Source: Lutibacter sp. A64
Lineage (GTDB): Bacteria > Bacteroidota > Bacteroidia > Flavobacteriales > Flavobacteriaceae
Reading direction: 5' to 3'
Length of the DNA: 64,000 bases
NCBI RefSeq assembly: GCF_022429565.1
Contig: NZ_CP092487.1
Coordinates: forward strand, 212,001 to 276,000
The translations under genes and the position numbers were made by a program. Below the pieces are notes generated by a model. That model did not search any database, was not told the DNA's origin, and saw only the letters and a program-made list of their open reading frames with translations. Shown piece after piece: positions 1-64,000 of this stretch (position 1 is the stretch's first letter; each line of letters opens with the position of its first letter).

Positions 1-1
1 C

Positions 2-1069
2 TATGCTAATAGAGATGTTAAATGGGAAACTTCTGTTCAACAAAACCTTGGTTTTGACTTTTCTTTTCTTAAAAATAGTATAACGTTAACAGCAGATTAT
101 TATATAACCAATAAAGATGATATGTTGTTTCAAGTTGAATTACCTGGTTCTGCAGGAGCTTATTATGATCCAAGTATTACATTAAATGTTGGTGATATGA
201 AAAATACAGGTTTAGAAATAGCTGCAGGATATCAAAAATCTTTTGGTAAACATAAGTTACAAGCAAATGCTGTTTTTGCAATGAATGATAACGAAATTAC
301 AAGTATGGAAGGTGATAGAAATTTAATCTATAACTCAAATTCTACATTAATTTCCGGAGATACTAATTCAATGGTTACAGTTTTAGCTGAAGGATATGAA
401 GCAGGTGCTTTTTGGTTATATGAAACAGATGGAGTAATTCAAACCCAAGAGCAATTAGATGCATATAGAAAATATCCTTCAAAAATAAATGCAGATTTTG
501 GAGATTTAATATATGTAGATCATAATGATGATGGAGATATAACTGTAGAAGATAGACATTATATGGGAAGTGGACAATCTGATTTTGAAATTGGATTTAA
601 TTTTAAATGGATTTATAATAATTTCGACTTTACAATGAATTGGTATGGTTCAAGTGGAGCAGAAATTATGAATGGAACAAAAGCTGCAACCTATACATAC
701 GCAACCCACGGAGATTTAGTAAATATGTGGACTCCAGAAAATCCAACATCAAATATTCCATTATGGACAGGAGATTCTAAAAGTGGGCTACCTAATTTAG
801 TTGCTACTACAGACTATTGGCTAGAAGATGGTGATTATATAAGATTGAAATTAGTTTCTATAGGGTATACAATTCCAAAAAAGAAATTAGAAAAATTAAA
901 TATTTCAAATTTTAGAATTTTTGTTTTGGCTCAAAATGCATTAACATTTACTAAATATGAGGGATATGATCCTGAAGTAGGAGGGGCTAACGTAGCTAGA
1001 AATGGAATGGATGTTTCAAGATATCCTTTAGCTTCATTATATAGTTTAGGTATTAAATTTAATTTTTAA
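2..1069 (+). CDS. SusC-like TonB-dependent receptor, C-terminal part (5' end outside window)
   Basis: This is the last ~355 residues of a SusC-type outer-membrane receptor, which imports oligosaccharides with energy from TonB. The frame is open from base 2, so the gene starts upstream of the window; the first visible residues (KWETSVQQNLGFDFSFLKN) are a typical strand of the SusC barrel. The C-terminus ends in the usual aromatic pattern (GIKFNF) of an outer-membrane barrel. Late landmarks such as DYWLEDGDYIRLK and YEGYDPEVGG are matched closely in the SusC at 35985-39080 (DLWLEDGSYLRLK, YSGYNPEVGG), so the two are paralogs. A SusD follows after 16 bp, as expected for a susCD pair. The N-terminal plug and signal peptide are not visible. 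Confidence 0.93.
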   Translation, partial: YANRDVKWETSVQQNLGFDFSFLKNSITLTADYYITNKDDMLFQVELPGSAGAYYDPSITLNVGDMKNTGLEIAAGYQKSFGKHKLQANAVFAMNDNEITSMEGDRNLIYNSNSTLISGDTNSMVTVLAEGYEAGAFWLYETDGVIQTQEQLDAYRKYPSKINADFGDLIYVDHNDDGDITVEDRHYMGSGQSDFEIGFNFKWIYNNFDFTMNWYGSSGAEIMNGTKAATYTYATHGDLVNMWTPENPTSNIPLWTGDSKSGLPNLVATTDYWLEDGDYIRLKLVSIGYTIPKKKLEKLNISNFRIFVLAQNALTFTKYEGYDPEVGGANVARNGMDVSRYPLASLYSLGIKFNF

Positions 1070-1085
1070 TAATAAAAATATTCAC

Positions 1086-2840
1086 ATGAAAAAACATATA
1101 ATATATTTTATAAGTATAATTGCATTAACATTCTCAGTGCAATCTTGTTCAGATTATCTAGAAGAAGATAATCCAAATAATATATCAGCAGATATTTACT
1201 GGTCAAATTTAGAAGAAACAGATGCTAATTTAACCTCAGTATATGGAGCTATGTTAAATCACTTTATTTTATTCTATAATGTTGAATCTTGGAGAAGTGA
1301 TATAGCATATCCAAAATTTAGAACAAGTCCTTTAGGTACAGGACAACCTTGGTATTATAAAACATTTAGTAATACAAATAAAGAAGTTAGTCAAAGATGG
1401 GATGCTATGTACCAAGTTATTTTTAGAGCAAATCAAGTAATTGAAGGGCTAAATAATATGGATGAAGAGTATAAGAGTGATGCTAGATGGACAGAACAAA
1501 TGGGGCAAGCCCGATTTTTTAGAGGTTTAGTTCATTTTTACTTGCATTCAAGTTATAATGAAGGTAAAATTGTAATTAGAGAATCTGTACCTGGAAATGC
1601 TGAGGAATTTTCAAAGCCAGTATCTTCATCTGAAGAAGTAATTGCTTTTTTTAGAGAAGATTTACAATATGCATATGAAAATTTACCAGCTCAGTTTGAG
1701 CAAAAATCAAGAGTTACAGCGGGTACAGCAGCAACTATTTTAGGAAAAAGTTACCTATACACTGAAGAATATGAAAAAGCAAAAGAATATTTAAGTGATG
1801 TTATAAATAATGGAGCTTATGGTTATAGATTGTTAGAAGGAGATGAAGTTAACTTGTTATTTACGTCAGCTGGAGATTATAATGATGAATCTATTTTTGA
1901 ATTAAATTATTCAGCTGTACAGCAAACAGAAGAAACACAATGGGACGAAGAAAGTTTCTTTACAAGATGGGCTAGATATACCGCACCAACTGGAATTATA
2001 CAAGGTGCAAGTGAATTTGTTCCAGCAGCTTGGCTTACATATGAATATTCAACGGAACCTTTAGATTCTCAAGACAATCGTAATTATGTAGATGATGGGG
2101 CAGGGGGGCTTAAATTAAGAGATATTCCATTAAGAGGAGCGAAAATGATAGCTGTTGTAAACGATAATCAATCTGAATACTACAAATATGCTGCGGCTAA
2201 TCAGGTGGTAGGGTTTACAAATACAATATTTTCGAATTTTAAAAAATTCACAAATCATGACATTGTAACAAAAGAACCTGAAGTAGGCGATTCACCATGG
2301 AAATCAGGAAAAAATGTTGTTGTTAATCGCTTAGCAGATGTTTATTTAATGTATGCAGAATGTTTAATTAAAACAGGAGATATTGACGGAGCTTTAAAAT
2401 ATATTAATAAAATTCGTCAACGTTGGGGGTTAGTATTACTAGGTGAAGATGATGGATCGGGACATGATTTTAATGGTGTAACTTATACAGAAGAAACTTT
2501 AATGGAACAACTAATGTTTGTTGAACGTCCATTAGAACTAGCTTGTGAAGGTTTTGATACTAGAACAATAGATTTAAGAAGATGGGGAGTTACAAAACAA
2601 CGTTTTGAAGATTTAGCAGCTTTAGATTTTAATTTAATTGATTATTCTTATACAACTGAAGAAGGAACTACAGCTAAACGGGCTGCAAGTTTACTTCAAT
2701 TAGGTTTAAGTGAAGATCCTTCTAATAATAAAATAACAATTAAAGAATATGTGCAGGCTGCGGCCAATTATAATGAAGGTTTACACGGATATTTACCTCT
2801 TCCTTTAACTGAAGTATTAAATAATTCAAACGTAAATTAA
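1086..2840 (+). CDS. SusD-like surface glycan-binding lipoprotein
   Basis: 584-residue SusD/RagB-family lipoprotein, the glycan-binding lid of the SusC transporter encoded just upstream. The lipobox QSC (Cys21) is followed by acidic residues (SDYLEEDN), the pattern that sends Bacteroidetes lipoproteins to the cell surface. The N-terminal region (WTEQMGQARFFRGLVHFYL) and the C-terminal RPLELACEGFDTRTIDLRRWG region are SusD hallmarks. The closest relative in the window is the SusD at 34194-35972, which shares many segments (SSEEVIAFFREDLQYAYENL against PAEDVLKFIREDLEFAYKNL). It lies 19 bp before the SGBP gene, so susC-susD-SGBP form one unit. The ligand is probably a carrageenan-type galactan oligosaccharide, judged from context only. 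Confidence 0.94.
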   Translation: MKKHIIYFISIIALTFSVQSCSDYLEEDNPNNISADIYWSNLEETDANLTSVYGAMLNHFILFYNVESWRSDIAYPKFRTSPLGTGQPWYYKTFSNTNKEVSQRWDAMYQVIFRANQVIEGLNNMDEEYKSDARWTEQMGQARFFRGLVHFYLHSSYNEGKIVIRESVPGNAEEFSKPVSSSEEVIAFFREDLQYAYENLPAQFEQKSRVTAGTAATILGKSYLYTEEYEKAKEYLSDVINNGAYGYRLLEGDEVNLLFTSAGDYNDESIFELNYSAVQQTEETQWDEESFFTRWARYTAPTGIIQGASEFVPAAWLTYEYSTEPLDSQDNRNYVDDGAGGLKLRDIPLRGAKMIAVVNDNQSEYYKYAAANQVVGFTNTIFSNFKKFTNHDIVTKEPEVGDSPWKSGKNVVVNRLADVYLMYAECLIKTGDIDGALKYINKIRQRWGLVLLGEDDGSGHDFNGVTYTEETLMEQLMFVERPLELACEGFDTRTIDLRRWGVTKQRFEDLAALDFNLIDYSYTTEEGTTAKRAASLLQLGLSEDPSNNKITIKEYVQAAANYNEGLHGYLPLPLTEVLNNSNVN

Positions 2841-2859
2841 CTAATTTAAAATCAATAAA

Positions 2860-4545
2860 ATGAAAAAAATATTAATCATATCACTATTATTTTTAACCTT
2901 AGGCTTTACTATAGGTTGCGAAGATGATTATGAAGCACCTTTCGGAGATTATTCAAGTTTTTCTTGGTATACTGGTGATGGAGTAGCAGCAAATTTTGAT
3001 CTTACAGAGAAACAAATAAACATAGATAATTATATTGCTTTTTATGATGTTTCACAAAATGCAATAAGTCATAAATGGACAATTCCTGCTTCTTGTAATT
3101 TTTTAAATAAAGAGATTACAGATAAAGATTCAATTTATACACCTTTTATAATTCCGGGAACTGAATCAGCTGAAGATTTAGCAAATGTGCTTTTTGTTGA
3201 GCCTGGTATTCAAGAAGTAGTTCTTACAAATGTTTTTAAAGATTCTGTAGCAAATTCTTCAAAACTTTCAGATGGTTCTTGGGAAGTTGAACAAAAATTT
3301 ACCATAGATGTTTTTGATAATCCAAATCCTGCTTGTGAAGTTTTTAAATATGATTATACAGACCCATTAAATCCAACATTGGTAAAGGTGTTAACATTAA
3401 CGCAAGATCAAAACCCTTCAGAAGAAGAAATTGATACTTGGCAAACTGTATCTATTGAAGCAGGTCAAGATTTGGTTTATGTAGATAAATCAACACAAGG
3501 AAGACCAACAGGAAGAAAATGGTATCTTGAAGGAGCAAAGCCAGAAACAAGTGGAGGAGATACTACAATTGTAAAATATAATAAGTTAGGAGAATTTACA
3601 AGTTATATGGAATCTATTAGAGCTGGTGAAGAAGTTCCTAAAAAGACAATATCAAAAATAATTCCTTTAAAAATTGAAGTATTACCATCTACAGCACCGT
3701 TTGTAAGAACAGGTAAAGTTAGTATTGCAGATAATGTAATTTCTTTTAGCGTTACTGGAGAAGTAGCTGCTTTGGTACAACAAGAAGATTTTTTTACAGT
3801 ACATGTAACTAATGAAATAGCTGGTTTTGACCAAAATATAGCTGTAAGCTCAGCTAAAATAAATTCACAAGATGCTACTATTATAGAATTAACATTAGCA
3901 GAACCAGTTTATAATACAGATACTATAAGACTTGCTTATTCTGGAGGAAATATAGTTTCAGTAGATTCTAGAGTGTTAGATGACTTTGAACCAACTATAG
4001 TTACTATGGACTTAGGAAGTAATGTGTTAGTAGAATCGTGGGCTGGATTTGAAAATGCTTCTTCTTCAGGAAATACAACTAGAAAAGCCGATTGTGATGG
4101 TTATTGGGTTGGTGCTGCTAATGATAATTTAGGATTGCCATTTTATAGAACCACCGATAAATTTTATGCAGGTGAAGCATCTATGAAATATGAAAGCGCA
4201 GACGGAGTGGTAACTGTAGCGTTACAAGGATCAGATTTTTCTAAACCTAATGGAATAGAAGCAGGTACTTACAGAGTATCTTATATGGTTTACCTTGAGC
4301 CAGGTAATACTATGAAAACATTCACTAACATTATTCAAAAACCTAGTCAAGAAATAGTTTGGGATATTGAAAATTTACCTCGTGGTGAATGGGTTGAAAT
4401 TAGTCAAGATATTACAACAACAGCTATTGCTTCAGGAGTAAGATTCGATTTAAAAATTGTAACATCTAATAATTCTGATGCTGTAGGATTACAAAAAATG
4501 TATTTTGATAATTTAAGTTGGATTAAATTAATTCCTAGGTCATAA
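2860..4545 (+). CDS. Surface lipoprotein at SusE/F position, probable glycan-binding protein
   Basis: 561-residue lipoprotein (lipobox ending IGC, Cys20, then EDDYE) directly after susCD, where surface glycan-binding proteins are usually encoded. I do not recognise a catalytic motif. The middle has beta-rich, PKD/Ig-like segments (SHKWTIPASCNFL; GRPTGRKWYLEG). The last ~170 residues form a separate beta module with landmarks GEASMKYES, IEAGTYRVSYMVYLEPGNTM, LPRGEWVEI and MYFDNLSW. The same module ends the paralog at 32480-34183 and, more distantly, the GH16 at 21657-23147. That sharing suggests a carbohydrate-binding module. A 16-bp-stem hairpin follows the stop codon. Binding function is inferred from position and architecture. 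Confidence 0.75.
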   Translation: MKKILIISLLFLTLGFTIGCEDDYEAPFGDYSSFSWYTGDGVAANFDLTEKQINIDNYIAFYDVSQNAISHKWTIPASCNFLNKEITDKDSIYTPFIIPGTESAEDLANVLFVEPGIQEVVLTNVFKDSVANSSKLSDGSWEVEQKFTIDVFDNPNPACEVFKYDYTDPLNPTLVKVLTLTQDQNPSEEEIDTWQTVSIEAGQDLVYVDKSTQGRPTGRKWYLEGAKPETSGGDTTIVKYNKLGEFTSYMESIRAGEEVPKKTISKIIPLKIEVLPSTAPFVRTGKVSIADNVISFSVTGEVAALVQQEDFFTVHVTNEIAGFDQNIAVSSAKINSQDATIIELTLAEPVYNTDTIRLAYSGGNIVSVDSRVLDDFEPTIVTMDLGSNVLVESWAGFENASSSGNTTRKADCDGYWVGAANDNLGLPFYRTTDKFYAGEASMKYESADGVVTVALQGSDFSKPNGIEAGTYRVSYMVYLEPGNTMKTFTNIIQKPSQEIVWDIENLPRGEWVEISQDITTTAIASGVRFDLKIVTSNNSDAVGLQKMYFDNLSWIKLIPRS

Positions 4546-4553
4546 AATACTAT

Positions 4554-4591
4554 AAATGTCTGTTGAAAACATTTTTTTTCAACAGACATTT
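4554..4591 (+). terminator. Strong intercistronic hairpin after the SGBP gene
   Basis: Perfect inverted repeat: AAATGTCTGTTGAAAA at 4554-4569 and its complement at 4576-4591, a 16-bp stem with a 6-nt loop. No U-run follows, so it may be a partial terminator or an mRNA-stabilising element that keeps susCD-SGBP transcript levels above those of the downstream sulfatases. No separate promoter is obvious between it and the sulfatase start at 4624. Confidence 0.6.
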
Positions 4592-4623
4592 GTATATAAT
4601 TTAATAATTTGAGAGATAAAAAA

Positions 4624-6198
4624 ATGAAAATCAATTTTTTAAGAAAAATCAGTAGCTTATTAGTTCTTATTGTAACAATTTTAAGTTTGGTTTCTTGTAA
4701 AGAAAAGGCAAAAGAGATTGAAACTGCAACAACGCAGGCAAAACCTAATATTGTTATTATTTATTTAGATGATTTAGGTTATGGAGATTTAAGTTCTTTT
4801 GGGGCAACAGAAATTCAAACACCTAATATAGATGCTTTAGCTAATGAAGGTGTTAAATTTACAAATGGATATGCAACTTCAGCAACTTGTACACCAAGTA
4901 GGTATGGATTGCTAACAGGCGTGTATCCTTGGAGAAACAAAGATGCTAAAATATTACCAGGAACGGCGCCTTTATTAATTAGTACAGAACAACAAACATT
5001 ACCAAAAATGTTAAAAAAACAAGGATATCAAACGGCAGTTGTTGGTAAATGGCATTTAGGATTGGGTACAGGTGTTGTAAATTGGAATAATAGAGTGTCT
5101 CCAGGACCAAATGAAGTTGGTTTTGACAGTGCTTATATTATGGCTGCAACACAAGATCGTGTTCCAACAGTATATATTGATAATGGAAATGTTGTTGGGT
5201 TAGATAAAGAAGATCCTATTCAAGTAGATTATAAAAATAATTTTGAAGGTGAACCTACAGCAATTACAAATCCAGAAATGCTTAAAATGAAGTGGCACCA
5301 TGGTCATAATAATAGTATTGTAAATGGAATACCAAGAATAGGATTTATGAAAGGTGGAGAAGCAGCAAAATGGAGTGATATTGATATGGCCGATCATTTT
5401 TTAGAAAAAGCACAAGAATATGTAAAAACACATAAAGACAAACCTTTCTTTTTATATTATGCAATGCAGCAACCTCATGTGCCTAGAACGCCAAACCCAA
5501 GATTTGTTGGTAAATCTGGAATGGGACCACGTGGAGATGTTATTTTAGAAGCAGATTGGTGTATTGGAGAATTTATGAAAACCTTAGAAGATGAAGGCTT
5601 GTTAGAGAATACATTAGTTGTGTTTTCAAGTGATAATGGTCCTGTTTTAAATGATGGTTATTTTGATGATGCCGTTGAAAAATTAGGAAATCACGATCCT
5701 AAAGGTGGTTTTAGAGGTGGTAAATACAGTATTTTTGAAGCCGGAACAAGAGTCCCTTTAATAACATATTGGAAAGGAAAAATAGAACCAACAGTTTCTG
5801 ATGCAATTGTCTGTCAGATGGATTTATTAGCTTCTTTAGCAACTTTAACAGGTACTACTGAAGCGTCTACAGATAGTAAAGATTTATTAAAAACCTTTTT
5901 AGGAAAAACAGATAAAGGAAGAGATAATTTAATAATTGAAGCAACAGGGAAAACAGCTTTAAGAAGTGGAGATTGGGTTTATATACCAGGTTATAAAGGT
6001 AAAAATTATAGAGAAAAAGTAGGTATAGAGGTAGGTAACTTTCCTTATGAACAATTATACAATGTAAAAGAAGATAAAGGTCAGCAAAATAATTTAGCGG
6101 AATCTAATCCTGAAAAACTTTCAGAACTAAAAAATATTTTTGAAAAGTTAAGAGGAAAAGATTATAAAATAGGAGTTAAAGAAGTTCAGTTTAGATAG
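4624..6198 (+). CDS. S1-family sulfatase, lipoprotein
   Basis: Formylglycine-dependent sulfatase of 524 residues from the ATG at 4624. A TTG at 4609 is in frame, but the ATG gives a cleaner signal peptide. The lipobox is VSC (Cys25). The metal-binding Asp pair (YLDDLGYGD) is near residues 49-50, and the maturation motif C-T-P-S-R starts at Cys89 within ATCTPSRYGLLTG. Other alkaline-phosphatase-fold landmarks are VGKWHLG and FSSDNGP. The C-terminal strand pair (ALRSGDWVYIPG, YEQLYNVKEDKGQQNNLA) is complete, so the enzyme should be active. It would remove sulfate esters from imported or surface oligosaccharides. Sulfatases of subfamilies S1_7, S1_17 and S1_19 act in the Zobellia carrageenan system; I cannot assign this one to a subfamily by eye. 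Confidence 0.93.
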   Translation: MKINFLRKISSLLVLIVTILSLVSCKEKAKEIETATTQAKPNIVIIYLDDLGYGDLSSFGATEIQTPNIDALANEGVKFTNGYATSATCTPSRYGLLTGVYPWRNKDAKILPGTAPLLISTEQQTLPKMLKKQGYQTAVVGKWHLGLGTGVVNWNNRVSPGPNEVGFDSAYIMAATQDRVPTVYIDNGNVVGLDKEDPIQVDYKNNFEGEPTAITNPEMLKMKWHHGHNNSIVNGIPRIGFMKGGEAAKWSDIDMADHFLEKAQEYVKTHKDKPFFLYYAMQQPHVPRTPNPRFVGKSGMGPRGDVILEADWCIGEFMKTLEDEGLLENTLVVFSSDNGPVLNDGYFDDAVEKLGNHDPKGGFRGGKYSIFEAGTRVPLITYWKGKIEPTVSDAIVCQMDLLASLATLTGTTEASTDSKDLLKTFLGKTDKGRDNLIIEATGKTALRSGDWVYIPGYKGKNYREKVGIEVGNFPYEQLYNVKEDKGQQNNLAESNPEKLSELKNIFEKLRGKDYKIGVKEVQFR

Positions 6199-6241
6199 TT
6201 TCAGAGCTATCTATAATTAATGTTTTATTAAGAGCAATTTT

Positions 6242-6283
6242 AAAGGCATTTAACAGCTCTAGTAGCCTTTAAATGCCTTTTTT
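6242..6283 (+). terminator. Rho-independent terminator-like hairpin
   Basis: AAAGGCATTTAA (6242-6253) pairs with TTAAATGCCTTT (6269-6280) and runs into a T-tract ending at 6283. It lies between two co-oriented sulfatase genes, so part of the transcript may end here. Confidence 0.7.
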
Positions 6284-6318
6284 AATAGATTAATTTAAAA
6301 GTACCAATTATATAAAAT

Positions 6319-7776
6319 ATGAAGAATAAAATAATATTACTTGCTGTACTTGTTTCTACAATAGGAGTTTCTTATTCGCAAGTAAAAGAAAAAATGAATG
6401 TTTTAGGTCAAAATAAATACCCAAATATTATTTATATTTTGGCTGATGATATGGGAATTGGAGATTTAGGAGTTTATGGACAAACAAAGATTCAGACTCC
6501 AAATATAGACCAAATGGCTTTTAAAGGAATGAAGTTTACGCAACATTACAGTGGCGCAGCTGTATGTGCTCCTTCTCGATCAACGTTAATGACAGGGCAA
6601 CACACAGGTCATACACCAATTAGAGGGAATAAAGAGGCTTCCAATGGTCAAGAAGGACAAGTGCCATTGCCTAAAGATGCACTTACATTGGCAGAGATTT
6701 TAAAAGATAAAGGTTATACTACCGGAATGTTTGGAAAATGGGGGCTTGGTTTTGGAGAAGGTGATCCAAATAATCAAGGTTTTGATGAGTTCTACGGTTA
6801 TAATTGTCAAAAATTAGCACATAGGTATTATCCACCATATTTAAACCATAATCAAAAAAGAGATTCATTAAAAGGCAATGACGGTATAAATACAATTGTT
6901 TATTCACAAGATAAAATACAAGAATATACGCTTAAGTTTTTAGATGAAAATAAAAATAAACCATTTTTTGCCTACGTTCCTTTAGCGTTACCACATACAG
7001 AATTAATTTCACCAAAAGACTCAATTTTTGCGATGTATGATGGTAAATTTGAAGAAATACCTTATACCGAAGACAATAAATATACTTCTGATTATGGCCC
7101 AAATATGGTATGGTACGAGTATAGTTCTGTTGAAAAGCCAAGAGCTACATATGCTACTATGGTTTCACGAATAGATGCTTATGTTGGTCAAATTATTAAT
7201 AAAGTACATGAATTAGGTATTGCAGACAATACAATAATAATGTTTGCAAGTGATAATGGACCAACACAAGAAGGTGGCGTAAACCCTGATTTTTTTAATA
7301 GTACCTTTGGATTTAGAGGTTATAAGAGAGATTTGTATGAAGGTGGAATAAGAGCTCCTTTTATTGTTGTTTGGCCTAATAATATAAAAGAAGGAAGTGT
7401 TACAAATCATGTATCTGCATTTTGGGATATTGTTCCAACTATAACAGAAATTGTTGGTGCTGAAGTACCTGAAAATATTGATGGAATTTCATTAGTACCA
7501 ACATTATTAAATAAAAATAATCAAAAAGAGCACGATTATTTATATTGGGAATTTAATATTAGACAAGGTAGAAAAGCTGTTAGAATGGGACCATGGAAAG
7601 GTGTGTGGTACAATATAAATAATAAAAATAAACAAGGAGAATTAGAGTTGTATAATTTATTAAATGATGAAGCTGAAACTACAAACGTAGCAGCAAAATA
7701 TCCAGAAATTACAGCTAAAATAAAGCAGATAATGATTAAAGAGAGTGAAGCTTCAAAATTGTTTCCATTTGAATAA
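6319..7776 (+). CDS. S1-family sulfatase, secreted
   Basis: 485-residue S1 sulfatase with a cleavable signal peptide (MKNKIILLAVLVSTIGVSYS then Q), so probably periplasmic. Metal site: ADDMG near residues 43-44. Maturation motif: C-A-P-S-R at Cys83 (AAVCAPSRSTLMTG). Further landmarks are MFGKWGLGFG, LPHTE, FASDNGPTQEGG and the C-terminal MGPWKGVWYN. The KWGLG variant and the FRGYKRDLYEGGIRAPF segment resemble arylsulfatase-A-like members rather than the CGPSR sulfatases elsewhere in this locus. All core elements are present. It is the last gene before a terminator and the Dau operon. Substrate position on the galactan cannot be read from the sequence. Confidence 0.93.
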   Translation: MKNKIILLAVLVSTIGVSYSQVKEKMNVLGQNKYPNIIYILADDMGIGDLGVYGQTKIQTPNIDQMAFKGMKFTQHYSGAAVCAPSRSTLMTGQHTGHTPIRGNKEASNGQEGQVPLPKDALTLAEILKDKGYTTGMFGKWGLGFGEGDPNNQGFDEFYGYNCQKLAHRYYPPYLNHNQKRDSLKGNDGINTIVYSQDKIQEYTLKFLDENKNKPFFAYVPLALPHTELISPKDSIFAMYDGKFEEIPYTEDNKYTSDYGPNMVWYEYSSVEKPRATYATMVSRIDAYVGQIINKVHELGIADNTIIMFASDNGPTQEGGVNPDFFNSTFGFRGYKRDLYEGGIRAPFIVVWPNNIKEGSVTNHVSAFWDIVPTITEIVGAEVPENIDGISLVPTLLNKNNQKEHDYLYWEFNIRQGRKAVRMGPWKGVWYNINNKNKQGELELYNLLNDEAETTNVAAKYPEITAKIKQIMIKESEASKLFPFE

Positions 7777-7877
7777 TAATTTTTTTTAATTGAATTATTC
7801 CATAAATACATTTTAAATATAAATTAAAATAGCATAGAAATAATAGAATATTTATTTCATAAAAGTTGTTAAATATT

Positions 7878-7905
7878 AAAGAGCTGATTTATTTCAGCTC
7901 TTTTT
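7878..7905 (+). terminator. Rho-independent terminator
   Basis: AAAGAGCTGA (7878-7887) pairs with TCAGCTCTTT (7894-7903), with a T-run to 7905. It ends the left susCD-SGBP-sulfatase unit. Confidence 0.8.
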
Positions 7906-8094
7906 GTGTTTATAAATTGATTTTTAGTTTGTTAAGGCTTCTGATTTTGTTTTAAACTCGCTTTCTAATTACTAGGTTTTTCTAACTAAAATAAGTTTTA
8001 AGCAAACTAATTTTAAGGTAATTATTCTTCATTTTTACACTTCTATAGCTCTCGTGTTTCATTTTTAATAGTGTAATAAGCTATGTCTTCGTAA

Positions 8095-8160
8095 GGATAA
8101 AATAAGGTGAATAAAGGGTAAATTTAAACAATACGAAACCATGAATTTAAGCGTATTTTG
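8095..8160 (+). promoter_or_regulatory. Paired-half-site operator with -7 box (site A), Dau operon
   Basis: Half-sites GGATAAA (8095-8101) and GGGTAAA (8116-8122) start exactly 21 bp apart. A -7-like box TATTTTG (8154-8160) starts 38 bp after the second half-site. The layout matches six other sites in the window. This one controls the VOC-aldolase-kinase operon. Between half-site and -7 box it is also very similar to the site at 19894-19959 (shared ATGAATTT). Confidence 0.75.
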
Positions 8161-8211
8161 TATGTATAAATAAATTCAAAACTTTAATATTTAACTATTT
8201 AAACTCATAAA

Positions 8212-8532
8212 ATGGAATATAAATTTAGTCATATAGGAATACCAACTACAGAAGATATGAAATGGGATGGTTTTTGTGAACCTGGAAAATTTCATTATAC
8301 AGACTTTAATAAAGATGAGTTTAATGTTGAATTTGTAAAGTTTGATAAAGATAGCTTGGTGTCTGAAATGGTAAAAACAATGCCGCATGTTTCTTATCTA
8401 GTAGATAATATTGAAAATGCAATTTTGGGGAGAAAAGTTTTAGGGGAAATTTTTTCACCAGCCGAAGGAGTTCGGGTGGTCTATATTAATAATAATGGAT
8501 CTCCTATAGAATTTTTGGAAATAAAAGAATAA
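8212..8532 (+). CDS. Small VOC-fold (glyoxalase-like) protein, function unknown
   Basis: 106-residue cytoplasmic protein with no signal peptide. The N-terminus (YKFSHIGIPTTE) and the C-terminal strand (GSPIEFLEIKE) look like the beta-alpha-beta-beta-beta modules of the vicinal-oxygen-chelate superfamily. His7 and the final Glu residues sit where metal ligands often lie. It is the first gene of the operon, 25 bp ahead of the aldolase, so it is made with the enzymes that handle 2-keto-3-deoxy sugar acids. It could be an isomerase, epimerase or binding protein for an anhydrosugar intermediate; I cannot say which. The fold assignment is from pattern only. Confidence 0.6.
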   Translation: MEYKFSHIGIPTTEDMKWDGFCEPGKFHYTDFNKDEFNVEFVKFDKDSLVSEMVKTMPHVSYLVDNIENAILGRKVLGEIFSPAEGVRVVYINNNGSPIEFLEIKE

Positions 8533-8557
8533 TTCAAATTAGAAAAAATAGATAATT

Positions 8558-9235
8558 ATGTATCCAATAAATCAACAGGCTATGTCACCTGAAATTATTA
8601 AAAAAATTGATGAAGCTGGTATTATAGCGGTTCTTATCATTGATGATTTAAAACATGTAGTTCCAGTTTCTAGAGCACTTTTAGCAGGAGGAGTTGATAC
8701 AATAGAATTAACACTTCGTACGCCTGTAGCATTAGATGCTGCACGATTAATAAAAAAAGAAGTGTCAGAAATTTGTTTGGGCTTTGGAACTGTTTTAACA
8801 AAAGACCAAGTTAGTGCAGTTGTAGATGCAGGAGCAGATTTTGCTGTTTCTCCAGGTTGTAATCCTAAAATTATTGCAGAAGCTAGAAAACAAGGATTGT
8901 CTTTTGCTCCAGGAATTATGACTCCAACAGATATTGAGATGGCATTAGAGGAAGGCTGTAGAGTTTTAAAATATTTTCCTGCAGAATCTTCAGGAGGTAT
9001 GGAACACTTAAAAAATATGGTAGCTCCTTATCAATATTTGAATCCAACTTTTATACCATTAGGAGGGTGTAACTTAGAAAATGCAAGCAGTTATTTAGAA
9101 TCACCTTTAATTACTGCAATTGGAGGGTCTTGGGTGGCAAAACGTCCGTTAATTCAATCTGAGAATTGGGCAGAAATAACAAAAAATGCCAAACAAATAA
9201 GAACCTTAATTAAAAGTATCAAATCACAAAAATAA
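8558..9235 (+). CDS. dauD: 2-keto-3-deoxy-6-phosphogluconate/galactonate aldolase (DauD-like)
   Basis: 225-residue class I aldolase of the KDPG/KHG family. It splits a 2-keto-3-deoxy-6-phospho-sugar acid into pyruvate and glyceraldehyde-3-phosphate. The Schiff-base lysine is Lys138 in RVLKYFPAE; the catalytic Glu50 and phosphate-side Arg54 lie in TIELTLRTP. Length is normal. The next gene is a PfkB kinase that would make its substrate, and DauA- and DauB-like enzymes are encoded at 42173-44796 behind the same type of operator. The symbol rests on that context: in Zobellia, DauD is the last step of 3,6-anhydro-D-galactose catabolism. The protein family alone would not separate KDPG from KDPGal. 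Confidence 0.88.
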   Translation: MYPINQQAMSPEIIKKIDEAGIIAVLIIDDLKHVVPVSRALLAGGVDTIELTLRTPVALDAARLIKKEVSEICLGFGTVLTKDQVSAVVDAGADFAVSPGCNPKIIAEARKQGLSFAPGIMTPTDIEMALEEGCRVLKYFPAESSGGMEHLKNMVAPYQYLNPTFIPLGGCNLENASSYLESPLITAIGGSWVAKRPLIQSENWAEITKNAKQIRTLIKSIKSQK

Positions 9236-9316
9236 CGTTAATAAGCACTTTAAATTTTAGTTTTTAAACCTAACAAAAAAGTACTTATTACGAATCAATA
9301 AAAAAGAATTAACGAT

Positions 9317-10405
9317 ATGAATACAATTGTAACATTTGGAGAAATAATGGGGCGCATAGCTGCTCCTGATAATTTACGATTAAGACAAACACGTCAGTTT
9401 GATATGACTTATGCAGGTGCAGAAGCAAGTGTAGCTGCATCAATTTGTAATTTTGGAGGAAATGCACGTTATGTTACAGCTTTGCCAAAACATGCCTTAG
9501 CTGAAGCAACTATCGATGCTGTTCGTTCTGTGGGTGTAGATACACAATATGTTTTACGAACAGATAAAGGTCGTTTAGGATTATATTTTCTAGAAACAGG
9601 AGCTAATCAAAGACCAAGTAATGTAATTTATGACCGTGCAGATTCTGCAATTGCAATTACACCAGCTGAAGCATATGATTGGGAAAATATTTTTAAAGGA
9701 GCAAGTTGGTTGCATTTAAGTGGGATTACACCTGCATTATCTAAAAATGCAGCTGAAGCAACTTTATATGCGGCAAAAAAAGCAAAAGAAACAGGAGCCT
9801 CGGTTTCAATAGATTTAAATTTTAGAGGAAAATTATGGGATTGGGACAGCTCTAAATTTGCTCGTGAATTAGCTCAAGAAACAATGCGCAAAATCTTACC
9901 ATTTATTGATGTTGTTATTGGAAATGAGGAAGATTGCTATGATGTTTTAGGAATTAGAGCTGGAAATACAGATGTACATGCTGGAAAATTAGATACTTCT
10001 CGTTATCCAGATGTAGCTCGTCAAGTTGTTGAACAATTTCCAAATGTAAAAAAAGTAGCGATTACATTACGTGAAAGTTATTCAGCTTCACATAATAATT
10101 GGGGAGCAATGTTATATGATGCAGCTACAGATAAACCTTTTTTTGCACCACTAGATTTAAATAATAACTATCAACCGTATGAAATTAAAAATATTGTTGA
10201 CCGTGTGGGAGGTGGAGATTCATTTGCAGGTGGTTTGGTTTTTGCGTTAACAACAGCAGAATTGTCAGATCCTCAAGTTGCTGTAAAATATGCAGTAGCA
10301 GCCTCTTGTTTAAAACACTCTATAAAAGGAGATTTTAATTATTCTACACGTTCAGAAGTAGAATCTTTAATGCAAGGTTCTGGATCTGGTAGAGTTGTTA
10401 GGTAG
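9317..10405 (+). CDS. dauC: PfkB-family 2-keto-3-deoxy sugar-acid kinase (DauC-like)
   Basis: 362-residue ribokinase/PfkB-family sugar kinase. The N-terminal signature VTFGEIMGRIA and the C-terminal ATP/anion-hole motif VGGGDSFAGG, with catalytic base Asp301, are both intact. It would phosphorylate 2-keto-3-deoxy-D-galactonate at O6 for the aldolase encoded 81 bp upstream. The stretch between them (9236-9316) contains a long-loop inverted repeat (TAATAAGCACTTT with AAAGTACTTATTA) but no obvious promoter. It is cytoplasmic, with no signal peptide. Assignment to the galacto-configured intermediate comes from the galactan setting, not from the protein itself. Confidence 0.88.
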   Translation: MNTIVTFGEIMGRIAAPDNLRLRQTRQFDMTYAGAEASVAASICNFGGNARYVTALPKHALAEATIDAVRSVGVDTQYVLRTDKGRLGLYFLETGANQRPSNVIYDRADSAIAITPAEAYDWENIFKGASWLHLSGITPALSKNAAEATLYAAKKAKETGASVSIDLNFRGKLWDWDSSKFARELAQETMRKILPFIDVVIGNEEDCYDVLGIRAGNTDVHAGKLDTSRYPDVARQVVEQFPNVKKVAITLRESYSASHNNWGAMLYDAATDKPFFAPLDLNNNYQPYEIKNIVDRVGGGDSFAGGLVFALTTAELSDPQVAVKYAVAASCLKHSIKGDFNYSTRSEVESLMQGSGSGRVVR

Positions 10406-10628
10406 TCATAAAAATATTAGGTTGTAATATTGTTTGAAATTGAAGTTTATAAGTATTTACTGATTATTCTAAATAGGATAACCAGTAATAGTTTAACTAC
10501 CAAAATACATAAATTATGTTGAAAATATAATATGCCTATTATTTGATAAACAAAAGATGTTAAATTAATAACTATAAAAACTTTTAGGGTTAAGTGAAAG
10601 TAAGAAGTTGAAATATTTAAAAAGAAGA

Positions 10629-11639
10629 ATGAAAAAAAATGAATTTGGTTTTGTTGTAATTGGAATCTTACTCTTAGTGTTTTTTTTAAGTTGTAAAAGC
10701 ACTATTAATACAGCAATAGACGACAAAAATATTGAGCTATTACCTTTGTCAGATCAATCCAATAAAGGAAATTGGGTTTTAAACACAGATGTTAGTGATG
10801 AATTTGAAGATGCTGTTATAGACGAAGATAAATGGTATATCGTAGGAAAGTTTGAAAATGGGAAACCTGTTTATAAAGATCCAGATTATCCTAATAAAAA
10901 AGTTTGGAAAGGTCGTGCCCCTTCTCAATTTTCAGGTAGAAATTATAGATTAGAAGATGGGAAGTTAATTTTAGAAACACGTTGGGAACCCGATTTTCCT
11001 TTTAGTGATGATAACAAGCAAACCTGGGGACCTGATAATAAAATTGAAAAATATGAAAATATAACCACAGCTTGTTTTATTGGGAGAAGAAATTTTAAAT
11101 ACGGTTATATGGAGATTAAAAGTAAAGCTGCTGATGCAGAAATTACTAGTGCTTTTTGGGCAACAGGTAGCCAAACCGAACTAGATATTTTTGAACAGTT
11201 TGGAGATCACCGTCAAAAAGGAAAAGAATGGAAAGATCGTGAGCTTTGGTGGTCAATTCATGATTGGAGTAGAGAGGGAAAAGGTAAAACAGTTTATACA
11301 GAACGTTTAGATTATGGATTTAGAGTAGCAGATGATTTTCACGTATATGGAATTGAGTGGGATGAGGATGGATTAAAATTATATGTTGATGGTAAGTATA
11401 AAACAGGAGCTACAAAAGAACAAGTAAATGCTTATGCTAAAGATAAAGGATTGCCTAATGGCTGGGTTTTAGACGGGCCAATTCATATTTGGTTAGATCA
11501 GGAAACATTTCCATGGCATGGTGTTCCAGATTCTAAAGAAGATTTAGAATTAAATAGCCCTGAAGGAGAAAAAGACGATGGTGTTGTAGATTTTGAGATT
11601 GAATATGTTAGGGTATGGCAAAAAAAAAGTAATTTATAG
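10629..11639 (+). CDS. GH16 endo-galactanase, lipoprotein
   Basis: 336-residue GH16 enzyme starting at the ATG at 10629, preceded by the purine-rich AAAGAAGA; an in-frame TTG at 10608 is less likely. Lipobox: LSC. The beta-bulge catalytic motif ExDxxE reads ELDIFE, with nucleophile Glu184, Asp186 and acid/base Glu189. The W-K-G-R-A-P-S-Q-F and LEDGKLILETRWEP segments upstream are shared with the GH16 at 21657. GH16 enzymes with this motif include kappa-carrageenases, furcellaranases, agarases and porphyranases; the Dau genes next door favour an anhydro-D-galactose-containing substrate. It has no C-terminal extension, unlike its paralog. The 223 bp upstream holds only an imperfect hairpin (about 10456-10488). 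Confidence 0.9.
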   Translation: MKKNEFGFVVIGILLLVFFLSCKSTINTAIDDKNIELLPLSDQSNKGNWVLNTDVSDEFEDAVIDEDKWYIVGKFENGKPVYKDPDYPNKKVWKGRAPSQFSGRNYRLEDGKLILETRWEPDFPFSDDNKQTWGPDNKIEKYENITTACFIGRRNFKYGYMEIKSKAADAEITSAFWATGSQTELDIFEQFGDHRQKGKEWKDRELWWSIHDWSREGKGKTVYTERLDYGFRVADDFHVYGIEWDEDGLKLYVDGKYKTGATKEQVNAYAKDKGLPNGWVLDGPIHIWLDQETFPWHGVPDSKEDLELNSPEGEKDDGVVDFEIEYVRVWQKKSNL

Positions 11640-11677
11640 ATATAATAATAATAATAATAATTTAAAATTTAAGTGAG

Positions 11678-12031
11678 ATGAAAAAAGTAATATTATTAAT
11701 AATTTTATTAGTAACAGTTAGTACTACATTTGGTCAAAAAATAAAAACACAACAAAAAAAAATAAATCATTTTGTAGAAACAGCAACAAAAGAGTATGAT
11801 TTAAATAAAGATCAAGTAAAAGAATTAGTAGAATTTAGAACTGAAATGGTTCAAAGTTATTTAGATCTTAATAAGGCTGTAAAAGAAGGATTGTCAAAAG
11901 AAAATAAAAAAATTAAAAGCCAAGAAATTAGTAAAACTTTTAATACAAAGTTTATTAAGTTAGTTGGAAAATCTTATAAAGAAATAGCACCTTTTTTAGC
12001 TAAAATGCGCGAAGAGTTAAAAAATATATAA
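11678..12031 (+). CDS. Small secreted helical protein, unknown function
   Basis: 117-residue protein with a clear signal peptide ending TTFG before Q. The mature ~97 residues are highly charged and predicted alpha-helical (KEYDLNKDQVKELVEFRTEMV; EIAPFLAKMREELKN), with no Cys. It resembles the general style of small periplasmic helical proteins such as Spy/CpxP relatives, but I see no LTxxQ repeat and do not claim homology. It lies 38 bp after the GH16 and 70 bp before a sulfatase, in the same orientation. An (ATA/AAT)n microsatellite at about 11641-11660 precedes it. Placement suggests a role in the envelope during galactan growth. Confidence 0.7.
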   Translation: MKKVILLIILLVTVSTTFGQKIKTQQKKINHFVETATKEYDLNKDQVKELVEFRTEMVQSYLDLNKAVKEGLSKENKKIKSQEISKTFNTKFIKLVGKSYKEIAPFLAKMREELKNI

Positions 12032-12038
12032 GTCACAT

Positions 12039-12077
12039 AGAAAGTCTTTAATTCTAAAATAGCACTAAAGACTTTCT
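12039..12077 (+). terminator. Intercistronic hairpin/terminator
   Basis: AGAAAGTCTTTA (12039-12050) pairs with TAAAGACTTTCT (12066-12077), followed by TCTTC rather than a pure U-run. It could be a leaky terminator ahead of the sulfatase. Confidence 0.55.
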
Positions 12078-12101
12078 TCTTCAAAAAGATAACCTATAAT
12101 T

Positions 12102-13571
12102 ATGTTTCGTATCAATACTTTTAAATTATTAATGTGTTGTATTGCTTTTGTATTAAGTGCTTGTAGAACAACAAAAAAGAAATCATCAGTTACAGTATCA
12201 GAAATAAAACCTAATATATTATTTATTTTATGCGATGATTTAGGCTATGCTGATGTTGGCTTTAATGGATCTCCAGATATTAAAACTCCAAATTTAGATG
12301 CGTTAGCTAATAAAGGAACTATTTTTAAATCTGCTTATGTAACACATCCTTTTTGTGGACCAAGTAGAGCAAGTATAATGACTGGTCGTTATCCGCATAC
12401 AATAGGATCTCAGTTTAATTTACCTCCAAATAGTGAAATTATTGGAGAAGGAATAGATGTAAACGAAACATTTATAAGTTCTACTTTGCAAAATGCTGGA
12501 TACTATACAGGAGCATTAGGAAAGTGGCATTTGGGGGCTGTTGAAAAATACCACCCAAACAATAGAGGATTCGATGATTTTTATGGATTTTTAGGAGGAG
12601 GTCATAATTATTTTCCTGAACAATTTATGAAAGCTTATGAAATTAGAAAAAAAGCAGGAAACAAACATATTTTCGAATATTTATTGCCATTAGAACATAA
12701 CGGAGAAGAAGTTGTAGAAACAGAATACGTTACAGATGCTCTGTCTAGAGAGGCTGTTCGTTTTGTTAATGATGCAGCTAAAACCAAAAAACCATTCTTT
12801 TTATATTTATCATATAATGCACCTCATACACCTTTAGAAGCTAAAAAAGAAGATTTAAAGTTGTTTGAATCTATTAAAGATGAAAAAAGAAGAACTTATG
12901 CAGCAATGGTTTATGCAGTTGATAGAGGAGTTAAAAAAGTGGTTGAAGCATTAAAAGAAACGAAACAATTAGAGAATACCTTAATTATATTTTTAAGCGA
13001 TAATGGAGGTAGATTAGATCAAGGAGCAAATAATTATCCTTTAAAAGAAGGAAAAGGAAGTACTTATGAAGGTGGGTATAGAGTACCTATGTTTTTCTAT
13101 TGGCCAAAACATATTGCCGCCGGAAAATATTATAGCCACCCAGTTTCTTCATTAGATTTTTATCCTACATTATCTTATTTAGCAAACGCAACTATTTCAA
13201 AAGATAAAATATTAGATGGTAAAAATATTTGGAAAAACATTCAAGAAAATAGCAATGCTAGAGTAGGAGAACCAATTTTTGCAATGAGACATCAAAAAGG
13301 ATTTACTGACGCCGCTATAAGAATTGGTGAGTGGAAAGCTCTAAAAATTCACAGACAACATTGGAAATTGTTCAATATTGAAAATGATATTTCTGAAACC
13401 ATTGATCTAAGTTTGAAGCATCCAGAAATTTTAACAAAATTAGTAAAGCAAAGTAAAGATTGGAGTACAACTCATACAAAACCTTTATGGTTTCATAGTG
13501 AAAAAACAGGTAAAGATTGGGAATCATTGAATATGCCAGATTTTGATACTCTTTTTCAAATTGAAAAATAA
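12102..13571 (+). CDS. S1-family sulfatase, lipoprotein (CGPSR type)
   Basis: 489-residue sulfatase with lipobox LSAC (Cys21). Metal site: LCDDLGYAD near residues 44-45. Maturation motif C-G-P-S-R at Cys85 (HPFCGPSRASIMTG). Other landmarks are LGKWHLG, YNAPHTPLEAK and FLSDNGG. It is a close paralog of the secreted sulfatase at 27572-29047: both share the FYGFLGGGHNYFPE segment, RRTYAAMVYAVDRGV and a terminal KPLWFHS/QPLWYYS stretch. One copy is lipid-anchored and the other has a plain signal peptide, so they may act on the same linkage on different sides of the envelope. Complete; expected to be active. Confidence 0.93.
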   Translation: MFRINTFKLLMCCIAFVLSACRTTKKKSSVTVSEIKPNILFILCDDLGYADVGFNGSPDIKTPNLDALANKGTIFKSAYVTHPFCGPSRASIMTGRYPHTIGSQFNLPPNSEIIGEGIDVNETFISSTLQNAGYYTGALGKWHLGAVEKYHPNNRGFDDFYGFLGGGHNYFPEQFMKAYEIRKKAGNKHIFEYLLPLEHNGEEVVETEYVTDALSREAVRFVNDAAKTKKPFFLYLSYNAPHTPLEAKKEDLKLFESIKDEKRRTYAAMVYAVDRGVKKVVEALKETKQLENTLIIFLSDNGGRLDQGANNYPLKEGKGSTYEGGYRVPMFFYWPKHIAAGKYYSHPVSSLDFYPTLSYLANATISKDKILDGKNIWKNIQENSNARVGEPIFAMRHQKGFTDAAIRIGEWKALKIHRQHWKLFNIENDISETIDLSLKHPEILTKLVKQSKDWSTTHTKPLWFHSEKTGKDWESLNMPDFDTLFQIEK

Positions 13572-13670
13572 AGAGATTGCTTAATTTGGTATTTTAGTAA
13601 GGTCTATAAATTATTTTTTATACAAAGTTTCAATGTGACATATGTTATTACAAATCAAAAATATATTTAT

Positions 13671-13678
13671 TATATTTG
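13671..13678 (+). promoter_or_regulatory. -7 box of the AraC regulator gene
   Basis: TATATTTG matches the published Bacteroidetes -7 consensus TAnnTTTG exactly. It ends six bases before the ATG at 13685, so the mRNA may start at or next to the start codon (leaderless), unless translation begins further in. No convincing -33 TTG is seen. No 21-bp paired operator is present here, so the regulator does not seem to use its own proposed site. Confidence 0.5.
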
Positions 13679-13684
13679 TAATAG

Positions 13685-14542
13685 ATGAAATTAGTAGTTA
13701 AAAATTCAGAAAAACCTATAAATAAGAAACTATTTATCGAAAACAGGGAAGTTCCTTGTTTAGATGCATCATGGCATTACCATCTAGAATATGAATTGTT
13801 GTATATTTCACAAAGTAGCGGAATTCGTTTTGTAGGTGATAGCGTTTCCCCTTTTTTACCTGGTGATTTAGTTTTAGTAGGTCCTTATTTACCACATTTA
13901 TGGAGAAATGATATTTCATATTATAAAGATAATGAAGAGTATTTTGTAAAAACTATAGTTACTAAGTTTAGTAAAGATTTTATTGGAGAAAACACTTTTG
14001 AAAGCGTAGAGTTTAAGGAAATCAATAAAATGCTAGACGATTCTAAATATGGCGTTGCTTTTGGTGAAAAAACTAGTGAAAAAATGCATGAAGATATCAT
14101 GAATATAGCTAATCTTAAACCAGTAGAGCAAAGTATAAAATTATTAGAAATTCTTCATAGACTCTCTATAGTTAAAGATAAGAAACTACTTTCTTCTTCA
14201 GATATGAGGCAATTTACTTCAGAAAATTCACAAAGAATAGACAATGTTTTAAAATTTATATCTGACAATTATGTTAGTTATATTAGTTTAAACGATGTGG
14301 CTGAAGTTGCTTGTATGACCACAAACTCTTTTTGTCGTTTTTTTAAAAGAATGACCAATAAATCCTTCACTCAATTTTTAAATGAAGTTAGAATAAGAAA
14401 CGCTTCTAGATTACTTATTCAAGGAGATTTACCTGTTTCTGAAGTTTGTTATATTGTAGGATATAACTCTATTACAAACTTTAATAAACAATTTAAACAA
14501 ATTATGGGGTGTACACCTAATAATTATAGAAAAACTATTTAA
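13685..14542 (+). CDS. AraC-family transcriptional regulator of the galactan PUL
   Basis: 285-residue one-component activator. The N-terminal ~90 residues form a cupin-type sensor domain (WHYHLEYELLYI, FLPGDLVLVGPYLPHLW). The C-terminal ~100 residues carry two helix-turn-helix motifs: SLNDVAEVACMTTNSFCRFF, then PVSEVCYIVGYNSITNFNKQF followed by the family end PNNYRK. It is encoded in the middle of the locus, between the sulfatase and the second susCD pair. AraC proteins typically bind direct repeats about two helical turns apart, which is the arrangement of the seven operators described here, so it is the best candidate to bind them. The effector is likely an intracellular galactan breakdown product. 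An AraC regulator is also part of the Zobellia carrageenan locus. Confidence 0.92.
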   Translation: MKLVVKNSEKPINKKLFIENREVPCLDASWHYHLEYELLYISQSSGIRFVGDSVSPFLPGDLVLVGPYLPHLWRNDISYYKDNEEYFVKTIVTKFSKDFIGENTFESVEFKEINKMLDDSKYGVAFGEKTSEKMHEDIMNIANLKPVEQSIKLLEILHRLSIVKDKKLLSSSDMRQFTSENSQRIDNVLKFISDNYVSYISLNDVAEVACMTTNSFCRFFKRMTNKSFTQFLNEVRIRNASRLLIQGDLPVSEVCYIVGYNSITNFNKQFKQIMGCTPNNYRKTI

Positions 14543-14560
14543 TTATACCATTTTTTAATG

Positions 14561-14626
14561 AGGTAAAATAATGTAGTTAGAAGGTAAATTTAACCATTTC
14601 TTAACAAAAATATTCCACGTACTTTG
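14561..14626 (+). promoter_or_regulatory. Paired-half-site operator with -7 box (site D), second susCD
   Basis: AGGTAAA at 14561-14567 and again at 14582-14588 (start spacing 21). -7 box TACTTTG at 14620-14626, starting 38 bp after the second half-site. It lies 187 bp before the SusC start, giving a long leader of about 180 nt in which I see no gene. Confidence 0.78.
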
Positions 14627-14813
14627 TATAAGTAACCAAAGGAAATCATTAATTATATTTTGATTTTAATACTTTTATTGCTTTTTGTTTTTTTAAATGA
14701 ATTGTGGTTAAAATATTATATATCAGTATGTAAGGTTGAATTTTGTTATTGATAATTTATTATATATAAATTAAATCAAACTTATAATAGTAAAATTAAA
14801 CTTAACTTATTTT

Positions 14814-17800
14814 ATGAAAAAACTAAAAAATTTTAAATCAAAAGCAAATTGCCAAAACTCGGGTAGTTTAGTTTTAAAATTGAATTTTAACAGGGTGCTT
14901 ACTTTAGCATTTTTATTTTCAATGAGTTTTTTTCAAGGTATAGCTGCGAAATCGATTTCGTATAGTAGCTTTGAAAATAAAGAACCAATAATCTTAAATC
15001 AACAAATTGAGATTTCTGGTGTGGTTTCTGATAAAGACGGACCATTACCAGGTGTAAATGTTTTAGTTAAAGGTACTTCAAACGGAGCCTTAACAGATTT
15101 TGATGGGAATTATTCAATTTCAGTAGATAATAATGCTGTTCTTGTGTTTTCTTACATAGGGTATAAAACTAAAGAGGTTTTAGTTGATGGAGAAACAACA
15201 ATAAATGTGATGCTAGAAGCTAATACAGAAAATCTTGATGAAGTTGTAGTATTAGGATATTCAACTAGAAAAAAAGGAGATGTTACAGGTTCTGTAAGTA
15301 CTGTAAAAGCTGGAGATATTGAAAAATCGGGTAGTAAAGATTTAGTAAAATCATTGGCAGGTAAGGTTTCAGGTTTAATCATTTCAGATAGAGGAGGTAC
15401 ACCAGGTTCGGGTGAAACAACATTATTAATAAGAGGAAAATCTACTTTGGGTAATAACTCTCCATTAATATTAATTGATGGAATTGTAGCGTCTTCTTTT
15501 TCTCATTTGTCACCTCAAGATATTGAAAGTTTAACAGTTTTAAAAGATGGAGCTGCTGCAATTTATGGAGCAAGAGCTGCAAATGGTGTTATTTTAGTAA
15601 CAACAAAAAGAGGTAAAAATGGGAAAACTAAAATAAATTTATCTACTTCTTATACTATTTCTTCATTTTCAGCCGAACCAAGTTTAATGTCTTCGGAACA
15701 ATTTGCAATTTATAATAATGAAATAGAAGAAAGGTTTGGTAGAAATGCTACATATACTCAAGAAGATATTGTTAAATATGCTAATGGTTCAGATCCTATT
15801 AATTACCCTAATACAAATTGGGCAGACGAAACTTTTTCTAAAACATCACCAGAATCAAGAACATCATTATCACTTTCTGGAGGAAATGAAAATGTAAATT
15901 ACTTTGTTAGTGGAGATATGATTCGTCAAAAAGGAATGTATAAATCAGGCGACTTAAAATTTGATCAAAATCAAATAAGATCGAACTTAGATATTAAAAT
16001 TATAGATGATCTTAAATTAGGTGTTGATTTATCTGGAAGATTTGGTGAAACTGTAGAGCCAGGTATTGGTACAAGCTATATTTATAAAAATATTTATAAT
16101 AATTTTCCTACTGAAGTTGCTGTATATCCAAATGGTTTAGTTGCTTGGGGAGGAGAAAACGGAGCAAACCCAGTTATTATGTCTAGTAATGAAACAGGTT
16201 TTGAAAAGCAAGTAGATAATGATTTACGTGGTAAAATATCAGTCGACTATGATTTAAATAAACTTGCTGAAGGTTTAAAATTTAAAGGGTTTGCAGGTAT
16301 GAGAAGAATGAATTATGATCAAAAATATTGGTACAGTCCTTGGACGGTTTATTCTTATCTAGAAGGTGCCGATGAATATGTAGCTCAACCAGGATTTTCA
16401 CAAGATGGGAATGAAAATATATTACGCGAAAGTTTTTGGAAATACAACGAATTAATGTTGAATGCAACTGTTTATTATTCTAAAACAATAAACGATAAAC
16501 ATAATTTTAGTGGGTTTGTTGGATATGAACAAACTACTTCAGATCAACGTAATTTTTGGGTAGAAAAGAAAGGTTTCCCAGATTCTGAACACTCTGAGTT
16601 ATTTGCAGGAGATACAGATGGTCAAACTTCTGATGGAACATCTTATGAATGGGCTCGTGTTAATTATTTTGGGTCATTTTCTTACGATTATATGAAAAAA
16701 TATTACGTAGACATTACATTACGTCACGATGGCTCTAGTAATTTTGGTCCAGGAAATAGATTTGGAACTTTCCCAGGAATTGCATTGTCTTGGTCAATAG
16801 ATAAAGAATCTTTTATGGAAGATGTTTCTTGGGTAAATTCATTAAAACTAAGAACATCTTGGGCTAAAATGGGTAACGACCGTATTTCTGGATTTCAGTA
16901 CTTAACCCAATATAATTATGCCGGTAATGTAGGCGCACTACCTAACTATTATAATTTTGGTGGAGAATATTATAATGGATATTCTAGTATTGGAGTTGCA
17001 GCTGCAAATCCAGATATTACTTGGGAGGCTGCAGATATGAAAAATATTGGTTTAAACTTCACATTATTAGATAGTAGATTGACAGGAGATTTCAATTATT
17101 TTTATCAAAAAAGAGAAGATATTTTAATAACAAGAAATGCATCAATACCAGATTATACAGGGTTAACATTACCTCAAGAAAATATAGGTAAAGTAGATAA
17201 TTATGGTTGGGAATTTGAATTGGGATGGAATGATACTATTGAAGATTTAGGTTATAATATTGGTTTTAATTTTACTCAAGCCAAAAATGAAGTAGTTTAT
17301 ATGGATGAGGCTGAAAATGTAATAGATGCAATGAAGCAAGAAGGACATCCAATGGATTCTTATTTAATATATCCAACAAATGGACTTTTTCAAAACCAAG
17401 CACAAGTAGATGCTGAACCTGCAAAATTAGCAGGTACAGTTCCAGGAGAACCATATTATATTGATACAAATGAAAATGGTAGAATAGACGCAGGAGATAG
17501 AATACGTTCTTACTCTTCAAACGTACCTGAGGTACAATATGGTATACACGGAGGTTTAAATTATAAAAATTGGAATTTTAGTTTCTTATTTCAAGGGCAA
17601 GCAAAAGCTAAAATGCAAGTGTTTTTTGAAGGAAATGGAGCGTTGCCAGATTTCTTATATGATCAACGTTGGACTCCTGAAAATACTGAAGCAAGATATC
17701 CAAGAGCCTATGCAAATGGAGATTCATATAGTACTAGTTTAAATGGACCAGAAAATTTCCAAGGCGCAGATTTATGGTTACGCGATGCTTCATACCTTAG

Positions 17801-18014
17801 GTTAAAAGAGGTTGAATTAGGATATGCTTTACCTAAAGATATAACAAGGTTTGCTGATGTTAAAGTTTATGTAAGAGGTTACAATGTGTTAACTATGTTT
17901 TCAGATATATATGATTTAGGCTTAGATCCTGAAGCAGAGGGTTATAACAGCTTTAGACAAAGTAGATACCCTTCCTTAAAATCATTTACGTTTGGTTTAA
18001 ATTTTAATTTTTAA
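14814..18014 (+). CDS. SusC-like TonB-dependent receptor
   Basis: 1066-residue SusC with a long N-terminus and a membrane segment at about residues 27-45. A carboxypeptidase-regulatory-like beta domain follows (GVVSDKDGPLPGVNVLVKGT, about 70-145). The plug domain starts around LDEVVVLGYSTRKKGDVTGS and contains PLILIDGI and VLKDGAAAIYGARAANGVILVTTK. The barrel ends FGLNFNF. It differs clearly from the other two SusC proteins in the window (Y-S-T in place of the GYGT element; different end region), so it probably takes a different oligosaccharide. It is complete and followed by its SusD after 60 bp. Confidence 0.96.
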   Translation: MKKLKNFKSKANCQNSGSLVLKLNFNRVLTLAFLFSMSFFQGIAAKSISYSSFENKEPIILNQQIEISGVVSDKDGPLPGVNVLVKGTSNGALTDFDGNYSISVDNNAVLVFSYIGYKTKEVLVDGETTINVMLEANTENLDEVVVLGYSTRKKGDVTGSVSTVKAGDIEKSGSKDLVKSLAGKVSGLIISDRGGTPGSGETTLLIRGKSTLGNNSPLILIDGIVASSFSHLSPQDIESLTVLKDGAAAIYGARAANGVILVTTKRGKNGKTKINLSTSYTISSFSAEPSLMSSEQFAIYNNEIEERFGRNATYTQEDIVKYANGSDPINYPNTNWADETFSKTSPESRTSLSLSGGNENVNYFVSGDMIRQKGMYKSGDLKFDQNQIRSNLDIKIIDDLKLGVDLSGRFGETVEPGIGTSYIYKNIYNNFPTEVAVYPNGLVAWGGENGANPVIMSSNETGFEKQVDNDLRGKISVDYDLNKLAEGLKFKGFAGMRRMNYDQKYWYSPWTVYSYLEGADEYVAQPGFSQDGNENILRESFWKYNELMLNATVYYSKTINDKHNFSGFVGYEQTTSDQRNFWVEKKGFPDSEHSELFAGDTDGQTSDGTSYEWARVNYFGSFSYDYMKKYYVDITLRHDGSSNFGPGNRFGTFPGIALSWSIDKESFMEDVSWVNSLKLRTSWAKMGNDRISGFQYLTQYNYAGNVGALPNYYNFGGEYYNGYSSIGVAAANPDITWEAADMKNIGLNFTLLDSRLTGDFNYFYQKREDILITRNASIPDYTGLTLPQENIGKVDNYGWEFELGWNDTIEDLGYNIGFNFTQAKNEVVYMDEAENVIDAMKQEGHPMDSYLIYPTNGLFQNQAQVDAEPAKLAGTVPGEPYYIDTNENGRIDAGDRIRSYSSNVPEVQYGIHGGLNYKNWNFSFLFQGQAKAKMQVFFEGNGALPDFLYDQRWTPENTEARYPRAYANGDSYSTSLNGPENFQGADLWLRDASYLRLKEVELGYALPKDITRFADVKVYVRGYNVLTMFSDIYDLGLDPEAEGYNSFRQSRYPSLKSFTFGLNFNF

Positions 18015-18074
18015 TTTAAAAATAGAAAATTTATTAAATGTTAATTAATAAGAAAATTATAAAGAGATAAAGAG

Positions 18075-19787
18075 ATGAAATATATAAAAATAAAATTTGC
18101 GATTGCACTGCTAACTGTTTTTACAATAGTGAGTTGTAGTGATGATATTTTAAATACAGAAGCAAGTGATTCTTTTACAGAAGATGCAATTTATAGCGAT
18201 GTAAACCAAGCAAAACTTGTGGTGGTTACTGCTTATAACACTACAGATAGTTGGTCTATAAATCGCTCTCAATGGTGGACACAAAGAATAGGGATAGAAG
18301 GAGCTTCTTGGGAAGCTAAATTTAACTTTAAAGACTTAGATAATCCATATAAAATGAGAGGTGGATGGTCTCCAAGTAATGCTGGATTGGCATTTAATAA
18401 TAGATGGGCAACTTCTTGGGATTATGTGAAGCTAATAAATGAATTTTTAGAAAAAATAGAAGGTAGTGAAGCAATGGAGGAAGCTCCAGAAGAAGTAGCA
18501 CAATTAAAAGCTGAAATGACATTCTTAAGAGCTTTTACCTATTTTAATTTAGTTAAATATTATGGAGGTGTTCCAATTATTAAAAAATCATTTGGATTGG
18601 ATGATGAATTTAATTTATCTAGAGATAGTTTTGAAGATTGTGTAGATTTTATAGTGAATGATTTGGATGAAGCTGCTGCTATTTTACCAATGGAAGCTTC
18701 AGAGTTTGGTAGAGCAACTAAATTAGCGGCATTAGCGGTTAAATCTAGAGTTTTACTGTATGCTGCAAGTGATTTACATGACCCGAGTACTGTGCCAAAC
18801 GGACCTCTTTATGATTATGCAAGATCAACAAAATGGCAAGATGCAGCTGATGCTGCAAAGGCAGTAATAGATTTAGTTGGAGATCGTGATTTAATTCCTG
18901 TTGCAAATGCGACAGAATATCAAAATTTATTTTTACACCAAAATCAAGATATTTTATTCGCACGTTCATATGGAAGCCTGTATGCTGAAATGGCAAACGA
19001 TATTAATACATTACCAGATCAGGCACAATCACCTAATGGTTATACTGGCTGGGGCTTAAGTTCACCTTCACATAATTTTGCTTTAGAATTTAATATGAAA
19101 GACGGTACTAGAACCAATAATGAAGAATTTGATCCATTAAGCATAAATGAAGGAAGAGAAATGAGATACTATGCAAATCTATTATTTCAAGGAGCTTATT
19201 TTAGAGGACGTAACGTAGATTATGCTTTGGCAGATAACCCAAGTGATACAACTCCAGATGGATTAGATTCACCTAAAGGGTTAGGAAACCAATTACACTC
19301 TTCTAAAACAGGATATAATATAAGAAAGTTTCAAGATGAAAGCTTATCTACTTTAACAACTTTTTCTGTAGACCGTCCATATATAATGTACAGATTGGCT
19401 GAAATTTATTTAAATTATGCTGAAGCTATGTTTTATATAAATGAAAATATTGCTAGAGATTATGTTAATAAAGTGTCAAATAGAGCATTACAGCCAAATA
19501 TAGATGCTAGTGGGGCAGATTTATTAGAAGCTATTAAAAGAGAAAGAAGAGTAGAACTTTGCTTTGAAGGACATAACTTTTTTGATGAAAGAAGATGGAT
19601 GAATCAAGACCATATAGGTGGTTATGATATTAGAGGATTAAAATGGACAAAAGCTGTTGATGGTACCTTAAATTATGAAGAGTATACCGTTGTAAATAGA
19701 CCTTGGTTTGATTATAGGTATTATTTACCTATTCCACAAACAGAGATAGATAAAGACGCTTCATTAGAGCAAAATTATGGATATTAA
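18075..19787 (+). CDS. SusD-like surface glycan-binding lipoprotein
   Basis: 570-residue SusD partner of the SusC just upstream. Lipobox VSC followed by SDDILNTE (surface-export pattern). SusD hallmarks: EMTFLRAFTYFNLVKYYGGVP, DEAAAILP, IMYRLAEIYLNYAEA, ERRVELCFEGHNFFDERRWM and the terminal YYLPIPQTEID. No SGBP gene follows this pair; a terminator comes directly after. The pair is thus built differently from the two SusC-SusD-SGBP sets at the ends of the locus. Confidence 0.96.
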   Translation: MKYIKIKFAIALLTVFTIVSCSDDILNTEASDSFTEDAIYSDVNQAKLVVVTAYNTTDSWSINRSQWWTQRIGIEGASWEAKFNFKDLDNPYKMRGGWSPSNAGLAFNNRWATSWDYVKLINEFLEKIEGSEAMEEAPEEVAQLKAEMTFLRAFTYFNLVKYYGGVPIIKKSFGLDDEFNLSRDSFEDCVDFIVNDLDEAAAILPMEASEFGRATKLAALAVKSRVLLYAASDLHDPSTVPNGPLYDYARSTKWQDAADAAKAVIDLVGDRDLIPVANATEYQNLFLHQNQDILFARSYGSLYAEMANDINTLPDQAQSPNGYTGWGLSSPSHNFALEFNMKDGTRTNNEEFDPLSINEGREMRYYANLLFQGAYFRGRNVDYALADNPSDTTPDGLDSPKGLGNQLHSSKTGYNIRKFQDESLSTLTTFSVDRPYIMYRLAEIYLNYAEAMFYINENIARDYVNKVSNRALQPNIDASGADLLEAIKRERRVELCFEGHNFFDERRWMNQDHIGGYDIRGLKWTKAVDGTLNYEEYTVVNRPWFDYRYYLPIPQTEIDKDASLEQNYGY

Positions 19788-19831
19788 TAGTATGTTTGGG
19801 GTGTATTAAATACCTAGTATTTATACTTAAA

Positions 19832-19863
19832 AGATACCGAGAGTTTTTTCGGTATCTTTTTTT
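19832..19863 (+). terminator. Rho-independent terminator after second susCD
   Basis: AGATACCGA (19832-19840) pairs with TCGGTATCT (19849-19857), with a T-run to 19863. Confidence 0.88.
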
Positions 19864-19893
19864 ATTATGTTATAAATTTCACATTATTATAAA

Positions 19894-19959
19894 AGGTAAA
19901 ATTAGGTTAACAAAGGGTAAAATTTATCAATATAAAACGATGAATTTCTAATTACTTTG
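19894..19959 (+). promoter_or_regulatory. Paired-half-site operator with -7 box (site B), MFS-GH16-GH127 unit
   Basis: AGGTAAA (19894-19900) and GGGTAAA (19915-19921), start spacing 21; -7 box TACTTTG (19953-19959), 38 bp from the second half-site start. The MFS gene begins 129 bp further on. Confidence 0.78.
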
Positions 19960-20088
19960 TATATATATGCTTTTTATATTCGTTTATTTTTGAATGAAAA
20001 ATGATAGACAAAAGCATAAAAAACATGGAAGGAAGATTAGTAGTAATACTTAAATAAGGTAAAGAAACCTAACTAAAATAGTTTAAGG

Positions 20089-21654
20089 ATGAGTTCATAT
20101 AAGAAAAATGCATTTACTTACGCAACAATTGTAGCAGTTGGAGGTTTTATTTTTGGCCTAGATGCTGCTTTAATTTCAGGAACTGTAAATTTTATTACAG
20201 AAGAATTTTCACTAAATCCATTACAATTAGGTTTTGTAGTAGGGGCTCCAAGTATTGGTGTTTTATTAGCGTTGTTTTTTGCGGGGAGTGCTTGTAATTA
20301 CCTAGGTAGAAAAAAAACATTGCAAATAATAGCTGCACTATATTTAGTTTCAGCGGTCTCTTCGGCATTAGCACCAAGCTATTGGGCACTTGTAGCAGCT
20401 AGATTTTTAGGAGGGTTAGCTTTTAGTTCTATATCTGTAGCTTCTATGTATATAGGTGAAATTGCACCACCAAAATGGAGGGGTAAGTTGGTTTCTATGA
20501 CACAAATAAATATTGTATTAGGGTTGTCTGCAGCTTACTTTATCAACTATTTAATTATTCAATTTACCAATTCAGATGTATCTTGGGTAGATAATTTAGG
20601 TTTAAGAGAAAACACCTGGAGATGGATGTTAGGTTCTGAAATTTTGCCAGCTCTTATATGGCTTACTTTACTTTACTTTATACCTAGAAGCCCGTCATGG
20701 TTAATGTTTAATGGAAAAACAGAGGAAGCTAAAAATACACTTAGAAAAATTATTCCTGAAGATGAAGTGACTCTTAATATACAAGAAATGCAAAATAGTA
20801 TGGATATTAGTGAGCAAGATCATTCAATAGTTTCACAATTAAAGCAGATATTTAGTAAACCAATGCGTGTTACTTTCATAATTGCAACTACAATTGCAAT
20901 TGCCCAACAATCTACAGGGATAAATGCAATTCTATTTTATGCGCCAACTGTTTTTGAACAAATAGGAGGTGGGTCAGATGCAGCGTTTATGCAATCTATT
21001 TGGATAGGTTTAACAAGTGTTGTTTTTACAATTTTAGGATTGTTATTAGTAGATAAATTGGGGCGAAGACCTTTAATTATTTGGGGTATGGTTTGGATAA
21101 TTTTAAGTTTAGGACTATGTTTTTATGGATTTAATTCAGCACGCTATACAATTAATAATAATGCTATTGTTGAATTAAATGAAATTAATAACCCAGAAAG
21201 ACTTAATGCAATTGTAGGTGTAGAATATGATAGTGATATTTCATTTAAAAAAGCATTAGAAGAAACATTAGGTGAAGTAGATGCTCGTAATCACGAAAGT
21301 GTTTTAATACAAAAAGCAGCTAAAATTAATGCTATTTTAATATTAATAGGTATCCTAAGTTTTATTGCAGCATTTCATTTTTCAGTAGGGCCTGTTATGT
21401 GGGTATTGTTTTCAGAAATATTCCCTATATCTATTCGTGGTATTGCCATTCCATTTTTTACTTTATTAACAAGTATTGTAAGTTCAATGGTACAAGTCTT
21501 TTTTCCAAAACAACTAGCAACATTTGGAATAAGTAATACATTGCTTTTTTATGCAATAACCGTTGCCATAGGATTGGTAATTTTATATAAATATTTAATA
21601 GAAACCAAAGGATTAACCATTGAAGAAATTCAACTAAAACTACAAAATAAATAA
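20089..21654 (+). CDS. MFS sugar transporter (sugar porter family)
   Basis: 521-residue inner-membrane sugar symporter with about 12 membrane segments. Sugar-porter signatures: GGFIFGLDAALISGT (TM1), RFLGGLAFSSISVASMYIGE-IAPPKWRGK (TM4 to loop), QQSTGINAILFYAP (TM7), DKLGRRPLI, and the C-terminal ETKGLTIEEI. An extra loop of about 65 residues (about 340-420, with many Asn/Glu) sits between TM9 and TM10; such insertions occur in Bacteroidetes members. It would bring monosaccharides or small oligosaccharides made in the periplasm into the cytoplasm. The stop codon is 2 bp from the next start, so it is translated with the GH16. Confidence 0.93.
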   Translation: MSSYKKNAFTYATIVAVGGFIFGLDAALISGTVNFITEEFSLNPLQLGFVVGAPSIGVLLALFFAGSACNYLGRKKTLQIIAALYLVSAVSSALAPSYWALVAARFLGGLAFSSISVASMYIGEIAPPKWRGKLVSMTQINIVLGLSAAYFINYLIIQFTNSDVSWVDNLGLRENTWRWMLGSEILPALIWLTLLYFIPRSPSWLMFNGKTEEAKNTLRKIIPEDEVTLNIQEMQNSMDISEQDHSIVSQLKQIFSKPMRVTFIIATTIAIAQQSTGINAILFYAPTVFEQIGGGSDAAFMQSIWIGLTSVVFTILGLLLVDKLGRRPLIIWGMVWIILSLGLCFYGFNSARYTINNNAIVELNEINNPERLNAIVGVEYDSDISFKKALEETLGEVDARNHESVLIQKAAKINAILILIGILSFIAAFHFSVGPVMWVLFSEIFPISIRGIAIPFFTLLTSIVSSMVQVFFPKQLATFGISNTLLFYAITVAIGLVILYKYLIETKGLTIEEIQLKLQNK

Positions 21655-21656
21655 TT

Positions 21657-23147
21657 ATGAATTATTACAAAATTTATAGTTTCACACTATTATTAGGAGT
21701 TTTCTTATTTATAAGTTGTGGACCAGAAAAACATGATAATAAAACTACTAAAGATACCATTACAGAATCTTTATATTACCCATTTTCAGATTCTGAAAAT
21801 AAAGGAGGATGGGTATTAAATGAAGAAATTTCAGACGAATTTGAGGGAGCATCAATAGATACAACAAAATGGTTTGTTGAAGGTCTAAATGGTGATTATT
21901 ACATTTGGAAAGGCCGTGCACCGTCTCAATTTGTTTCACATAATGTAAGAGTTGAAGATGGTAAATTAAAACTTAGAACAAACTGGGAACCAGATTATGA
22001 TTTTTTTGAAGAAAGTTATACCGACGGAAATATGGGAACTTCTAAATATGGTGAATATAAAGGAGAACCAATGCCAATTACTACCGCTGCTGTAGTTTCT
22101 AAAAAACGCTTTTTAAATGGTTATATGGAAGTGAAATCTAAAGTTGGAAATGCAGCTATTACAGGTGCTTTTTGGGCTATAGGATACGAGCAAGAATTAG
22201 ATGTATATGAGTTAATGGGAAATCCAAAAAATAAAAAAGGTAATATTAGAGAAGATTCTTATTTAGCAACTGCTCATGATTGGAGTCCACCTGCTGAAAG
22301 ACCAACAAATGTGTTTCAACATACAGAGGATTTACCGTTTAGAACTGCAGATGAATTTCATGTATATGGTGCCGAATGGGGTGAAGATTTCTTAAAACTA
22401 TTTATTGATGGAAAATTAGTACATCATTTTACTCAAGATGATGTTGGCCTAGATTGGGTGCTAAATAATCCAATGGAAATTTGGTTAGATTCTGAAATTT
22501 TCTTTTGGTTAGGTCTTCCTCATAAAGAAGAATTACCAGTAGATTTTGAAATAGAATATATGAGAGTTTGGCAAAAACCTTCAGATAATTTATTGGCAAA
22601 AGATCGTGCTTTTTATGGTTTTGAAGGCCCAATACTATTTGAAGAAAACCCAAGACCGTTAACTATGGTTCCAGAAGATTCTAAACCAAACGACTATCAG
22701 AAATTTTGGTTGATAGATGATGTTTCTAAAAAATATTTTTCTATTGTTGAAGGTCAATATGCAAGTGGTGTAGAAAGTCTTCAATTTGCAGGATATGGTA
22801 AAAATGAAAATTTTGAAGTTGAAAAAGCAGCTGTTTTAACTCCAGAAGGAGCAATTAATATTCCGGCAGGCGAATACACATTCTCTATGAAAGTATGGCT
22901 AGATCAAGGTAGAATTGCTGATAAAATTTATGTTTCTTTTGAAAATCCTAAGTTAGAAATTGAATTTAAAGATTTATCAAAATTAGAACGTCGTCAATGG
23001 ATTACATTAGAATCAACTATTTCAAAAACTGAAGCTTCAGCTAAAAACGATCAACTTAAAATTGAAATTAGAAAAGAAGATTTACCTAAAGATAAAGCTC
23101 CTAAACTCTTTATTGATGACATTGCAATTAAAAAAACTATAAAATAA
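21657..23147 (+). CDS. GH16 endo-galactanase with C-terminal CBM-like module, lipoprotein
   Basis: 496-residue lipoprotein (lipobox ISC, Cys21). The GH16 domain is about residues 40-300, with catalytic ELDVYE (Glu180, Asp182, Glu185) and the same WKGRAPSQF and VEDGKLKLRTNWEPD segments as the GH16 at 10629. Residues ~305-496 are a separate beta module (INIPAGEYTFSMKVWLDQG, LERRQWITLE, KLFIDDIAI) that resembles the last domain of the two SGBPs in this locus and is absent from the first GH16. It is probably an endo-acting enzyme at the cell surface, tethered to substrate by the extra module. Translationally coupled to the MFS gene. Confidence 0.9.
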   Translation: MNYYKIYSFTLLLGVFLFISCGPEKHDNKTTKDTITESLYYPFSDSENKGGWVLNEEISDEFEGASIDTTKWFVEGLNGDYYIWKGRAPSQFVSHNVRVEDGKLKLRTNWEPDYDFFEESYTDGNMGTSKYGEYKGEPMPITTAAVVSKKRFLNGYMEVKSKVGNAAITGAFWAIGYEQELDVYELMGNPKNKKGNIREDSYLATAHDWSPPAERPTNVFQHTEDLPFRTADEFHVYGAEWGEDFLKLFIDGKLVHHFTQDDVGLDWVLNNPMEIWLDSEIFFWLGLPHKEELPVDFEIEYMRVWQKPSDNLLAKDRAFYGFEGPILFEENPRPLTMVPEDSKPNDYQKFWLIDDVSKKYFSIVEGQYASGVESLQFAGYGKNENFEVEKAAVLTPEGAINIPAGEYTFSMKVWLDQGRIADKIYVSFENPKLEIEFKDLSKLERRQWITLESTISKTEASAKNDQLKIEIRKEDLPKDKAPKLFIDDIAIKKTIK

Positions 23148-23269
23148 ATGAAGTTGAATAAAATATTAAATATTTTTCAATTTAAACTTAATTTAGGTTT
23201 ACAAACAAGTAGAGAATAAGCTATTTTAATATTTTTTAAACAACGTTTAGATTTTAAAAAAGAATATCA

Positions 23270-25258
23270 ATGAGTATAAATATAAACAACCATAACAACG
23301 CAATAACTAACAATTCAGAAAGTCCTTTTGCAAAATTAAAAAGTATAAACTTTGGTGATTGTAAATGGAATTCAGGATTTTGGGCTGAAAAAGTGAAAAA
23401 TGCAGAAGATAAAATGCTTCCTTATATGGGAGATTTATTATGTGGAGATATAGGTCACGCTTTAAATAATTTTAAAATTGCAGCAGGTGAAAAAGTAGGA
23501 GAACATAAAGGTTTTTATTGGCACGATGGAGACTTTTATAAGTTTATGGAAGCTAAAATGTACATTTATGGACTTACTAAAAATGAGTCTTTACTAAAAG
23601 AATTAGATGAATATATTGCTGTAATTGGACGCGCTCAAGAGGACGATGGCTACATTCATACACATATTCAAATTACTGAAGGTGCTGATAGATTTGAAAA
23701 TAGAAAATATCACGAAATGTATAATTTTGGGCATTTATTTATTGCAGCTTCTATACATTATAGAATTACTAAGCAACGTAATTTTTTAGATATAGCAATA
23801 AAACAAGCAGATTTATTGTATACTTATTTTATGCCAGACACCAAACATTATCAACGTTTTGGTTTTAACCAAACTCAAATTATGGGATTGGTAGAGTTGT
23901 TTAGAACAACAAAAGATGAGAAATATTTAAAACTTGCCGAAAAATTTATCAATAGAAGAGGAACTTATGAAATTAAACATGACGATACAACTATTGGTTA
24001 TCCTATTGGAGATATGGTTCAAGAAAGAACTCCTTTAAGAGAATCTAGAGAAGCTGTTGGTCATGCTGTTTTGGCCTTATATTACTATGCAGGAGCAGCT
24101 GACGTATATGCTGAAACCGGAGAAAAAGCATTAATTGAAGCGTTAGATGCTTTATGGGAAAATATTACAGGTAAAAAAATGTATGTAACTGGTGCTGTTG
24201 GCCAGGCACATTATGGAGCTTCTACTAGTTTAGATATGATTGAAGAAGGATTTATTGATGCGTATATGATGCCGAATATGACTGCCTATAACGAAACCTG
24301 TGCTAACTTATGTAATGCCATGTTTAGTAGTAGAATGATGGCTATTAAAGATGAGTCGAGATATGCAGATATTATTGAATTAGTATTGTATAATAGTGGT
24401 TTATCAGGTATTAGTATAGAAGGAAAAGACTATTTCTACTCCAATCCTTTAAGAATGGTAAATAATTCTAGAGATTATAATTCTCATGCAGATGTAACTG
24501 AAAGTCCAGTAAGACAACCTTATTTAGAGTGTTTTTGTTGTCCACCAAATTTAGTACGTACTATTTGTAAAACTTCAGGATGGGCGTATAACTTATCAGA
24601 AAACGGTGTAGCGGTAGTATTATTTGGAGGAAATAATTTAGATACAACTATGTTAGATGGTTCACCTTTAAAACTTTCTCAAGATACAGATTATCCTTGG
24701 AAAGGGATAGTGAAAATTACTGTTGATGAATGTAAGAATTCAGCTTTTGAAATTAAAATTCGTATCCCTAAATGGGCCGTTGGAAGTACCTTAAAAGTAA
24801 ATGGTAAAGATGTAGGTATTGCAGTTAATCCAGGTAGTTTTGCAGTAATAAATAGAGTTTGGAAAGCTGGAGATGTTATTCTGTTAGATATGCCAATGGA
24901 AGTAACTTTAGTTGAAGGTCATAACCGAATAGAAGAAGTTAGAAATCAAATTGCTGTTAAAAGAGGTCCAATTGTATATTGTATCGAAACTCCTGACTTG
25001 CCTAAAGATACATCTATTTTAGATGTTTATTTTAATGGTTCTTCGCAATTAAAAGCAACTCATGAAAACAACTTTTTAGGAGGTGTAACAGTTGTAGAAA
25101 CAGAACTTTTATTAAGGGCTAGTAAAACAGAAGATATGTACCAAACCGTTACAAAACCGAGCTTTACAGCGTTTAAAACACAGTTAATTCCTTATTTTGT
25201 ATGGAGCAATAGAGGACAAGCTGAAATGACGGTATTTATGCCTGTTATTTGGCTATAA
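23270..25258 (+). CDS. GH127-family glycosidase, cytoplasmic
   Basis: 662-residue GH127 (DUF1680) protein. The Zn/cysteine catalytic site known from the family is intact: Glu342 and Cys344 in YNETCA, Cys423 and Cys424 in ECFCCPPN. There is no signal peptide (the N-terminus MSININNHNNA is polar), so it should act in the cytoplasm. The paralog directly downstream (25449-27464) has a signal peptide. In Zobellia, GH127 members are alpha-1,3-(3,6-anhydro)-D-galactosidases that release anhydrogalactose from desulfated carrageenan oligosaccharides; other GH127 are beta-L-arabinofuranosidases. The Dau pathway nearby favours the first activity. The 122-bp gap upstream shows no operator, so it is likely cotranscribed with MFS and GH16. 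Confidence 0.92.
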   Translation: MSININNHNNAITNNSESPFAKLKSINFGDCKWNSGFWAEKVKNAEDKMLPYMGDLLCGDIGHALNNFKIAAGEKVGEHKGFYWHDGDFYKFMEAKMYIYGLTKNESLLKELDEYIAVIGRAQEDDGYIHTHIQITEGADRFENRKYHEMYNFGHLFIAASIHYRITKQRNFLDIAIKQADLLYTYFMPDTKHYQRFGFNQTQIMGLVELFRTTKDEKYLKLAEKFINRRGTYEIKHDDTTIGYPIGDMVQERTPLRESREAVGHAVLALYYYAGAADVYAETGEKALIEALDALWENITGKKMYVTGAVGQAHYGASTSLDMIEEGFIDAYMMPNMTAYNETCANLCNAMFSSRMMAIKDESRYADIIELVLYNSGLSGISIEGKDYFYSNPLRMVNNSRDYNSHADVTESPVRQPYLECFCCPPNLVRTICKTSGWAYNLSENGVAVVLFGGNNLDTTMLDGSPLKLSQDTDYPWKGIVKITVDECKNSAFEIKIRIPKWAVGSTLKVNGKDVGIAVNPGSFAVINRVWKAGDVILLDMPMEVTLVEGHNRIEEVRNQIAVKRGPIVYCIETPDLPKDTSILDVYFNGSSQLKATHENNFLGGVTVVETELLLRASKTEDMYQTVTKPSFTAFKTQLIPYFVWSNRGQAEMTVFMPVIWL

Positions 25259-25273
25259 GTATTAATTAAAAAT

Positions 25274-25318
25274 AAGCATAAAAAAAACTGAAGCATATAC
25301 TTCGGTTTTTTTATGCTT
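25274..25318 (+). terminator. Rho-independent terminator between the two GH127 genes
   Basis: Long stem from AAGCAT (25274) to ATGCTT (25318) that includes A7/T7 flanks and an inner ACTGAAG/CTTCGGT stem with one wobble pair. It ends the MFS-GH16-GH127 unit. Confidence 0.85.
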
Positions 25319-25335
25319 AAAATTTTATGGTTTCA

Positions 25336-25401
25336 AGGTAAAATAATGTTAACTGTGGGTAAATATTATTAATAGAATTTAAATATAAAATTGTTTTTTT
25401 G
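25336..25401 (+). promoter_or_regulatory. Paired-half-site operator with -7 box (site C), secreted GH127
   Basis: AGGTAAA (25336-25342) and GGGTAAA (25357-25363), start spacing 21. At the 38-bp position the -7 box is TTTTTTG (25395-25401), a weaker match than the others. It lies 48 bp before the ATG at 25449, so the alternative TTG start at 25413 would leave almost no leader. Confidence 0.7.
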
Positions 25402-25448
25402 TTTAAGCACTTTTGTGTAAATCTAAACTATTTATAAAAAACTTAATA

Positions 25449-27464
25449 ATGAAAAAATTCTTTATACTCTTTTTTAATGTATTATTTATTATCACTTCAT
25501 TTGGTCAAACTAATGGTATTATTAACAATGCTAATAGTTCTCATGTGAAATTTAAAAGTATTGATATGGGCGACTGCCAATGGACAGATGGTTTTTGGGC
25601 AGATAAATTTAAAGTAGCAGAAGAAGTAATGATTCCTTATATGGGAGAGTTACTAACCGGAGATATAGGCCATGCTTTAAACAATTTTAAAATTGCAGCT
25701 GGTCTTAAAGAAGGTGAACATAAAGGAATGAAATTGCACGATGGAGATTTCTATAAATGGATGGAGGCTTCAATGTATATTTATGCTCAAAATAAAGATA
25801 AAAAAATATTAGCTGATTTAGACCGATATATTGAAATAATTGGTAGAGCGCAAGCTCCTGATGGTTATTTACAAACACAGGTTCAAACCACTGATTTAAA
25901 GCGTTACGGAAATAGACAGTACCACGAAATGTATAATAGTGGACATTTATATACAAGTGCTTGTATTCATAATCGTATAACTGGAAAAACTAATTTCCTT
26001 GATATTGCAATTAAAAGTGCAGATAACTTATACGATACATTTATGCCTCAACCAGACCATTTAAAAAGATTTGGGTTTAATCAAACTCAAATTATGGGAT
26101 TGGTAGAATTATACAGAACTACAAAAAATAAAAAATATTTAGAGTTGGCAGAATTATTTATCAATATGAGAGGTAAATCTAAAGTTATACCTGATGCTAC
26201 TGCAAGTTTTAAGTTTATTGGAGATATGGTTCAAGAACGCACACCATTAAGAGAGGAACAAACAGCCGAAGGTCATGCCGTTTTAGCATTGTATTTTTAT
26301 GCAGGAGCAGCAGATGTTTATGCTGAAACCGGAGAACAAGCATTAATTGATGCTTTAGACAGACTTTGGAGTAATGTTGTTGATAAAAAAATGTATGTAA
26401 CTGGTGCGGTAGGACAAACTCATCATGGAGCATCTTCAAATGTAGATATGATTCATGAAGGTTTTATTAACGAATATATGATGCCAAATTTAACAGCATA
26501 TAATGAAACGTGTGCAAATATTTGTAATTCTATGTTTAGTTATAGAATGTTAGGTGTTCATGGGGAAGCTAAATATGCAGATATAATGGAATTAGTACTT
26601 TTTAATAGTGCTTTATCTGGAATTAGTATTGAAGGTAAAGATTATTTTTATGCAAATCCTCTACGTGTACATCACGATGGATATGATCCAGGAAATGATA
26701 CTGAATTTGATGTTCGTCAGCCTTACATTCCTTGTTTTTGTTGTCCTCCAAACTTAGTGCGTACCATTGCAAAAGTTTCTGGTTGGGCTTATAGTTTAAC
26801 AAATAATGGTGTAGCAGTAAATTTATACGGTGGAAATAAATTAGAAACAAAACAACTAGATGGATCTAAGATTCAATTGAAACAAGAAACTCAATACCCA
26901 TGGAATGGAAATGTAAATATTACAATTGAAAAATGTAAAAGAGAAGCTTTTGATATATTAATAAGAATACCTGAATGGGCAAAAGGTTCTACTTTATTAG
27001 TAAATGGAAAAGATATAGAATCTGAAGTAATAGCTGGTACTTATGTCACTATTAATAGAAAGTGGAAAAAAAATGACATAATTAATTTAAAAATGCCAAT
27101 GGATGTTAAATTGTTAGAGGGAAATCCTTTAATAGAAGAGGTTAGAAATCAAGCTGCAGTAAAAAGAGGTCCAGTTGTATATTGTGTTGAATCTCCAGAT
27201 TTACCAAAAAATACAGATATATTGGATGTATATTTACCTCTAAAATCAAATTTAACAGCAACGTATAGACCAAATTTTTTAGGAGGTGTTTCTACCATTA
27301 CTGGAGATTTTAAATTACGTCACGTAAATGGTGAAGGGATGTACAGAGAAATAGCAAAACCAACTTGGGAAACTCAAAAAGTTCAGTTAGTGCCTTATTT
27401 TGCTTGGGCAAATAGGGGAGAAAGTGAAATGACTGTTTGGTTACCAATTCTTTGGGAAGAATAA
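25449..27464 (+). CDS. GH127-family glycosidase, secreted
   Basis: 671-residue GH127 paralog of the enzyme just upstream; the two align along their whole length (DMGDCQWTDGFWADK, FGFNQTQIMGLVEL, GDMVQERTPLRE, KMYVTGAVGQ). Catalytic site: Glu353 and Cys355 in YNETCA, Cys431 and Cys432 in CFCCPPN. The start is placed at ATG 25449, giving a clean signal peptide (MKKFFILFFNVLFIITSFG then Q) and leaving room for the promoter. It should be periplasmic, the reverse of its paralog. A likely role is removing terminal anhydrogalactose before transport. It has its own operator and terminator. Confidence 0.92.
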   Translation: MKKFFILFFNVLFIITSFGQTNGIINNANSSHVKFKSIDMGDCQWTDGFWADKFKVAEEVMIPYMGELLTGDIGHALNNFKIAAGLKEGEHKGMKLHDGDFYKWMEASMYIYAQNKDKKILADLDRYIEIIGRAQAPDGYLQTQVQTTDLKRYGNRQYHEMYNSGHLYTSACIHNRITGKTNFLDIAIKSADNLYDTFMPQPDHLKRFGFNQTQIMGLVELYRTTKNKKYLELAELFINMRGKSKVIPDATASFKFIGDMVQERTPLREEQTAEGHAVLALYFYAGAADVYAETGEQALIDALDRLWSNVVDKKMYVTGAVGQTHHGASSNVDMIHEGFINEYMMPNLTAYNETCANICNSMFSYRMLGVHGEAKYADIMELVLFNSALSGISIEGKDYFYANPLRVHHDGYDPGNDTEFDVRQPYIPCFCCPPNLVRTIAKVSGWAYSLTNNGVAVNLYGGNKLETKQLDGSKIQLKQETQYPWNGNVNITIEKCKREAFDILIRIPEWAKGSTLLVNGKDIESEVIAGTYVTINRKWKKNDIINLKMPMDVKLLEGNPLIEEVRNQAAVKRGPVVYCVESPDLPKNTDILDVYLPLKSNLTATYRPNFLGGVSTITGDFKLRHVNGEGMYREIAKPTWETQKVQLVPYFAWANRGESEMTVWLPILWEE

Positions 27465-27503
27465 ACAAAATTTAAACTAATTGAATTTTTTTAAAATAAA
27501 ATG

Positions 27504-27544
27504 AAAATACTATGTTAACAATAAGATGTTTGCATAGTGTTTTT
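27504..27544 (+). terminator. Terminator-like hairpin after secreted GH127
   Basis: AAAATACTATG (27504-27514) pairs with CATAGTGTTTT (27533-27543, one G-U pair). The 3' arm ends in T residues. Confidence 0.6.
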
Positions 27545-27571
27545 ATTTGTATAACATAAATTATATTAATT

Positions 27572-29047
27572 ATGAATTTAACTCAAAAAATAAAAACTTT
27601 TTTTGCTGTAGTGTTATTAACTTCAGGCTTAATTACAGCTCAATCTGAACAACCAAACATTTTATTCATTTTATGTGACGATTTAGGGTATGCAGATGTT
27701 GGTTTTAATGGATCTAAAGATATTATTACTCCACATATGGATGAATTAGCGGCAAACGGAATGATTTTTACTTCAGCATATGCAGCACATTCTTTTTGCG
27801 GACCTAGCCGTGCTTCAATTTTAACTGGTCGTTATTCTCAAGAAATAGGAACACCTTTTAATCTTCACAGTAATTCTAGTATGAATGATGATGATAATAT
27901 GGGGATTCCAACGGAAGAAACATTTATGTCAAATATATTACAAGATGCTGGTTATTATACCAGTGCTTTAGGGAAGTGGCATTTAGGAAGTGCGCCAAAA
28001 TATCATCCTAATAATAGAGGTTTTGATAATTATTATGGATTTCTTGGTGGAGGTCATAATTATTTCCCTGAAAGATATCAGAAAGAATATCAAAAGCAGT
28101 TAAAAGCTGGAAACAAAGAAATTAGAGACTATATTCTTCCATTGGAACATAACCAAAAAGAAGTTAAAGAGACTGAATATATTACAGATGCCTTATCTAG
28201 AGAAGCAATAAAAGATATTAAAAAGGCGGCAGATAAAAAAGATCCTTTCTTTATTTATTTAGCCTATAATGCACCACATGTTCCTTTAGAGGCTAAAGAT
28301 GAAGATCTTAAAGTCTTTGCTAATATTAAAAATAAAGATAGAAGAACTTATGCAGCTATGGTATACGCTGTTGATAGAGGTGTTGGAGAGATTGTAAAAA
28401 CATTAAAAGAAACAAATCAATATAATAATACATTAATTGTTTTTATGAGTGATAATGGAGGGAATTTTGATCACGGAGCCAATAATTACCCTTTAAAAGG
28501 AACAAAAGGAGATGCCTGGGAAGGTGGTTATAGAGTTCCAATGTTTTTTCATTATCCAAATAAATTACCAAAAGGTAAAAAATTCGATTATCCAGTATCT
28601 GCTTTAGATTTATATCCTACGTTTGTAAATTTAGGAAAAGGTGAAATTCCTAAAAATAAATTATTATCAGGTAAAGACATAATGGAATCTTTAATTAATA
28701 ATTCAGAACCACATAAAAACAATATGATTTATTGTTTAAGATATCGTCATGGCTTTAGCGATGTTGGTGCAAGGCTAGGTGATTGGAAAATTACAAGAGT
28801 TGGTAACGAGCCTTGGAGGTTAACAAATATAACACAAGATATTGGAGAGAAAAAAAATATGGGAGGTAGATACCCAGATCGACTTAAAAAAATGGTAGAA
28901 GAAACACAAAAATGGACAGAAGGCTTTGTACAACCTTTATGGTATTATTCAGCTAAAGATGAAGAATTATGGAAAGATGGAAGAATGCCACAGTATAATG
29001 AAACCTTCGAAGTTTCTAAATTAATAGATTTACCTACTAAGCATTAA
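27572..29047 (+). CDS. S1-family sulfatase, secreted (CGPSR type)
   Basis: 491-residue S1 sulfatase with a signal peptide (…SGLITA then Q), so periplasmic. Metal site LCDDLGYAD; maturation motif C-G-P-S-R at Cys76 (HSFCGPSRASILTG); LGKWHLG; YNAPHVPLEAK; MSDNGGNFDHG. Paralog of the lipoprotein sulfatase at 12102-13571. It follows the secreted GH127, suggesting the pair act together in the periplasm: desulfate, then remove the anhydrosugar. Complete. Confidence 0.93.
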   Translation: MNLTQKIKTFFAVVLLTSGLITAQSEQPNILFILCDDLGYADVGFNGSKDIITPHMDELAANGMIFTSAYAAHSFCGPSRASILTGRYSQEIGTPFNLHSNSSMNDDDNMGIPTEETFMSNILQDAGYYTSALGKWHLGSAPKYHPNNRGFDNYYGFLGGGHNYFPERYQKEYQKQLKAGNKEIRDYILPLEHNQKEVKETEYITDALSREAIKDIKKAADKKDPFFIYLAYNAPHVPLEAKDEDLKVFANIKNKDRRTYAAMVYAVDRGVGEIVKTLKETNQYNNTLIVFMSDNGGNFDHGANNYPLKGTKGDAWEGGYRVPMFFHYPNKLPKGKKFDYPVSALDLYPTFVNLGKGEIPKNKLLSGKDIMESLINNSEPHKNNMIYCLRYRHGFSDVGARLGDWKITRVGNEPWRLTNITQDIGEKKNMGGRYPDRLKKMVEETQKWTEGFVQPLWYYSAKDEELWKDGRMPQYNETFEVSKLIDLPTKH

Positions 29048-29084
29048 TATTTAGTTTTAAAAATAGATAACTAAGTCTTCAAGC

Positions 29085-29701
29085 GTATTTAGTTTTATAA
29101 GTTTTGCAGATGAGCAAGTAGGTAAGGTTATGACCGCTTTGAAAAATAGTAAATTTAATGATAATACTATTGTTATTTTAGTTAGTGATCACGGTTATAA
29201 TCAAGGTGAAAAAGAATTTATTTACAAAAATAATTTATGGGAAGAAACTACACGAATTCCTATGCTGGTTCGCTCCCCAAAATTCAAAAAATATGCAGGG
29301 CAAAAAGTGGAGCATCCAGTTTCGTTAATAGATGTGTATCCAACAATTGCAGACCTGTGTAATATTGAAAAAAGTAATCTTAAAAATAACAACGGTGCAT
29401 TGTTAAGTGGCTTTAGTATGAAACCTTTTCTAGAAAATCCTAAAAATGGAAATGGGATGGTCCAGATGTAGCTTTAACTGTTGTAAGAGGTAATTTTAAT
29501 AGCAACAAAGCAAATGAACAAAGCTATGCTGTACGTTCAAAAAACTATAGATACAAACGCTATGTAAATGGAAAAGAAGAATTGTATAACCATACTAATG
29601 ACCCTTACGAGTGGACAAATTTAGCCTACAAGCCTAAATTTAAAAAGGTGAAGAAAAAGCTTAAAAAGCAATTAGACAATCTATTAAAAGAAATCAACTA
29701 A
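29085..29701 (+). pseudogene. Decayed S1 sulfatase (C-terminal remnant with frameshift)
   Basis: The frame opened from 29085 reads VFSFISFADEQVGKVMTALK and then SDHGYNQGEKEF, TTRIPMLVRSP and DVYPTIADL, all from the second half of an S1 sulfatase. The N-terminal half with the Cys motif is absent; the preceding 37 bases after the 27572 gene show no sulfatase sequence. Near 29450 the frame shifts: the original frame stops at 29471, while another frame continues with WDGPDVALTVVRGN, ELYNHTNDPYEWTNLA and ends at TAA 29699-29701, as intact enzymes do. So this is a truncated, frameshifted relic. The next ~265 bp (29702-29965) show only a short possible relic (GYAFDINSDLEKNNGY in one frame). Confidence 0.88.
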
Positions 29702-29965
29702 ATAGTATTAAAATAAAGCTTTGAGATTTTTTTGTAAGAGGGACTAATGGAACTATTGAGCAAGTTTGATTCCTATTACGGGATATGCATTTGATATAAA
29801 TTCAGATTTAGAAAAAAACAACGGCTATTAAATTGAAGTTGAAAGAAACTTATGGAGCAAAATATTTCAGAATAACTTTTATACTTACACACTTTGTGAG
29901 ATACTGCTAATTAAATCCTGAGTTTTATTTTATTAATTTAACCGTGTAACTAATGTTTATAAAGG

Positions 29966-31591
29966 TTATTTATAACTTTTATTAAACTTTTCTAATAATT
30001 CTTTTACAAGTGTTGGATTTTGATTTGCAATATTAATAGTTTCATTTGGATCATTTTTATGATCGTAAAGCTCTACATATAAAGGCGCGTTGTTTGGGCG
30101 TCTTCTATCTTTCCAAATAACAAAACGATAATCATCTGTTCTCATTGCATATCCCATTACAAATTGCTCAAAAGTTTTTCTATTCCATTTTTCGCCCATC
30201 TGTAACTTAATTTTAGTTTCAATTTTTTCAATTAAAGGCATAAAAAAAGTAGTTCTAAACGGAGCTGTAAAAGGTCTTGCAGCCCATTCTCGTAATGCAG
30301 GTGTTGGAAATACACTAAATGCTGGTTTTTTAGATTTTGATTTAGGCTTTTTTAGTATGGAAACTAAACTTTCACCTTCTAAATGATTAGGTTTATTTAA
30401 TTCAGCTAAATCACATAAAGTTGGGTATAAATCTATTAATTCTACAGTTGCATTTGCTTTTTGCCCTTTAGTTTTATCTGTTATTCCAGGTGCTGAAATA
30501 ATAAATGGAACACGAGTTGCAATTTCATAATTTGTAGCTTTTCCCCAATAACCCATTTCGCCAAGATTAAATCCGTGGTCTGACCATAAAACAATAATAG
30601 TATTTTCATAGGTTCCAGAGTCTTTTAAAGCTTGAATCATTTTTCCAACTTGCGCATCAATATAACTTATACAAGCATAATATCCGTGACGTAATTGACG
30701 TTGTAATTCTGGACTAAAATTACCTTTTTTAGGCATGTCTGCTGAAACACGTAATTCTAATGATTCTGATAATCCCATAGTAGCACCATCTTTAGGAGGG
30801 TTTACTTGTGTTGCAATTGGAATTTTTGCTTCATCATACATATCCCAATATTTTTTTGGAGCTATCCAATCTAAATGAGGTTTTTTAAAGCCTAAAGCTA
30901 GAAACCAAGGCTTGTCGTTATTTTTAACCATATCATTTAATGTTTCTATTGCAGAAAGTGTATTATAACCGTCGTCATAAGTTTCGTCTGGAACATCAGC
31001 AGATTCTAAAGCAGGCCCTTTGTTTAGCCAGTTTTCACGAATTAGTTTTTCACCATATTTAGCTTCTAAAGCTACTTTGTTTTTTAAATACATTAATTGA
31101 CTTTCAGCAAGGGCATAACCACCTTCTATATTTGGTACATTTGAGTCTTTTTTTGCTTTAATTGGTTTTCTACTCCATGACATTTCATCATCAGTAAATA
31201 CGCCGTGAAATACTTTTCCAAGATATACTGTTTCATATCCGTTTTCTTTAAAATGTTGAGGTAGGGTTACAATACTAGGACGATTGTCTCTAAAATCTTG
31301 AAATAAATCAATAACATTTATAGTCTCTGGGTAAGATCCTGTCATTATACTAGCACGTGATGGACCGCAAATAGCTTGTTGAACATAAGCATGATTAAAT
31401 TGAACCCCAACGTTTGCTAAGGTATCTATATTAGGAGATTTTACGATTTCTGAACCATAAGTACCAAGTTCAGCACGTAAATCATCAATAGCAATAAACA
31501 ATACATTTGGCTGTTTCTTTTTTTGGGCGAAGCCTGTAAAGGAAATAATTACAGAAAATAGAATAAGAAAAAATAGTTGTTTGGCTTTCAT
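29966..31591 (-). CDS. S1-family sulfatase, iduronate-2-sulfatase-like (S1_7 type)
   Basis: 541-residue sulfatase from the ATG at 31591 (signal peptide MKAKQLFFLILFSVIISFTGFA then Q). A longer frame to 31636 exists but would overlap the -7 box. The IDDLRAELGTYG metal segment, AICGPSRASIMTG maturation motif (Cys75), WSDHGFNLGEMGYWGKATNYEIATRVPF and a long insertion near the end are features of the iduronate-2-sulfatase branch, classed as S1_7; an S1_7 enzyme takes part in iota-carrageenan desulfation in Zobellia. It is convergent with the pseudogene at 29085-29701. It is complete and controlled by its own operator. Confidence 0.9.
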   Translation of the reverse strand: MKAKQLFFLILFSVIISFTGFAQKKKQPNVLFIAIDDLRAELGTYGSEIVKSPNIDTLANVGVQFNHAYVQQAICGPSRASIMTGSYPETINVIDLFQDFRDNRPSIVTLPQHFKENGYETVYLGKVFHGVFTDDEMSWSRKPIKAKKDSNVPNIEGGYALAESQLMYLKNKVALEAKYGEKLIRENWLNKGPALESADVPDETYDDGYNTLSAIETLNDMVKNNDKPWFLALGFKKPHLDWIAPKKYWDMYDEAKIPIATQVNPPKDGATMGLSESLELRVSADMPKKGNFSPELQRQLRHGYYACISYIDAQVGKMIQALKDSGTYENTIIVLWSDHGFNLGEMGYWGKATNYEIATRVPFIISAPGITDKTKGQKANATVELIDLYPTLCDLAELNKPNHLEGESLVSILKKPKSKSKKPAFSVFPTPALREWAARPFTAPFRTTFFMPLIEKIETKIKLQMGEKWNRKTFEQFVMGYAMRTDDYRFVIWKDRRRPNNAPLYVELYDHKNDPNETINIANQNPTLVKELLEKFNKSYK

Positions 31592-31633
31592 TGTAAAATT
31601 TTTTGTGTTTAAAACATGGTTTAATTTAATTAT

Positions 31634-31699
31634 CAAATTAGCAAAAAAAATAGTTGAAATACTTCTTAAATATTACCTTGTACTATAGGTATTTTACCC
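31634..31699 (-). promoter_or_regulatory. Paired-half-site operator with -7 box (site E), S1_7-like sulfatase
   Basis: On the minus strand: GGGTAAA (31699-31693) and AGGTAAT (31678-31672), start spacing 21; -7 box TAATTTG (31640-31634) starts 38 bp after the second half-site. The -7 box lies 43 bp upstream of the chosen ATG at 31591. Confidence 0.75.
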
Positions 31700-31938
31700 A
31701 AAAATTTTTTTTTATAGCATGGTAATGGTTGTTGTAATATATAGTAATTTAATGTGAAATAGATTCTTAAGTAGAAAAGAGTAGAGGTGGATTTGTAAAA
31801 AACTCTTGTTCTAATTCTTTAATTAATAGAAGTTAAAAGAGAGGAGTTATCTTTTTTAGTTTGTTTTACAAGCCTTTTGATATTTTTATTGTACTTAATT
31901 TTAAGTGTATTGTTTTTTAGGGCGGAACAAATTATTGC

Positions 31939-31974
31939 AAAAAAAGGATAACCAAACTTGGTTATCCTTTTTTT
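31939..31974 (-). terminator. Bidirectional-looking terminator of the susC2 operon
   Basis: A7GGATAACCAA (31939-31955) and its complement TTGGTTATCCT7 (31958-31974): a 17-bp stem flanked by A and T runs, so it could stop transcription from either side. It lies 49 bp after the stop of the 131-residue lipoprotein gene. Confidence 0.88.
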
Positions 31975-32023
31975 AATGGACTGTTTATTGTTTTAAAATA
32001 GTAATATGTTAAAACATAACTGT

Positions 32024-32419
32024 TTAATTATAAACCTCTATTTCGGTAACATTAATAGCATATTTGGATGCGTTGTTTATAGTTAAAGTACCATTTCCAG
32101 TAGTTTTGTCTGCAATAACAGCATAGCTTATAGTATTATCTCCAGATATTTTATTTACTGAAAATTCAATATTACTATCTGTAGATGAATTTACAAAATT
32201 AGAAGAGCTATAATTATTTAATACAACATCGGTAGCATATTCAATAATTAAAGGTTTTTCTTTATATACGTTTATTTTTACTACATCTAATCCCGTAATG
32301 TTTGTAATAGAATAGACATTTGTAATTTCAATATCTGGTGCTAACCATTCTTCTTCTTCACAACTAGTTATTGCTAGAATAATGGTTAAAATTCCAAAAT
32401 ATTTTATTATTTTTTTCAT
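32024..32419 (-). CDS. Small surface lipoprotein, unknown function
   Basis: 131-residue lipoprotein with lipobox TSC (Cys20) followed by EEEEW, a strong surface-export signal. The mature part is beta-rich with no Cys (DIEITNVYSITNITG, GNGTLTINNASKYAINVTEIEVYN), like a single Ig-like domain. It is the last gene of the susC2-susD2-SGBP operon, 60 bp after the SGBP, with a hairpin between them. The left-hand paralogous set has no equivalent. It may be a second, small glycan-binding protein. I know of no named family. Confidence 0.7.
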   Translation of the reverse strand: MKKIIKYFGILTIILAITSCEEEEWLAPDIEITNVYSITNITGLDVVKINVYKEKPLIIEYATDVVLNNYSSSNFVNSSTDSNIEFSVNKISGDNTISYAVIADKTTGNGTLTINNASKYAINVTEIEVYN

Positions 32420-32440
32420 AATTTATATTGTTTTTTATGT

Positions 32441-32464
32441 CTCCGTTGTTGTAAAACAACGGAG
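32441..32464 (-). terminator. Intercistronic hairpin between SGBP and small lipoprotein
   Basis: CTCCGTTGTT (32441-32450) and AACAACGGAG (32455-32464): a perfect 10-bp stem with a 4-nt loop. No U-run follows on the minus strand, so it is more likely an RNA-processing or attenuation element than a full terminator. Confidence 0.55.
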
Positions 32465-32479
32465 TTTGTTATTTTATAT

Positions 32480-34183
32480 TTATGATCTAACTTCAACTTC
32501 AACAAATGAAAAATTATCAAAATACATTGTTTGTTGACCTGTTGAAGAATTTGGGTTTGAAGGTGGATTTATTACAAGTGTTACTTTCTTTTTTGAATTG
32601 ATTTCAGATAAAGTGACAATATGCTCAATTTTAACCCATTGTCCTCTAGGTAAGCCATCTAGGTTCCATGCTTCAGGAGCTAATTCTGGAACTTCTCCAC
32701 CCCAGGTCCAAAATTTTTCCATAGTATTTCCTGCTTCTAAATAAACCATAAAAGAAATTTTATATGTACCAGCTGGTATCATATCAATGGTACCCAATCC
32801 AAATGTATGTAATTGGTAGGTCTTAGTAATTCCATCAACATTAAATTTCATACTTGCATTTCCTTCATATGCTTTTTCTGTAGTTCTAGACCAAATAGGG
32901 GTATCTGCAGAGCCATTTAAAGGAGCTCCTACCCAGAAGGCACCATTAGGCCCTGAAAAAGCTCTTGCTAAATCTCCGTCAAGTCCAATTTCGTAACCAG
33001 ACCAACTATTAGATTTTAAGATGTTGCCACCAATATACATTTGTACATTTGTAGCAGGGAAACTGGCTAACTGTCGGGTGTCTGTTGATTCAATTTCACC
33101 ACCGTTATAGGCAACAGTAACTACATCAGAATTATAAATTTTTTCAGATAAAGTTAAATCTATATAGGTTGCATCTGTAGTATTAACACTAGCTTTTAAA
33201 ACAGGTATTGTTTGGTCAAAACCAGCAGCAGTGTTTTTCACATGAACCACAAATTTATCTTCTTGATCTGTAAATGGAACAATTTCACCCGTAACTTGGA
33301 AAGAAATTTTTTCATTAGCATCTTCTTTAATCGCACCGTTTATTTTAAATGGTTGAGATGAAGGAATTACATTTATTTTTAATGGAATAGTTTTTTCTAC
33401 AGAAGCAGTTGGGTAAGGTGTAGCTCTAAGCGCTTTAAAAACTCCTGCATTATATGTTCCAAGTTTAAAAAATTTAACAGTAACAGTGTCTAAATTAGAA
33501 CTAGCAGGAATACCGCTAGGTATTGCCCAATTTCTACCATTAGCACGTCCTGTTGTTGTTTGGTCTATAAATGTTAATGTTGCACCCGCTTCTACTTCAA
33601 CTGTTGGCCAAGATGCTTCATTTTTAATAGAAGTTAATTGGTCTTCAGTAATTGATAATACTTCAACATTATTTTGTAATATTTTAAAAGCAGGTTTTAA
33701 ATTAGCAAATACATCAAATGTAAATGTAGTATCAATAACCCAAAAATTTCCTTCTTTTTTTGAATTTAAAGTTCCAGCACTAGATTTATAGCTTACTGGC
33801 TCTGGAAATTTATTTAACAAGCGGACTTTATTTACACCACTTTTTCTGAAAATTACATGTGCTTTTACGTCGGTTGTAGTTAAGCCAGCTTCTGAGTTTA
33901 TAAATAAAGGTAAGGAATCACCTTTTTTAAAGCCTTCATTTAAAAATGCATTTCCATCTTCAATAATCCATTGGTGACTTGATGCGCCTACCGATAAATC
34001 GAAAAAAGACATAAAACTATCTTCTTCAATATTAAATGGGTTTTGGGTGAATTTTTGTAAACTAATAATCCAAGATACATCAGATAGTTCATCTACAGGT
34101 GTATAATCCACATACTCCTCTTCTTCACAACTTACTAAAATTAGTAAGCTAATAAAAAATGATATTATTCTTATATTTTTCAT
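32480..34183 (-). CDS. Surface lipoprotein at SusE/F position, probable glycan-binding protein
   Basis: 567-residue lipoprotein (lipobox VSC then EEEEY). It is colinear with the protein at 2860-4545: SHQWIIEDGNAFLNEG against SHKWTIPASCNFLNKE, GRANGRNWAIPSG against GRPTGRKWYLEG, and matching central segments (DQEDKFVVHVKNTAAGFDQTI). The C-terminal module (NASMKFNVDG, IPAGTYKISFMVYLEAGNTM, LPRGQWVKI, MYFDNFSF) is the one also present at the end of the GH16 at 21657. No catalytic residues were recognised. It lies 10 bp after susD2. Glycan binding is inferred. Confidence 0.75.
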   Translation of the reverse strand: MKNIRIISFFISLLILVSCEEEEYVDYTPVDELSDVSWIISLQKFTQNPFNIEEDSFMSFFDLSVGASSHQWIIEDGNAFLNEGFKKGDSLPLFINSEAGLTTTDVKAHVIFRKSGVNKVRLLNKFPEPVSYKSSAGTLNSKKEGNFWVIDTTFTFDVFANLKPAFKILQNNVEVLSITEDQLTSIKNEASWPTVEVEAGATLTFIDQTTTGRANGRNWAIPSGIPASSNLDTVTVKFFKLGTYNAGVFKALRATPYPTASVEKTIPLKINVIPSSQPFKINGAIKEDANEKISFQVTGEIVPFTDQEDKFVVHVKNTAAGFDQTIPVLKASVNTTDATYIDLTLSEKIYNSDVVTVAYNGGEIESTDTRQLASFPATNVQMYIGGNILKSNSWSGYEIGLDGDLARAFSGPNGAFWVGAPLNGSADTPIWSRTTEKAYEGNASMKFNVDGITKTYQLHTFGLGTIDMIPAGTYKISFMVYLEAGNTMEKFWTWGGEVPELAPEAWNLDGLPRGQWVKIEHIVTLSEINSKKKVTLVINPPSNPNSSTGQQTMYFDNFSFVEVEVRS

Positions 34184-34193
34184 AAAATAAATA

Positions 34194-35972
34194 TTAGTTA
34201 TTAATATTAGGGTTTGAATTAATTTCAGTTTGAGGTATAGGGTATGTACTATGTTGACTTTCTATGTAGTTTAAAGCAGGAATATCGAACTCATAATCAA
34301 CAACTTTAAATTCACCAGTACTAGGTGCTGTACGAACTAAAGATGGAAAATTATATTTCCATTTTGTTGCTCCTGTTTCATCGATATACTTATAGTTTTC
34401 AGCGTAATAAACCTCATTTGATAATTCAGTTAATCTTTGTTTGAAACCGTAGTTGTCAGATTTTTCCCAACGTTTAAAATCTAAAAATCGAGTCATATGA
34501 CCTTCGATAGAAGTTTCTAGAGGTTTTTCAATTTTCATTAAACGCTGCATTAGTTCTTCTGCAGAATATGATTCTTCATCATAAGTATAAGATAAATTAC
34601 CATTACTTTCTCCAAGTAAAACTAAGCCCCATCTTTTACGGATTTCATTTATTAATTTAATAGCTTCGTCTACATCTCCTGTTTTAATTTTACATTCGGC
34701 TTGCATTAACATAACTGTTGATAATCTTAACAATGTTACATTTTTACTAGACCAAGACGTTCCTAATGGTAATTCTGACTCTGATTCAACAATATCATGA
34801 TTTGTAAAATGTTTCCAATATCCAAATCCCCATGCTGTTGCGTGAAATTTACCACCTTTAACATCAGTTACAGGAGCACCATAATATAAAGTTTGATAGT
34901 CCTCTACTATTGCTATCATTGCAGAAGCTCTTAAAGGAACATTGCGTTGTGTTAGGCCAGTTGTAGCATGTACAAAGTAATTTCTAGAATCTAAAGGGTC
35001 CATAGGTTCGTTTTTATAAGCTATTACGGCCCATGATGGAGCAAATACAGCACCTTTAACACTATTAGAGGTTAATTGGTTTAACCAGTTTGTACCAGAA
35101 GAACCATCCCAGGGAGATAATGATGTATCTATATTATCTGAAGTATAGTTTATTTCTAAAATAGATTCTTTATTAAATTCACCAGCCGTTGTAAATAACT
35201 TATCCATATCGTACTCAAGAGCATATCCATGATTGTTTATTACATCATCAAAATATTCCATTGCTTTTACGTAGTTTAATTCATTTAAATAGCTATCTCC
35301 TAAAATTGTTGCGGCAGCACCTGAGGTAACTCTACTTTTATCTCCACTCGGATATTCACCATTTTTGTATAAATTTTTATAAGCAAATTCTAAATCTTCT
35401 CTAATAAATTTAAGCACATCTTCTGCTGGAGATAAAGGTTTCGAAAAATCATCATTGGTTAATGGAACGGCTTCTCTAATTATGATATTACCATTGTTAA
35501 AAGAGGTATATAAATAATAATGAAATAAACCTCTTAAAAAACGAGCTTGCCCCATTTGTGAAGTCCATTCCTCAGTTTCAACTGTACCTTCTAAATCTTC
35601 AAGCGCTCCAATAACTTGGTTTGCTCTAAAAATTCCTTGATATAATGCTTGCCATTTATCAGATAATGATGTAGAGCTTACGTTATACGTTTGATTATAA
35701 AATTCTTCTGTTTTATTAGGTACTGGTCTTCCATAACCAGGGTATCCCATATCAGCTCTTAAGGCTTCTAAATTTATATTAAGAATAGAAAGATTATTAA
35801 GTACTTTATAGGTTGCATTTAAACCAGCACCAGTTTCATCTAAATTTCTCCAATAATTGTCTTTTGCAATTTCATTGGGATTGATTTCCTCTAAAAAATC
35901 ATTCGTATCACAGGAAGTTAAAAGGCTTACTGAAATTATTAATAGTAAATATTTAAAATTTATATTTTTCAT
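34194..35972 (-). CDS. SusD-like surface glycan-binding lipoprotein
   Basis: 592-residue SusD, partner of the SusC 12 bp upstream. Lipobox TSC then DTNDFLEE. SusD segments: WTSQMGQARFLRGLFHYYLYTS, PAEDVLKFIREDLEFAYKNL, LRLSTVMLMQAECKIKTGDVDEAIKLIN, RPLE-like KPLETSIEGHMTRFLDFKRWE and the terminal YPIPQTEIN. Paralog of the SusD at 1086-2840. It belongs to a four-gene operon with SGBP and small lipoprotein. Confidence 0.95.
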   Translation of the reverse strand: MKNINFKYLLLIISVSLLTSCDTNDFLEEINPNEIAKDNYWRNLDETGAGLNATYKVLNNLSILNINLEALRADMGYPGYGRPVPNKTEEFYNQTYNVSSTSLSDKWQALYQGIFRANQVIGALEDLEGTVETEEWTSQMGQARFLRGLFHYYLYTSFNNGNIIIREAVPLTNDDFSKPLSPAEDVLKFIREDLEFAYKNLYKNGEYPSGDKSRVTSGAAATILGDSYLNELNYVKAMEYFDDVINNHGYALEYDMDKLFTTAGEFNKESILEINYTSDNIDTSLSPWDGSSGTNWLNQLTSNSVKGAVFAPSWAVIAYKNEPMDPLDSRNYFVHATTGLTQRNVPLRASAMIAIVEDYQTLYYGAPVTDVKGGKFHATAWGFGYWKHFTNHDIVESESELPLGTSWSSKNVTLLRLSTVMLMQAECKIKTGDVDEAIKLINEIRKRWGLVLLGESNGNLSYTYDEESYSAEELMQRLMKIEKPLETSIEGHMTRFLDFKRWEKSDNYGFKQRLTELSNEVYYAENYKYIDETGATKWKYNFPSLVRTAPSTGEFKVVDYEFDIPALNYIESQHSTYPIPQTEINSNPNINN

Positions 35973-35984
35973 AATTATAATGTC

Positions 35985-38900
35985 TTAAAAATTAAAATTT
36001 AACCCAATCAAATATTGTGCAGATGTTGGTCCAGTACCTTTGTCTAGTCCTCTTGCAGCAATACCTCCTCCAACTTCTGGATTGTATCCAGAATATTTTG
36101 TAATTGTTAATGGGTTTTGAGCACTTAGGTATACTCTAATTCTGTTTACACCAAGTTTATTTATAGTTTTTTTAGGAAGACTGTATCCTAAAGAAATTTG
36201 TTTTAAACGTAAATATGATCCATCTTCTAACCATAAATCGCTATACCCAATAAAATTATTATGTGTTCTCATATCTTCTCGATATGCTGGGATAGAAGTT
36301 ACAGGGTTGGCCTCTGACCATTGATAAATTTGATCTTTATGTCTGCCAAAACCAAAAGCCCAAGCGTTAAACCCATTCATTATTTCTTGGCCTAATGCAG
36401 CATACCAGTTCATAGAGAAATCAAAATTTTTGTAGTTTGCATTAAAAGTATAACCTATTTCATATTCAGGTAAACCACTTCCGCTATACACTCTATCATT
36501 ATCATCTAAAATACCATCATTATTGTTATCATTAAACATAGTATCACCCATACGAGCTCCACTATCTATTTTTTGATATTCGGCTAGTTTTTCTTCTGTA
36601 TCAACAATACCATTTGTTGTCCACAAGTAAAATGCTCCTGCTTCTCGTCCTACGGCTAAAGCCGTTACTCTTGATTGGGTTGGAGCTCTATTTACTAGCC
36701 CAAAATCATTAGTAAATAAAAATTCAGTATCTCCATTAATTTTAGTAATTTCATTAGTGTTTGTTGAGAAATTAGCACTCATGTTCCAATTTACTTTACC
36801 GGTATGGCCTTTATATTGAGCAGATATTTCAGCACCAGTATTGGTCATATTACCAACATTTAATGTTACAGAGGCATTGTTTCCTCCACCTGCTGATAGT
36901 GGTAAAAACACCGGGAATAACATATCTTTCTTTTTAGCATAATAGTATTCAGCAGTAATGGTTAATTTATTTTTTAAGAAACCTAAATCTATACCAATGT
37001 TTGAAGTAGTAGTAGTTTCCCATTTTAAAAGTTCATTTGCGTAAGAAGTTTGTGATGCTCCTAAATTTAAGGTTTCATTAGTTCCATCATAACCTACATA
37101 ATTTAGGTTTTGTTCAATTCCAGGTGAAAATTCGTACGAACCAATTCTGTCATTACCTACTGAACCATGAGAAAGTCTTAGTTTAAAATTATTAGCAGTC
37201 CCTTTAAGTGATTCCCAAAAACCTTCATCAGATATATTCCAAGCTAGAGAAACAGAAGGGAAAACACCCCATTGATTGTCTGAAGGGAATTTAGAGGAAC
37301 CATCTCTACGAACACTTGAGCTAAATAAATATTTCCCTTTATAGTCGTATTGAAGTCTTCCAATAGTACCAATTCTTGTGTCGGTATAGTCAAAACCAGA
37401 GCTTACAGTTTGTTCACCAGTTGCTCTATCTAGCACTCTTCCGTCAGGGTCAGTAGCACCGGTTCTTTCTGCGCTAAATTGTTCATTTTTATATTTTTCA
37501 ATTGTAGCAAATGCTGTAAGTGTAAGTTTATGGTTATTTAATTGTTTTTGAAACGTAAGACCAGCATCTGAGCTTAATGATGTTCTATAGCCACTGCTTC
37601 TTCTAATATAGCTTGTGTTTGGATTAGTTTGAAGTTTACCTTCAGTACTGTAAATTGCTTGGTAGGGTCTATACTCACTTCCATAAGTGTTTTGAGTAGT
37701 AAGCCCTGTGTTTGAAGCAATGCTTAAGTTTTTAGAAATTTTATAGTTAATTCTAAAAGAAGCATTTGTTCTAACAGCTTTTACATTTTGTTCTGTTCTT
37801 AAACTCTCTAAAACCCATCCTAACCTATTTACATCATCACCAGAACCTCCGTCTAAAGTTGAAAAATTACTAGGGTCTAAACCATTTTGAGTTGGATTGT
37901 ATACAATAGCTTGTGAAAGCAAAAAGTTTTGAGGAATTTCTCTGTTGTCAATAGATAAACCAACACTTGTTTGAATTCTTAATTTATTTTTAGTGTAAAC
38001 TGTATTTGCACGTGTGTTAAAACGTTCATATGAAGAATTTAATTGTAAGCCATCTTGTTGAAAAAATCCAACAGAAACATTGTAAGTGATGTCTTTTGTA
38101 CCTCCTGATATGTTTGTATTATAGTTTTGAACGGGTGCATTATTGCTTGGAAAAATTAAACTATTTAAATCTGTTTCATTTTGAAATGAATAAGGATTTT
38201 TTACAATTTCTAAACTTGAAGCTGATTCTTCATCAAAAAATCCACCAACATTACGTTTTACAACCAAATCAAAATAGGTTTGTTCTACAGAGTTCATTAA
38301 TGGAATTGCTGCATTTCTATGCTGAATAGCATAACTTACATTTGTTCTAACCAGTAAAGATCCCTCTTTACCTTGCTTTGTTGTTATTAAAATAACTCCA
38401 GTTGCACCACGTGACCCATAAATAGCTGTTGAGGCAGCATCTTTTAAAATATCAATAGTTTCAATGTCTGAAGGAGGAATTCTTGGATCACTTTCTTGAA
38501 TAATACCATCTACTACATATAGAGGGGTGTTATCTCCTAATGTAGTAATACCTCTAATTAAAATTTCTGCCGATCCACCAGGCGTAGACGAGCTAATGAT
38601 GTTTACTCCAGCTGCTTGACCTTGTAATGCAGTTGCTAAATCTGATGTAGATATTTTTTCTAATGCTTCAGATTGTACTTGAGCTACAGCTCCAGTTAAT
38701 TCTTTTTTAGAAACAGTACCATATCCTATTACAACAACTTCTGTTAAACTTTCAATATTTGAAGTTAATACAACATTTAGTTGTTTTCCGGTTACTTTAA
38801 TAGTTCTGCTTTCCATTCCAAGAAAACTAAATATTAATTCAGCTCCTTTTTTTGCTTTTATTGAATATTCTCCATCAAAATTAGTTGAGGTTCCAATTGT

Positions 38901-39080
38901 AGTTCCTTTTACTAAAACTGTAGCTCCTGGTATTGGTAAACCATCATCCGAACTTGTTACAATTCCTTGCACAGTTATATTTTGTGCATGTGAATTAAAA
39001 TTGCAGAAAAATACAAATAAGGATAATAGCATATATCTGGCTATTACTTTTTTGGATACTAATATTTTTGTTATTTTCAT
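35985..39080 (-). CDS. SusC-like TonB-dependent receptor
   Basis: 1031-residue SusC. Signal peptide (…LLSLFVFFCNFNSHA then Q), carboxypeptidase-regulatory-like domain (VQGIVTSSDDGLPIPGATVLVKG, about 35-110), plug domain (LTEVVVIGYGTVSKKELTGAVAQ; PLYVVDGI; ILKDAASTAIYGSRGATGVILITTK), and a barrel ending IGLNFNF. The C-terminal third matches the partial SusC at the left edge of the window. It is complete and heads the operon susC-susD-SGBP-lipoprotein behind operator F. It would import galactan oligosaccharides released at the surface. Confidence 0.96.
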   Translation of the reverse strand: MKITKILVSKKVIARYMLLSLFVFFCNFNSHAQNITVQGIVTSSDDGLPIPGATVLVKGTTIGTSTNFDGEYSIKAKKGAELIFSFLGMESRTIKVTGKQLNVVLTSNIESLTEVVVIGYGTVSKKELTGAVAQVQSEALEKISTSDLATALQGQAAGVNIISSSTPGGSAEILIRGITTLGDNTPLYVVDGIIQESDPRIPPSDIETIDILKDAASTAIYGSRGATGVILITTKQGKEGSLLVRTNVSYAIQHRNAAIPLMNSVEQTYFDLVVKRNVGGFFDEESASSLEIVKNPYSFQNETDLNSLIFPSNNAPVQNYNTNISGGTKDITYNVSVGFFQQDGLQLNSSYERFNTRANTVYTKNKLRIQTSVGLSIDNREIPQNFLLSQAIVYNPTQNGLDPSNFSTLDGGSGDDVNRLGWVLESLRTEQNVKAVRTNASFRINYKISKNLSIASNTGLTTQNTYGSEYRPYQAIYSTEGKLQTNPNTSYIRRSSGYRTSLSSDAGLTFQKQLNNHKLTLTAFATIEKYKNEQFSAERTGATDPDGRVLDRATGEQTVSSGFDYTDTRIGTIGRLQYDYKGKYLFSSSVRRDGSSKFPSDNQWGVFPSVSLAWNISDEGFWESLKGTANNFKLRLSHGSVGNDRIGSYEFSPGIEQNLNYVGYDGTNETLNLGASQTSYANELLKWETTTTSNIGIDLGFLKNKLTITAEYYYAKKKDMLFPVFLPLSAGGGNNASVTLNVGNMTNTGAEISAQYKGHTGKVNWNMSANFSTNTNEITKINGDTEFLFTNDFGLVNRAPTQSRVTALAVGREAGAFYLWTTNGIVDTEEKLAEYQKIDSGARMGDTMFNDNNNDGILDDNDRVYSGSGLPEYEIGYTFNANYKNFDFSMNWYAALGQEIMNGFNAWAFGFGRHKDQIYQWSEANPVTSIPAYREDMRTHNNFIGYSDLWLEDGSYLRLKQISLGYSLPKKTINKLGVNRIRVYLSAQNPLTITKYSGYNPEVGGGIAARGLDKGTGPTSAQYLIGLNFNF

Positions 39081-39164
39081 CTGATTAATTTTAATTTGTT
39101 TGATTAAGATTTTGTTTTTTTAAAATCATATAATTATATGTTTTTATGAGTTATAGATTGTTAA

Positions 39165-39230
39165 CAAAGAAAACGATTTTGAGATCTATTAAATTTCTAT
39201 AAATTATCTCTTACTTATTCTATTTTACCC
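39165..39230 (-). promoter_or_regulatory. Paired-half-site operator with -7 box (site F), susC2 operon
   Basis: Minus strand: GGGTAAA (39230-39224) and AGATAAT (39209-39203), start spacing 21; -7-like TTCTTTG (39171-39165), 38 bp from the second half-site start. It lies 85 bp upstream of the SusC start. Confidence 0.72.
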
Positions 39231-39390
39231 TTAACATATTCTATTTTAATTAAGGGTAGTTGTTTGAAAAGGTGAATGATAAATTGTTAAATAAGGAAGT
39301 AACTTAATGGTAAGTTTTATAAGAATTAGATAAAAAAACCAGTTTAATATGAAATTTATTTGGGCTTTAGGCGTATGGTTTTAAAATTAA

Positions 39391-39579
39391 AACTGCCTTA
39401 AAAGTGATGAAATTTTTTATTTTAAACCAATTAACTTTTTTAGGTTATTTAAACGTATTCCGCAATTTTTTTTTAAAACTGGAATTTGTTAATCTTAGAT
39501 TTAAGAAATGTATGAAGTCATTTCTAAGAGAATCTAATGTTAATTGTATTTGGTGTAAATTTTACTTTTAAGGCAGTTA
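39391..39579. repeat. 189-bp segment with 15-bp terminal inverted repeats (MITE-like)
   Basis: AACTGCCTTAAAAGT begins at 39391 and its reverse complement ACTTTTAAGGCAGTT ends at 39579. The interior (~159 bp) is AT-rich without an open frame. No clean target-site duplication is visible, so mobility is not shown. The right end lies 8 bp from the stop codon of the sulfatase gene, so it could also serve as a very long-loop terminator. Confidence 0.5.
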
Positions 39580-39587
39580 ATAAAGCG

Positions 39588-40997
39588 TTAATTCATTATG
39601 TGTTTTGGTCTAGCTTTGTATTTATCCATTCTATCAATATCAAAATTTTCGAACTCTCTTTTTAATAACCATCGTGGGCGTTCTAGAGTAGATTCCCATT
39701 CAAAAAGTTCTTTAAAAAGTTGTCTTACTATTTTTGGATAACTAGCAGCTAAATCTGTTTGTTCTTTTATATCATTAGGAATATAATAAAGTTCTGCTGG
39801 TCTATCTGGAAAACGTATTAATTTCCAATCTCCTTTTCTAATACAGGCCCTTGTGTCTTTTTTCCAAAATAACGCTTCATGAGGTTTAGAATTAATTTGA
39901 TTGTTAATATATGGAAGTAAATTAACACCATCAATATCTTTTATAGATTTAGGATCTCCACCAGCAGCAGCATAAAATGTAGGTAGTAAGTCAAGTGTGC
40001 TAATTGGAGAATTATAAGTTGTACTTGGTTTTAATTTTCCAGGCCATTTCATTATAAAAGGTACTCGAATACCACCTTCTAAATGATTCGATTTTGTTCC
40101 GCTTAAAGGTAAATTACTTGATGCATTTTTGTCGGTTGGTCCACCATTATCGTTTGTATAGACCACAAGTGTGTTGTCATCAATACCTAGTTCTTTTAAT
40201 TTGTCTAATATTTTTCCAGAAGCTCTATCAAGAGCTAAGGTCATAGCAGCTACAACTTTTCGTTTACCCTCTAAGTTAGGAAATTTAGCTAAATCTTCAG
40301 GAGTTGCATCCATTGGGGTATGTACAGCATTAAAAGATACAAAAGCAAAAAAAGGTTGTTCATTTTTGGCATTTTTTTCTATAAATTTTAAAGCTTCATC
40401 GGCTAAAACATCAGTCAAATATTTTTCAGGTTCCACAAAGTTTCGAAACCCTCTTTCCATTAAATCTAATTTACTTGCAGGTTCTTTTGAATAAGCAAAA
40501 TAACTTCTGGCTCCGCCTCTAAAACCATAAAACTCATCAAAACCTCTTTTGGTAGGGTGGAAGCGATCTGCACCTCCTAAATGCCATTTACCATAAAAAG
40601 CAGTTGCGTAACCTTGCTCTTTTAAATATTCTGCTAATAATGTTTCTTCAATAGGGACCCCCATTTCATCACCATCAGCACCAGAAACAGCACTCATGTA
40701 GCCCGGAACATTATTTTCTTCAAACCCAAACCTTTGTTGATATTTTCCGGTCATTAATCCTGCTCTAGATGGTCCGCAAGTGGGATCTGTAACGTAAGCC
40801 TGATTAAATAAAACTCCTTCTTGAGCTAATTTGTTTAAATTTGGAGTGATCATTGTTTTACTTCCTTGAAATCCAAAATCTGCATAACCTGCATCATCTG
40901 AAAACAACATAACAATATTAGGTTTTTTTTGTGCATTTGTAAGTTGAATAGTTAATATAACAAGTGCAGATAATAAAATAGTTTTTAAATGTTTCAT
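39588..40997 (-). CDS. S1-family sulfatase, secreted
   Basis: 469-residue S1 sulfatase with a signal peptide (…LTIQLTNA then Q). Metal site [11 protein letters not shown]; maturation motif C-G-P-S-R at Cys74 ([14 protein letters not shown]); [20 protein letters not shown]-terminal [13 protein letters not shown]. Last gene of the operon dauB-dauA-permease-sulfatase, 68 bp after the permease. The [14 protein letters not shown] segment places it near, but not in, the pair of CGPSR sulfatases at 12102 and 27572. Complete. Confidence 0.93.
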
Positions 40998-41065
40998 AAT
41001 ATTAAGATTATTGAAAAGACAAATTCTAGTTATAGTATTAAGTGTTATTATTCAATATTTTTATA

Positions 41066-42079
41066 CTAAGAATACCCCATTACTACAACTGCAACAATAA
41101 TTACAAATACACCAAATAACATTGTGTAAAAAGGTTTTTTAGCACCTTCCCATTCTTTATTTAAATAAGACCAAATGTTTCCAACAATTAGAGAAAGGCC
41201 TAGCATAATTGGCCAAGCAATTACATCTCCTAGGCTACCCATAAGTGTTGCTCCTTGTCCGTAAATACCTAAAGCGCCAAACCAAAGTATACCAGCAATA
41301 ATAGACCACATATAGGCTTTACCTGAATTAGGAGTGGTAAATGAACTCCATGTGTTGTTTTTAAATAATAAGAATACAGCATAACCAGCATTAATAGCAA
41401 ACCCTCCCCAAAGTACTACTACCCAAATAGCTAGACTACTATTACGGGAAATTGCTCCGGCATTTTGAGCTAAATCTCCTATAGCACTTCCTGCGGTGAA
41501 CCCAATAGCTAAAAAAGCGGATAAGAAACCACTTATAATAGCTATAATTAATCCTAGTTTTAAATTTACTTTTTCACCAGTAGTTTTGGTAATACTTTTA
41601 ATTTTATCTTTTTTAACACCTGCATAAGCTGTAATAGCAACACCAATTAACATAATAGTAACACCGCCTAAAATATAAGGTAGTGCAGGTGCCATTTTTT
41701 GATATTCAACATCGGTGGCAGTAAATAAAGGAATTAAACCTCCTGCAGCTGCACAAACACCCATTACAATTCCATACGTTAAAGAAATACCAATATAGGG
41801 AACACTTTTTCCAAACATAATTCCACCAATTCCCCATAATGCACCAAAAGCCATTGCTTTTAATATGTCTTCAGTAGGTGCGCTAGTAACAACATTATAT
41901 AAATCTGGGGTTACAAAATAAGCCCATAAAGTAGGAATTAATATCATTGCAAAAATTGAATGCACTAACCACCAAGCTTCCCATTTTAAAGGATTCATAA
42001 ATTTCATTCCAAGGCCAAATGATCCTTGAAAAATACTTGCAAAAATTACTAATAAAAAAGGGAGAAACATAGATTCCAT
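41066..42079 (-). CDS. RhaT-like sugar/proton symporter
   Basis: 337-residue inner-membrane protein with about 10 hydrophobic segments, resembling the L-rhamnose-proton symporter RhaT of the drug/metabolite transporter superfamily (FQGSFGLGMKFMNPLKWEAWW; GALWGIGGIMFGKSVPYIGISLTYGI; terminal membrane segment). It is encoded between DauA-like dehydrogenase and a sulfatase; a RhaT-like permease is also found beside the dau genes in Zobellia. A reasonable guess is uptake of 3,6-anhydro-D-galactose or another monosaccharide into the cytoplasm. Substrate is inferred from context, not from the sequence. Confidence 0.85.
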   Translation of the reverse strand: MESMFLPFLLVIFASIFQGSFGLGMKFMNPLKWEAWWLVHSIFAMILIPTLWAYFVTPDLYNVVTSAPTEDILKAMAFGALWGIGGIMFGKSVPYIGISLTYGIVMGVCAAAGGLIPLFTATDVEYQKMAPALPYILGGVTIMLIGVAITAYAGVKKDKIKSITKTTGEKVNLKLGLIIAIISGFLSAFLAIGFTAGSAIGDLAQNAGAISRNSSLAIWVVVLWGGFAINAGYAVFLLFKNNTWSSFTTPNSGKAYMWSIIAGILWFGALGIYGQGATLMGSLGDVIAWPIMLGLSLIVGNIWSYLNKEWEGAKKPFYTMLFGVFVIIVAVVVMGYS

Positions 42080-42172
42080 AGTATATTATGTTTTAGTTGT
42101 ATTTTTAAATTTTAAACTTAAAATATATTGAATACTTAGAGTGTTAAGTATTCAATATATATTTATAACTAG

Positions 42173-43627
42173 TTAGAGAGCAGTTGAAATTCGTTTTTTT
42201 ACTAAATAATCATCTAAGGCTAAGTGCGAGCAATCATGACCAATTCCACTATTTTTAAAACCGCCATGCGGTAGATAAATAGCATATTTAACACCATTAA
42301 TTTGAATTTCACCAAATTCTAATTCTTCAGTAAAACGCTCTATTCTTTTATGGTTATTTGTAAAAATGTAAGATGCTAATCCAAATTCGGTATCATTAGC
42401 TAATTCTAGTACTTCATCATCAGTTTCGAAACTCATAATTGCTGCAACTGGACCAAAAGTTTCTTTTCTGAAAAGATCCATATCTGGAGTTATATTTGAA
42501 ACGATAGTAGGTTCAATCCAGTTTCCTTTTTCAGGAAATCCTTCAGGGATTTTTCCACCATATTCTAATTTAGCTCCTTTACTTACAGCATCTTCAACCA
42601 AATTAAACATTCTATCTCTGTCTGATCGAGTAACAACTGGCCCCATAAAGACCTCTGGATTTTCTTTAGTTCCGAAGCCTAATTTTAATTCAGAAGCTCT
42701 TTTTACATAAGCTTTCATAAATTTTTCATAGATATTTTTATGAACAAAAATTCTATTTGCAGCTACACAAACTTGGCCAGAATTACCAAATTTTAATCCA
42801 ATAGCTAAATCTAACGCTGTATCAAAATCAGCATCTTCAAAGATTATAAATGGAGCATTTCCGCCCAATTCCATTCCTAATTTTTTTATAGAAGTAACAC
42901 TGTCTGCTATAACTTTTTGACCAGTTGCAGTAGAACCAATCATTGTTAAAACAGCTGGAATTTTACTAGTTGTCATAGGTATAGCAACTTCTTTGCTAGA
43001 GCCTGCAACAATATTTACAACTCCTGCAGGGAAATTAATGCTGTTTAATATTTCTCCAATCATATAAGTTGATAAAGGAGATAGCATTGAAGGTTTTATA
43101 ATTATTGAACATCCGGCAGCTAGGGCAGGGCCTAATTTAAAGCCTACATTTAGTAAAGGAAAATTCCAAGCTAAATATGCTACAGCAACACCAGCAGGTT
43201 TAGAAATCATTTTATGAGTATGTGTGTTCTCATAATCTGGTATTTGTTCTTCTCTCATATTTTTCATTGCTGCAGGGTACCATTCTAAAGCATTAACTAC
43301 AGCTTCAATGTCTTCATAAGCACCAGCGTAGGTTTTACCCATTTCATGAACCATTGCAGTTCTTAATTCATGTTCTTTTTCTAAAATGGCAGAACGGAGT
43401 TTAGTCATCCATGCAGTTCTTTCTGTAAGTGAAAGTTTAGACCAATATTTAAAACCTTTTTGAGCAGAAATTAAAGCTTTTTCTGCATCAGCTTTACTTG
43501 CTTTAGCTACTTGTGCTATTACTTCACCAGTGGCTGGGCATATTACATCTGCTTTTTCTCCACTAACAGCATCAACTAATTGTCCGTCAATATATAATTT
43601 TTTATAACCAAAATTTTGAGTTTTCAT
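42173..43627 (-). CDS. dauA: Aldehyde dehydrogenase, 3,6-anhydro-D-galactose dehydrogenase-like (DauA)
   Basis: 484-residue NAD(P)-dependent aldehyde dehydrogenase. Catalytic Cys287 (GNSGQVCVAANR), general base Glu253 (MELGGNAPF) and the oxyanion-hole Asn155 (AWNFPLLN) are all in place. It would oxidise 3,6-anhydro-D-galactose to the anhydrogalactonate, the first Dau step. The next enzyme (cycloisomerase) is encoded 11 bp upstream in the same operon. Cytoplasmic. The general family is certain; the specific substrate follows from operon context and the known Zobellia pathway. Confidence 0.87.
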   Translation of the reverse strand: MKTQNFGYKKLYIDGQLVDAVSGEKADVICPATGEVIAQVAKASKADAEKALISAQKGFKYWSKLSLTERTAWMTKLRSAILEKEHELRTAMVHEMGKTYAGAYEDIEAVVNALEWYPAAMKNMREEQIPDYENTHTHKMISKPAGVAVAYLAWNFPLLNVGFKLGPALAAGCSIIIKPSMLSPLSTYMIGEILNSINFPAGVVNIVAGSSKEVAIPMTTSKIPAVLTMIGSTATGQKVIADSVTSIKKLGMELGGNAPFIIFEDADFDTALDLAIGLKFGNSGQVCVAANRIFVHKNIYEKFMKAYVKRASELKLGFGTKENPEVFMGPVVTRSDRDRMFNLVEDAVSKGAKLEYGGKIPEGFPEKGNWIEPTIVSNITPDMDLFRKETFGPVAAIMSFETDDEVLELANDTEFGLASYIFTNNHKRIERFTEELEFGEIQINGVKYAIYLPHGGFKNSGIGHDCSHLALDDYLVKKRISTAL

Positions 43628-43638
43628 ATCTGTATGTT

Positions 43639-44796
43639 TTAAATAATTGAACTTTCTGCTAAATTTTTTGTAATTGAAAATTTATGTAAAATCTTTTCGT
43701 CAATATCAATTCCTAGACCAGGTCTATTAGGTACATCGATTAGGCCATTTTTCATTTCAATTTTAGGGAAGGTTAATTTATCTCTTAATCCATTTTCTGT
43801 TTGATCGTATTCCATTAAAAATTCTGGTTGATTCATTCTTCCTGGAATTGATTCTAAATTAGAAATAAAATGTAAAGCTACATGAATTCCTATTGAAGTT
43901 CCCCAAGTATGAGGAATTATATCAATTCCGTTTGCGCTAGCAATTGCAGAGATTCGTTTAGCTTCAGTTAAACCACCGCTAGCACAAATATCTGGTTGAA
44001 TTATATCTACAGCCTTATTTTTAATTAATTGTTGAAAACCAAATCTCAAATATTCGCATTCTCCTCCTGAAATAGGGATGGTTGTTTTACTTCTTAATTC
44101 TTTAGATTGTTCATAAAATTCAGGAGAAATAGGCTCTTCAAACCAACCGATATCATATTTTTCAATTTTTCTAGATAGTTCTATTGCTTCTCTTAATGTA
44201 TAAGCGTGGTTAGAATCTACCATTAGGCTAATATCTGGGCCTATTGCTTCACGAATACTTTTTACTATTTCTATATCTTGCTTTATTCCTAATCCAACTT
44301 TCATTTTCATAGCTTTAAAGCCTTGTTTTACGTATGATTTAGCTTCTTCAACTAGACCTTCTGCAGGATTTTCATAGTTTGTAAAGTAAAGTCCAGTAGC
44401 ATAAGGTCTAATTTTAGATCTATGAGACCCTCCTAATAATGTTGAAATAGGTAAGCCTAAAATTTTACCTTTTAAATCCCAAATAGCAATATCGATAGCA
44501 CTTAAAGAGGCAACTAAAATTCCACGTCTGGCATAATCTAAAGTTTTACGATACATATGATTCCAGATTACTTCATTTTCTAAAGGATTTTTTCCAATTA
44601 CATGCGGTGCAATTATTTTAATACCTTCTTCTAAAATAGTTGCAGGCCCATATCCTTCTCCCCATCCATATGTTCCATCGGAAGCAGTAACCTTTACAAC
44701 ACAGATGCATCTTTCAGAATATTCCCATTGTGAAAAGAAAAAACTTTTAGATAGTTTATCTTTTAGAACAAAGGTTTCAATTTTAATGATTTTCAT
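43639..44796 (-). CDS. dauB: Enolase-superfamily cycloisomerase (DauB-like)
   Basis: 385-residue mandelate-racemase/muconate-lactonizing-type enzyme. The KxK pair (MKMKVGLG), metal ligands in VDSNHAY, FEEP and SGGECE, and His in PHTWGTS are all conserved. It would convert 3,6-anhydro-D-galactonate to 2-keto-3-deoxy-D-galactonate. The start is set at ATG 44796 (MKIIKIETFVL), the normal start for this family. The longer frame to 44904 would add a 36-residue hydrophobic leader and overlap the operator at 44853-44918, so it is rejected. First gene of the dauB-dauA-permease-sulfatase operon. Confidence 0.87.
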   Translation of the reverse strand: MKIIKIETFVLKDKLSKSFFFSQWEYSERCICVVKVTASDGTYGWGEGYGPATILEEGIKIIAPHVIGKNPLENEVIWNHMYRKTLDYARRGILVASLSAIDIAIWDLKGKILGLPISTLLGGSHRSKIRPYATGLYFTNYENPAEGLVEEAKSYVKQGFKAMKMKVGLGIKQDIEIVKSIREAIGPDISLMVDSNHAYTLREAIELSRKIEKYDIGWFEEPISPEFYEQSKELRSKTTIPISGGECEYLRFGFQQLIKNKAVDIIQPDICASGGLTEAKRISAIASANGIDIIPHTWGTSIGIHVALHFISNLESIPGRMNQPEFLMEYDQTENGLRDKLTFPKIEMKNGLIDVPNRPGLGIDIDEKILHKFSITKNLAESSII

Positions 44797-44852
44797 ATTT
44801 TGATATTTTTTTGTTGACGCTAAAGCAGAAAACTGTATTTTATTTATTTGGA

Positions 44853-44918
44853 TAAAATTATAGATTGTTGTAATTCCTATAATCCCCATAATTATCTTAA
44901 ACAAATCAAATATTACCT
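44853..44918 (-). promoter_or_regulatory. Paired-half-site operator (site G), dauBA operon
   Basis: Minus strand: AGGTAAT (44918-44912) and AGATAAT (44897-44891), start spacing 21. At the -7 position the match is weak: AATTTTA at 38 bp, or TAATTTT at 37 bp. This is the least certain of the seven sites, but the half-sites keep exact spacing. Confidence 0.55.
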
Positions 44919-45641
44919 TTATTATGTGCAGAAATATATAGTTGGTTTTATATATGTGTGTATTATTTTTGAATATTTAGTAAATTTTTATTCCTATTTT
45001 ACATAAAATTTATAACAATAATAAACTTTAAAATTAAGTTTAATTCATTCTGTTAATATTTTAAAAGTAGTTTTTTTATTTAATTATTTTTGTTAATTTA
45101 CTATTTTTAAAGGTATTTAAGGGTGTGATTTTTTATTATAGTAAAAGGTAGAATACTTAATAAGTTAGTTTTTAAAGTATATATATGTTAGGTTTGAAAA
45201 TATACTTTAAGTATTATAGGAAGGATTGACTTAAAAAAAAAGCCCTATAATTAATAAATTATAAGGCTTTCGCGGAGAAAGAGGAACGGGAACTATGATT
45301 TTAATGTATTGATAATCAGGCTGTAATATCTTTATTTATATTGATTACGCACCGAATTACACACCGAATTGTTAATGTGTTGATTGATAGATTTTTAAGG
45401 CGTATTTTAGGTTGATTTTAATTTTTTTGAGTGAAAATTGGTTGATTTTAACTTTGTGTTAATAAAAAAATATTTGTTTTTAAAATTTAACATATAATTA
45501 ATAATCTCCGGGGGTTCGAATCTTTTTTTTTAGGTTCGGGAGTAAACATTAAGAAGTTGTTCAACTTGAAAAAAGTTTAACTTATGGAAGATGTAATAAC
45601 TCTTGATAGATGAATATTTATAGTTTACTAATGAAAATTAA
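44919..45641. other. Intergenic/boundary region with tRNA-like remnants
   Basis: About 720 bp without a gene. It holds AT-rich sequence, nested inverted repeats around 45152-45215 (TTAAAGTATA with TATACTTTAA), a minus-strand terminator (45233-45270), a tRNA-3'-end-like stretch (about 45271-45290) and a T-arm-like CTCCGGGGGTTCGAATC at 45506-45522. The tRNA-like parts are not joined into a complete tRNA. Such remnants are common where elements have integrated and left. Confidence 0.5.
45233..45270 (-). terminator. Minus-strand terminator next to a tRNA-3'-end-like stretch
   Basis: On the minus strand AAAGCCTTATAATT (45270-45257) pairs with AATTATAGGGCTTT (45252-45239, one mismatch) and runs into nine T. 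Just upstream on that strand is CCTCTTTCTCCGCG, which resembles the acceptor-stem end of a tRNA-Ser. Confidence 0.6.
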
Positions 45642-46355
45642 CTAAGGGAAAGCTAAAAAAGAAACTTGTAGTTCACCAATCTTTTTGTAACCCAATGGAT
45701 TCATATGGATAGGGTCATAATAGTATAAACCATTATTGTATATATTAAAACCACCTAAAGTGAACTGATCAAGAAATTGTATCCCATGTAATTCACAAAT
45801 CATTTTTTGCATTTCAACGTATTTAATCATTCCCTGTTTGTAAAATGGATCATAAGCACCTCTATCATTAAAAGCTTTGCTAGATGTAAAAAAGTATATC
45901 GTAGCTTTTGGGTTTATATCATATATTTTATTAATACAATAGTTAATTCCTCCAGCTTGAGTTATTCTTTTATTTTCATCATAGCCATCAAGATCTGTGT
46001 AATCAGTGTAGTTTCCGATGTCTCTTTTATTAGTATAATCATTTGTTGATGCCCAAAGAATATAAATATCAAATACACCTGCTTCATCAACTTGTTGCTG
46101 CATAGATTTTCCTTGTAAAGAAGAAAATCCTTCACCTGGTACTCCATAATTAGTAATAGTCATTCCTAAGTGTTTTTTCCATAGTATTTTTGCACTATCG
46201 CTCGCTGGTATAACTGAAACAGAACCTCCAAAAACGGCTACAGATTTACCGTAGTTTAAAGATTTTTTAAATGTTATTGAATCTACTTCAATTTGTGAAA
46301 AAGCATTTGAGGTTAAAAAAAACAAGAAAATGAAATAATTTAAACTTCTTTTCAT
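45642..46355 (-). CDS. Secreted SGNH/GDSL hydrolase
   Basis: 237-residue protein with a signal peptide (…FFLTSNAFS then Q). SGNH blocks: AVFGGSVSV with likely nucleophile Ser45, a central Gly (NYGVPGEGFSS), Asn in WASTNDY, and DPIHMNP with Asp214 and His217. It should be an esterase or acetyl-esterase in the periplasm. It lies alone between the boundary region and the ABC ATPase gene, and I see no PUL-type operator in front of it. Substrate unknown; deacetylation of a glycan is possible. Confidence 0.8.
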   Translation of the reverse strand: MKRSLNYFIFLFFLTSNAFSQIEVDSITFKKSLNYGKSVAVFGGSVSVIPASDSAKILWKKHLGMTITNYGVPGEGFSSLQGKSMQQQVDEAGVFDIYILWASTNDYTNKRDIGNYTDYTDLDGYDENKRITQAGGINYCINKIYDINPKATIYFFTSSKAFNDRGAYDPFYKQGMIKYVEMQKMICELHGIQFLDQFTLGGFNIYNNGLYYYDPIHMNPLGYKKIGELQVSFLAFP

Positions 46356-46459
46356 AAAAATTGTATTTTAAATTAAAAAAAATAAAGATATTTATAACTG
46401 ACCGATTAATTAGTTTTAATGATAACAGTTAAAGCAGAAAAAAAACAAGAAATTTTAAA

Positions 46460-47122
46460 TTATATAATTCTCCCATCTAAAAGATTAATAATACGAGATC
46501 CATACGTAGCATTTTTTTCTGAATGGGTAACTTGAATAATAGTGACACCTTCATTATTTAATTGCTTAAAGAGTTCCATAATTTCTTCACCTTGTTTTGA
46601 ATTTAGATTACCAGTAGGCTCATCAGCTAAAATAAGTTTAGGTTTTGTTATTAAAGCTCTTGCAATTCCGACCAATTGTTGTTGCCCACCACTAAGTTGC
46701 GTAGGGAAGAGATCTTTTTTACCTACAATATTAAAACGATCTAACATATCTGCTACTAGTGCTTTTCTTTCTGAAGCACTAATTTTTTTATATAAAAGTG
46801 GCATCTCTAAATTTTCATAAACCGTTAATTCGTCAATTAAATGATATGCTTGAAATACAAAACCAATGTATTGTTTATAAATATTAGCTCGGTGTTTTTC
46901 TTTTAATTTGTGAATAGGTTCATCTAAAAAATTATAAGCACCTTCATTAAAATTATCGAGCATTCCAATAATATTTAATAAAGTTGATTTTCCTGAACCT
47001 GACGGCCCCATTACAGAGATAAATTCTCCTTCTTTAACTTCTAGGTCAATGTCTTTTAACAAAAAGATACGTTGACCTCCAGAGTTTACCCATTTAAAAA
47101 TGTTGTTAAGTTGTAATATCAT
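46460..47122 (-). CDS. ABC transporter ATPase, LolD/MacB type
   Basis: 220-residue ATPase. Walker A GPSGSGKST (residues 39-47), Q-loop in FVFQAYHL, signature LSGGQQQ, Walker B LILADEPTGNLNS and switch His in VTHSEK are all intact. The family pairs with FtsX/MacB-type permeases for lipoprotein release or export of peptides and antibiotics. Its only neighbour of that type, 27 bp upstream, has lost its N-terminal half, so this system is probably non-functional here unless another permease serves it. Confidence 0.9.
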   Translation of the reverse strand: MILQLNNIFKWVNSGGQRIFLLKDIDLEVKEGEFISVMGPSGSGKSTLLNIIGMLDNFNEGAYNFLDEPIHKLKEKHRANIYKQYIGFVFQAYHLIDELTVYENLEMPLLYKKISASERKALVADMLDRFNIVGKKDLFPTQLSGGQQQLVGIARALITKPKLILADEPTGNLNSKQGEEIMELFKQLNNEGVTIIQVTHSEKNATYGSRIINLLDGRII

Positions 47123-47149
47123 TATAATTTATTTTTTTAGAAATTAAAA

Positions 47150-48423
47150 TTATTCGTTTCTTAATGCTTTCACAGGATTATTATTTGCAGCTTTAAAACT
47201 CTGCAAGCTCACTGTTATTATGGCTATTTTAAAGGCAATAATTCCAGATAATGCAAAAATCCACCAATCGATAGAAGTTTTATAAGCGAAATTTTCCAGC
47301 CATTTATTCATAACAAACCAAGAAGTTGGAACTGCAATAATAAATGCCAATGCAACCCATTTTATAAAATCTTTGTTTAAGAGTATTAAAATATCTTTTA
47401 TTGTTGCTCCATTTACTTTTCTAATACCTATTTCTTTTACTCGAGTGCGTGCAGTAAAAAAGGTTAATCCTAACAGTCCAATTACAGCTATTAATATTGC
47501 AATAAAACTGAAAAAACTAATAATTTTCTGTTGTGCAATAAACGATTTGTAGTTCGAAACCAATAAATCGTCTAGAAAAGAAACTTCAAATGGTGTTTCA
47601 GGAAATCTTTCCTTCCAAAGTTTGTCAATTTCAGTTATTAAATTTTGAATGTCAGATGATTGAAATCTAATATTAACCGTAGTATACCCCCATCCATCCC
47701 AATTAGGGTTTGACATAATAAGCATTGGTTGTACGGCATTTTCTAAAGATGCAAAATTGAAATCTTGCACAACACCTATTACTTCTAGATCTCCATCTCT
47801 ATGTATAAATTTGTTTAATGGATTGTCCCAACCAGATTTTTTCGCTAATTGTTCATTTATTAAAATAGCATTTTTGTCGAAATTGCTATTCATTTTAAAA
47901 TTTCTTCCTGAAAGTAATTCAATATTAAAACACTCCAAAAAGTCGGCATCGGTATATAAGGCATTTAACATAGAGATTTCTTCTTCGTCGCCAATTCTAT
48001 AACCATTTCCGGTGATTCCATTACCAATTTTTTGGCTAGATAAACTTACTGATTGAATTTCTGCAAGTTGTTGTAAATCTTGTTTAAATGGTAACAATTC
48101 GTTGTTAAGAAATTCACCATCAGCTTGCAGTGTAATTATATTTTCAGAATCAAACCCGAGTTCAGAATTCAGTAAAAAGCTGTTTTGACGTGCAACAATT
48201 AAAACTGCAATTAATAACATAATAACAATTGTAAATTGAAATGAAATTAAAAAATTTCCTGTTGCTTTTTTAGGATTATTAACTATTAAAGAGTCTTTTA
48301 AAGGTTCAGTACCTTTCGTAAATTTAAATTGTTGTGTTGAAAAGTAAGTGACTAAAAATGATAACAAAAGAATTGTTAGAAATAGAAATATACCAATTGA
48401 CAATGTATTATTCTTGACAAACT
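47150..48423 (-). pseudogene. FtsX/MacB-type ABC permease, 5'-truncated
   Basis: The open part (start TTG at 48403, 417 residues) matches only the second half of a Bacteroidetes FtsX-like permease: one membrane segment, a periplasmic domain (LGFDSENIITLQADGEF… GRNFKMNSNFDKNAILINEQLAKKSG), then three membrane segments ending VKALRNE. Full proteins are near 780-800 residues, with a first membrane segment and another periplasmic domain before this point. Upstream of 48403 the frame meets a stop at 48422-48424, exactly where transposase-like sequence begins. So the gene was cut by an insertion. Residual expression is possible but a normal permease is not. Confidence 0.8.
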
Positions 48424-49417
48424 ATACTATAGATATTATTCCATCAGATTTTAGAGATTTTTTTGTTAACAGTTCAGAATCAATTCAACAAGAAATTGTA
48501 TCCTCATTATTGTCTTTATCTTTACAAGAGAGTAAAGTGAAAGATGTTGGACATATTAGAGCTTTAAGTGTCAACATTGTAAAGACAAACATGTTCGAGC
48601 CAATGACAAACTCAAAGGTGTTCAACGTTATTTTTGTAATGGTTGTAAGAAGAATTTTAACGAAACTACAGGGGGGGTATAATATAAAAAAGAAGGAGAG
48701 GTTAAATCGTTATCTATATTGCTTGTTATCAGGTTGTAGTATTAGAAAAAGTGCAAAAGAAACAGAAATATCTATTCAAATATCTTTTGATTGGCATTAT
48801 AAACTTCTCACTTCATTTTCTAGTGAATCTGTAGACGAATTTCAAGGGATTGTAGAGAGTGATGATTTATTTTTTGTTTATTCATAAAAAGGAAATCTCC
48901 ATTTGGATAGAAAACCAAAAAAGCGAGGTGAAAAGGCAAGTAAAGCAGGCATAAGTGAAGGGAAAGTTGTTGTAGTAGCAACTTGCGACAGAGTTGGAAA
49001 CAAAGATTTTAAAGTAGTTACAATAGGTCTTATTAGTAAACAAGATTTAGACAATATACTTAAAGGTAAACTAGATAAGGCAGATGTAATTTGTAGTTAC
49101 AGTCATAGAAGCTATGGTGCATTTGCAAAAGACAATACAATTATCCACAAAAAATTCAACACATCAAAAGGGTAACGAACTGTGGATAAAGTATATCACG
49201 TGCAAAATGTGAATAAATATGGATATGAGATTGAGAAGATTTATGGATTCTTTTAATGGTGTAGCTACAAAAAATTCAAAATTATTTGAATTGGTTCTTG
49301 GTACTTGAAAAGATAAAGAACTCAACCAGTAAGATGGCAGCAGTAACAGCCATCGCTTTTGCTTCAAATAACGTATGGCTTGAGTATAAACAACTATTGT
49401 TCAAAATGTTAATTTGA
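48423..49417 (+). pseudogene. IS1595-type transposase, multiply disrupted
   Basis: Reading across frames restores an IS1595-family (ISXO2-like DDE) transposase. N-terminal helix region: DIIPSDFRDFF from 48432. Zinc ribbon in another frame from 48563: CQHCKDKHVRAN … YFCNGCKKNF. Return to the first frame at 48678 (YNIKKKERLNRYLY). Catalytic-core start at about 48865 (ESDDLFF). In-frame stop TAA at 48885, where GAA is expected. DRKPKKRGEKASKAGI … CDRVGNKDFKV … CSYSHRSYGAFAK. Second in-frame stop at 49173. Further shifts near 49215 and 49270. End region NYLNWFLVLEKIKNST … NNVWLEYKQ, with TGA at 49415-49417. At least two nonsense changes and four frameshifts. No terminal repeats recognised. Confidence 0.88.
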
Positions 49418-49538
49418 ACTTAGCTTTTTTAATTGAGTTAAGTTTTTAAACTCCTTACCTTATAATGTAGATATGATATATGTTTTATTGTGTTAATAAT
49501 TATACTATAATTTTAAGATTGGATAATAACAGCATAAT

Positions 49539-49557
49539 ATCAGGATTGTACAAGATA
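49539..49557 (+). promoter_or_regulatory. Ten-bp-period direct repeat (site U1)
   Basis: ATCAGGATTGTACAAGATA: CAGGAT at 49541-49546 and CAAGAT at 49551-49556, one helical turn apart. Similar to U2 and U3. Confidence 0.4.
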
Positions 49558-49682
49558 GTTTATTGAAATGTAATTACTTAATTTGTATTACTGTTGTTAA
49601 TAAAATAGATAATTTAATTATAGCTTTTATAAGATGCAGTGACTATATAGTAAGATTATTAATGATTTGATTGAGTTTGGTT

Positions 49683-49720
49683 AATATTCTTTAACAAAAT
49701 ATATTTTGTTAAAGAATATT
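49683..49720. repeat. 38-bp perfect palindrome
   Basis: AATATTCTTTAACAAAATA (49683-49701) followed at once by its exact reverse complement (49702-49720). It could be a bidirectional terminator insulating the PUL, a protein-binding site or an insertion scar. Confidence 0.85.
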
Positions 49721-49736
49721 TTATTCTAAATTTAGT

Positions 49737-49756
49737 TTGCAGGATAGTGCAGGATG
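49737..49756 (+). promoter_or_regulatory. Ten-bp-period direct repeat (site U2), before sulfatase-GH78
   Basis: TTGCAGGATAGTGCAGGATG: GCAGGAT at 49739-49745 and 49749-49755, start spacing 10. It lies 78 bp upstream of the ATG at 49834. Likely operator of the ulvan-type PUL; the regulator is not encoded in this window. Confidence 0.5.
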
Positions 49757-49833
49757 TAATGAACTTTAATTAATTTTAATTTTATAATCAATTATATTTA
49801 AACATAAATACACATACATAATCTATTATTTAT

Positions 49834-52800
49834 ATGCGAAAATTCAATTTTTTATTAGGAATTTTATTGTCTCTAACTTGTTATAAACAGGTGTTATCTC
49901 AAGAGAAAGGAGGAGATAAAAACAAACCAAATATTATTTTTATTTTAACTGATGATCAACGCTTTGATGCAATTGGTTATGCCGGAAATAAATATGTAGA
50001 AACTCCAGAGATGGATGCTTTGGCAAAGGGTGGATCTTATTTTCATAACGCTATAGTAACCACACCAATTTGTTCAGCAAGTAGATCATCTATTTGGACA
50101 GGTTTACATGAGCGTACGCATAACTATGATTTTCAAACAGGAAATTTAAGAACTGAGTATATGAACAATGCGTACCCGTTGTTACTTAGAAATAATGGAT
50201 ATTATACTGGGTTTTACGGGAAATTTGGAGCTAAATACGATGATTTAGATAAGCAATTTGACGATTATGAATCATATGATAGAAATAACAGGTACAAAGA
50301 CAAAAGAGGGTATTATTATAAAACAATTGATAAAGATACGGTACATTTAACACGATATACTGGACAAAAAGCCTTAGATTTTATTGAGAATTCATCTAAA
50401 GAAAAACCATTCCTTTTATCATTAAGTTTTAGTGCACCACACGCACATGACGGAGCTGTTGAACAATATTTTTGGCAAGGTACCACAGATAAATTATTAA
50501 CAGAAGCGACAATTCCGGGGCCGAAATTAGCCGAGGATAAGTATTTTGAAGCACAACCTCAAATAGTTAAAGACGGATTTAGTAGGTTGCGTTGGACTTG
50601 GCGTTATGATACTCCTGAAAAATACCAACATAGTATGAAAGGGTATTATAGAATGATTTCTGGAGTTGATTTAGAAATTGCTAAAATACGTGAGAAATTA
50701 AAAGAAAAAGGTTTGGATAAAAATACCGTAATCATTGTAATGGGTGATAACGGATATTTTCAAGGAGAACGTCAATTAGCTGGTAAATGGCTAATGTATG
50801 ACAACTCTATTCGTGTACCGCTAATTATTTACGATCCAAGAGTAAACAATCATAAAGATGTAGATGAAATGGCGTTGAATATAGATGTTACTTCGACCAT
50901 TGCTGATATTGCAGGGATAGACGTACCCGATGAATGGCAAGGTAAAAGTTTAATGCCAATAGTTAAGGGTGAGAAAAAATCAATAGAAAGAGATACCATT
51001 CTTATAGAACATCTTTGGGATTTTAGTGAAATTCCACCAAGTGAAGGTGTAAGAACTAAAGAATGGAAATATTTTAGATATGTAAACGATAAAACTATTG
51101 AAGAACTTTATAATTTAGAAAAAGATCCTAATGAAACAAAAAATTTAATAGGAAGTAAAAGGTATAAAAAAGTTGCGGATAATTTACGTTTAAAATTAGA
51201 TGAACTTATTAAGAAAAATAGCGATAAATATAGAAATCCACCTACAAATTTAACAGTTGAATTAATTAGAGAACCAGAAACTGATGTTGAGATTTTTGAT
51301 TTAAAACCTGAATTTGGTTGGAATGTGCCAATTGAATCTAATTTTCAAGGAGCATACCAGATATTAGTAGCTTCAACAAAAGAAATTATTAACGCTAATA
51401 ATGGAGACGTTTGGGATAGTAAACGTGTAAGTTCAAGTAAATCAACTGATGTTGAATACCAAGGGGAACCATTGGAAGTCGGAAAAACATACTATTGGAA
51501 AGTTAGAATTTGGGATGAAGCTAATAGATTAGTTGACTATTCTGAACCTCAAAAATTCACTACAGGGAAAAGTGATAGCTATATTATTTCTACAGAAAAT
51601 AAATTTATAGAAAATAAAATTAAACCTGTAAATTTTGAAAAAAGAGGTGATTTCTATTTCATCGATTTTGGAAAAGCCGCTTTTGCAACTTTAAATTTTA
51701 CTTACAATGCTAAAACACCACATACAATTACTGTTCGAGTTGGTGAAATGTTAGATGATAATGGCAATGTAAATAGAGTTGTACCAAAGAAAAGTAATAT
51801 TCGTTACCAAGAGTTAAAGGTAGATGTAAAACCAGGTAAAACAGAATACCAAATAAAGGTGCAAACCGACGAGAGAAATACAAGACCAAATAAAGCAATT
51901 CCTTTACCAGATGGTTTTCCACCATTAGTTCCATACAGATATGCAGAAATTGAAGGCTTTCAAGGAGAGTTAAAAGCTGAAGATTTTACACAATTAGCTT
52001 TTAATACCTATTGGGATGAAGATGCAAGTAGTTTTACAAGTAATAATGATATTTTAAATCAGGTTTGGGATTTGTCAAAATACTCTATAAAAGCAACAAC
52101 TTTTAATGGATTATATGTTGATGGAGATAGAGAGCGTATTCCTTATGAAGCAGATGCGTACTTAAATCAATTAAGTCATTATACTACTGATAGAGAATAT
52201 GCAATGGCAAGACGTACCATTGAGTATTTTATGCAACACCCAACTTGGCCAACAGAATGGCAGCAACACGTACCTTTATTAATCTATGCAGATTATATGT
52301 ATACAGGTAACACCGAATTAATTGAGCGTTATTATGAGGCATTAAAACATAAATCTTTATTTGAATTATCTAATGAAGATGGTTTAATTACGTCTACTAA
52401 GGTTGATAAGGAATTTATGAGGAAGTTAGGTTTCCCTGATGGATACAAAAAACCATTAACAGACATAGTAGATTGGCCTTCAAAGAATTTTGCAGGTAGT
52501 AAAACTAAAGGAGAGCGTGATGGATTTGTATTTAAGCCTTACAGTACAGTAATCAATGCCTTTTTTTATGAAAATATGAAAATTATGGCTGAGTTTGCTA
52601 AATTATTAGGGAAAACGCAAGAAGCATTAGATTTTGAATATAGAGCTGCAAAAGCTAAAAAAGCAGTGAATGAACAAATGTTTAATAAAGAAAAAGGTGT
52701 TTATGTAGATGGAATTGGTACAGACCACGCATCTTTACACGCAAATATGATGCCTTTAGCTTTTGGGTTGGTTCCTCAAGAACATTATCAATCTGTATTA

Positions 52801-53361
52801 GATTACGTAAAATCTAGAGGTATGGCTTGTAGTGTTTACGGAGCACAATTTTTAATGGATGGCTTATACAATGCAGGTGAAGAAGATTATGCCCTTGAAT
52901 TATTAGCTAGTAAAGCAAAAAGAAGTTGGTACAATATGATTCGTGTAGGATCTACAATTACATTAGAAGCTTGGGATTATGAATATAAAGTAAACTTAGA
53001 TTGGAATCACGCTTGGGGTGCGGCACCAGCAAATGTTATTCCTAGAGGGTTATGGGGAATTAAACCAAAAACACCTGGGTTTGGTATAGCAACTATTAAA
53101 CCTCAAATGAGTAAATTAAGATCAAGTTCAATTAAAGTACCAACCGTAAGAGGTACTATTAAAGCAACTTATAAGTACAATGGCGCTAGACTTCAAACAT
53201 ATGAAATTGAGATACCTGCAAATATGGTAGCTGAATTTTCTTTAAATGATATAGAAGGAAAAGATTTTATTCACAATGGTGAAAAAGTACCATCAGCTTT
53301 TGATGTAGTACGTTTAGCACCAGGAAAACATACTATTCAGCTTAAAATTAACTCGTTTTAA
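49834..53361 (+). CDS. S1 sulfatase fused to GH78 alpha-L-rhamnosidase
   Basis: 1175-residue two-enzyme protein. Signal peptide [22 protein letters not shown]. Residues ~28-475 are an S1 sulfatase: [13 protein letters not shown] metal site, maturation motif C-S-A-S-R at Cys80 ([14 protein letters not shown]), [17 protein letters not shown]. Residues ~480-580 are a fibronectin-like linker ([13 protein letters not shown]), followed by the rhamnosidase beta-domains and an (alpha/alpha)6 catalytic domain with [18 protein letters not shown] and [16 protein letters not shown]. The ulvan PUL of Formosa agariphila encodes an S1_25-GH78 fusion of the same layout, which fits desulfation of rhamnose-3-sulfate followed by rhamnose release. 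CSASR has Ala in place of the usual Pro of CxPxR. Confidence 0.92.
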
Positions 53362-53376
53362 TTAACCGATCAAAAC

Positions 53377-55227
53377 ATGAATACACGTTTATTTGTATTA
53401 ATATTAATAACAATTAGCTTTTATTCATGTTTTGATGATAAGAAGGCTGTAATTGACGGTGAATTAAAAAAGTGGCATAGAATTACATTAGAGTTTCAAG
53501 GACCAGAAACAAGTGAACTTGCCGAAGATAATCCATTTTTAAATTATCGCTTAGATGTAACTTTTAAAAATAATGGAAAGCAATATGTAATTCCTGGTTT
53601 TTATGCAGCTGACGGTAATGCAGCTGAAACTAGCAGCGTAGCCGGAAATAGTTGGAAAGTGCGTTTTACACCCGATGCTAATGGAGAATGGACTTACAAT
53701 GTTTCTTTTAAAAAAGGAGCAAATATTGCAGTAGCTGACGATTCTAGTGATGGAGCGAGTGCAGGGTTTATGGACGGACAAACTGGGGAATTTACCATTG
53801 TAAATTCTAACAAAAAAGGAATTGATAATAGAGCAAAAGGCCGTTTGCAATATGTTGGAGAATCTTATTTAAAGTTTGCTGAAAGTCAAAAATACTTTAT
53901 AAAACTTGGAGTTGATGCCCCAGAAAATTTATTAGCTTATAATGATTTTGATGTTTCAACAAACGCCTTAGGTTTTCAGAAGAAATGGGAACCTCATGCC
54001 AAAGATTTTGATGAAAATGCAAAACCATATTTATGGAAAGAAACCAAAGGAAAGAACCTGTTAGGTGCCATTAATTACTTAGCTAAAGAAGAACTAAATG
54101 TATTTTCATTTTTAACATTTAATGTGGATGGTGATGATAGAAATATATTTCCTCATCTATTAAAAGTTCCTATTCCGGAATACGAAGTATATTCTAGTAA
54201 AAAGAAGAACAAAGAAGCTTGGGAAACCATGTTTCATAAAACAAGGTTTGATGTTTCTAAATTGGCACAATGGGAGCGAATTTTTGAATATGCTGAAACC
54301 AAAGGTATGTTCCTTCATTTTAAAACTCATGAAACAGAAACCGATCACTTAATGGATAAAGGTGTTTTTGGTGTTGAAGGTAAATTATATTACAGAGAAT
54401 TGATTGCTAGGTTTGGACATCACTTAGCTATGAACTGGAACCTAGGTGAAGAAAACAATCAACCTATTTCAGAAGTGATAAAAGTTGCGGAATATGTTTC
54501 TAACATAGATGCCTATAACAGCCACTTGGTAATTCATACGTTTCCAAACAAAGATCATAGATATGTTGAACTAATAGGTGATCAATCCTTATTAACCGGT
54601 GCTTCTTTGCAATTAAGTCATCCTGATTTTAACGATGTTCATCCGAGAGTATTAAAGTGGCGAAACAAATCTAATGCAACAGGAAAAAAGTGGGCATTAG
54701 CTGTTGATGAACCCGGAAAAGCCAACGTTGCTTTACTTCCTGATGACGAAGACCCTGAACATAATTATGCTCGCTCCAGAGCTTTGTGGGGTACCTTAAT
54801 GGCCGGAGGTTTTGGAGTAGAATGGTATTTTGGGTATGCAAGTCCAAATTCAGATTTAACCTGTCAAGATTTTAGAAGTAGAGACCTGTTTTGGGATCAA
54901 AATAAACACGCATTAAATTTTTTCAATAACCATATTCCATTTTGGGAAATGGGACCAAGCGATAACCTAACTGTAGATGAAGTCTCTTATTGTATGGCTA
55001 AAAAAGATGAAGTTTATGTGGTTTATACTGAATCTAATGCCGATAAAATTAAACTAGATGTTGGAACTTCAGGAAATAGTTTTCAAGTGAAATGGTTCGA
55101 CCCTAGAAACGGTGGAGATTTACAAAATGGTTCAGTAGCTATAGTGAAAGCGAATGGAATTGTTGAACTAGGAACACCACCTTCAGAGTACGAAAAAGAC
55201 TGGGTTGTTTTAGTGACTAAAAAGTAA
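53377..55227 (+). CDS. DUF5060-domain lipoprotein, putative glycoside hydrolase
   Basis: 616-residue lipoprotein (lipobox YSC then FDDKK). The N-terminal ~130 residues form an Ig-like DUF5060 domain (WHRITLEFQGPETSELAEDNPFLNYRLDVTF). A TIM-barrel-like part follows: KLGVDAPENLLAYNDFDV, NVFSFLTFNVDGDDRNIF, RFGHHLAMNWNLGEENNQP (Glu candidates in GEEN), and KKWALAVDEPGKAN with a possible second Glu. A beta domain ends it. Proteins of this type occur in ulvan and alginate PULs and are thought to be glycosidases, but I cannot name an activity. It begins 15 bp after the fusion gene. Confidence 0.75.
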   Translation: MNTRLFVLILITISFYSCFDDKKAVIDGELKKWHRITLEFQGPETSELAEDNPFLNYRLDVTFKNNGKQYVIPGFYAADGNAAETSSVAGNSWKVRFTPDANGEWTYNVSFKKGANIAVADDSSDGASAGFMDGQTGEFTIVNSNKKGIDNRAKGRLQYVGESYLKFAESQKYFIKLGVDAPENLLAYNDFDVSTNALGFQKKWEPHAKDFDENAKPYLWKETKGKNLLGAINYLAKEELNVFSFLTFNVDGDDRNIFPHLLKVPIPEYEVYSSKKKNKEAWETMFHKTRFDVSKLAQWERIFEYAETKGMFLHFKTHETETDHLMDKGVFGVEGKLYYRELIARFGHHLAMNWNLGEENNQPISEVIKVAEYVSNIDAYNSHLVIHTFPNKDHRYVELIGDQSLLTGASLQLSHPDFNDVHPRVLKWRNKSNATGKKWALAVDEPGKANVALLPDDEDPEHNYARSRALWGTLMAGGFGVEWYFGYASPNSDLTCQDFRSRDLFWDQNKHALNFFNNHIPFWEMGPSDNLTVDEVSYCMAKKDEVYVVYTESNADKIKLDVGTSGNSFQVKWFDPRNGGDLQNGSVAIVKANGIVELGTPPSEYEKDWVVLVTKK

Positions 55228-55238
55228 TAATTATTTGG

Positions 55239-57797
55239 ATGAAGAAGCTTCTTAAAATTATTGTTTGTAACCTAATTTTTGGAAATATAATTTTCGCATT
55301 CGCACAAAATAAAGAGCGGCCTTTTATTTGGGTACAAGAAAAAGACAGCAATGAAATTCTTCGTAAAATTGAGAATGAATTTTGGGCACAAGATTTTTAT
55401 AAGGAGTTTAAGGAGCGCTTAGATAACAATATTGTTTTATATAAAAAATCACCAAATGAATTTCTAAAGAAAATTCCATTTGAGTGGTCGAAGCAAATTA
55501 AGGGGAAAACACCACCGCTAAAAACATTCAATAACTCTACCGATGCAAATAATTTGGATAGGTATAATCAGTATAAGTATTTACAAATAGGTGTAGATTG
55601 TGGAGTCTTATATTTTTTAACCAAAGATGAAACATATGCACAATGTGCTGTCGCTATTTTACACGCATTTATTGAAGGATTATTACAAATTGAACCATCT
55701 AAAAACAAAGGAAATGGTGGTTGGTTATATCCAACGGATCATTTAAGAGAAGCGCGTGTTATTGGGGCTCAAATCCCAATTATTTATGATTTTATAACGC
55801 CTTATATTAAAAAGAATAACAAAACCTACGATATTGGAAAAAATGGATTTACCAATTTTTCCATTGAAAATGCTCAAAAAGTTTTTTTAACCTATGCAGA
55901 ATTAGCAGTGGAACATGGGCATACAGGTTCTAATTGGTCGGTGTTAGAATCTTTTAGTTTGGTTCAAAACGCATTGGCTTTAGAAGATTCAGCATTGAGA
56001 AAAAAATATTTAGATTATTATTTAGTAGCAGGAACGGATAAGCAAGATGCTTTGCCAGAAATTGCTGAAAATTATAAAAATGAAGGAGATGTATATCCAG
56101 AAACTTCGCAATATTCAAATGGAGTAGCTGCTTATACAACTCGAATGTTGATTATTCTCAATAAGTATGATTCCAATTTAAAATTAGGGCAAAAGTATTA
56201 TAGAATCCCTTTTTCGTTAGATAGGTGGAATAGTGTTCGGTATCCAAATGGTGAAATAATTCGTTTTGGAGATGGGCACAGAGCGTTTAATGTGCCTTAT
56301 AGTTCTTACGATATGGCTTACCAATTAGGAAAGCAAGATGATGTAATTAAATTGACGGATAAATTTGGCCCATTGGTTACTGAAAGTATTAAAGAAGGTT
56401 TGTATGATAGATCGAAAGTAGGCCAGCGGTCAGGCTCAATTAAAGTGTATGATACACCCACTAAATTATTGTGGCTCCAAAAAACAAAAGACTACTCTTT
56501 TGAGAATAATAGTTTGCCAAGAACCGATCAGTTTACTCACGCAGGTGTTTTTTTACAACGTAATTTAAGTTCAACTAAAAAGGAAGAAGACGGATTAATG
56601 TGTTTTGTAGGTGGTGCGCATATGGTACATGGTCATGCAGGAGGAATGGATATGGAGCTATATGGCTTAGGTGAAGTGTTAGGAGTAGATCACGGTCGCG
56701 GAAAGTATAGAACAGATTTACATGAAAATTATTCAAGATTGTTTGCCGCTCATAATTCTGTGATTGTAAATGGGGCAAGCCAAGGAGAAGGAGGTTGGGT
56801 GAGTTTAGGAATGAATTCAACAGAATTGATAATGATGGAGCCAAAGCCATTAGAAGAAGCTATTTCACCAAATTATTCTTTTACAAGAACTAGTTTTTTA
56901 GACGATAAAGGCGATAAAGCTGAAGCAACGCAAGAACGAACCATGGCCCTAATAAGAACTTCACCAACTACAGGGTATTATGTTGATGTTTTTCGTTCAA
57001 AATCTGAATTACCAAATGAATATCACGATTACCTGTATCATAATATTGGAGATGAATTGCAGTTTTTAAATGAAGATTTAAAACTGAAATCTGATGAAAA
57101 TCGATTTATGGCGAATGCAAATGCTGAATACCGCTATAATAGGAAGTATAGAAATCCAGGTTGGCATTTTTTTACAGATGTACAATCTTCTAATACTTAT
57201 GAATCGGATGTGAAGTTAACATTTAATATCAATGAGCTCAATAATAAAAAAGGATATATGAATCTTTTTGTTATGGGAAATAAAAACAGAGAATACACTA
57301 AAGTTTTAGCTCCCAAAACTTTTGAGGCACCTGAACCGTATAATGAATTGCCGACACCTACATTAGTTATCCGTCAAAAAGGAGAAGCTTGGACCAATCC
57401 ATTCGCTGTAATTTACGAACCAACTTTTGATAAAGATGCTATAAATGGAATTCAATTTGTAGAAAAACTTGAAAATAATGGTGTTTTTAAAGGTTTTAAG
57501 GTGGTTAGTAAAATAAACAAAAATGAGATTATCCAATATATTATCAATCAATCACCAAATGATCTATATGAAAATAAGCAATTAGAGATTTATTTTAAAG
57601 GGTCTTTTGCCGTTTTAACTTTCGAAAATAATAAATTACAGAACCTATATATAGGAGAAGGGAGATCTTTAAAAAGTAATCAAGTAGAACTGCAATCAAC
57701 AGATTCAAAGTCGATAGAAGTTTATATTGATTTTTCAATAGAAAATTCAAAAGTGAACGCTACTGAGAATACAAAAATAACGATCATAAAACACTAG
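55239..57797 (+). CDS. Heparinase-II/III-like polysaccharide lyase (PL40-type ulvan lyase candidate)
   Basis: 852-residue secreted protein (signal peptide …GNIIFAFA then Q). It has the lyase layout of an N-terminal (alpha/alpha) toroid (WLYPTDHLREARVIGAQIPIIYDF, EHGHTGSNWSVLES, YPETSQYSNGVAAYT) and a C-terminal beta-sandwich starting at FVGGAHMVHGHAGGMDMELYGLG, with LGVDHGRGKYRTDLHENYS and AHNSVIVNG. His, Tyr and Asn residues in these segments are candidates for catalysis. Family PL40 ulvan lyases of F. agariphila are of this broad type, and the GH78, GH43 and GH2 neighbours fit ulvan. The family number is an inference. It starts 11 bp after the DUF5060 gene. Confidence 0.75.
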   Translation: MKKLLKIIVCNLIFGNIIFAFAQNKERPFIWVQEKDSNEILRKIENEFWAQDFYKEFKERLDNNIVLYKKSPNEFLKKIPFEWSKQIKGKTPPLKTFNNSTDANNLDRYNQYKYLQIGVDCGVLYFLTKDETYAQCAVAILHAFIEGLLQIEPSKNKGNGGWLYPTDHLREARVIGAQIPIIYDFITPYIKKNNKTYDIGKNGFTNFSIENAQKVFLTYAELAVEHGHTGSNWSVLESFSLVQNALALEDSALRKKYLDYYLVAGTDKQDALPEIAENYKNEGDVYPETSQYSNGVAAYTTRMLIILNKYDSNLKLGQKYYRIPFSLDRWNSVRYPNGEIIRFGDGHRAFNVPYSSYDMAYQLGKQDDVIKLTDKFGPLVTESIKEGLYDRSKVGQRSGSIKVYDTPTKLLWLQKTKDYSFENNSLPRTDQFTHAGVFLQRNLSSTKKEEDGLMCFVGGAHMVHGHAGGMDMELYGLGEVLGVDHGRGKYRTDLHENYSRLFAAHNSVIVNGASQGEGGWVSLGMNSTELIMMEPKPLEEAISPNYSFTRTSFLDDKGDKAEATQERTMALIRTSPTTGYYVDVFRSKSELPNEYHDYLYHNIGDELQFLNEDLKLKSDENRFMANANAEYRYNRKYRNPGWHFFTDVQSSNTYESDVKLTFNINELNNKKGYMNLFVMGNKNREYTKVLAPKTFEAPEPYNELPTPTLVIRQKGEAWTNPFAVIYEPTFDKDAINGIQFVEKLENNGVFKGFKVVSKINKNEIIQYIINQSPNDLYENKQLEIYFKGSFAVLTFENNKLQNLYIGEGRSLKSNQVELQSTDSKSIEVYIDFSIENSKVNATENTKITIIKH

Positions 57798-57870
57798 TTA
57801 ATCTATACTAGAAATAATAAAAATTCCACCTAAAAGTAATTTGTAAGCTTCATCATATTTTATTTTAAGT

Positions 57871-57891
57871 ATACCATATAGTACAGGATAA
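57871..57891 (+). promoter_or_regulatory. Ten-bp-period repeat (site U3), before GH2
   Basis: ATAGTACAGGAT (57878-57889) matches the ATAGTGCAGGAT of site U2 at all but one base. The preceding half (TACCAT) is degenerate. It lies in the 168-bp gap between the lyase and GH2 genes. Confidence 0.4.
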
Positions 57892-57965
57892 CCTTAATAT
57901 GATCTTGTTTTATATTTATCAAATATTTTTCAAAATTCGTAATGAACAATAAAATAGATGTTTGA

Positions 57966-60900
57966 ATGATAAAAAAAACAATAAATAAAATGATCAAATA
58001 CATTACTACCTATTTGTTATTGGTATTAATACTGGTGTTTTCAAGTTGTGAAACTACAACTAAAATTTCCTACAAAGGAGAAGAGTTACCAACAGGAAAC
58101 AGAACCAAGTATAATTTCAATCCAGATTGGAAATTTATAAAAGAAAACCCTGAAGCAGCCGAGGTTGTTAACTACAATGATGAATCTTGGGATACAGTAA
58201 GTTGTCCACATACATTTAATGATGTTGATACTTTTGATGATTTAAGTCTTGGGCATCATAATGGAGAAAAAAATCAATGGAGAGGAACTGTTTGGTATCG
58301 TAAACATTTTAAATTACCAGCTGAAGATGCAGGTAAAAAAATATTTATCGAATTTGAATCTGTACGTCAAATAGCTGATGTTTATATCAATGGAAAACAT
58401 ATTGGGCAAAATCAAACAGGGTTTATTCCATTTGGTTTTGATTTAACTTCTTATATTAAATTTGGAGAAGACAATGTAATAGCTGTAAAAGTTAATAACG
58501 ATCGTAATAGTGATGACTTTAGAGATAACGATCCTCTTGTTTGGAATCACGAACATTGGCATCCAACACATGGTGGAATTTATAGAAATGTATATTTGCA
58601 TACGATGGATCCTTTACATATTACGTTGCCATTATATGATAATTTAAAAACAGTTGGAACGTATGTGTATGCTGAAAATATCACTGCCGAAAATGCGGAT
58701 GTTTTTGTAACTGCTGAAGTTAAAAATGAATATGATTCAGAAAAAACAATAAATTTTGAATCTCAAATAATTGATAATGAAGGACAAGTAGTAGGTGTTT
58801 CAAATAACAAAAAAACAATTGCTGCAGGTGAACAAATTACTTTTTCTACAACAATAAGTTTGGAAAACCCAAACCGTTGGTACACGCGTAAGCCATATAT
58901 GTACAAGGTATTATCAATATTAAAGGAAGGAGATAAAATAATTGATTCGTATGAAACACCACTAGGTATTCGTAGTTTCGATTTTAATAAAGATACCGGA
59001 TTTTGGAATAATGGTGAATATGCTAAATTACATGGTTGGGGACAAAAACCAACCAATGGTTGGGCTGGTCTTGGAGCTGCTTTGCCAAATTGGTTACACG
59101 AATTTACATTTAAATTAATGGATGAAGCAGGTGGGAATTTTATTCGCTGGGGACATTGTGCTGGTTCTCCTTCAGAAATTGCTATGGGAGATAAATACGG
59201 ATTTGTAACCTTAATGCCTGGTGTAAGCGGTGAATCGCAAGATGAAGGTGAAACTTGGGATATTCGTATCGCAGCTTTCCGTGATATGATTGTTTATTAT
59301 AGAAATCATCCATCTATCTTTATATGGGAAGGAGGAAACTGGGCCGAAACAGCCGCTCATTATGAAGAAATTCTAGATATTATTAATACCTATGATCCTA
59401 ATGGAAAAAGATTGATGGGTAATAGAAGAGCTGACGTAAAAATGGATTCTGAAGCGTATGTTTCAATTGAAGTTGGTACTGAAGGTTGGGAGCGTGAATA
59501 TGCGCATTTACCACTAATTGAAAGTGAGTACTGTAGAGATGAAGCACCGCGTCGTATTTGGGACAAGTTTTCTCCTGATGATAATTTTTATAACAATCCA
59601 AACCTTAGTAAAAATACGTATAAGTTTGGTTCTGAAAAGTATGCTGTAAGACAAGCAGATCATTGGTGGAATAAAATGGGAAAAAAAGCATACCATAGTG
59701 GAGGTGCTAATTGGATTTTTACTGACGGAACTCACGGAGGACGTGGACAAACAGAAGTAACTAGAGCTAGTGGAGAAGTAGATGCAGTTCGACTTCCAAA
59801 GGAAGCTTTCTATGCATTAAAAGCAATGTGGAGACCAGAGCCTCAAGTTCATGTAATTGGACATTGGAATTATGCTGAAGGAACAACAAAAGACATGTTT
59901 GTGATTTCGAACTGCTCCGAAGTTAAATTATATATAAATGACCAGTTAATAGGAACAAACAATACTCCTAAAGATGGATATGTATTCAAATTCTCTGATG
60001 TAGCATGGCAGGAAGGAGCTATAAAAGTAGAAGGATATATTGAAGATAAACTGCGTACTTCTCAAACTAAAACAACAGCAGGTAAACCAGCAGCTATAAA
60101 ATTGACTTCAATTACAGGAGCAAATGGATGGCGTGCTGATGGATCAGATATCGCATTAATTGATGTTGAAGTTGTAGATGCAAAAGGACAAAGATGTCCG
60201 TTAGAAAAAGGGCGTGTTGATTTTACAATTTCAGGTCAAGGAACTTGGAGAGGTGGTTATAATAGCGGAAAAGTAAACAGCACCAATAATTTGTATTTAG
60301 ACCTAGAAAGTGGTATTAATAGAGTAGCAGTGCGTTCACAACGAACACCAGGTAAAGTTACTGTTACTGCTTCAAAAGATGGTTTTGAAATAGCGAGTAT
60401 TGATATTACATCACAATTAGTTAATATTAAAAATGGGTTAACAACAGAATTTCCACAGGTGTTTAATAATGGTGAAATAGCAGAAGAACCAATGCCTGCG
60501 TATACTCCAGCAATGGAGCCATATGTGCCTAGTGAACAATATAAGAGTAAGCTATTTACTAATTTTAGTTATACCGGAGATTCAAAAGCAATGTTAAGAA
60601 CCACCTTAATGTGGGGTAAAAAAGCACACACAGATTTAGAATATAATTATACTCATATTCCAAGGTATTTGGTAGATGCAGAGTATATTAGAACTCCAAA
60701 TTCAGATAAAGGATATTGGGCGCGTGATTTACTGCAATTTATTGCAGGTGAAGCTATGGTGATTTATGTAGGGCATGATGATGCTGTAAAAAGGCCAGAA
60801 TTTTTATTAAGCGACTATGTGGACACAGGAGATGATTTTAAAATTGATGATCGTACAATTTCTTTATTTAAAAGAACAGCTAAAAAAGGTGAAAGTATTA

Positions 60901-60974
60901 TTATGGCTGGTAATAGTGACGGAGATGTTCCAGAAGATTGTCATATGTATGTAGTAATGGGGAAAAAACTTTAG
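57966..60974 (+). CDS. GH2-family glycosidase, lipoprotein
   Basis: 1002-residue GH2 lipoprotein (lipobox SSC; an in-frame ATG at 57990 gives a shorter leader). Sugar-binding domain (NQWRGTVWYRKHFKLP, DVYINGKHIGQNQTGFIPFGFDLT), Ig domain, then the TIM barrel: HPSIFIWEGGNWAE with Glu455 as candidate acid/base, and PLIESEY with Glu519 or Glu521 as nucleophile candidate. C-terminal beta domains follow (VEVVDAKGQRCPLEKGRVDFTISGQG…). The usual GH2 acid/base pair Asn-Glu is not present; the WEGGN form moves the Glu. A GH2 is part of the Formosa ulvan PUL. A beta-glucuronidase or beta-galactosidase-like activity is possible. Confidence 0.88.
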   Translation: MIKKTINKMIKYITTYLLLVLILVFSSCETTTKISYKGEELPTGNRTKYNFNPDWKFIKENPEAAEVVNYNDESWDTVSCPHTFNDVDTFDDLSLGHHNGEKNQWRGTVWYRKHFKLPAEDAGKKIFIEFESVRQIADVYINGKHIGQNQTGFIPFGFDLTSYIKFGEDNVIAVKVNNDRNSDDFRDNDPLVWNHEHWHPTHGGIYRNVYLHTMDPLHITLPLYDNLKTVGTYVYAENITAENADVFVTAEVKNEYDSEKTINFESQIIDNEGQVVGVSNNKKTIAAGEQITFSTTISLENPNRWYTRKPYMYKVLSILKEGDKIIDSYETPLGIRSFDFNKDTGFWNNGEYAKLHGWGQKPTNGWAGLGAALPNWLHEFTFKLMDEAGGNFIRWGHCAGSPSEIAMGDKYGFVTLMPGVSGESQDEGETWDIRIAAFRDMIVYYRNHPSIFIWEGGNWAETAAHYEEILDIINTYDPNGKRLMGNRRADVKMDSEAYVSIEVGTEGWEREYAHLPLIESEYCRDEAPRRIWDKFSPDDNFYNNPNLSKNTYKFGSEKYAVRQADHWWNKMGKKAYHSGGANWIFTDGTHGGRGQTEVTRASGEVDAVRLPKEAFYALKAMWRPEPQVHVIGHWNYAEGTTKDMFVISNCSEVKLYINDQLIGTNNTPKDGYVFKFSDVAWQEGAIKVEGYIEDKLRTSQTKTTAGKPAAIKLTSITGANGWRADGSDIALIDVEVVDAKGQRCPLEKGRVDFTISGQGTWRGGYNSGKVNSTNNLYLDLESGINRVAVRSQRTPGKVTVTASKDGFEIASIDITSQLVNIKNGLTTEFPQVFNNGEIAEEPMPAYTPAMEPYVPSEQYKSKLFTNFSYTGDSKAMLRTTLMWGKKAHTDLEYNYTHIPRYLVDAEYIRTPNSDKGYWARDLLQFIAGEAMVIYVGHDDAVKRPEFLLSDYVDTGDDFKIDDRTISLFKRTAKKGESIIMAGNSDGDVPEDCHMYVVMGKKL

Positions 60975-60986
60975 AGATTTATTTAA

Positions 60987-61982
60987 ATGAGTAAGAATAG
61001 CATTAATTGGGGTATTATCGGCTGTGGCGATGTTGCAGAAGTTAAAAGTGGACCAGCATTTCAAAATGTTGAGAATTCCTTTCTAAATGCTGTAATGCGC
61101 AGAAATGAAGAGAAACTTAAAGATTTTGCGAAAAGACATCATGTAGAAAAATGGACAACAGATGCCTTAGAATTAATAAATGATAAAAGTACAAATGCTA
61201 TTTATATTGCTACTCCACCATCTTCGCATTTGCCGTATGCACAGCAGGTTATTGAAGCAGAAAAAAACATCTATTTAGAAAAACCGATGGTGCTAAACAG
61301 TAATGAAGCCAAAATACTTTCAAATGCTGTTGTAAATGGAAAAAGTAAAGTAACTATAGCACATTATCGTAGATTTTTACCCGTGTTTATTAAGGTGAAA
61401 GAACTGTTAGAAGCAGATGTTATTGGGACTGTTTTAAATGCTGAAATTACAATTTGTCAATCAAAAAATGCAAACTTAATAGCTAAAACTGATGAAAATT
61501 GGAGATTAAATTCTGAAATTTCTGGTGGTGGATATTTTCATGATATAGCTCCTCATCAAATAGACTTAATGTGTTATTATTTTGGGGAAGTTGAAACAAT
61601 TAAAGGAGTTGATGTAGAAAAAAATAAATCAATAGTAGATGTTGTAAAAGGCTCAGTTCTATTTAAAAATGGAGTTCAATTTAAAGGACGTTGGGATTTT
61701 AATGCTTTTGAAGATCGGGATAATTGCACTATTTATGGTGAAAAAGGAGATATTTCGTTTTCTTTTTACGGAGAAAAAATTATTGTAACAGTAGAAGGGA
61801 AACAAAAAGAATATCTGTTTGAAAACCCCAAACATGTGCAACAACCAATGATTGAACAAACCGTAGGCTACTTTTTGGGGAATAATGCAAATCCTTGTTC
61901 TGTTCAAGAAGCAGTAGTTGTTACTAAAATTATGGATGTTTTTTGTGGAGTAAAAAAAACGATAAACAAATTAGAAAGATAA
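60987..61982 (+). CDS. Gfo/Idh/MocA-family oxidoreductase
   Basis: 331-residue NAD(P)-dependent sugar oxidoreductase, cytoplasmic. Rossmann GIIGCGDVAEVKSGP at the N-terminus; YIATPPSSHLPYA; the EKP motif (NIYLEKPMVL) with active-site Lys; GGGYFHDIAPHQIDLM with the conserved Asp and His of the C-terminal domain. It lies 12 bp after the GH2 and 10 bp before the GH43. In a uronic-acid/rhamnose PUL it may process an imported sugar or act as a redox-assisted glycosidase, but the substrate is unknown. Confidence 0.88.
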   Translation: MSKNSINWGIIGCGDVAEVKSGPAFQNVENSFLNAVMRRNEEKLKDFAKRHHVEKWTTDALELINDKSTNAIYIATPPSSHLPYAQQVIEAEKNIYLEKPMVLNSNEAKILSNAVVNGKSKVTIAHYRRFLPVFIKVKELLEADVIGTVLNAEITICQSKNANLIAKTDENWRLNSEISGGGYFHDIAPHQIDLMCYYFGEVETIKGVDVEKNKSIVDVVKGSVLFKNGVQFKGRWDFNAFEDRDNCTIYGEKGDISFSFYGEKIIVTVEGKQKEYLFENPKHVQQPMIEQTVGYFLGNNANPCSVQEAVVVTKIMDVFCGVKKTINKLER

Positions 61983-61992
61983 AAGAAAACAA

Positions 61993-63345
61993 ATGATAAA
62001 AGCTGATTTTTTAAATATTATATTTTTTTTATTTGTAGGTGTATTTTGTAGCGCTCAAAACCCAATTGTACCAAATAAGGGATTGAATGACCCTCATATT
62101 CATATTTTTAATGATACGGCTTATGTGTATGCATCTCATGATAGATCTGCTGAAGATAAAGCATTTATTATGGAAGATTGGTGGATTTGGTCTTCACCAG
62201 ATTTGGTAAACTGGACTAAGCGTAGTGTTTTAAACCCAAAAGATACCTATATAGGAGAAGGTTTTCAAGGGTGTTGGGCAACGGATGTTGGGGAAAAGGA
62301 TGGCAAATACTATTGGTATTTTTCAGAAAAAAATCAACAATCAGGAGTTGTAATGGGAGATTCTCCTGTAGGACCTTGGACAGATCCTTTAGGAAAACCA
62401 TTGTTGGCTTCTGATTTAACACCAACTGATGAGTATGACATGTCTATTTTTGAAGATAATGGAGAACACTACATAATTTTTGGAGTATGGGATTACTATA
62501 TTGCAAAGTTGAATGATGATATGATTAGTCTTGCTGAAAAACCAAAAAAGTTAATTATAAACAATCCAAGAGGACCTTATAATTCTGACGGTAAGAATTT
62601 AGAAAAACCAACTGATGACAAACCATTTGTACACAAATACAACGGTAACTATTATTTGTCTTGGGGGTGTTTTTACGCCATGTCTGAAAATTTATACGGA
62701 CCTTACGATTATAAAGATACCGTAATAAAAAAAGAAAGTTTTGCTGAAGGATACGATGCGTCGACTTGGCCTAACGGATTTTTACAAGGGCGTCACGGCT
62801 CTTTTTTTCAATGGCATAACCAATGGTATTATGCCTATTGTGATATGAGTCAAACCGGTAATCGTTATTTTAGAGATGCTTTTATTAGTTACATACATTA
62901 TAAAGAAAATGGAGAAATAGCAACTATTAGAGTCGATGGTGTAGGAGTTGGAAATTACAACGCAAATCAGCCTAAAATTGAGGCCGAAGATTATTTTAAA
63001 GCAGATGGATTTGTGAAAAAAGAAGTTTACGGAGGATTTGTTGTAGAAACCTCTTTAAACAAAAGTTATTTAAATTACCCAAACATAAATGGTATTAATA
63101 AATACACCAAAATTAAATTAAAAGTTTTAACACCAAAAGGAGGATTGTTTTCTTTTAAAATTCGTATTAAAAGTATACAGGGTAAAATAATTGGGAATAA
63201 AAAAATAAAATTTAAACCCAAAAATAGTATTGAAGATGTTCTTATTGATTTAAGTGGATTAAAACAGAAAGAAAACATATATATATCAATAGAACAACAA
63301 GAGCAGAATAACTTACAAATAGAATCATTTTCATTTGTAAAATAA
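61993..63345 (+). CDS. GH43-family glycosidase with C-terminal CBM6-like domain
   Basis: 450-residue secreted protein (signal peptide …FVGVFCSA then Q). Five-bladed propeller with GH43 landmarks: GLNDPHIHIF with base Asp33, a central DEYDMSIFEDNGEHY (Asp) and EGYDASTWPNGFLQGRHGSFFQW (Glu region). From ~325, a beta domain starting IEAEDYFKADGF is CBM6-like. A GH43 is part of the Formosa ulvan PUL (xylosidase role), which fits the xylose-containing parts of ulvan. Ends 39 bp before the GH3. Confidence 0.85.
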   Translation: MIKADFLNIIFFLFVGVFCSAQNPIVPNKGLNDPHIHIFNDTAYVYASHDRSAEDKAFIMEDWWIWSSPDLVNWTKRSVLNPKDTYIGEGFQGCWATDVGEKDGKYYWYFSEKNQQSGVVMGDSPVGPWTDPLGKPLLASDLTPTDEYDMSIFEDNGEHYIIFGVWDYYIAKLNDDMISLAEKPKKLIINNPRGPYNSDGKNLEKPTDDKPFVHKYNGNYYLSWGCFYAMSENLYGPYDYKDTVIKKESFAEGYDASTWPNGFLQGRHGSFFQWHNQWYYAYCDMSQTGNRYFRDAFISYIHYKENGEIATIRVDGVGVGNYNANQPKIEAEDYFKADGFVKKEVYGGFVVETSLNKSYLNYPNINGINKYTKIKLKVLTPKGGLFSFKIRIKSIQGKIIGNKKIKFKPKNSIEDVLIDLSGLKQKENIYISIEQQEQNNLQIESFSFVK

Positions 63346-63383
63346 TAGATAATTAAAATAAATTAAATTAAATATAAAACAAT

Positions 63384-64000
63384 AATGAAGAAAGTACTTT
63401 TAATAACCTTATTAGCATTTAGTATTCTTTTTCAGTCCTGCACTGAAAATTCATCAAAAAATAATGATTATAAAGATGCGTCTTTGTCAATAGATGAGCG
63501 TGTTGAAGCTTTATTACCTTTAATGTCATTAGAAGAAAAAGTGGCACAAATGCGAATTTTTCACGCAAATATTGGTGTTAAACCAGATGAAAATGGCAAA
63601 TTACAATTATCAGACAAAGTTGTTGAAAAATTAAAAATTGGAATAGCGGGAATTAAAAATCCTGGAGAATATATTGATGCTGTAGCAGCAGCAAAGTTAA
63701 ATAATGAACTTCAAAAATTTATTATTGAAAATAACAGATGGGGTATTCCAGCTTTATTTGTAACAGAATCATACAATGGTGTTGATGCTGAAGGATGTAC
63801 CAAGTTTGGTCGCCCAATGACTTCAGCAGCATCATTTAACCCTGAATTGGTTAGAAGACAATGGGATGTTGTAGGTAGAGAAGCAAGATTACGAGGTATG
63901 CACATGTGTCATTCACCTGAAGCTGATTTGGTTAGAGACCCACGTTTTGGACGTATGAGTGAAGCTTTTGGAGAAGACACTTATTTAACAACACAAATGG
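63384..64000 (+). CDS. GH3-family glycosidase, N-terminal part (runs off window)
   Basis: Open frame from ATG 63384 to the window end, 205 residues visible. Lipobox QSC (Cys20). GH3 segments: ERVEALLPLMSLEEKVAQM, NRWGIPALFVTESYNGVDAEGCTKF, and SPEADLVRDPRFGRMSEAFGEDTYL, which is the well-known GH3 substrate-pocket region. The catalytic Asp (usually SDW) lies beyond the window. Continues the ulvan-type gene cluster. Confidence 0.9.

Follow-up and report, generated by a model that had tools for sequence, protein, structure and literature searches.

Two GH127 genes in a carrageenan utilisation locus

The stretch of DNA analysed here, a 64-kb window of the Lutibacter sp. A64 genome, holds a carrageenan utilisation locus within which two GH127 genes stand head to tail. 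The first (23270-25258, forward strand) encodes a protein of 662 aa that lacks a signal peptide and is predicted from its Pfam matches, the signal heuristic and its position in the tree to be a cytoplasmic 3,6-anhydro-D-galactosidase, and the second (25449-27464, forward strand) encodes a protein of 671 aa that carries a signal peptide and is predicted on the same grounds to be periplasmic. All three Pfam GH127 models (catalytic, middle and C-terminal domains) match both proteins well over cut-off. The open frame of the first gene (666 aa) opens just four codons ahead of its ATG, which leaves no room for a signal peptide and bears out the sequence-only reading, which had found none. The frame of the second (25413-27464) opens at a TTG at 25413, but the ATG at 25449 is the most likely real start because the signal peptide begins there; with a heuristic score of 3.82 against a threshold of 3.0, that signal peptide is as clear as had been claimed. 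Alignment to 3wkw places the acid/base residue at E326 and the zinc-site residues at E342, C344, C423 and C424 in the first protein, and at E337 and E353, C355, C431 and C432 in the second. The Glu-Cys and Cys-Cys residues pointed out earlier are thus kept in both, and each protein has the residues, as distinct from metal binding, of a Cys3-Glu zinc site with a Cys nucleophile and an acid/base Glu. Judged by sequence, both enzymes probably free the same sugar, 3,6-anhydro-D-galactose, from red-algal carrageenan. The genes had been described as tandem paralogs, and they are adjacent and head to tail; a recent tandem duplication as their origin is ruled out by the tree, since the proteins are only 63% identical and sit in different clades.

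The genes ahead of the pair, all on the forward strand, encode a KDPG/KHG aldolase (8558-9235) and a PfkB kinase (9317-10405), proposed for the DauD and DauC roles, a sulfatase with a lipoprotein-type signal (12102-13571) whose best solved match is 6bia followed by the iota-carrageenan sulfatase 6b0j, an AraC-family regulator (13685-14542), a SusC-like outer-membrane receptor (14814-18014) and a SusD-like lipoprotein (18075-19787). On the reverse strand lie genes for a sulfatase (39588-40997) whose best solved match is the exo-4S-kappa-carrageenan sulfatase 6prm, a RhaT-like transporter proposed to import 3,6-anhydro-D-galactose (41066-42079), an aldehyde dehydrogenase proposed for the DauA role (42173-43627) and an enolase superfamily protein proposed as the cycloisomerase DauB (43639-44904, with a doubtful TTG ORF start). 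The carrageenan core published for Bacteroidetes is reported to comprise dauA, dauB, dauD, dagA, an S1_7-type sulfatase, an AraC regulator and a SusC/D pair, and all of it is present in the window, the dau genes being assigned by Pfam family and the S1_7 type by the closest solved structure, the exo-4S-kappa sulfatase. The GH129-like DagB, which is outside this core, gave no match in the Lutibacter sp. A64 genome, while both Zobellia controls (2/2) were positive. The query was the DagB-type protein of one locus (L097), identified by gene order and used because PF11308 is a weak detector of DagB (26-27 bits, 2/38). GH2 gave 20 matches in the genome, too many to assign.

Gene order and regulatory signals

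As had been proposed, the first GH127 gene closes a transporter-GH16 unit: an MFS sugar transporter gene (20089-21654, forward strand), whose product is the proposed inner-membrane importer of desulfated neocarrabiose, is followed after 2 nt by the gene for a GH16 protein with a lipoprotein-type signal (21657-23147, forward strand) and this, after 122 nt, by the GH127 gene. Terminator-like hairpins on the forward strand stand between the two GH127 genes (25275-25322, -18 kcal/mol, z -6.86) and after the second of them (27496-27556, -20.4 kcal/mol, z -5.97). Both stretches were picked by eye and neither was listed by a simple terminator scan, although none of 200 shuffles was as good as either; the second hairpin agrees with the suggestion that the second GH127 gene has its own terminator. 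The periplasmic-type sulfatase said to follow that gene is there (27572-29047, forward strand; S1_19 type with a signal peptide), placed beyond this hairpin, and co-transcription of the two is doubtful because so strong a hairpin stands between them.

The operator that had also been claimed for the second GH127 gene was not recovered: no exact inverted repeat of at least 7 nt was found upstream of it, and the 15-mers that recur among 18 upstream regions of 250 nt lie scattered (those containing over 12 A/T were excluded; no shuffle control). In a search of six upstream regions, likewise without shuffle control, exact inverted repeats were absent for the second GH127, MFS and sulfatase genes and AT-only for the first GH127 and SusC genes, and one was found upstream of the RhaT-like gene (GAATACTT, 8 nt, AAGTATTC). 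A sigma-70 scan was uninformative (42 sites, 55.1 in shuffles).

Distribution of signal peptides over the GH127 tree

Signal peptides were called with a home-made heuristic, not SignalP; at the threshold of 3.0 it accepts 118 of 125 sulfatase and SusD homologues and none of 31 cytoplasmic ones, but just 2 of 12 SusC homologues. Among GH127 relatives the scores are bimodal. In a tree of 136 rows, from which the fragment L011 was left out, 64 of the 67 leaderless GH127s form one clade (SH-aLRT 90), and the leaderless label needs 3 changes compared with a shuffled mean near 45. With 15 rows added, the clade holds 64 of 69 leaderless proteins (SH-aLRT 93) and 5 changes are needed. Of the leaderless proteins outside this clade, L024, L029 and L102 have an MFS gene directly adjacent. 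The opposite predicted locations of the Lutibacter pair, which the sequence-only reading had put forward, are supported by sequence and recur across many genomes. Export of the first GH127 without a leader, which would put both enzymes in the periplasm, is very improbable: a signal peptide is scored in none of the 64 clade members (L043, with a TTG start, reaches 2.74), and relatives bearing one are common.

The first GH127 groups with the leaderless GH127s of Zobellia (DagA2-type, ZGAL_3148-type), where the DagA1, DagA2 and DagA3 type names, including the match to ZGAL_3148, rest on gene order. The second falls in a separate clade of 11 rows (SH-aLRT 98) that contains no DagA1-, DagA2- or DagA3-type Zobellia gene, and so stands apart from the DagA3-type Zobellia GH127s, whose genes lie ahead of the MFS gene. 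This placement could mean that the split in location is real but that the exported enzyme has shifted specificity, towards a different or decorated oligosaccharide, with the transporters following lineage and not compartment. The literature consulted on other points named no characterised member of the 11-row clade; the Zobellia GH127s are reported to differ in FACE band patterns (PMC5698469), and CaGH127_1 of Cellulophaga algicola to be fast where other candidates are slow (PMC10958521). We nevertheless regard such a shift as unlikely. The zinc ligands and the acid/base Glu are kept in 133 of 133 ingroup rows, which argues against active-site decay in either kind, only one column differs consistently (at least 85% on each side) between the 64 main-clade leaderless and the 62 exported rows, and the carrageenan-locus GH127s whose assays are reported in those two papers all released 3,6-anhydro-D-galactose.

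Transporter genes and GH127 location across genomes

Profiles were compiled for 74 genomes including our own, of which 30 have only leaderless GH127s, 30 have both kinds and 14 only exported ones. Six ambiguous signal-peptide calls had been decided manually in favour of export, four from the loci at those places (L209, L115, L176, L184) and two, in Flammeovirga (G454, G455), because the Flammeovirga rows in the tree are exported; this moved two genomes (G431, G466) to the class with both and changed the leaderless-only, both and exported-only counts from 32/27/14 to 30/29/14 of 73. One locus, L112, was left out, being taken as the same genome as L094 (G455). A RhaT-like gene is present in 28 of the 44 genomes with an exported GH127 (missing from 16) compared with none of the 30 leaderless-only genomes, and in 26 of the 28 it lies within 30 kb of a GH127 gene on the same contig. 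Of the 60 genomes that have a leaderless GH127, 58 have the MFS gene, compared with 2 of the 14 that do not; when at least 50% identity is demanded, the counts are 52 of 60 and 1 of 14. The orthology of the MFS gene is unsure in several gammaproteobacteria, where the best match reaches just 44-46%. Two exported-only genomes (G129, G377) have an MFS gene directly beside the GH127 gene, and one genome with a copy that is separately leaderless (G449, L202) gave no MFS match. Not all absences are firm, since the 73 genomes come with no completeness figures and include some MAGs. A second sample, drawn from the family and sharing part of its genomes with the first, had 42 genomes with a match, and all candidates were scored in the 27 with a relative of at least 53% identity; there the RhaT-like gene occurs in 13 of 18 genomes with an exported GH127 compared with 0 of 9. 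As a gene neighbour, the MFS gene accompanies 44 of 58 leaderless and 24 of 53 exported rows, an enrichment that is confounded because both kinds of GH127 share loci, and whole-genome profiles were used instead for this reason.

The profiles are partly explained by relatedness, as would be expected if the transporters followed lineage. Independent contrasts were drawn on an rpoB tree of 72 of the 74 genomes, G401 and G432 being absent because they gave no marker match. For exported GH127 and RhaT-like gene, 5 of 10 contrasts changed in the same direction, none in opposite directions and 5 showed no difference (median p 0.0625); for leaderless GH127 and MFS gene the figures were 4.2, 0.1 and 1.6 of 6 (median p 0.125). 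Both pairings keep their direction once relatedness is allowed for, at low power and with median p above 0.05. In the cross-checks, leaderless GH127 and RhaT-like gene gave a Fisher p of 0.033 and contrasts of 0.0 same and 1.6 opposite of 6, and exported GH127 and MFS gene a Fisher p of 0.005 and contrasts of 0.5 same and 1.2 opposite of 10. The idea that the two locations are matched by two uptake systems draws support from the gene profiles, but the contrasts leave it short of significance. The profiles suggest a separate sugar importer for each GH127 location: the MFS profile fits a disaccharide that is imported and then cleaved in the cytoplasm, and the RhaT-like profile fits a monosaccharide released in the periplasm.

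Discussion

The closest known case to the GH127 pair of the window is Zobellia galactanivorans, whose locus ZGAL_3145-3159 is reported to encode DagA1-3 (GH127), the GH129-like DagB, the MFS transporter ZGAL_3149 and the DMT symporter ZGAL_3157 (PMC5698469). Common to both systems are multiple GH127 paralogs next to an MFS gene, S1_19 and S1_7 sulfatases, an AraC regulator, a DMT/RhaT-like symporter, and dehydrogenase and cycloisomerase genes. Three Zobellia loci (L096, L073, L126) have, in this order, an exported GH127 with a lipoprotein-like N-terminus, the MFS gene, a leaderless GH127 and a distant exported GH127. Unlike the Zobellia locus, that of the window includes a SusCD pair and, between its MFS and GH127 genes, a gene for GH16; it lacks DagB, its exported GH127 belongs to another clade than the DagA1-3-type genes, and its PfkB-type kinase may be a further difference. 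Other Lutibacter loci (L036, L038, L082) have, like the window, a leaderless GH127 followed by an exported one of the same type, spaced 163-187 nt from open frame to open frame, although L036 and L082 differ in that their locus also holds a third GH127, again exported. C. algicola has two GH127s, CaGH127_1 and CaGH127_2, in one carrageenan locus; both are reported to release 3,6-anhydro-D-galactose after desulfation and to differ in speed (PMC10958521). In Bifidobacterium longum, HypBA1 (GH127) shares with the window's enzymes the Zn(Cys3-Glu) site, the Cys nucleophile (Cys417) and the acid/base Glu (Glu322), and it too is described as an intracellular enzyme that cleaves a disaccharide produced by an extracellular enzyme and imported by a transporter (PMC8106489). 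It differs from our model in acting on beta-L-arabinofuranosides and in relying on an ABC transporter, not an MFS protein.

On the strength of sequence, domains, catalytic residues, heuristic signal-peptide calls, clades and gene co-occurrence, we infer the locations of both GH127s, their substrates and those of both transporters, and we lean slightly towards a model in which both are exo-acting alpha-1,3-(3,6-anhydro)-D-galactosidases of the DagA type that complete carrageenan breakdown, one on either side of the inner membrane. Outside the cytoplasm, sulfatases and GH16, which have signal peptides, would yield small desulfated oligosaccharides. By one route the MFS transporter would import neutral neocarrabiose, which the leaderless GH127 would cleave in the cytoplasm to 3,6-anhydro-D-galactose and galactose; by the other, 3,6-anhydro-D-galactose freed by the exported GH127 in the periplasm would enter through the RhaT-like symporter. 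The imported sugar would then be degraded by the Dau enzymes.

The Zobellia evidence points both ways. In favour of the two-route model, free 3,6-anhydro-D-galactose is reported to induce ZGAL_3157 (log2 7.0) as strongly as dagA3 (7.1) and more than the MFS gene (4.7) or dagA2 (3.5), and all three Zobellia GH127s are reported active on a furcellaran hexasaccharide (PMC5698469). Against it stand the induction of the MFS gene by the same sugar and a reported mutant: deletion of dagA3 and dagB abolishes growth on carrageenan with dagA2 intact, so that the leaderless enzyme is insufficient there. These two findings could also be read to mean that both transporters import monosaccharides, namely galactose and anhydrogalactose, with the leaderless GH127 as a minor scavenger of the little disaccharide that enters. 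A scavenging role is hard to reconcile, however, with the 30 of 74 genomes in which, at the thresholds used, the leaderless enzyme is the only GH127. DagB is missing from all 29 of these that were examined (the 30th, G450, was outside that search), so among known enzymes the leaderless GH127 seems to stand alone at this step in these genomes, and we consider the scavenger reading improbable.

In carrageenan degraders the last step of breakdown could consist of two interchangeable modules, one taking the disaccharide in (MFS and leaderless GH127) and one the monosaccharide (exported GH127 and RhaT-like symporter), with the signal peptide lost once early and apparently again in at most four other lineages, and with many bacteria keeping the first module only. 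We offer this tentatively, at a little under an even chance. Two of the extra signal-peptide changes are already required in the 136-row tree. The Lutibacter sp. A64 window carries both modules, and among the examined genomes the MFS/leaderless module stands alone in seven gammaproteobacteria and one planctomycete, so that anhydrogalactose would arise only in their cytoplasm.

A system of this kind was already known from Zobellia; what is new here is the comparative link between GH127 location and transporter type. In the published Zobellia model the two key anhydrogalactosidases are periplasmic, and the leaderless paralog has no part in the account of it on which we draw. The gene profiles pair transporter genes of undefined substrate with a specific enzyme partner, the two locations offer a reason for the persistence of GH127 paralogs, and the profiles predict that in many marine bacteria anhydrogalactose arises solely inside the cell, without having to leak out to neighbours.

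Organization of the locus

The window is a carrageenan utilisation locus from a bacterium of the same family as Zobellia. The first GH127 (23270-25258), which lacks a signal peptide, is the last gene of a plus-strand unit that opens with an MFS transporter (20089-21654) and continues with a GH16 enzyme (21657-23147), and a strong hairpin lies 3' of it. The second GH127 (25449-27464, plus strand), which has a signal peptide, follows this hairpin and is separated by a second one from an S1_19-type sulfatase (27572-29047, plus strand). The sequence-only reading was right about this tandem pair except for the operator of its own that it gave the second gene and for that gene's start codon. The minus strand carries the RhaT-like transporter, a sulfatase that among solved structures best matches an exo-4S-kappa-carrageenan sulfatase, an aldehyde dehydrogenase compatible with DauA and an enolase-superfamily protein compatible with DauB; an aldolase and a PfkB kinase (8558-10405) could complete the Dau pathway. 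The TTG starts listed for two genes look wrong; an internal ATG start would better suit a cytoplasmic enolase-family enzyme at 43639-44904 and a sulfatase signal peptide at 29966-31636. Among the ORFs scanned, up to 48403, are three SusD-like genes (in 1086-2840, 14814-19787 and 34194-39080), two of which are paired with a SusC-like gene within the window, which suggests more than one outer-membrane uptake system. The ORF at 57966-60974, at the far end, contains a GH2-like domain at 58989-59408 (G000:C1:270989-271408 in the Lutibacter genome; 27.1 bits against a cut-off of 21), and 20 GH2 matches occur across that genome, three of which lie in the 20 kb preceding the window.

Two old paralogs with different predicted locations

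The two enzymes are 63% identical over 654 residues, and solved GH127 structures, the best being 5mqo, align along nearly the full length of both. Mapping onto HypBA1 (3wkw), for which PMC8106489 gives the roles of Cys417 (nucleophile) and Glu322 (acid/base), yields Zn ligands E353, C355, C431 and C432 and acid/base E337 for the second GH127; alignment to it gives E342, C344, C423, C424 and E326 for the first. All five residues are kept in 133/133 ingroup rows of the 136 aligned relatives, and the acid/base column is Gln in the three outgroup rows.

Signal peptides were called by an N-terminus heuristic (not SignalP) based on charge, an uncharged hydrophobic stretch and a cleavage or lipobox motif, with the best score over all possible starts taken and a protein called exported at 3.0 or more. 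It accepted 118/125 sulfatase and SusD homologues and 0/31 dehydrogenase and enolase homologues, and failed on SusC homologues (2/12 accepted), the window SusC being missed because its start and its hydrophobic stretch are far apart. The 136 GH127 rows divided into 69 exported (minimum score 3.01) and 67 leaderless, of which the highest scored 2.74 (from locus L043, with a TTG start) and the next 1.93. The two-compartment reading of the pair is well founded as a prediction.

In a tree of the 136-row set (IQ-TREE, LG+G4, quick mode), 64 of the 67 leaderless rows group as a single clade with SH-aLRT 90, nested among exported rows, and the leaderless/exported label requires three changes, compared with a shuffled mean of about 45. 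With 15 later rows the clade holds 64 of 69 (SH-aLRT 93), with five changes. It includes the first GH127 and the Zobellia leaderless enzyme whose gene adjoins an MFS gene, the same order as ZGAL_3148 and ZGAL_3149 in Z. galactanivorans. The second GH127 falls in an 11-row clade (SH-aLRT 98). The Zobellia genes in the dagA3 position and the distant ones in the dagA1 position both lie outside this clade; the fourth GH127 copy of Z. uliginosa C3R17 (L073) belongs to it. Since the two enzymes lie in separate clades, they are old paralogs side by side. The same pair occurs in three Lutibacter loci, 163-187 nt apart. In one genome (G334; loci L129, L131 and L198) this group is represented by six GH127 genes (E 1e-190), of which two are leaderless.

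Location and transporter type

The profile sample comprised 75 of the 79 named loci, in 73 genomes, plus the Lutibacter genome. The GH127 counts covered each whole genome and scored every candidate, at E 1e-120 (where all matches were below 1e-190) or 1e-190, and six export classifications were decided by hand. This gave 30 genomes with leaderless copies only, 30 with both kinds (our genome included) and 14 with exported copies only, in a sample biased to the first GH127, its confirmation query, and with genome completeness not given. A RhaT-like gene (E 1e-60 or better) was present in 28/44 genomes with an exported GH127 versus 0/30 with leaderless copies only (Fisher p 2.5e-9, ignoring relatedness), and in 26 of the 28 it lay within 30 kb of a GH127 on the same contig. 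An MFS match (E 1e-100 or better) was present in 58/60 genomes with a leaderless GH127 versus 2/14 without (Fisher p 3.6e-10, again ignoring relatedness), or 52/60 versus 1/14 at 50% identity or more. A family sample of 27 genomes, queried with the second GH127 and apparently sharing about 16 with the larger set, contained 13 with both kinds, nine leaderless only and five exported only; RhaT-like genes occurred in 13/18 with an exported copy versus 0/9 leaderless only.

Contrasts on a 72-genome rpoB tree, which take relatedness into account, gave for exported GH127 and RhaT-like 5 same, 0 opposite and 5 without difference (median p 0.0625), and for leaderless GH127 and MFS 4.2, 0.1 and 1.6 (median p 0.125). 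These contrasts are consistent with both pairings but not decisive. Three genomes run counter to the MFS pairing: in G129 and G377 a single exported GH127 (E 1e-190) is followed directly by MFS and there is no leaderless copy, and in G449 a leaderless copy is present without an MFS match. In G184 and G289, the enzymes closely related to those of G129 and G377 lack a signal peptide and also adjoin an MFS gene; the RhaT-like gene is present in G129 and absent from the other three. The earlier proposal that MFS and RhaT-like uptake match the two compartments gains support from these comparative data but is unproven.

The neighbouring genes were counted in the named loci only, for the sulfatases up to 10 kb each side. 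The sulfatases at 12102-13571 and 27572-29047 are different genes, each closest to S1_19 structures. Homologues (at least 55%) of the latter occur near GH127 in 0/30 leaderless-only, 9/29 both-kind and 4/14 exported-only genomes, and those of the former in 14/30, 6/29 and 0/14, respectively. GH16 homologues (21657-23147; at least 50%) occur near GH127 in 12/30, 12/29 and 0/14, as expected if GH16 makes the imported disaccharide.

Comparison with Zobellia

According to the sections available of Ficko-Blean et al. (2017; PMC5698469), the Zobellia locus has three active GH127s, GH127 paralogs number one to three depending on species, there are three cytoplasmic-membrane transporters, and DagA3 and DagB more likely act in the periplasm. 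DagA2 may already carry a cytoplasmic label in print, among the predicted locations in their Fig. 3. Of the genes shown from Table 1, free anhydrogalactose induced dagA3 and the DMT symporter most strongly; these authors inferred that this sugar is normally an intracellular intermediate only. That a leaderless enzyme alone suffices in Zobellia is disfavoured, because their dagA3 dagB double mutant did not grow on carrageenan. No GH16 gene adjoins MFS in the Zobellia loci covered here, and one possible reason for the non-growth would be that disaccharide production by an MFS-adjoining GH16 is missing. GH129-like DagB was found in 2/38 genomes (our own plus 37), both with both GH127 kinds, and in 2/2 Zobellia controls; it was found in none of the 29 leaderless-only genomes examined, of 30.

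In the accessible text of a Colwellia paper (PMC6952198), neocarrabiose is believed to be taken by transport into the periplasm or cytoplasm. A link between GH127 location and transporter type was not found in the carrageenan literature searched, in part-text sources mostly outside subscription journals. The type of locus is already known; it is the general pattern of location and transporter that deserves a test.
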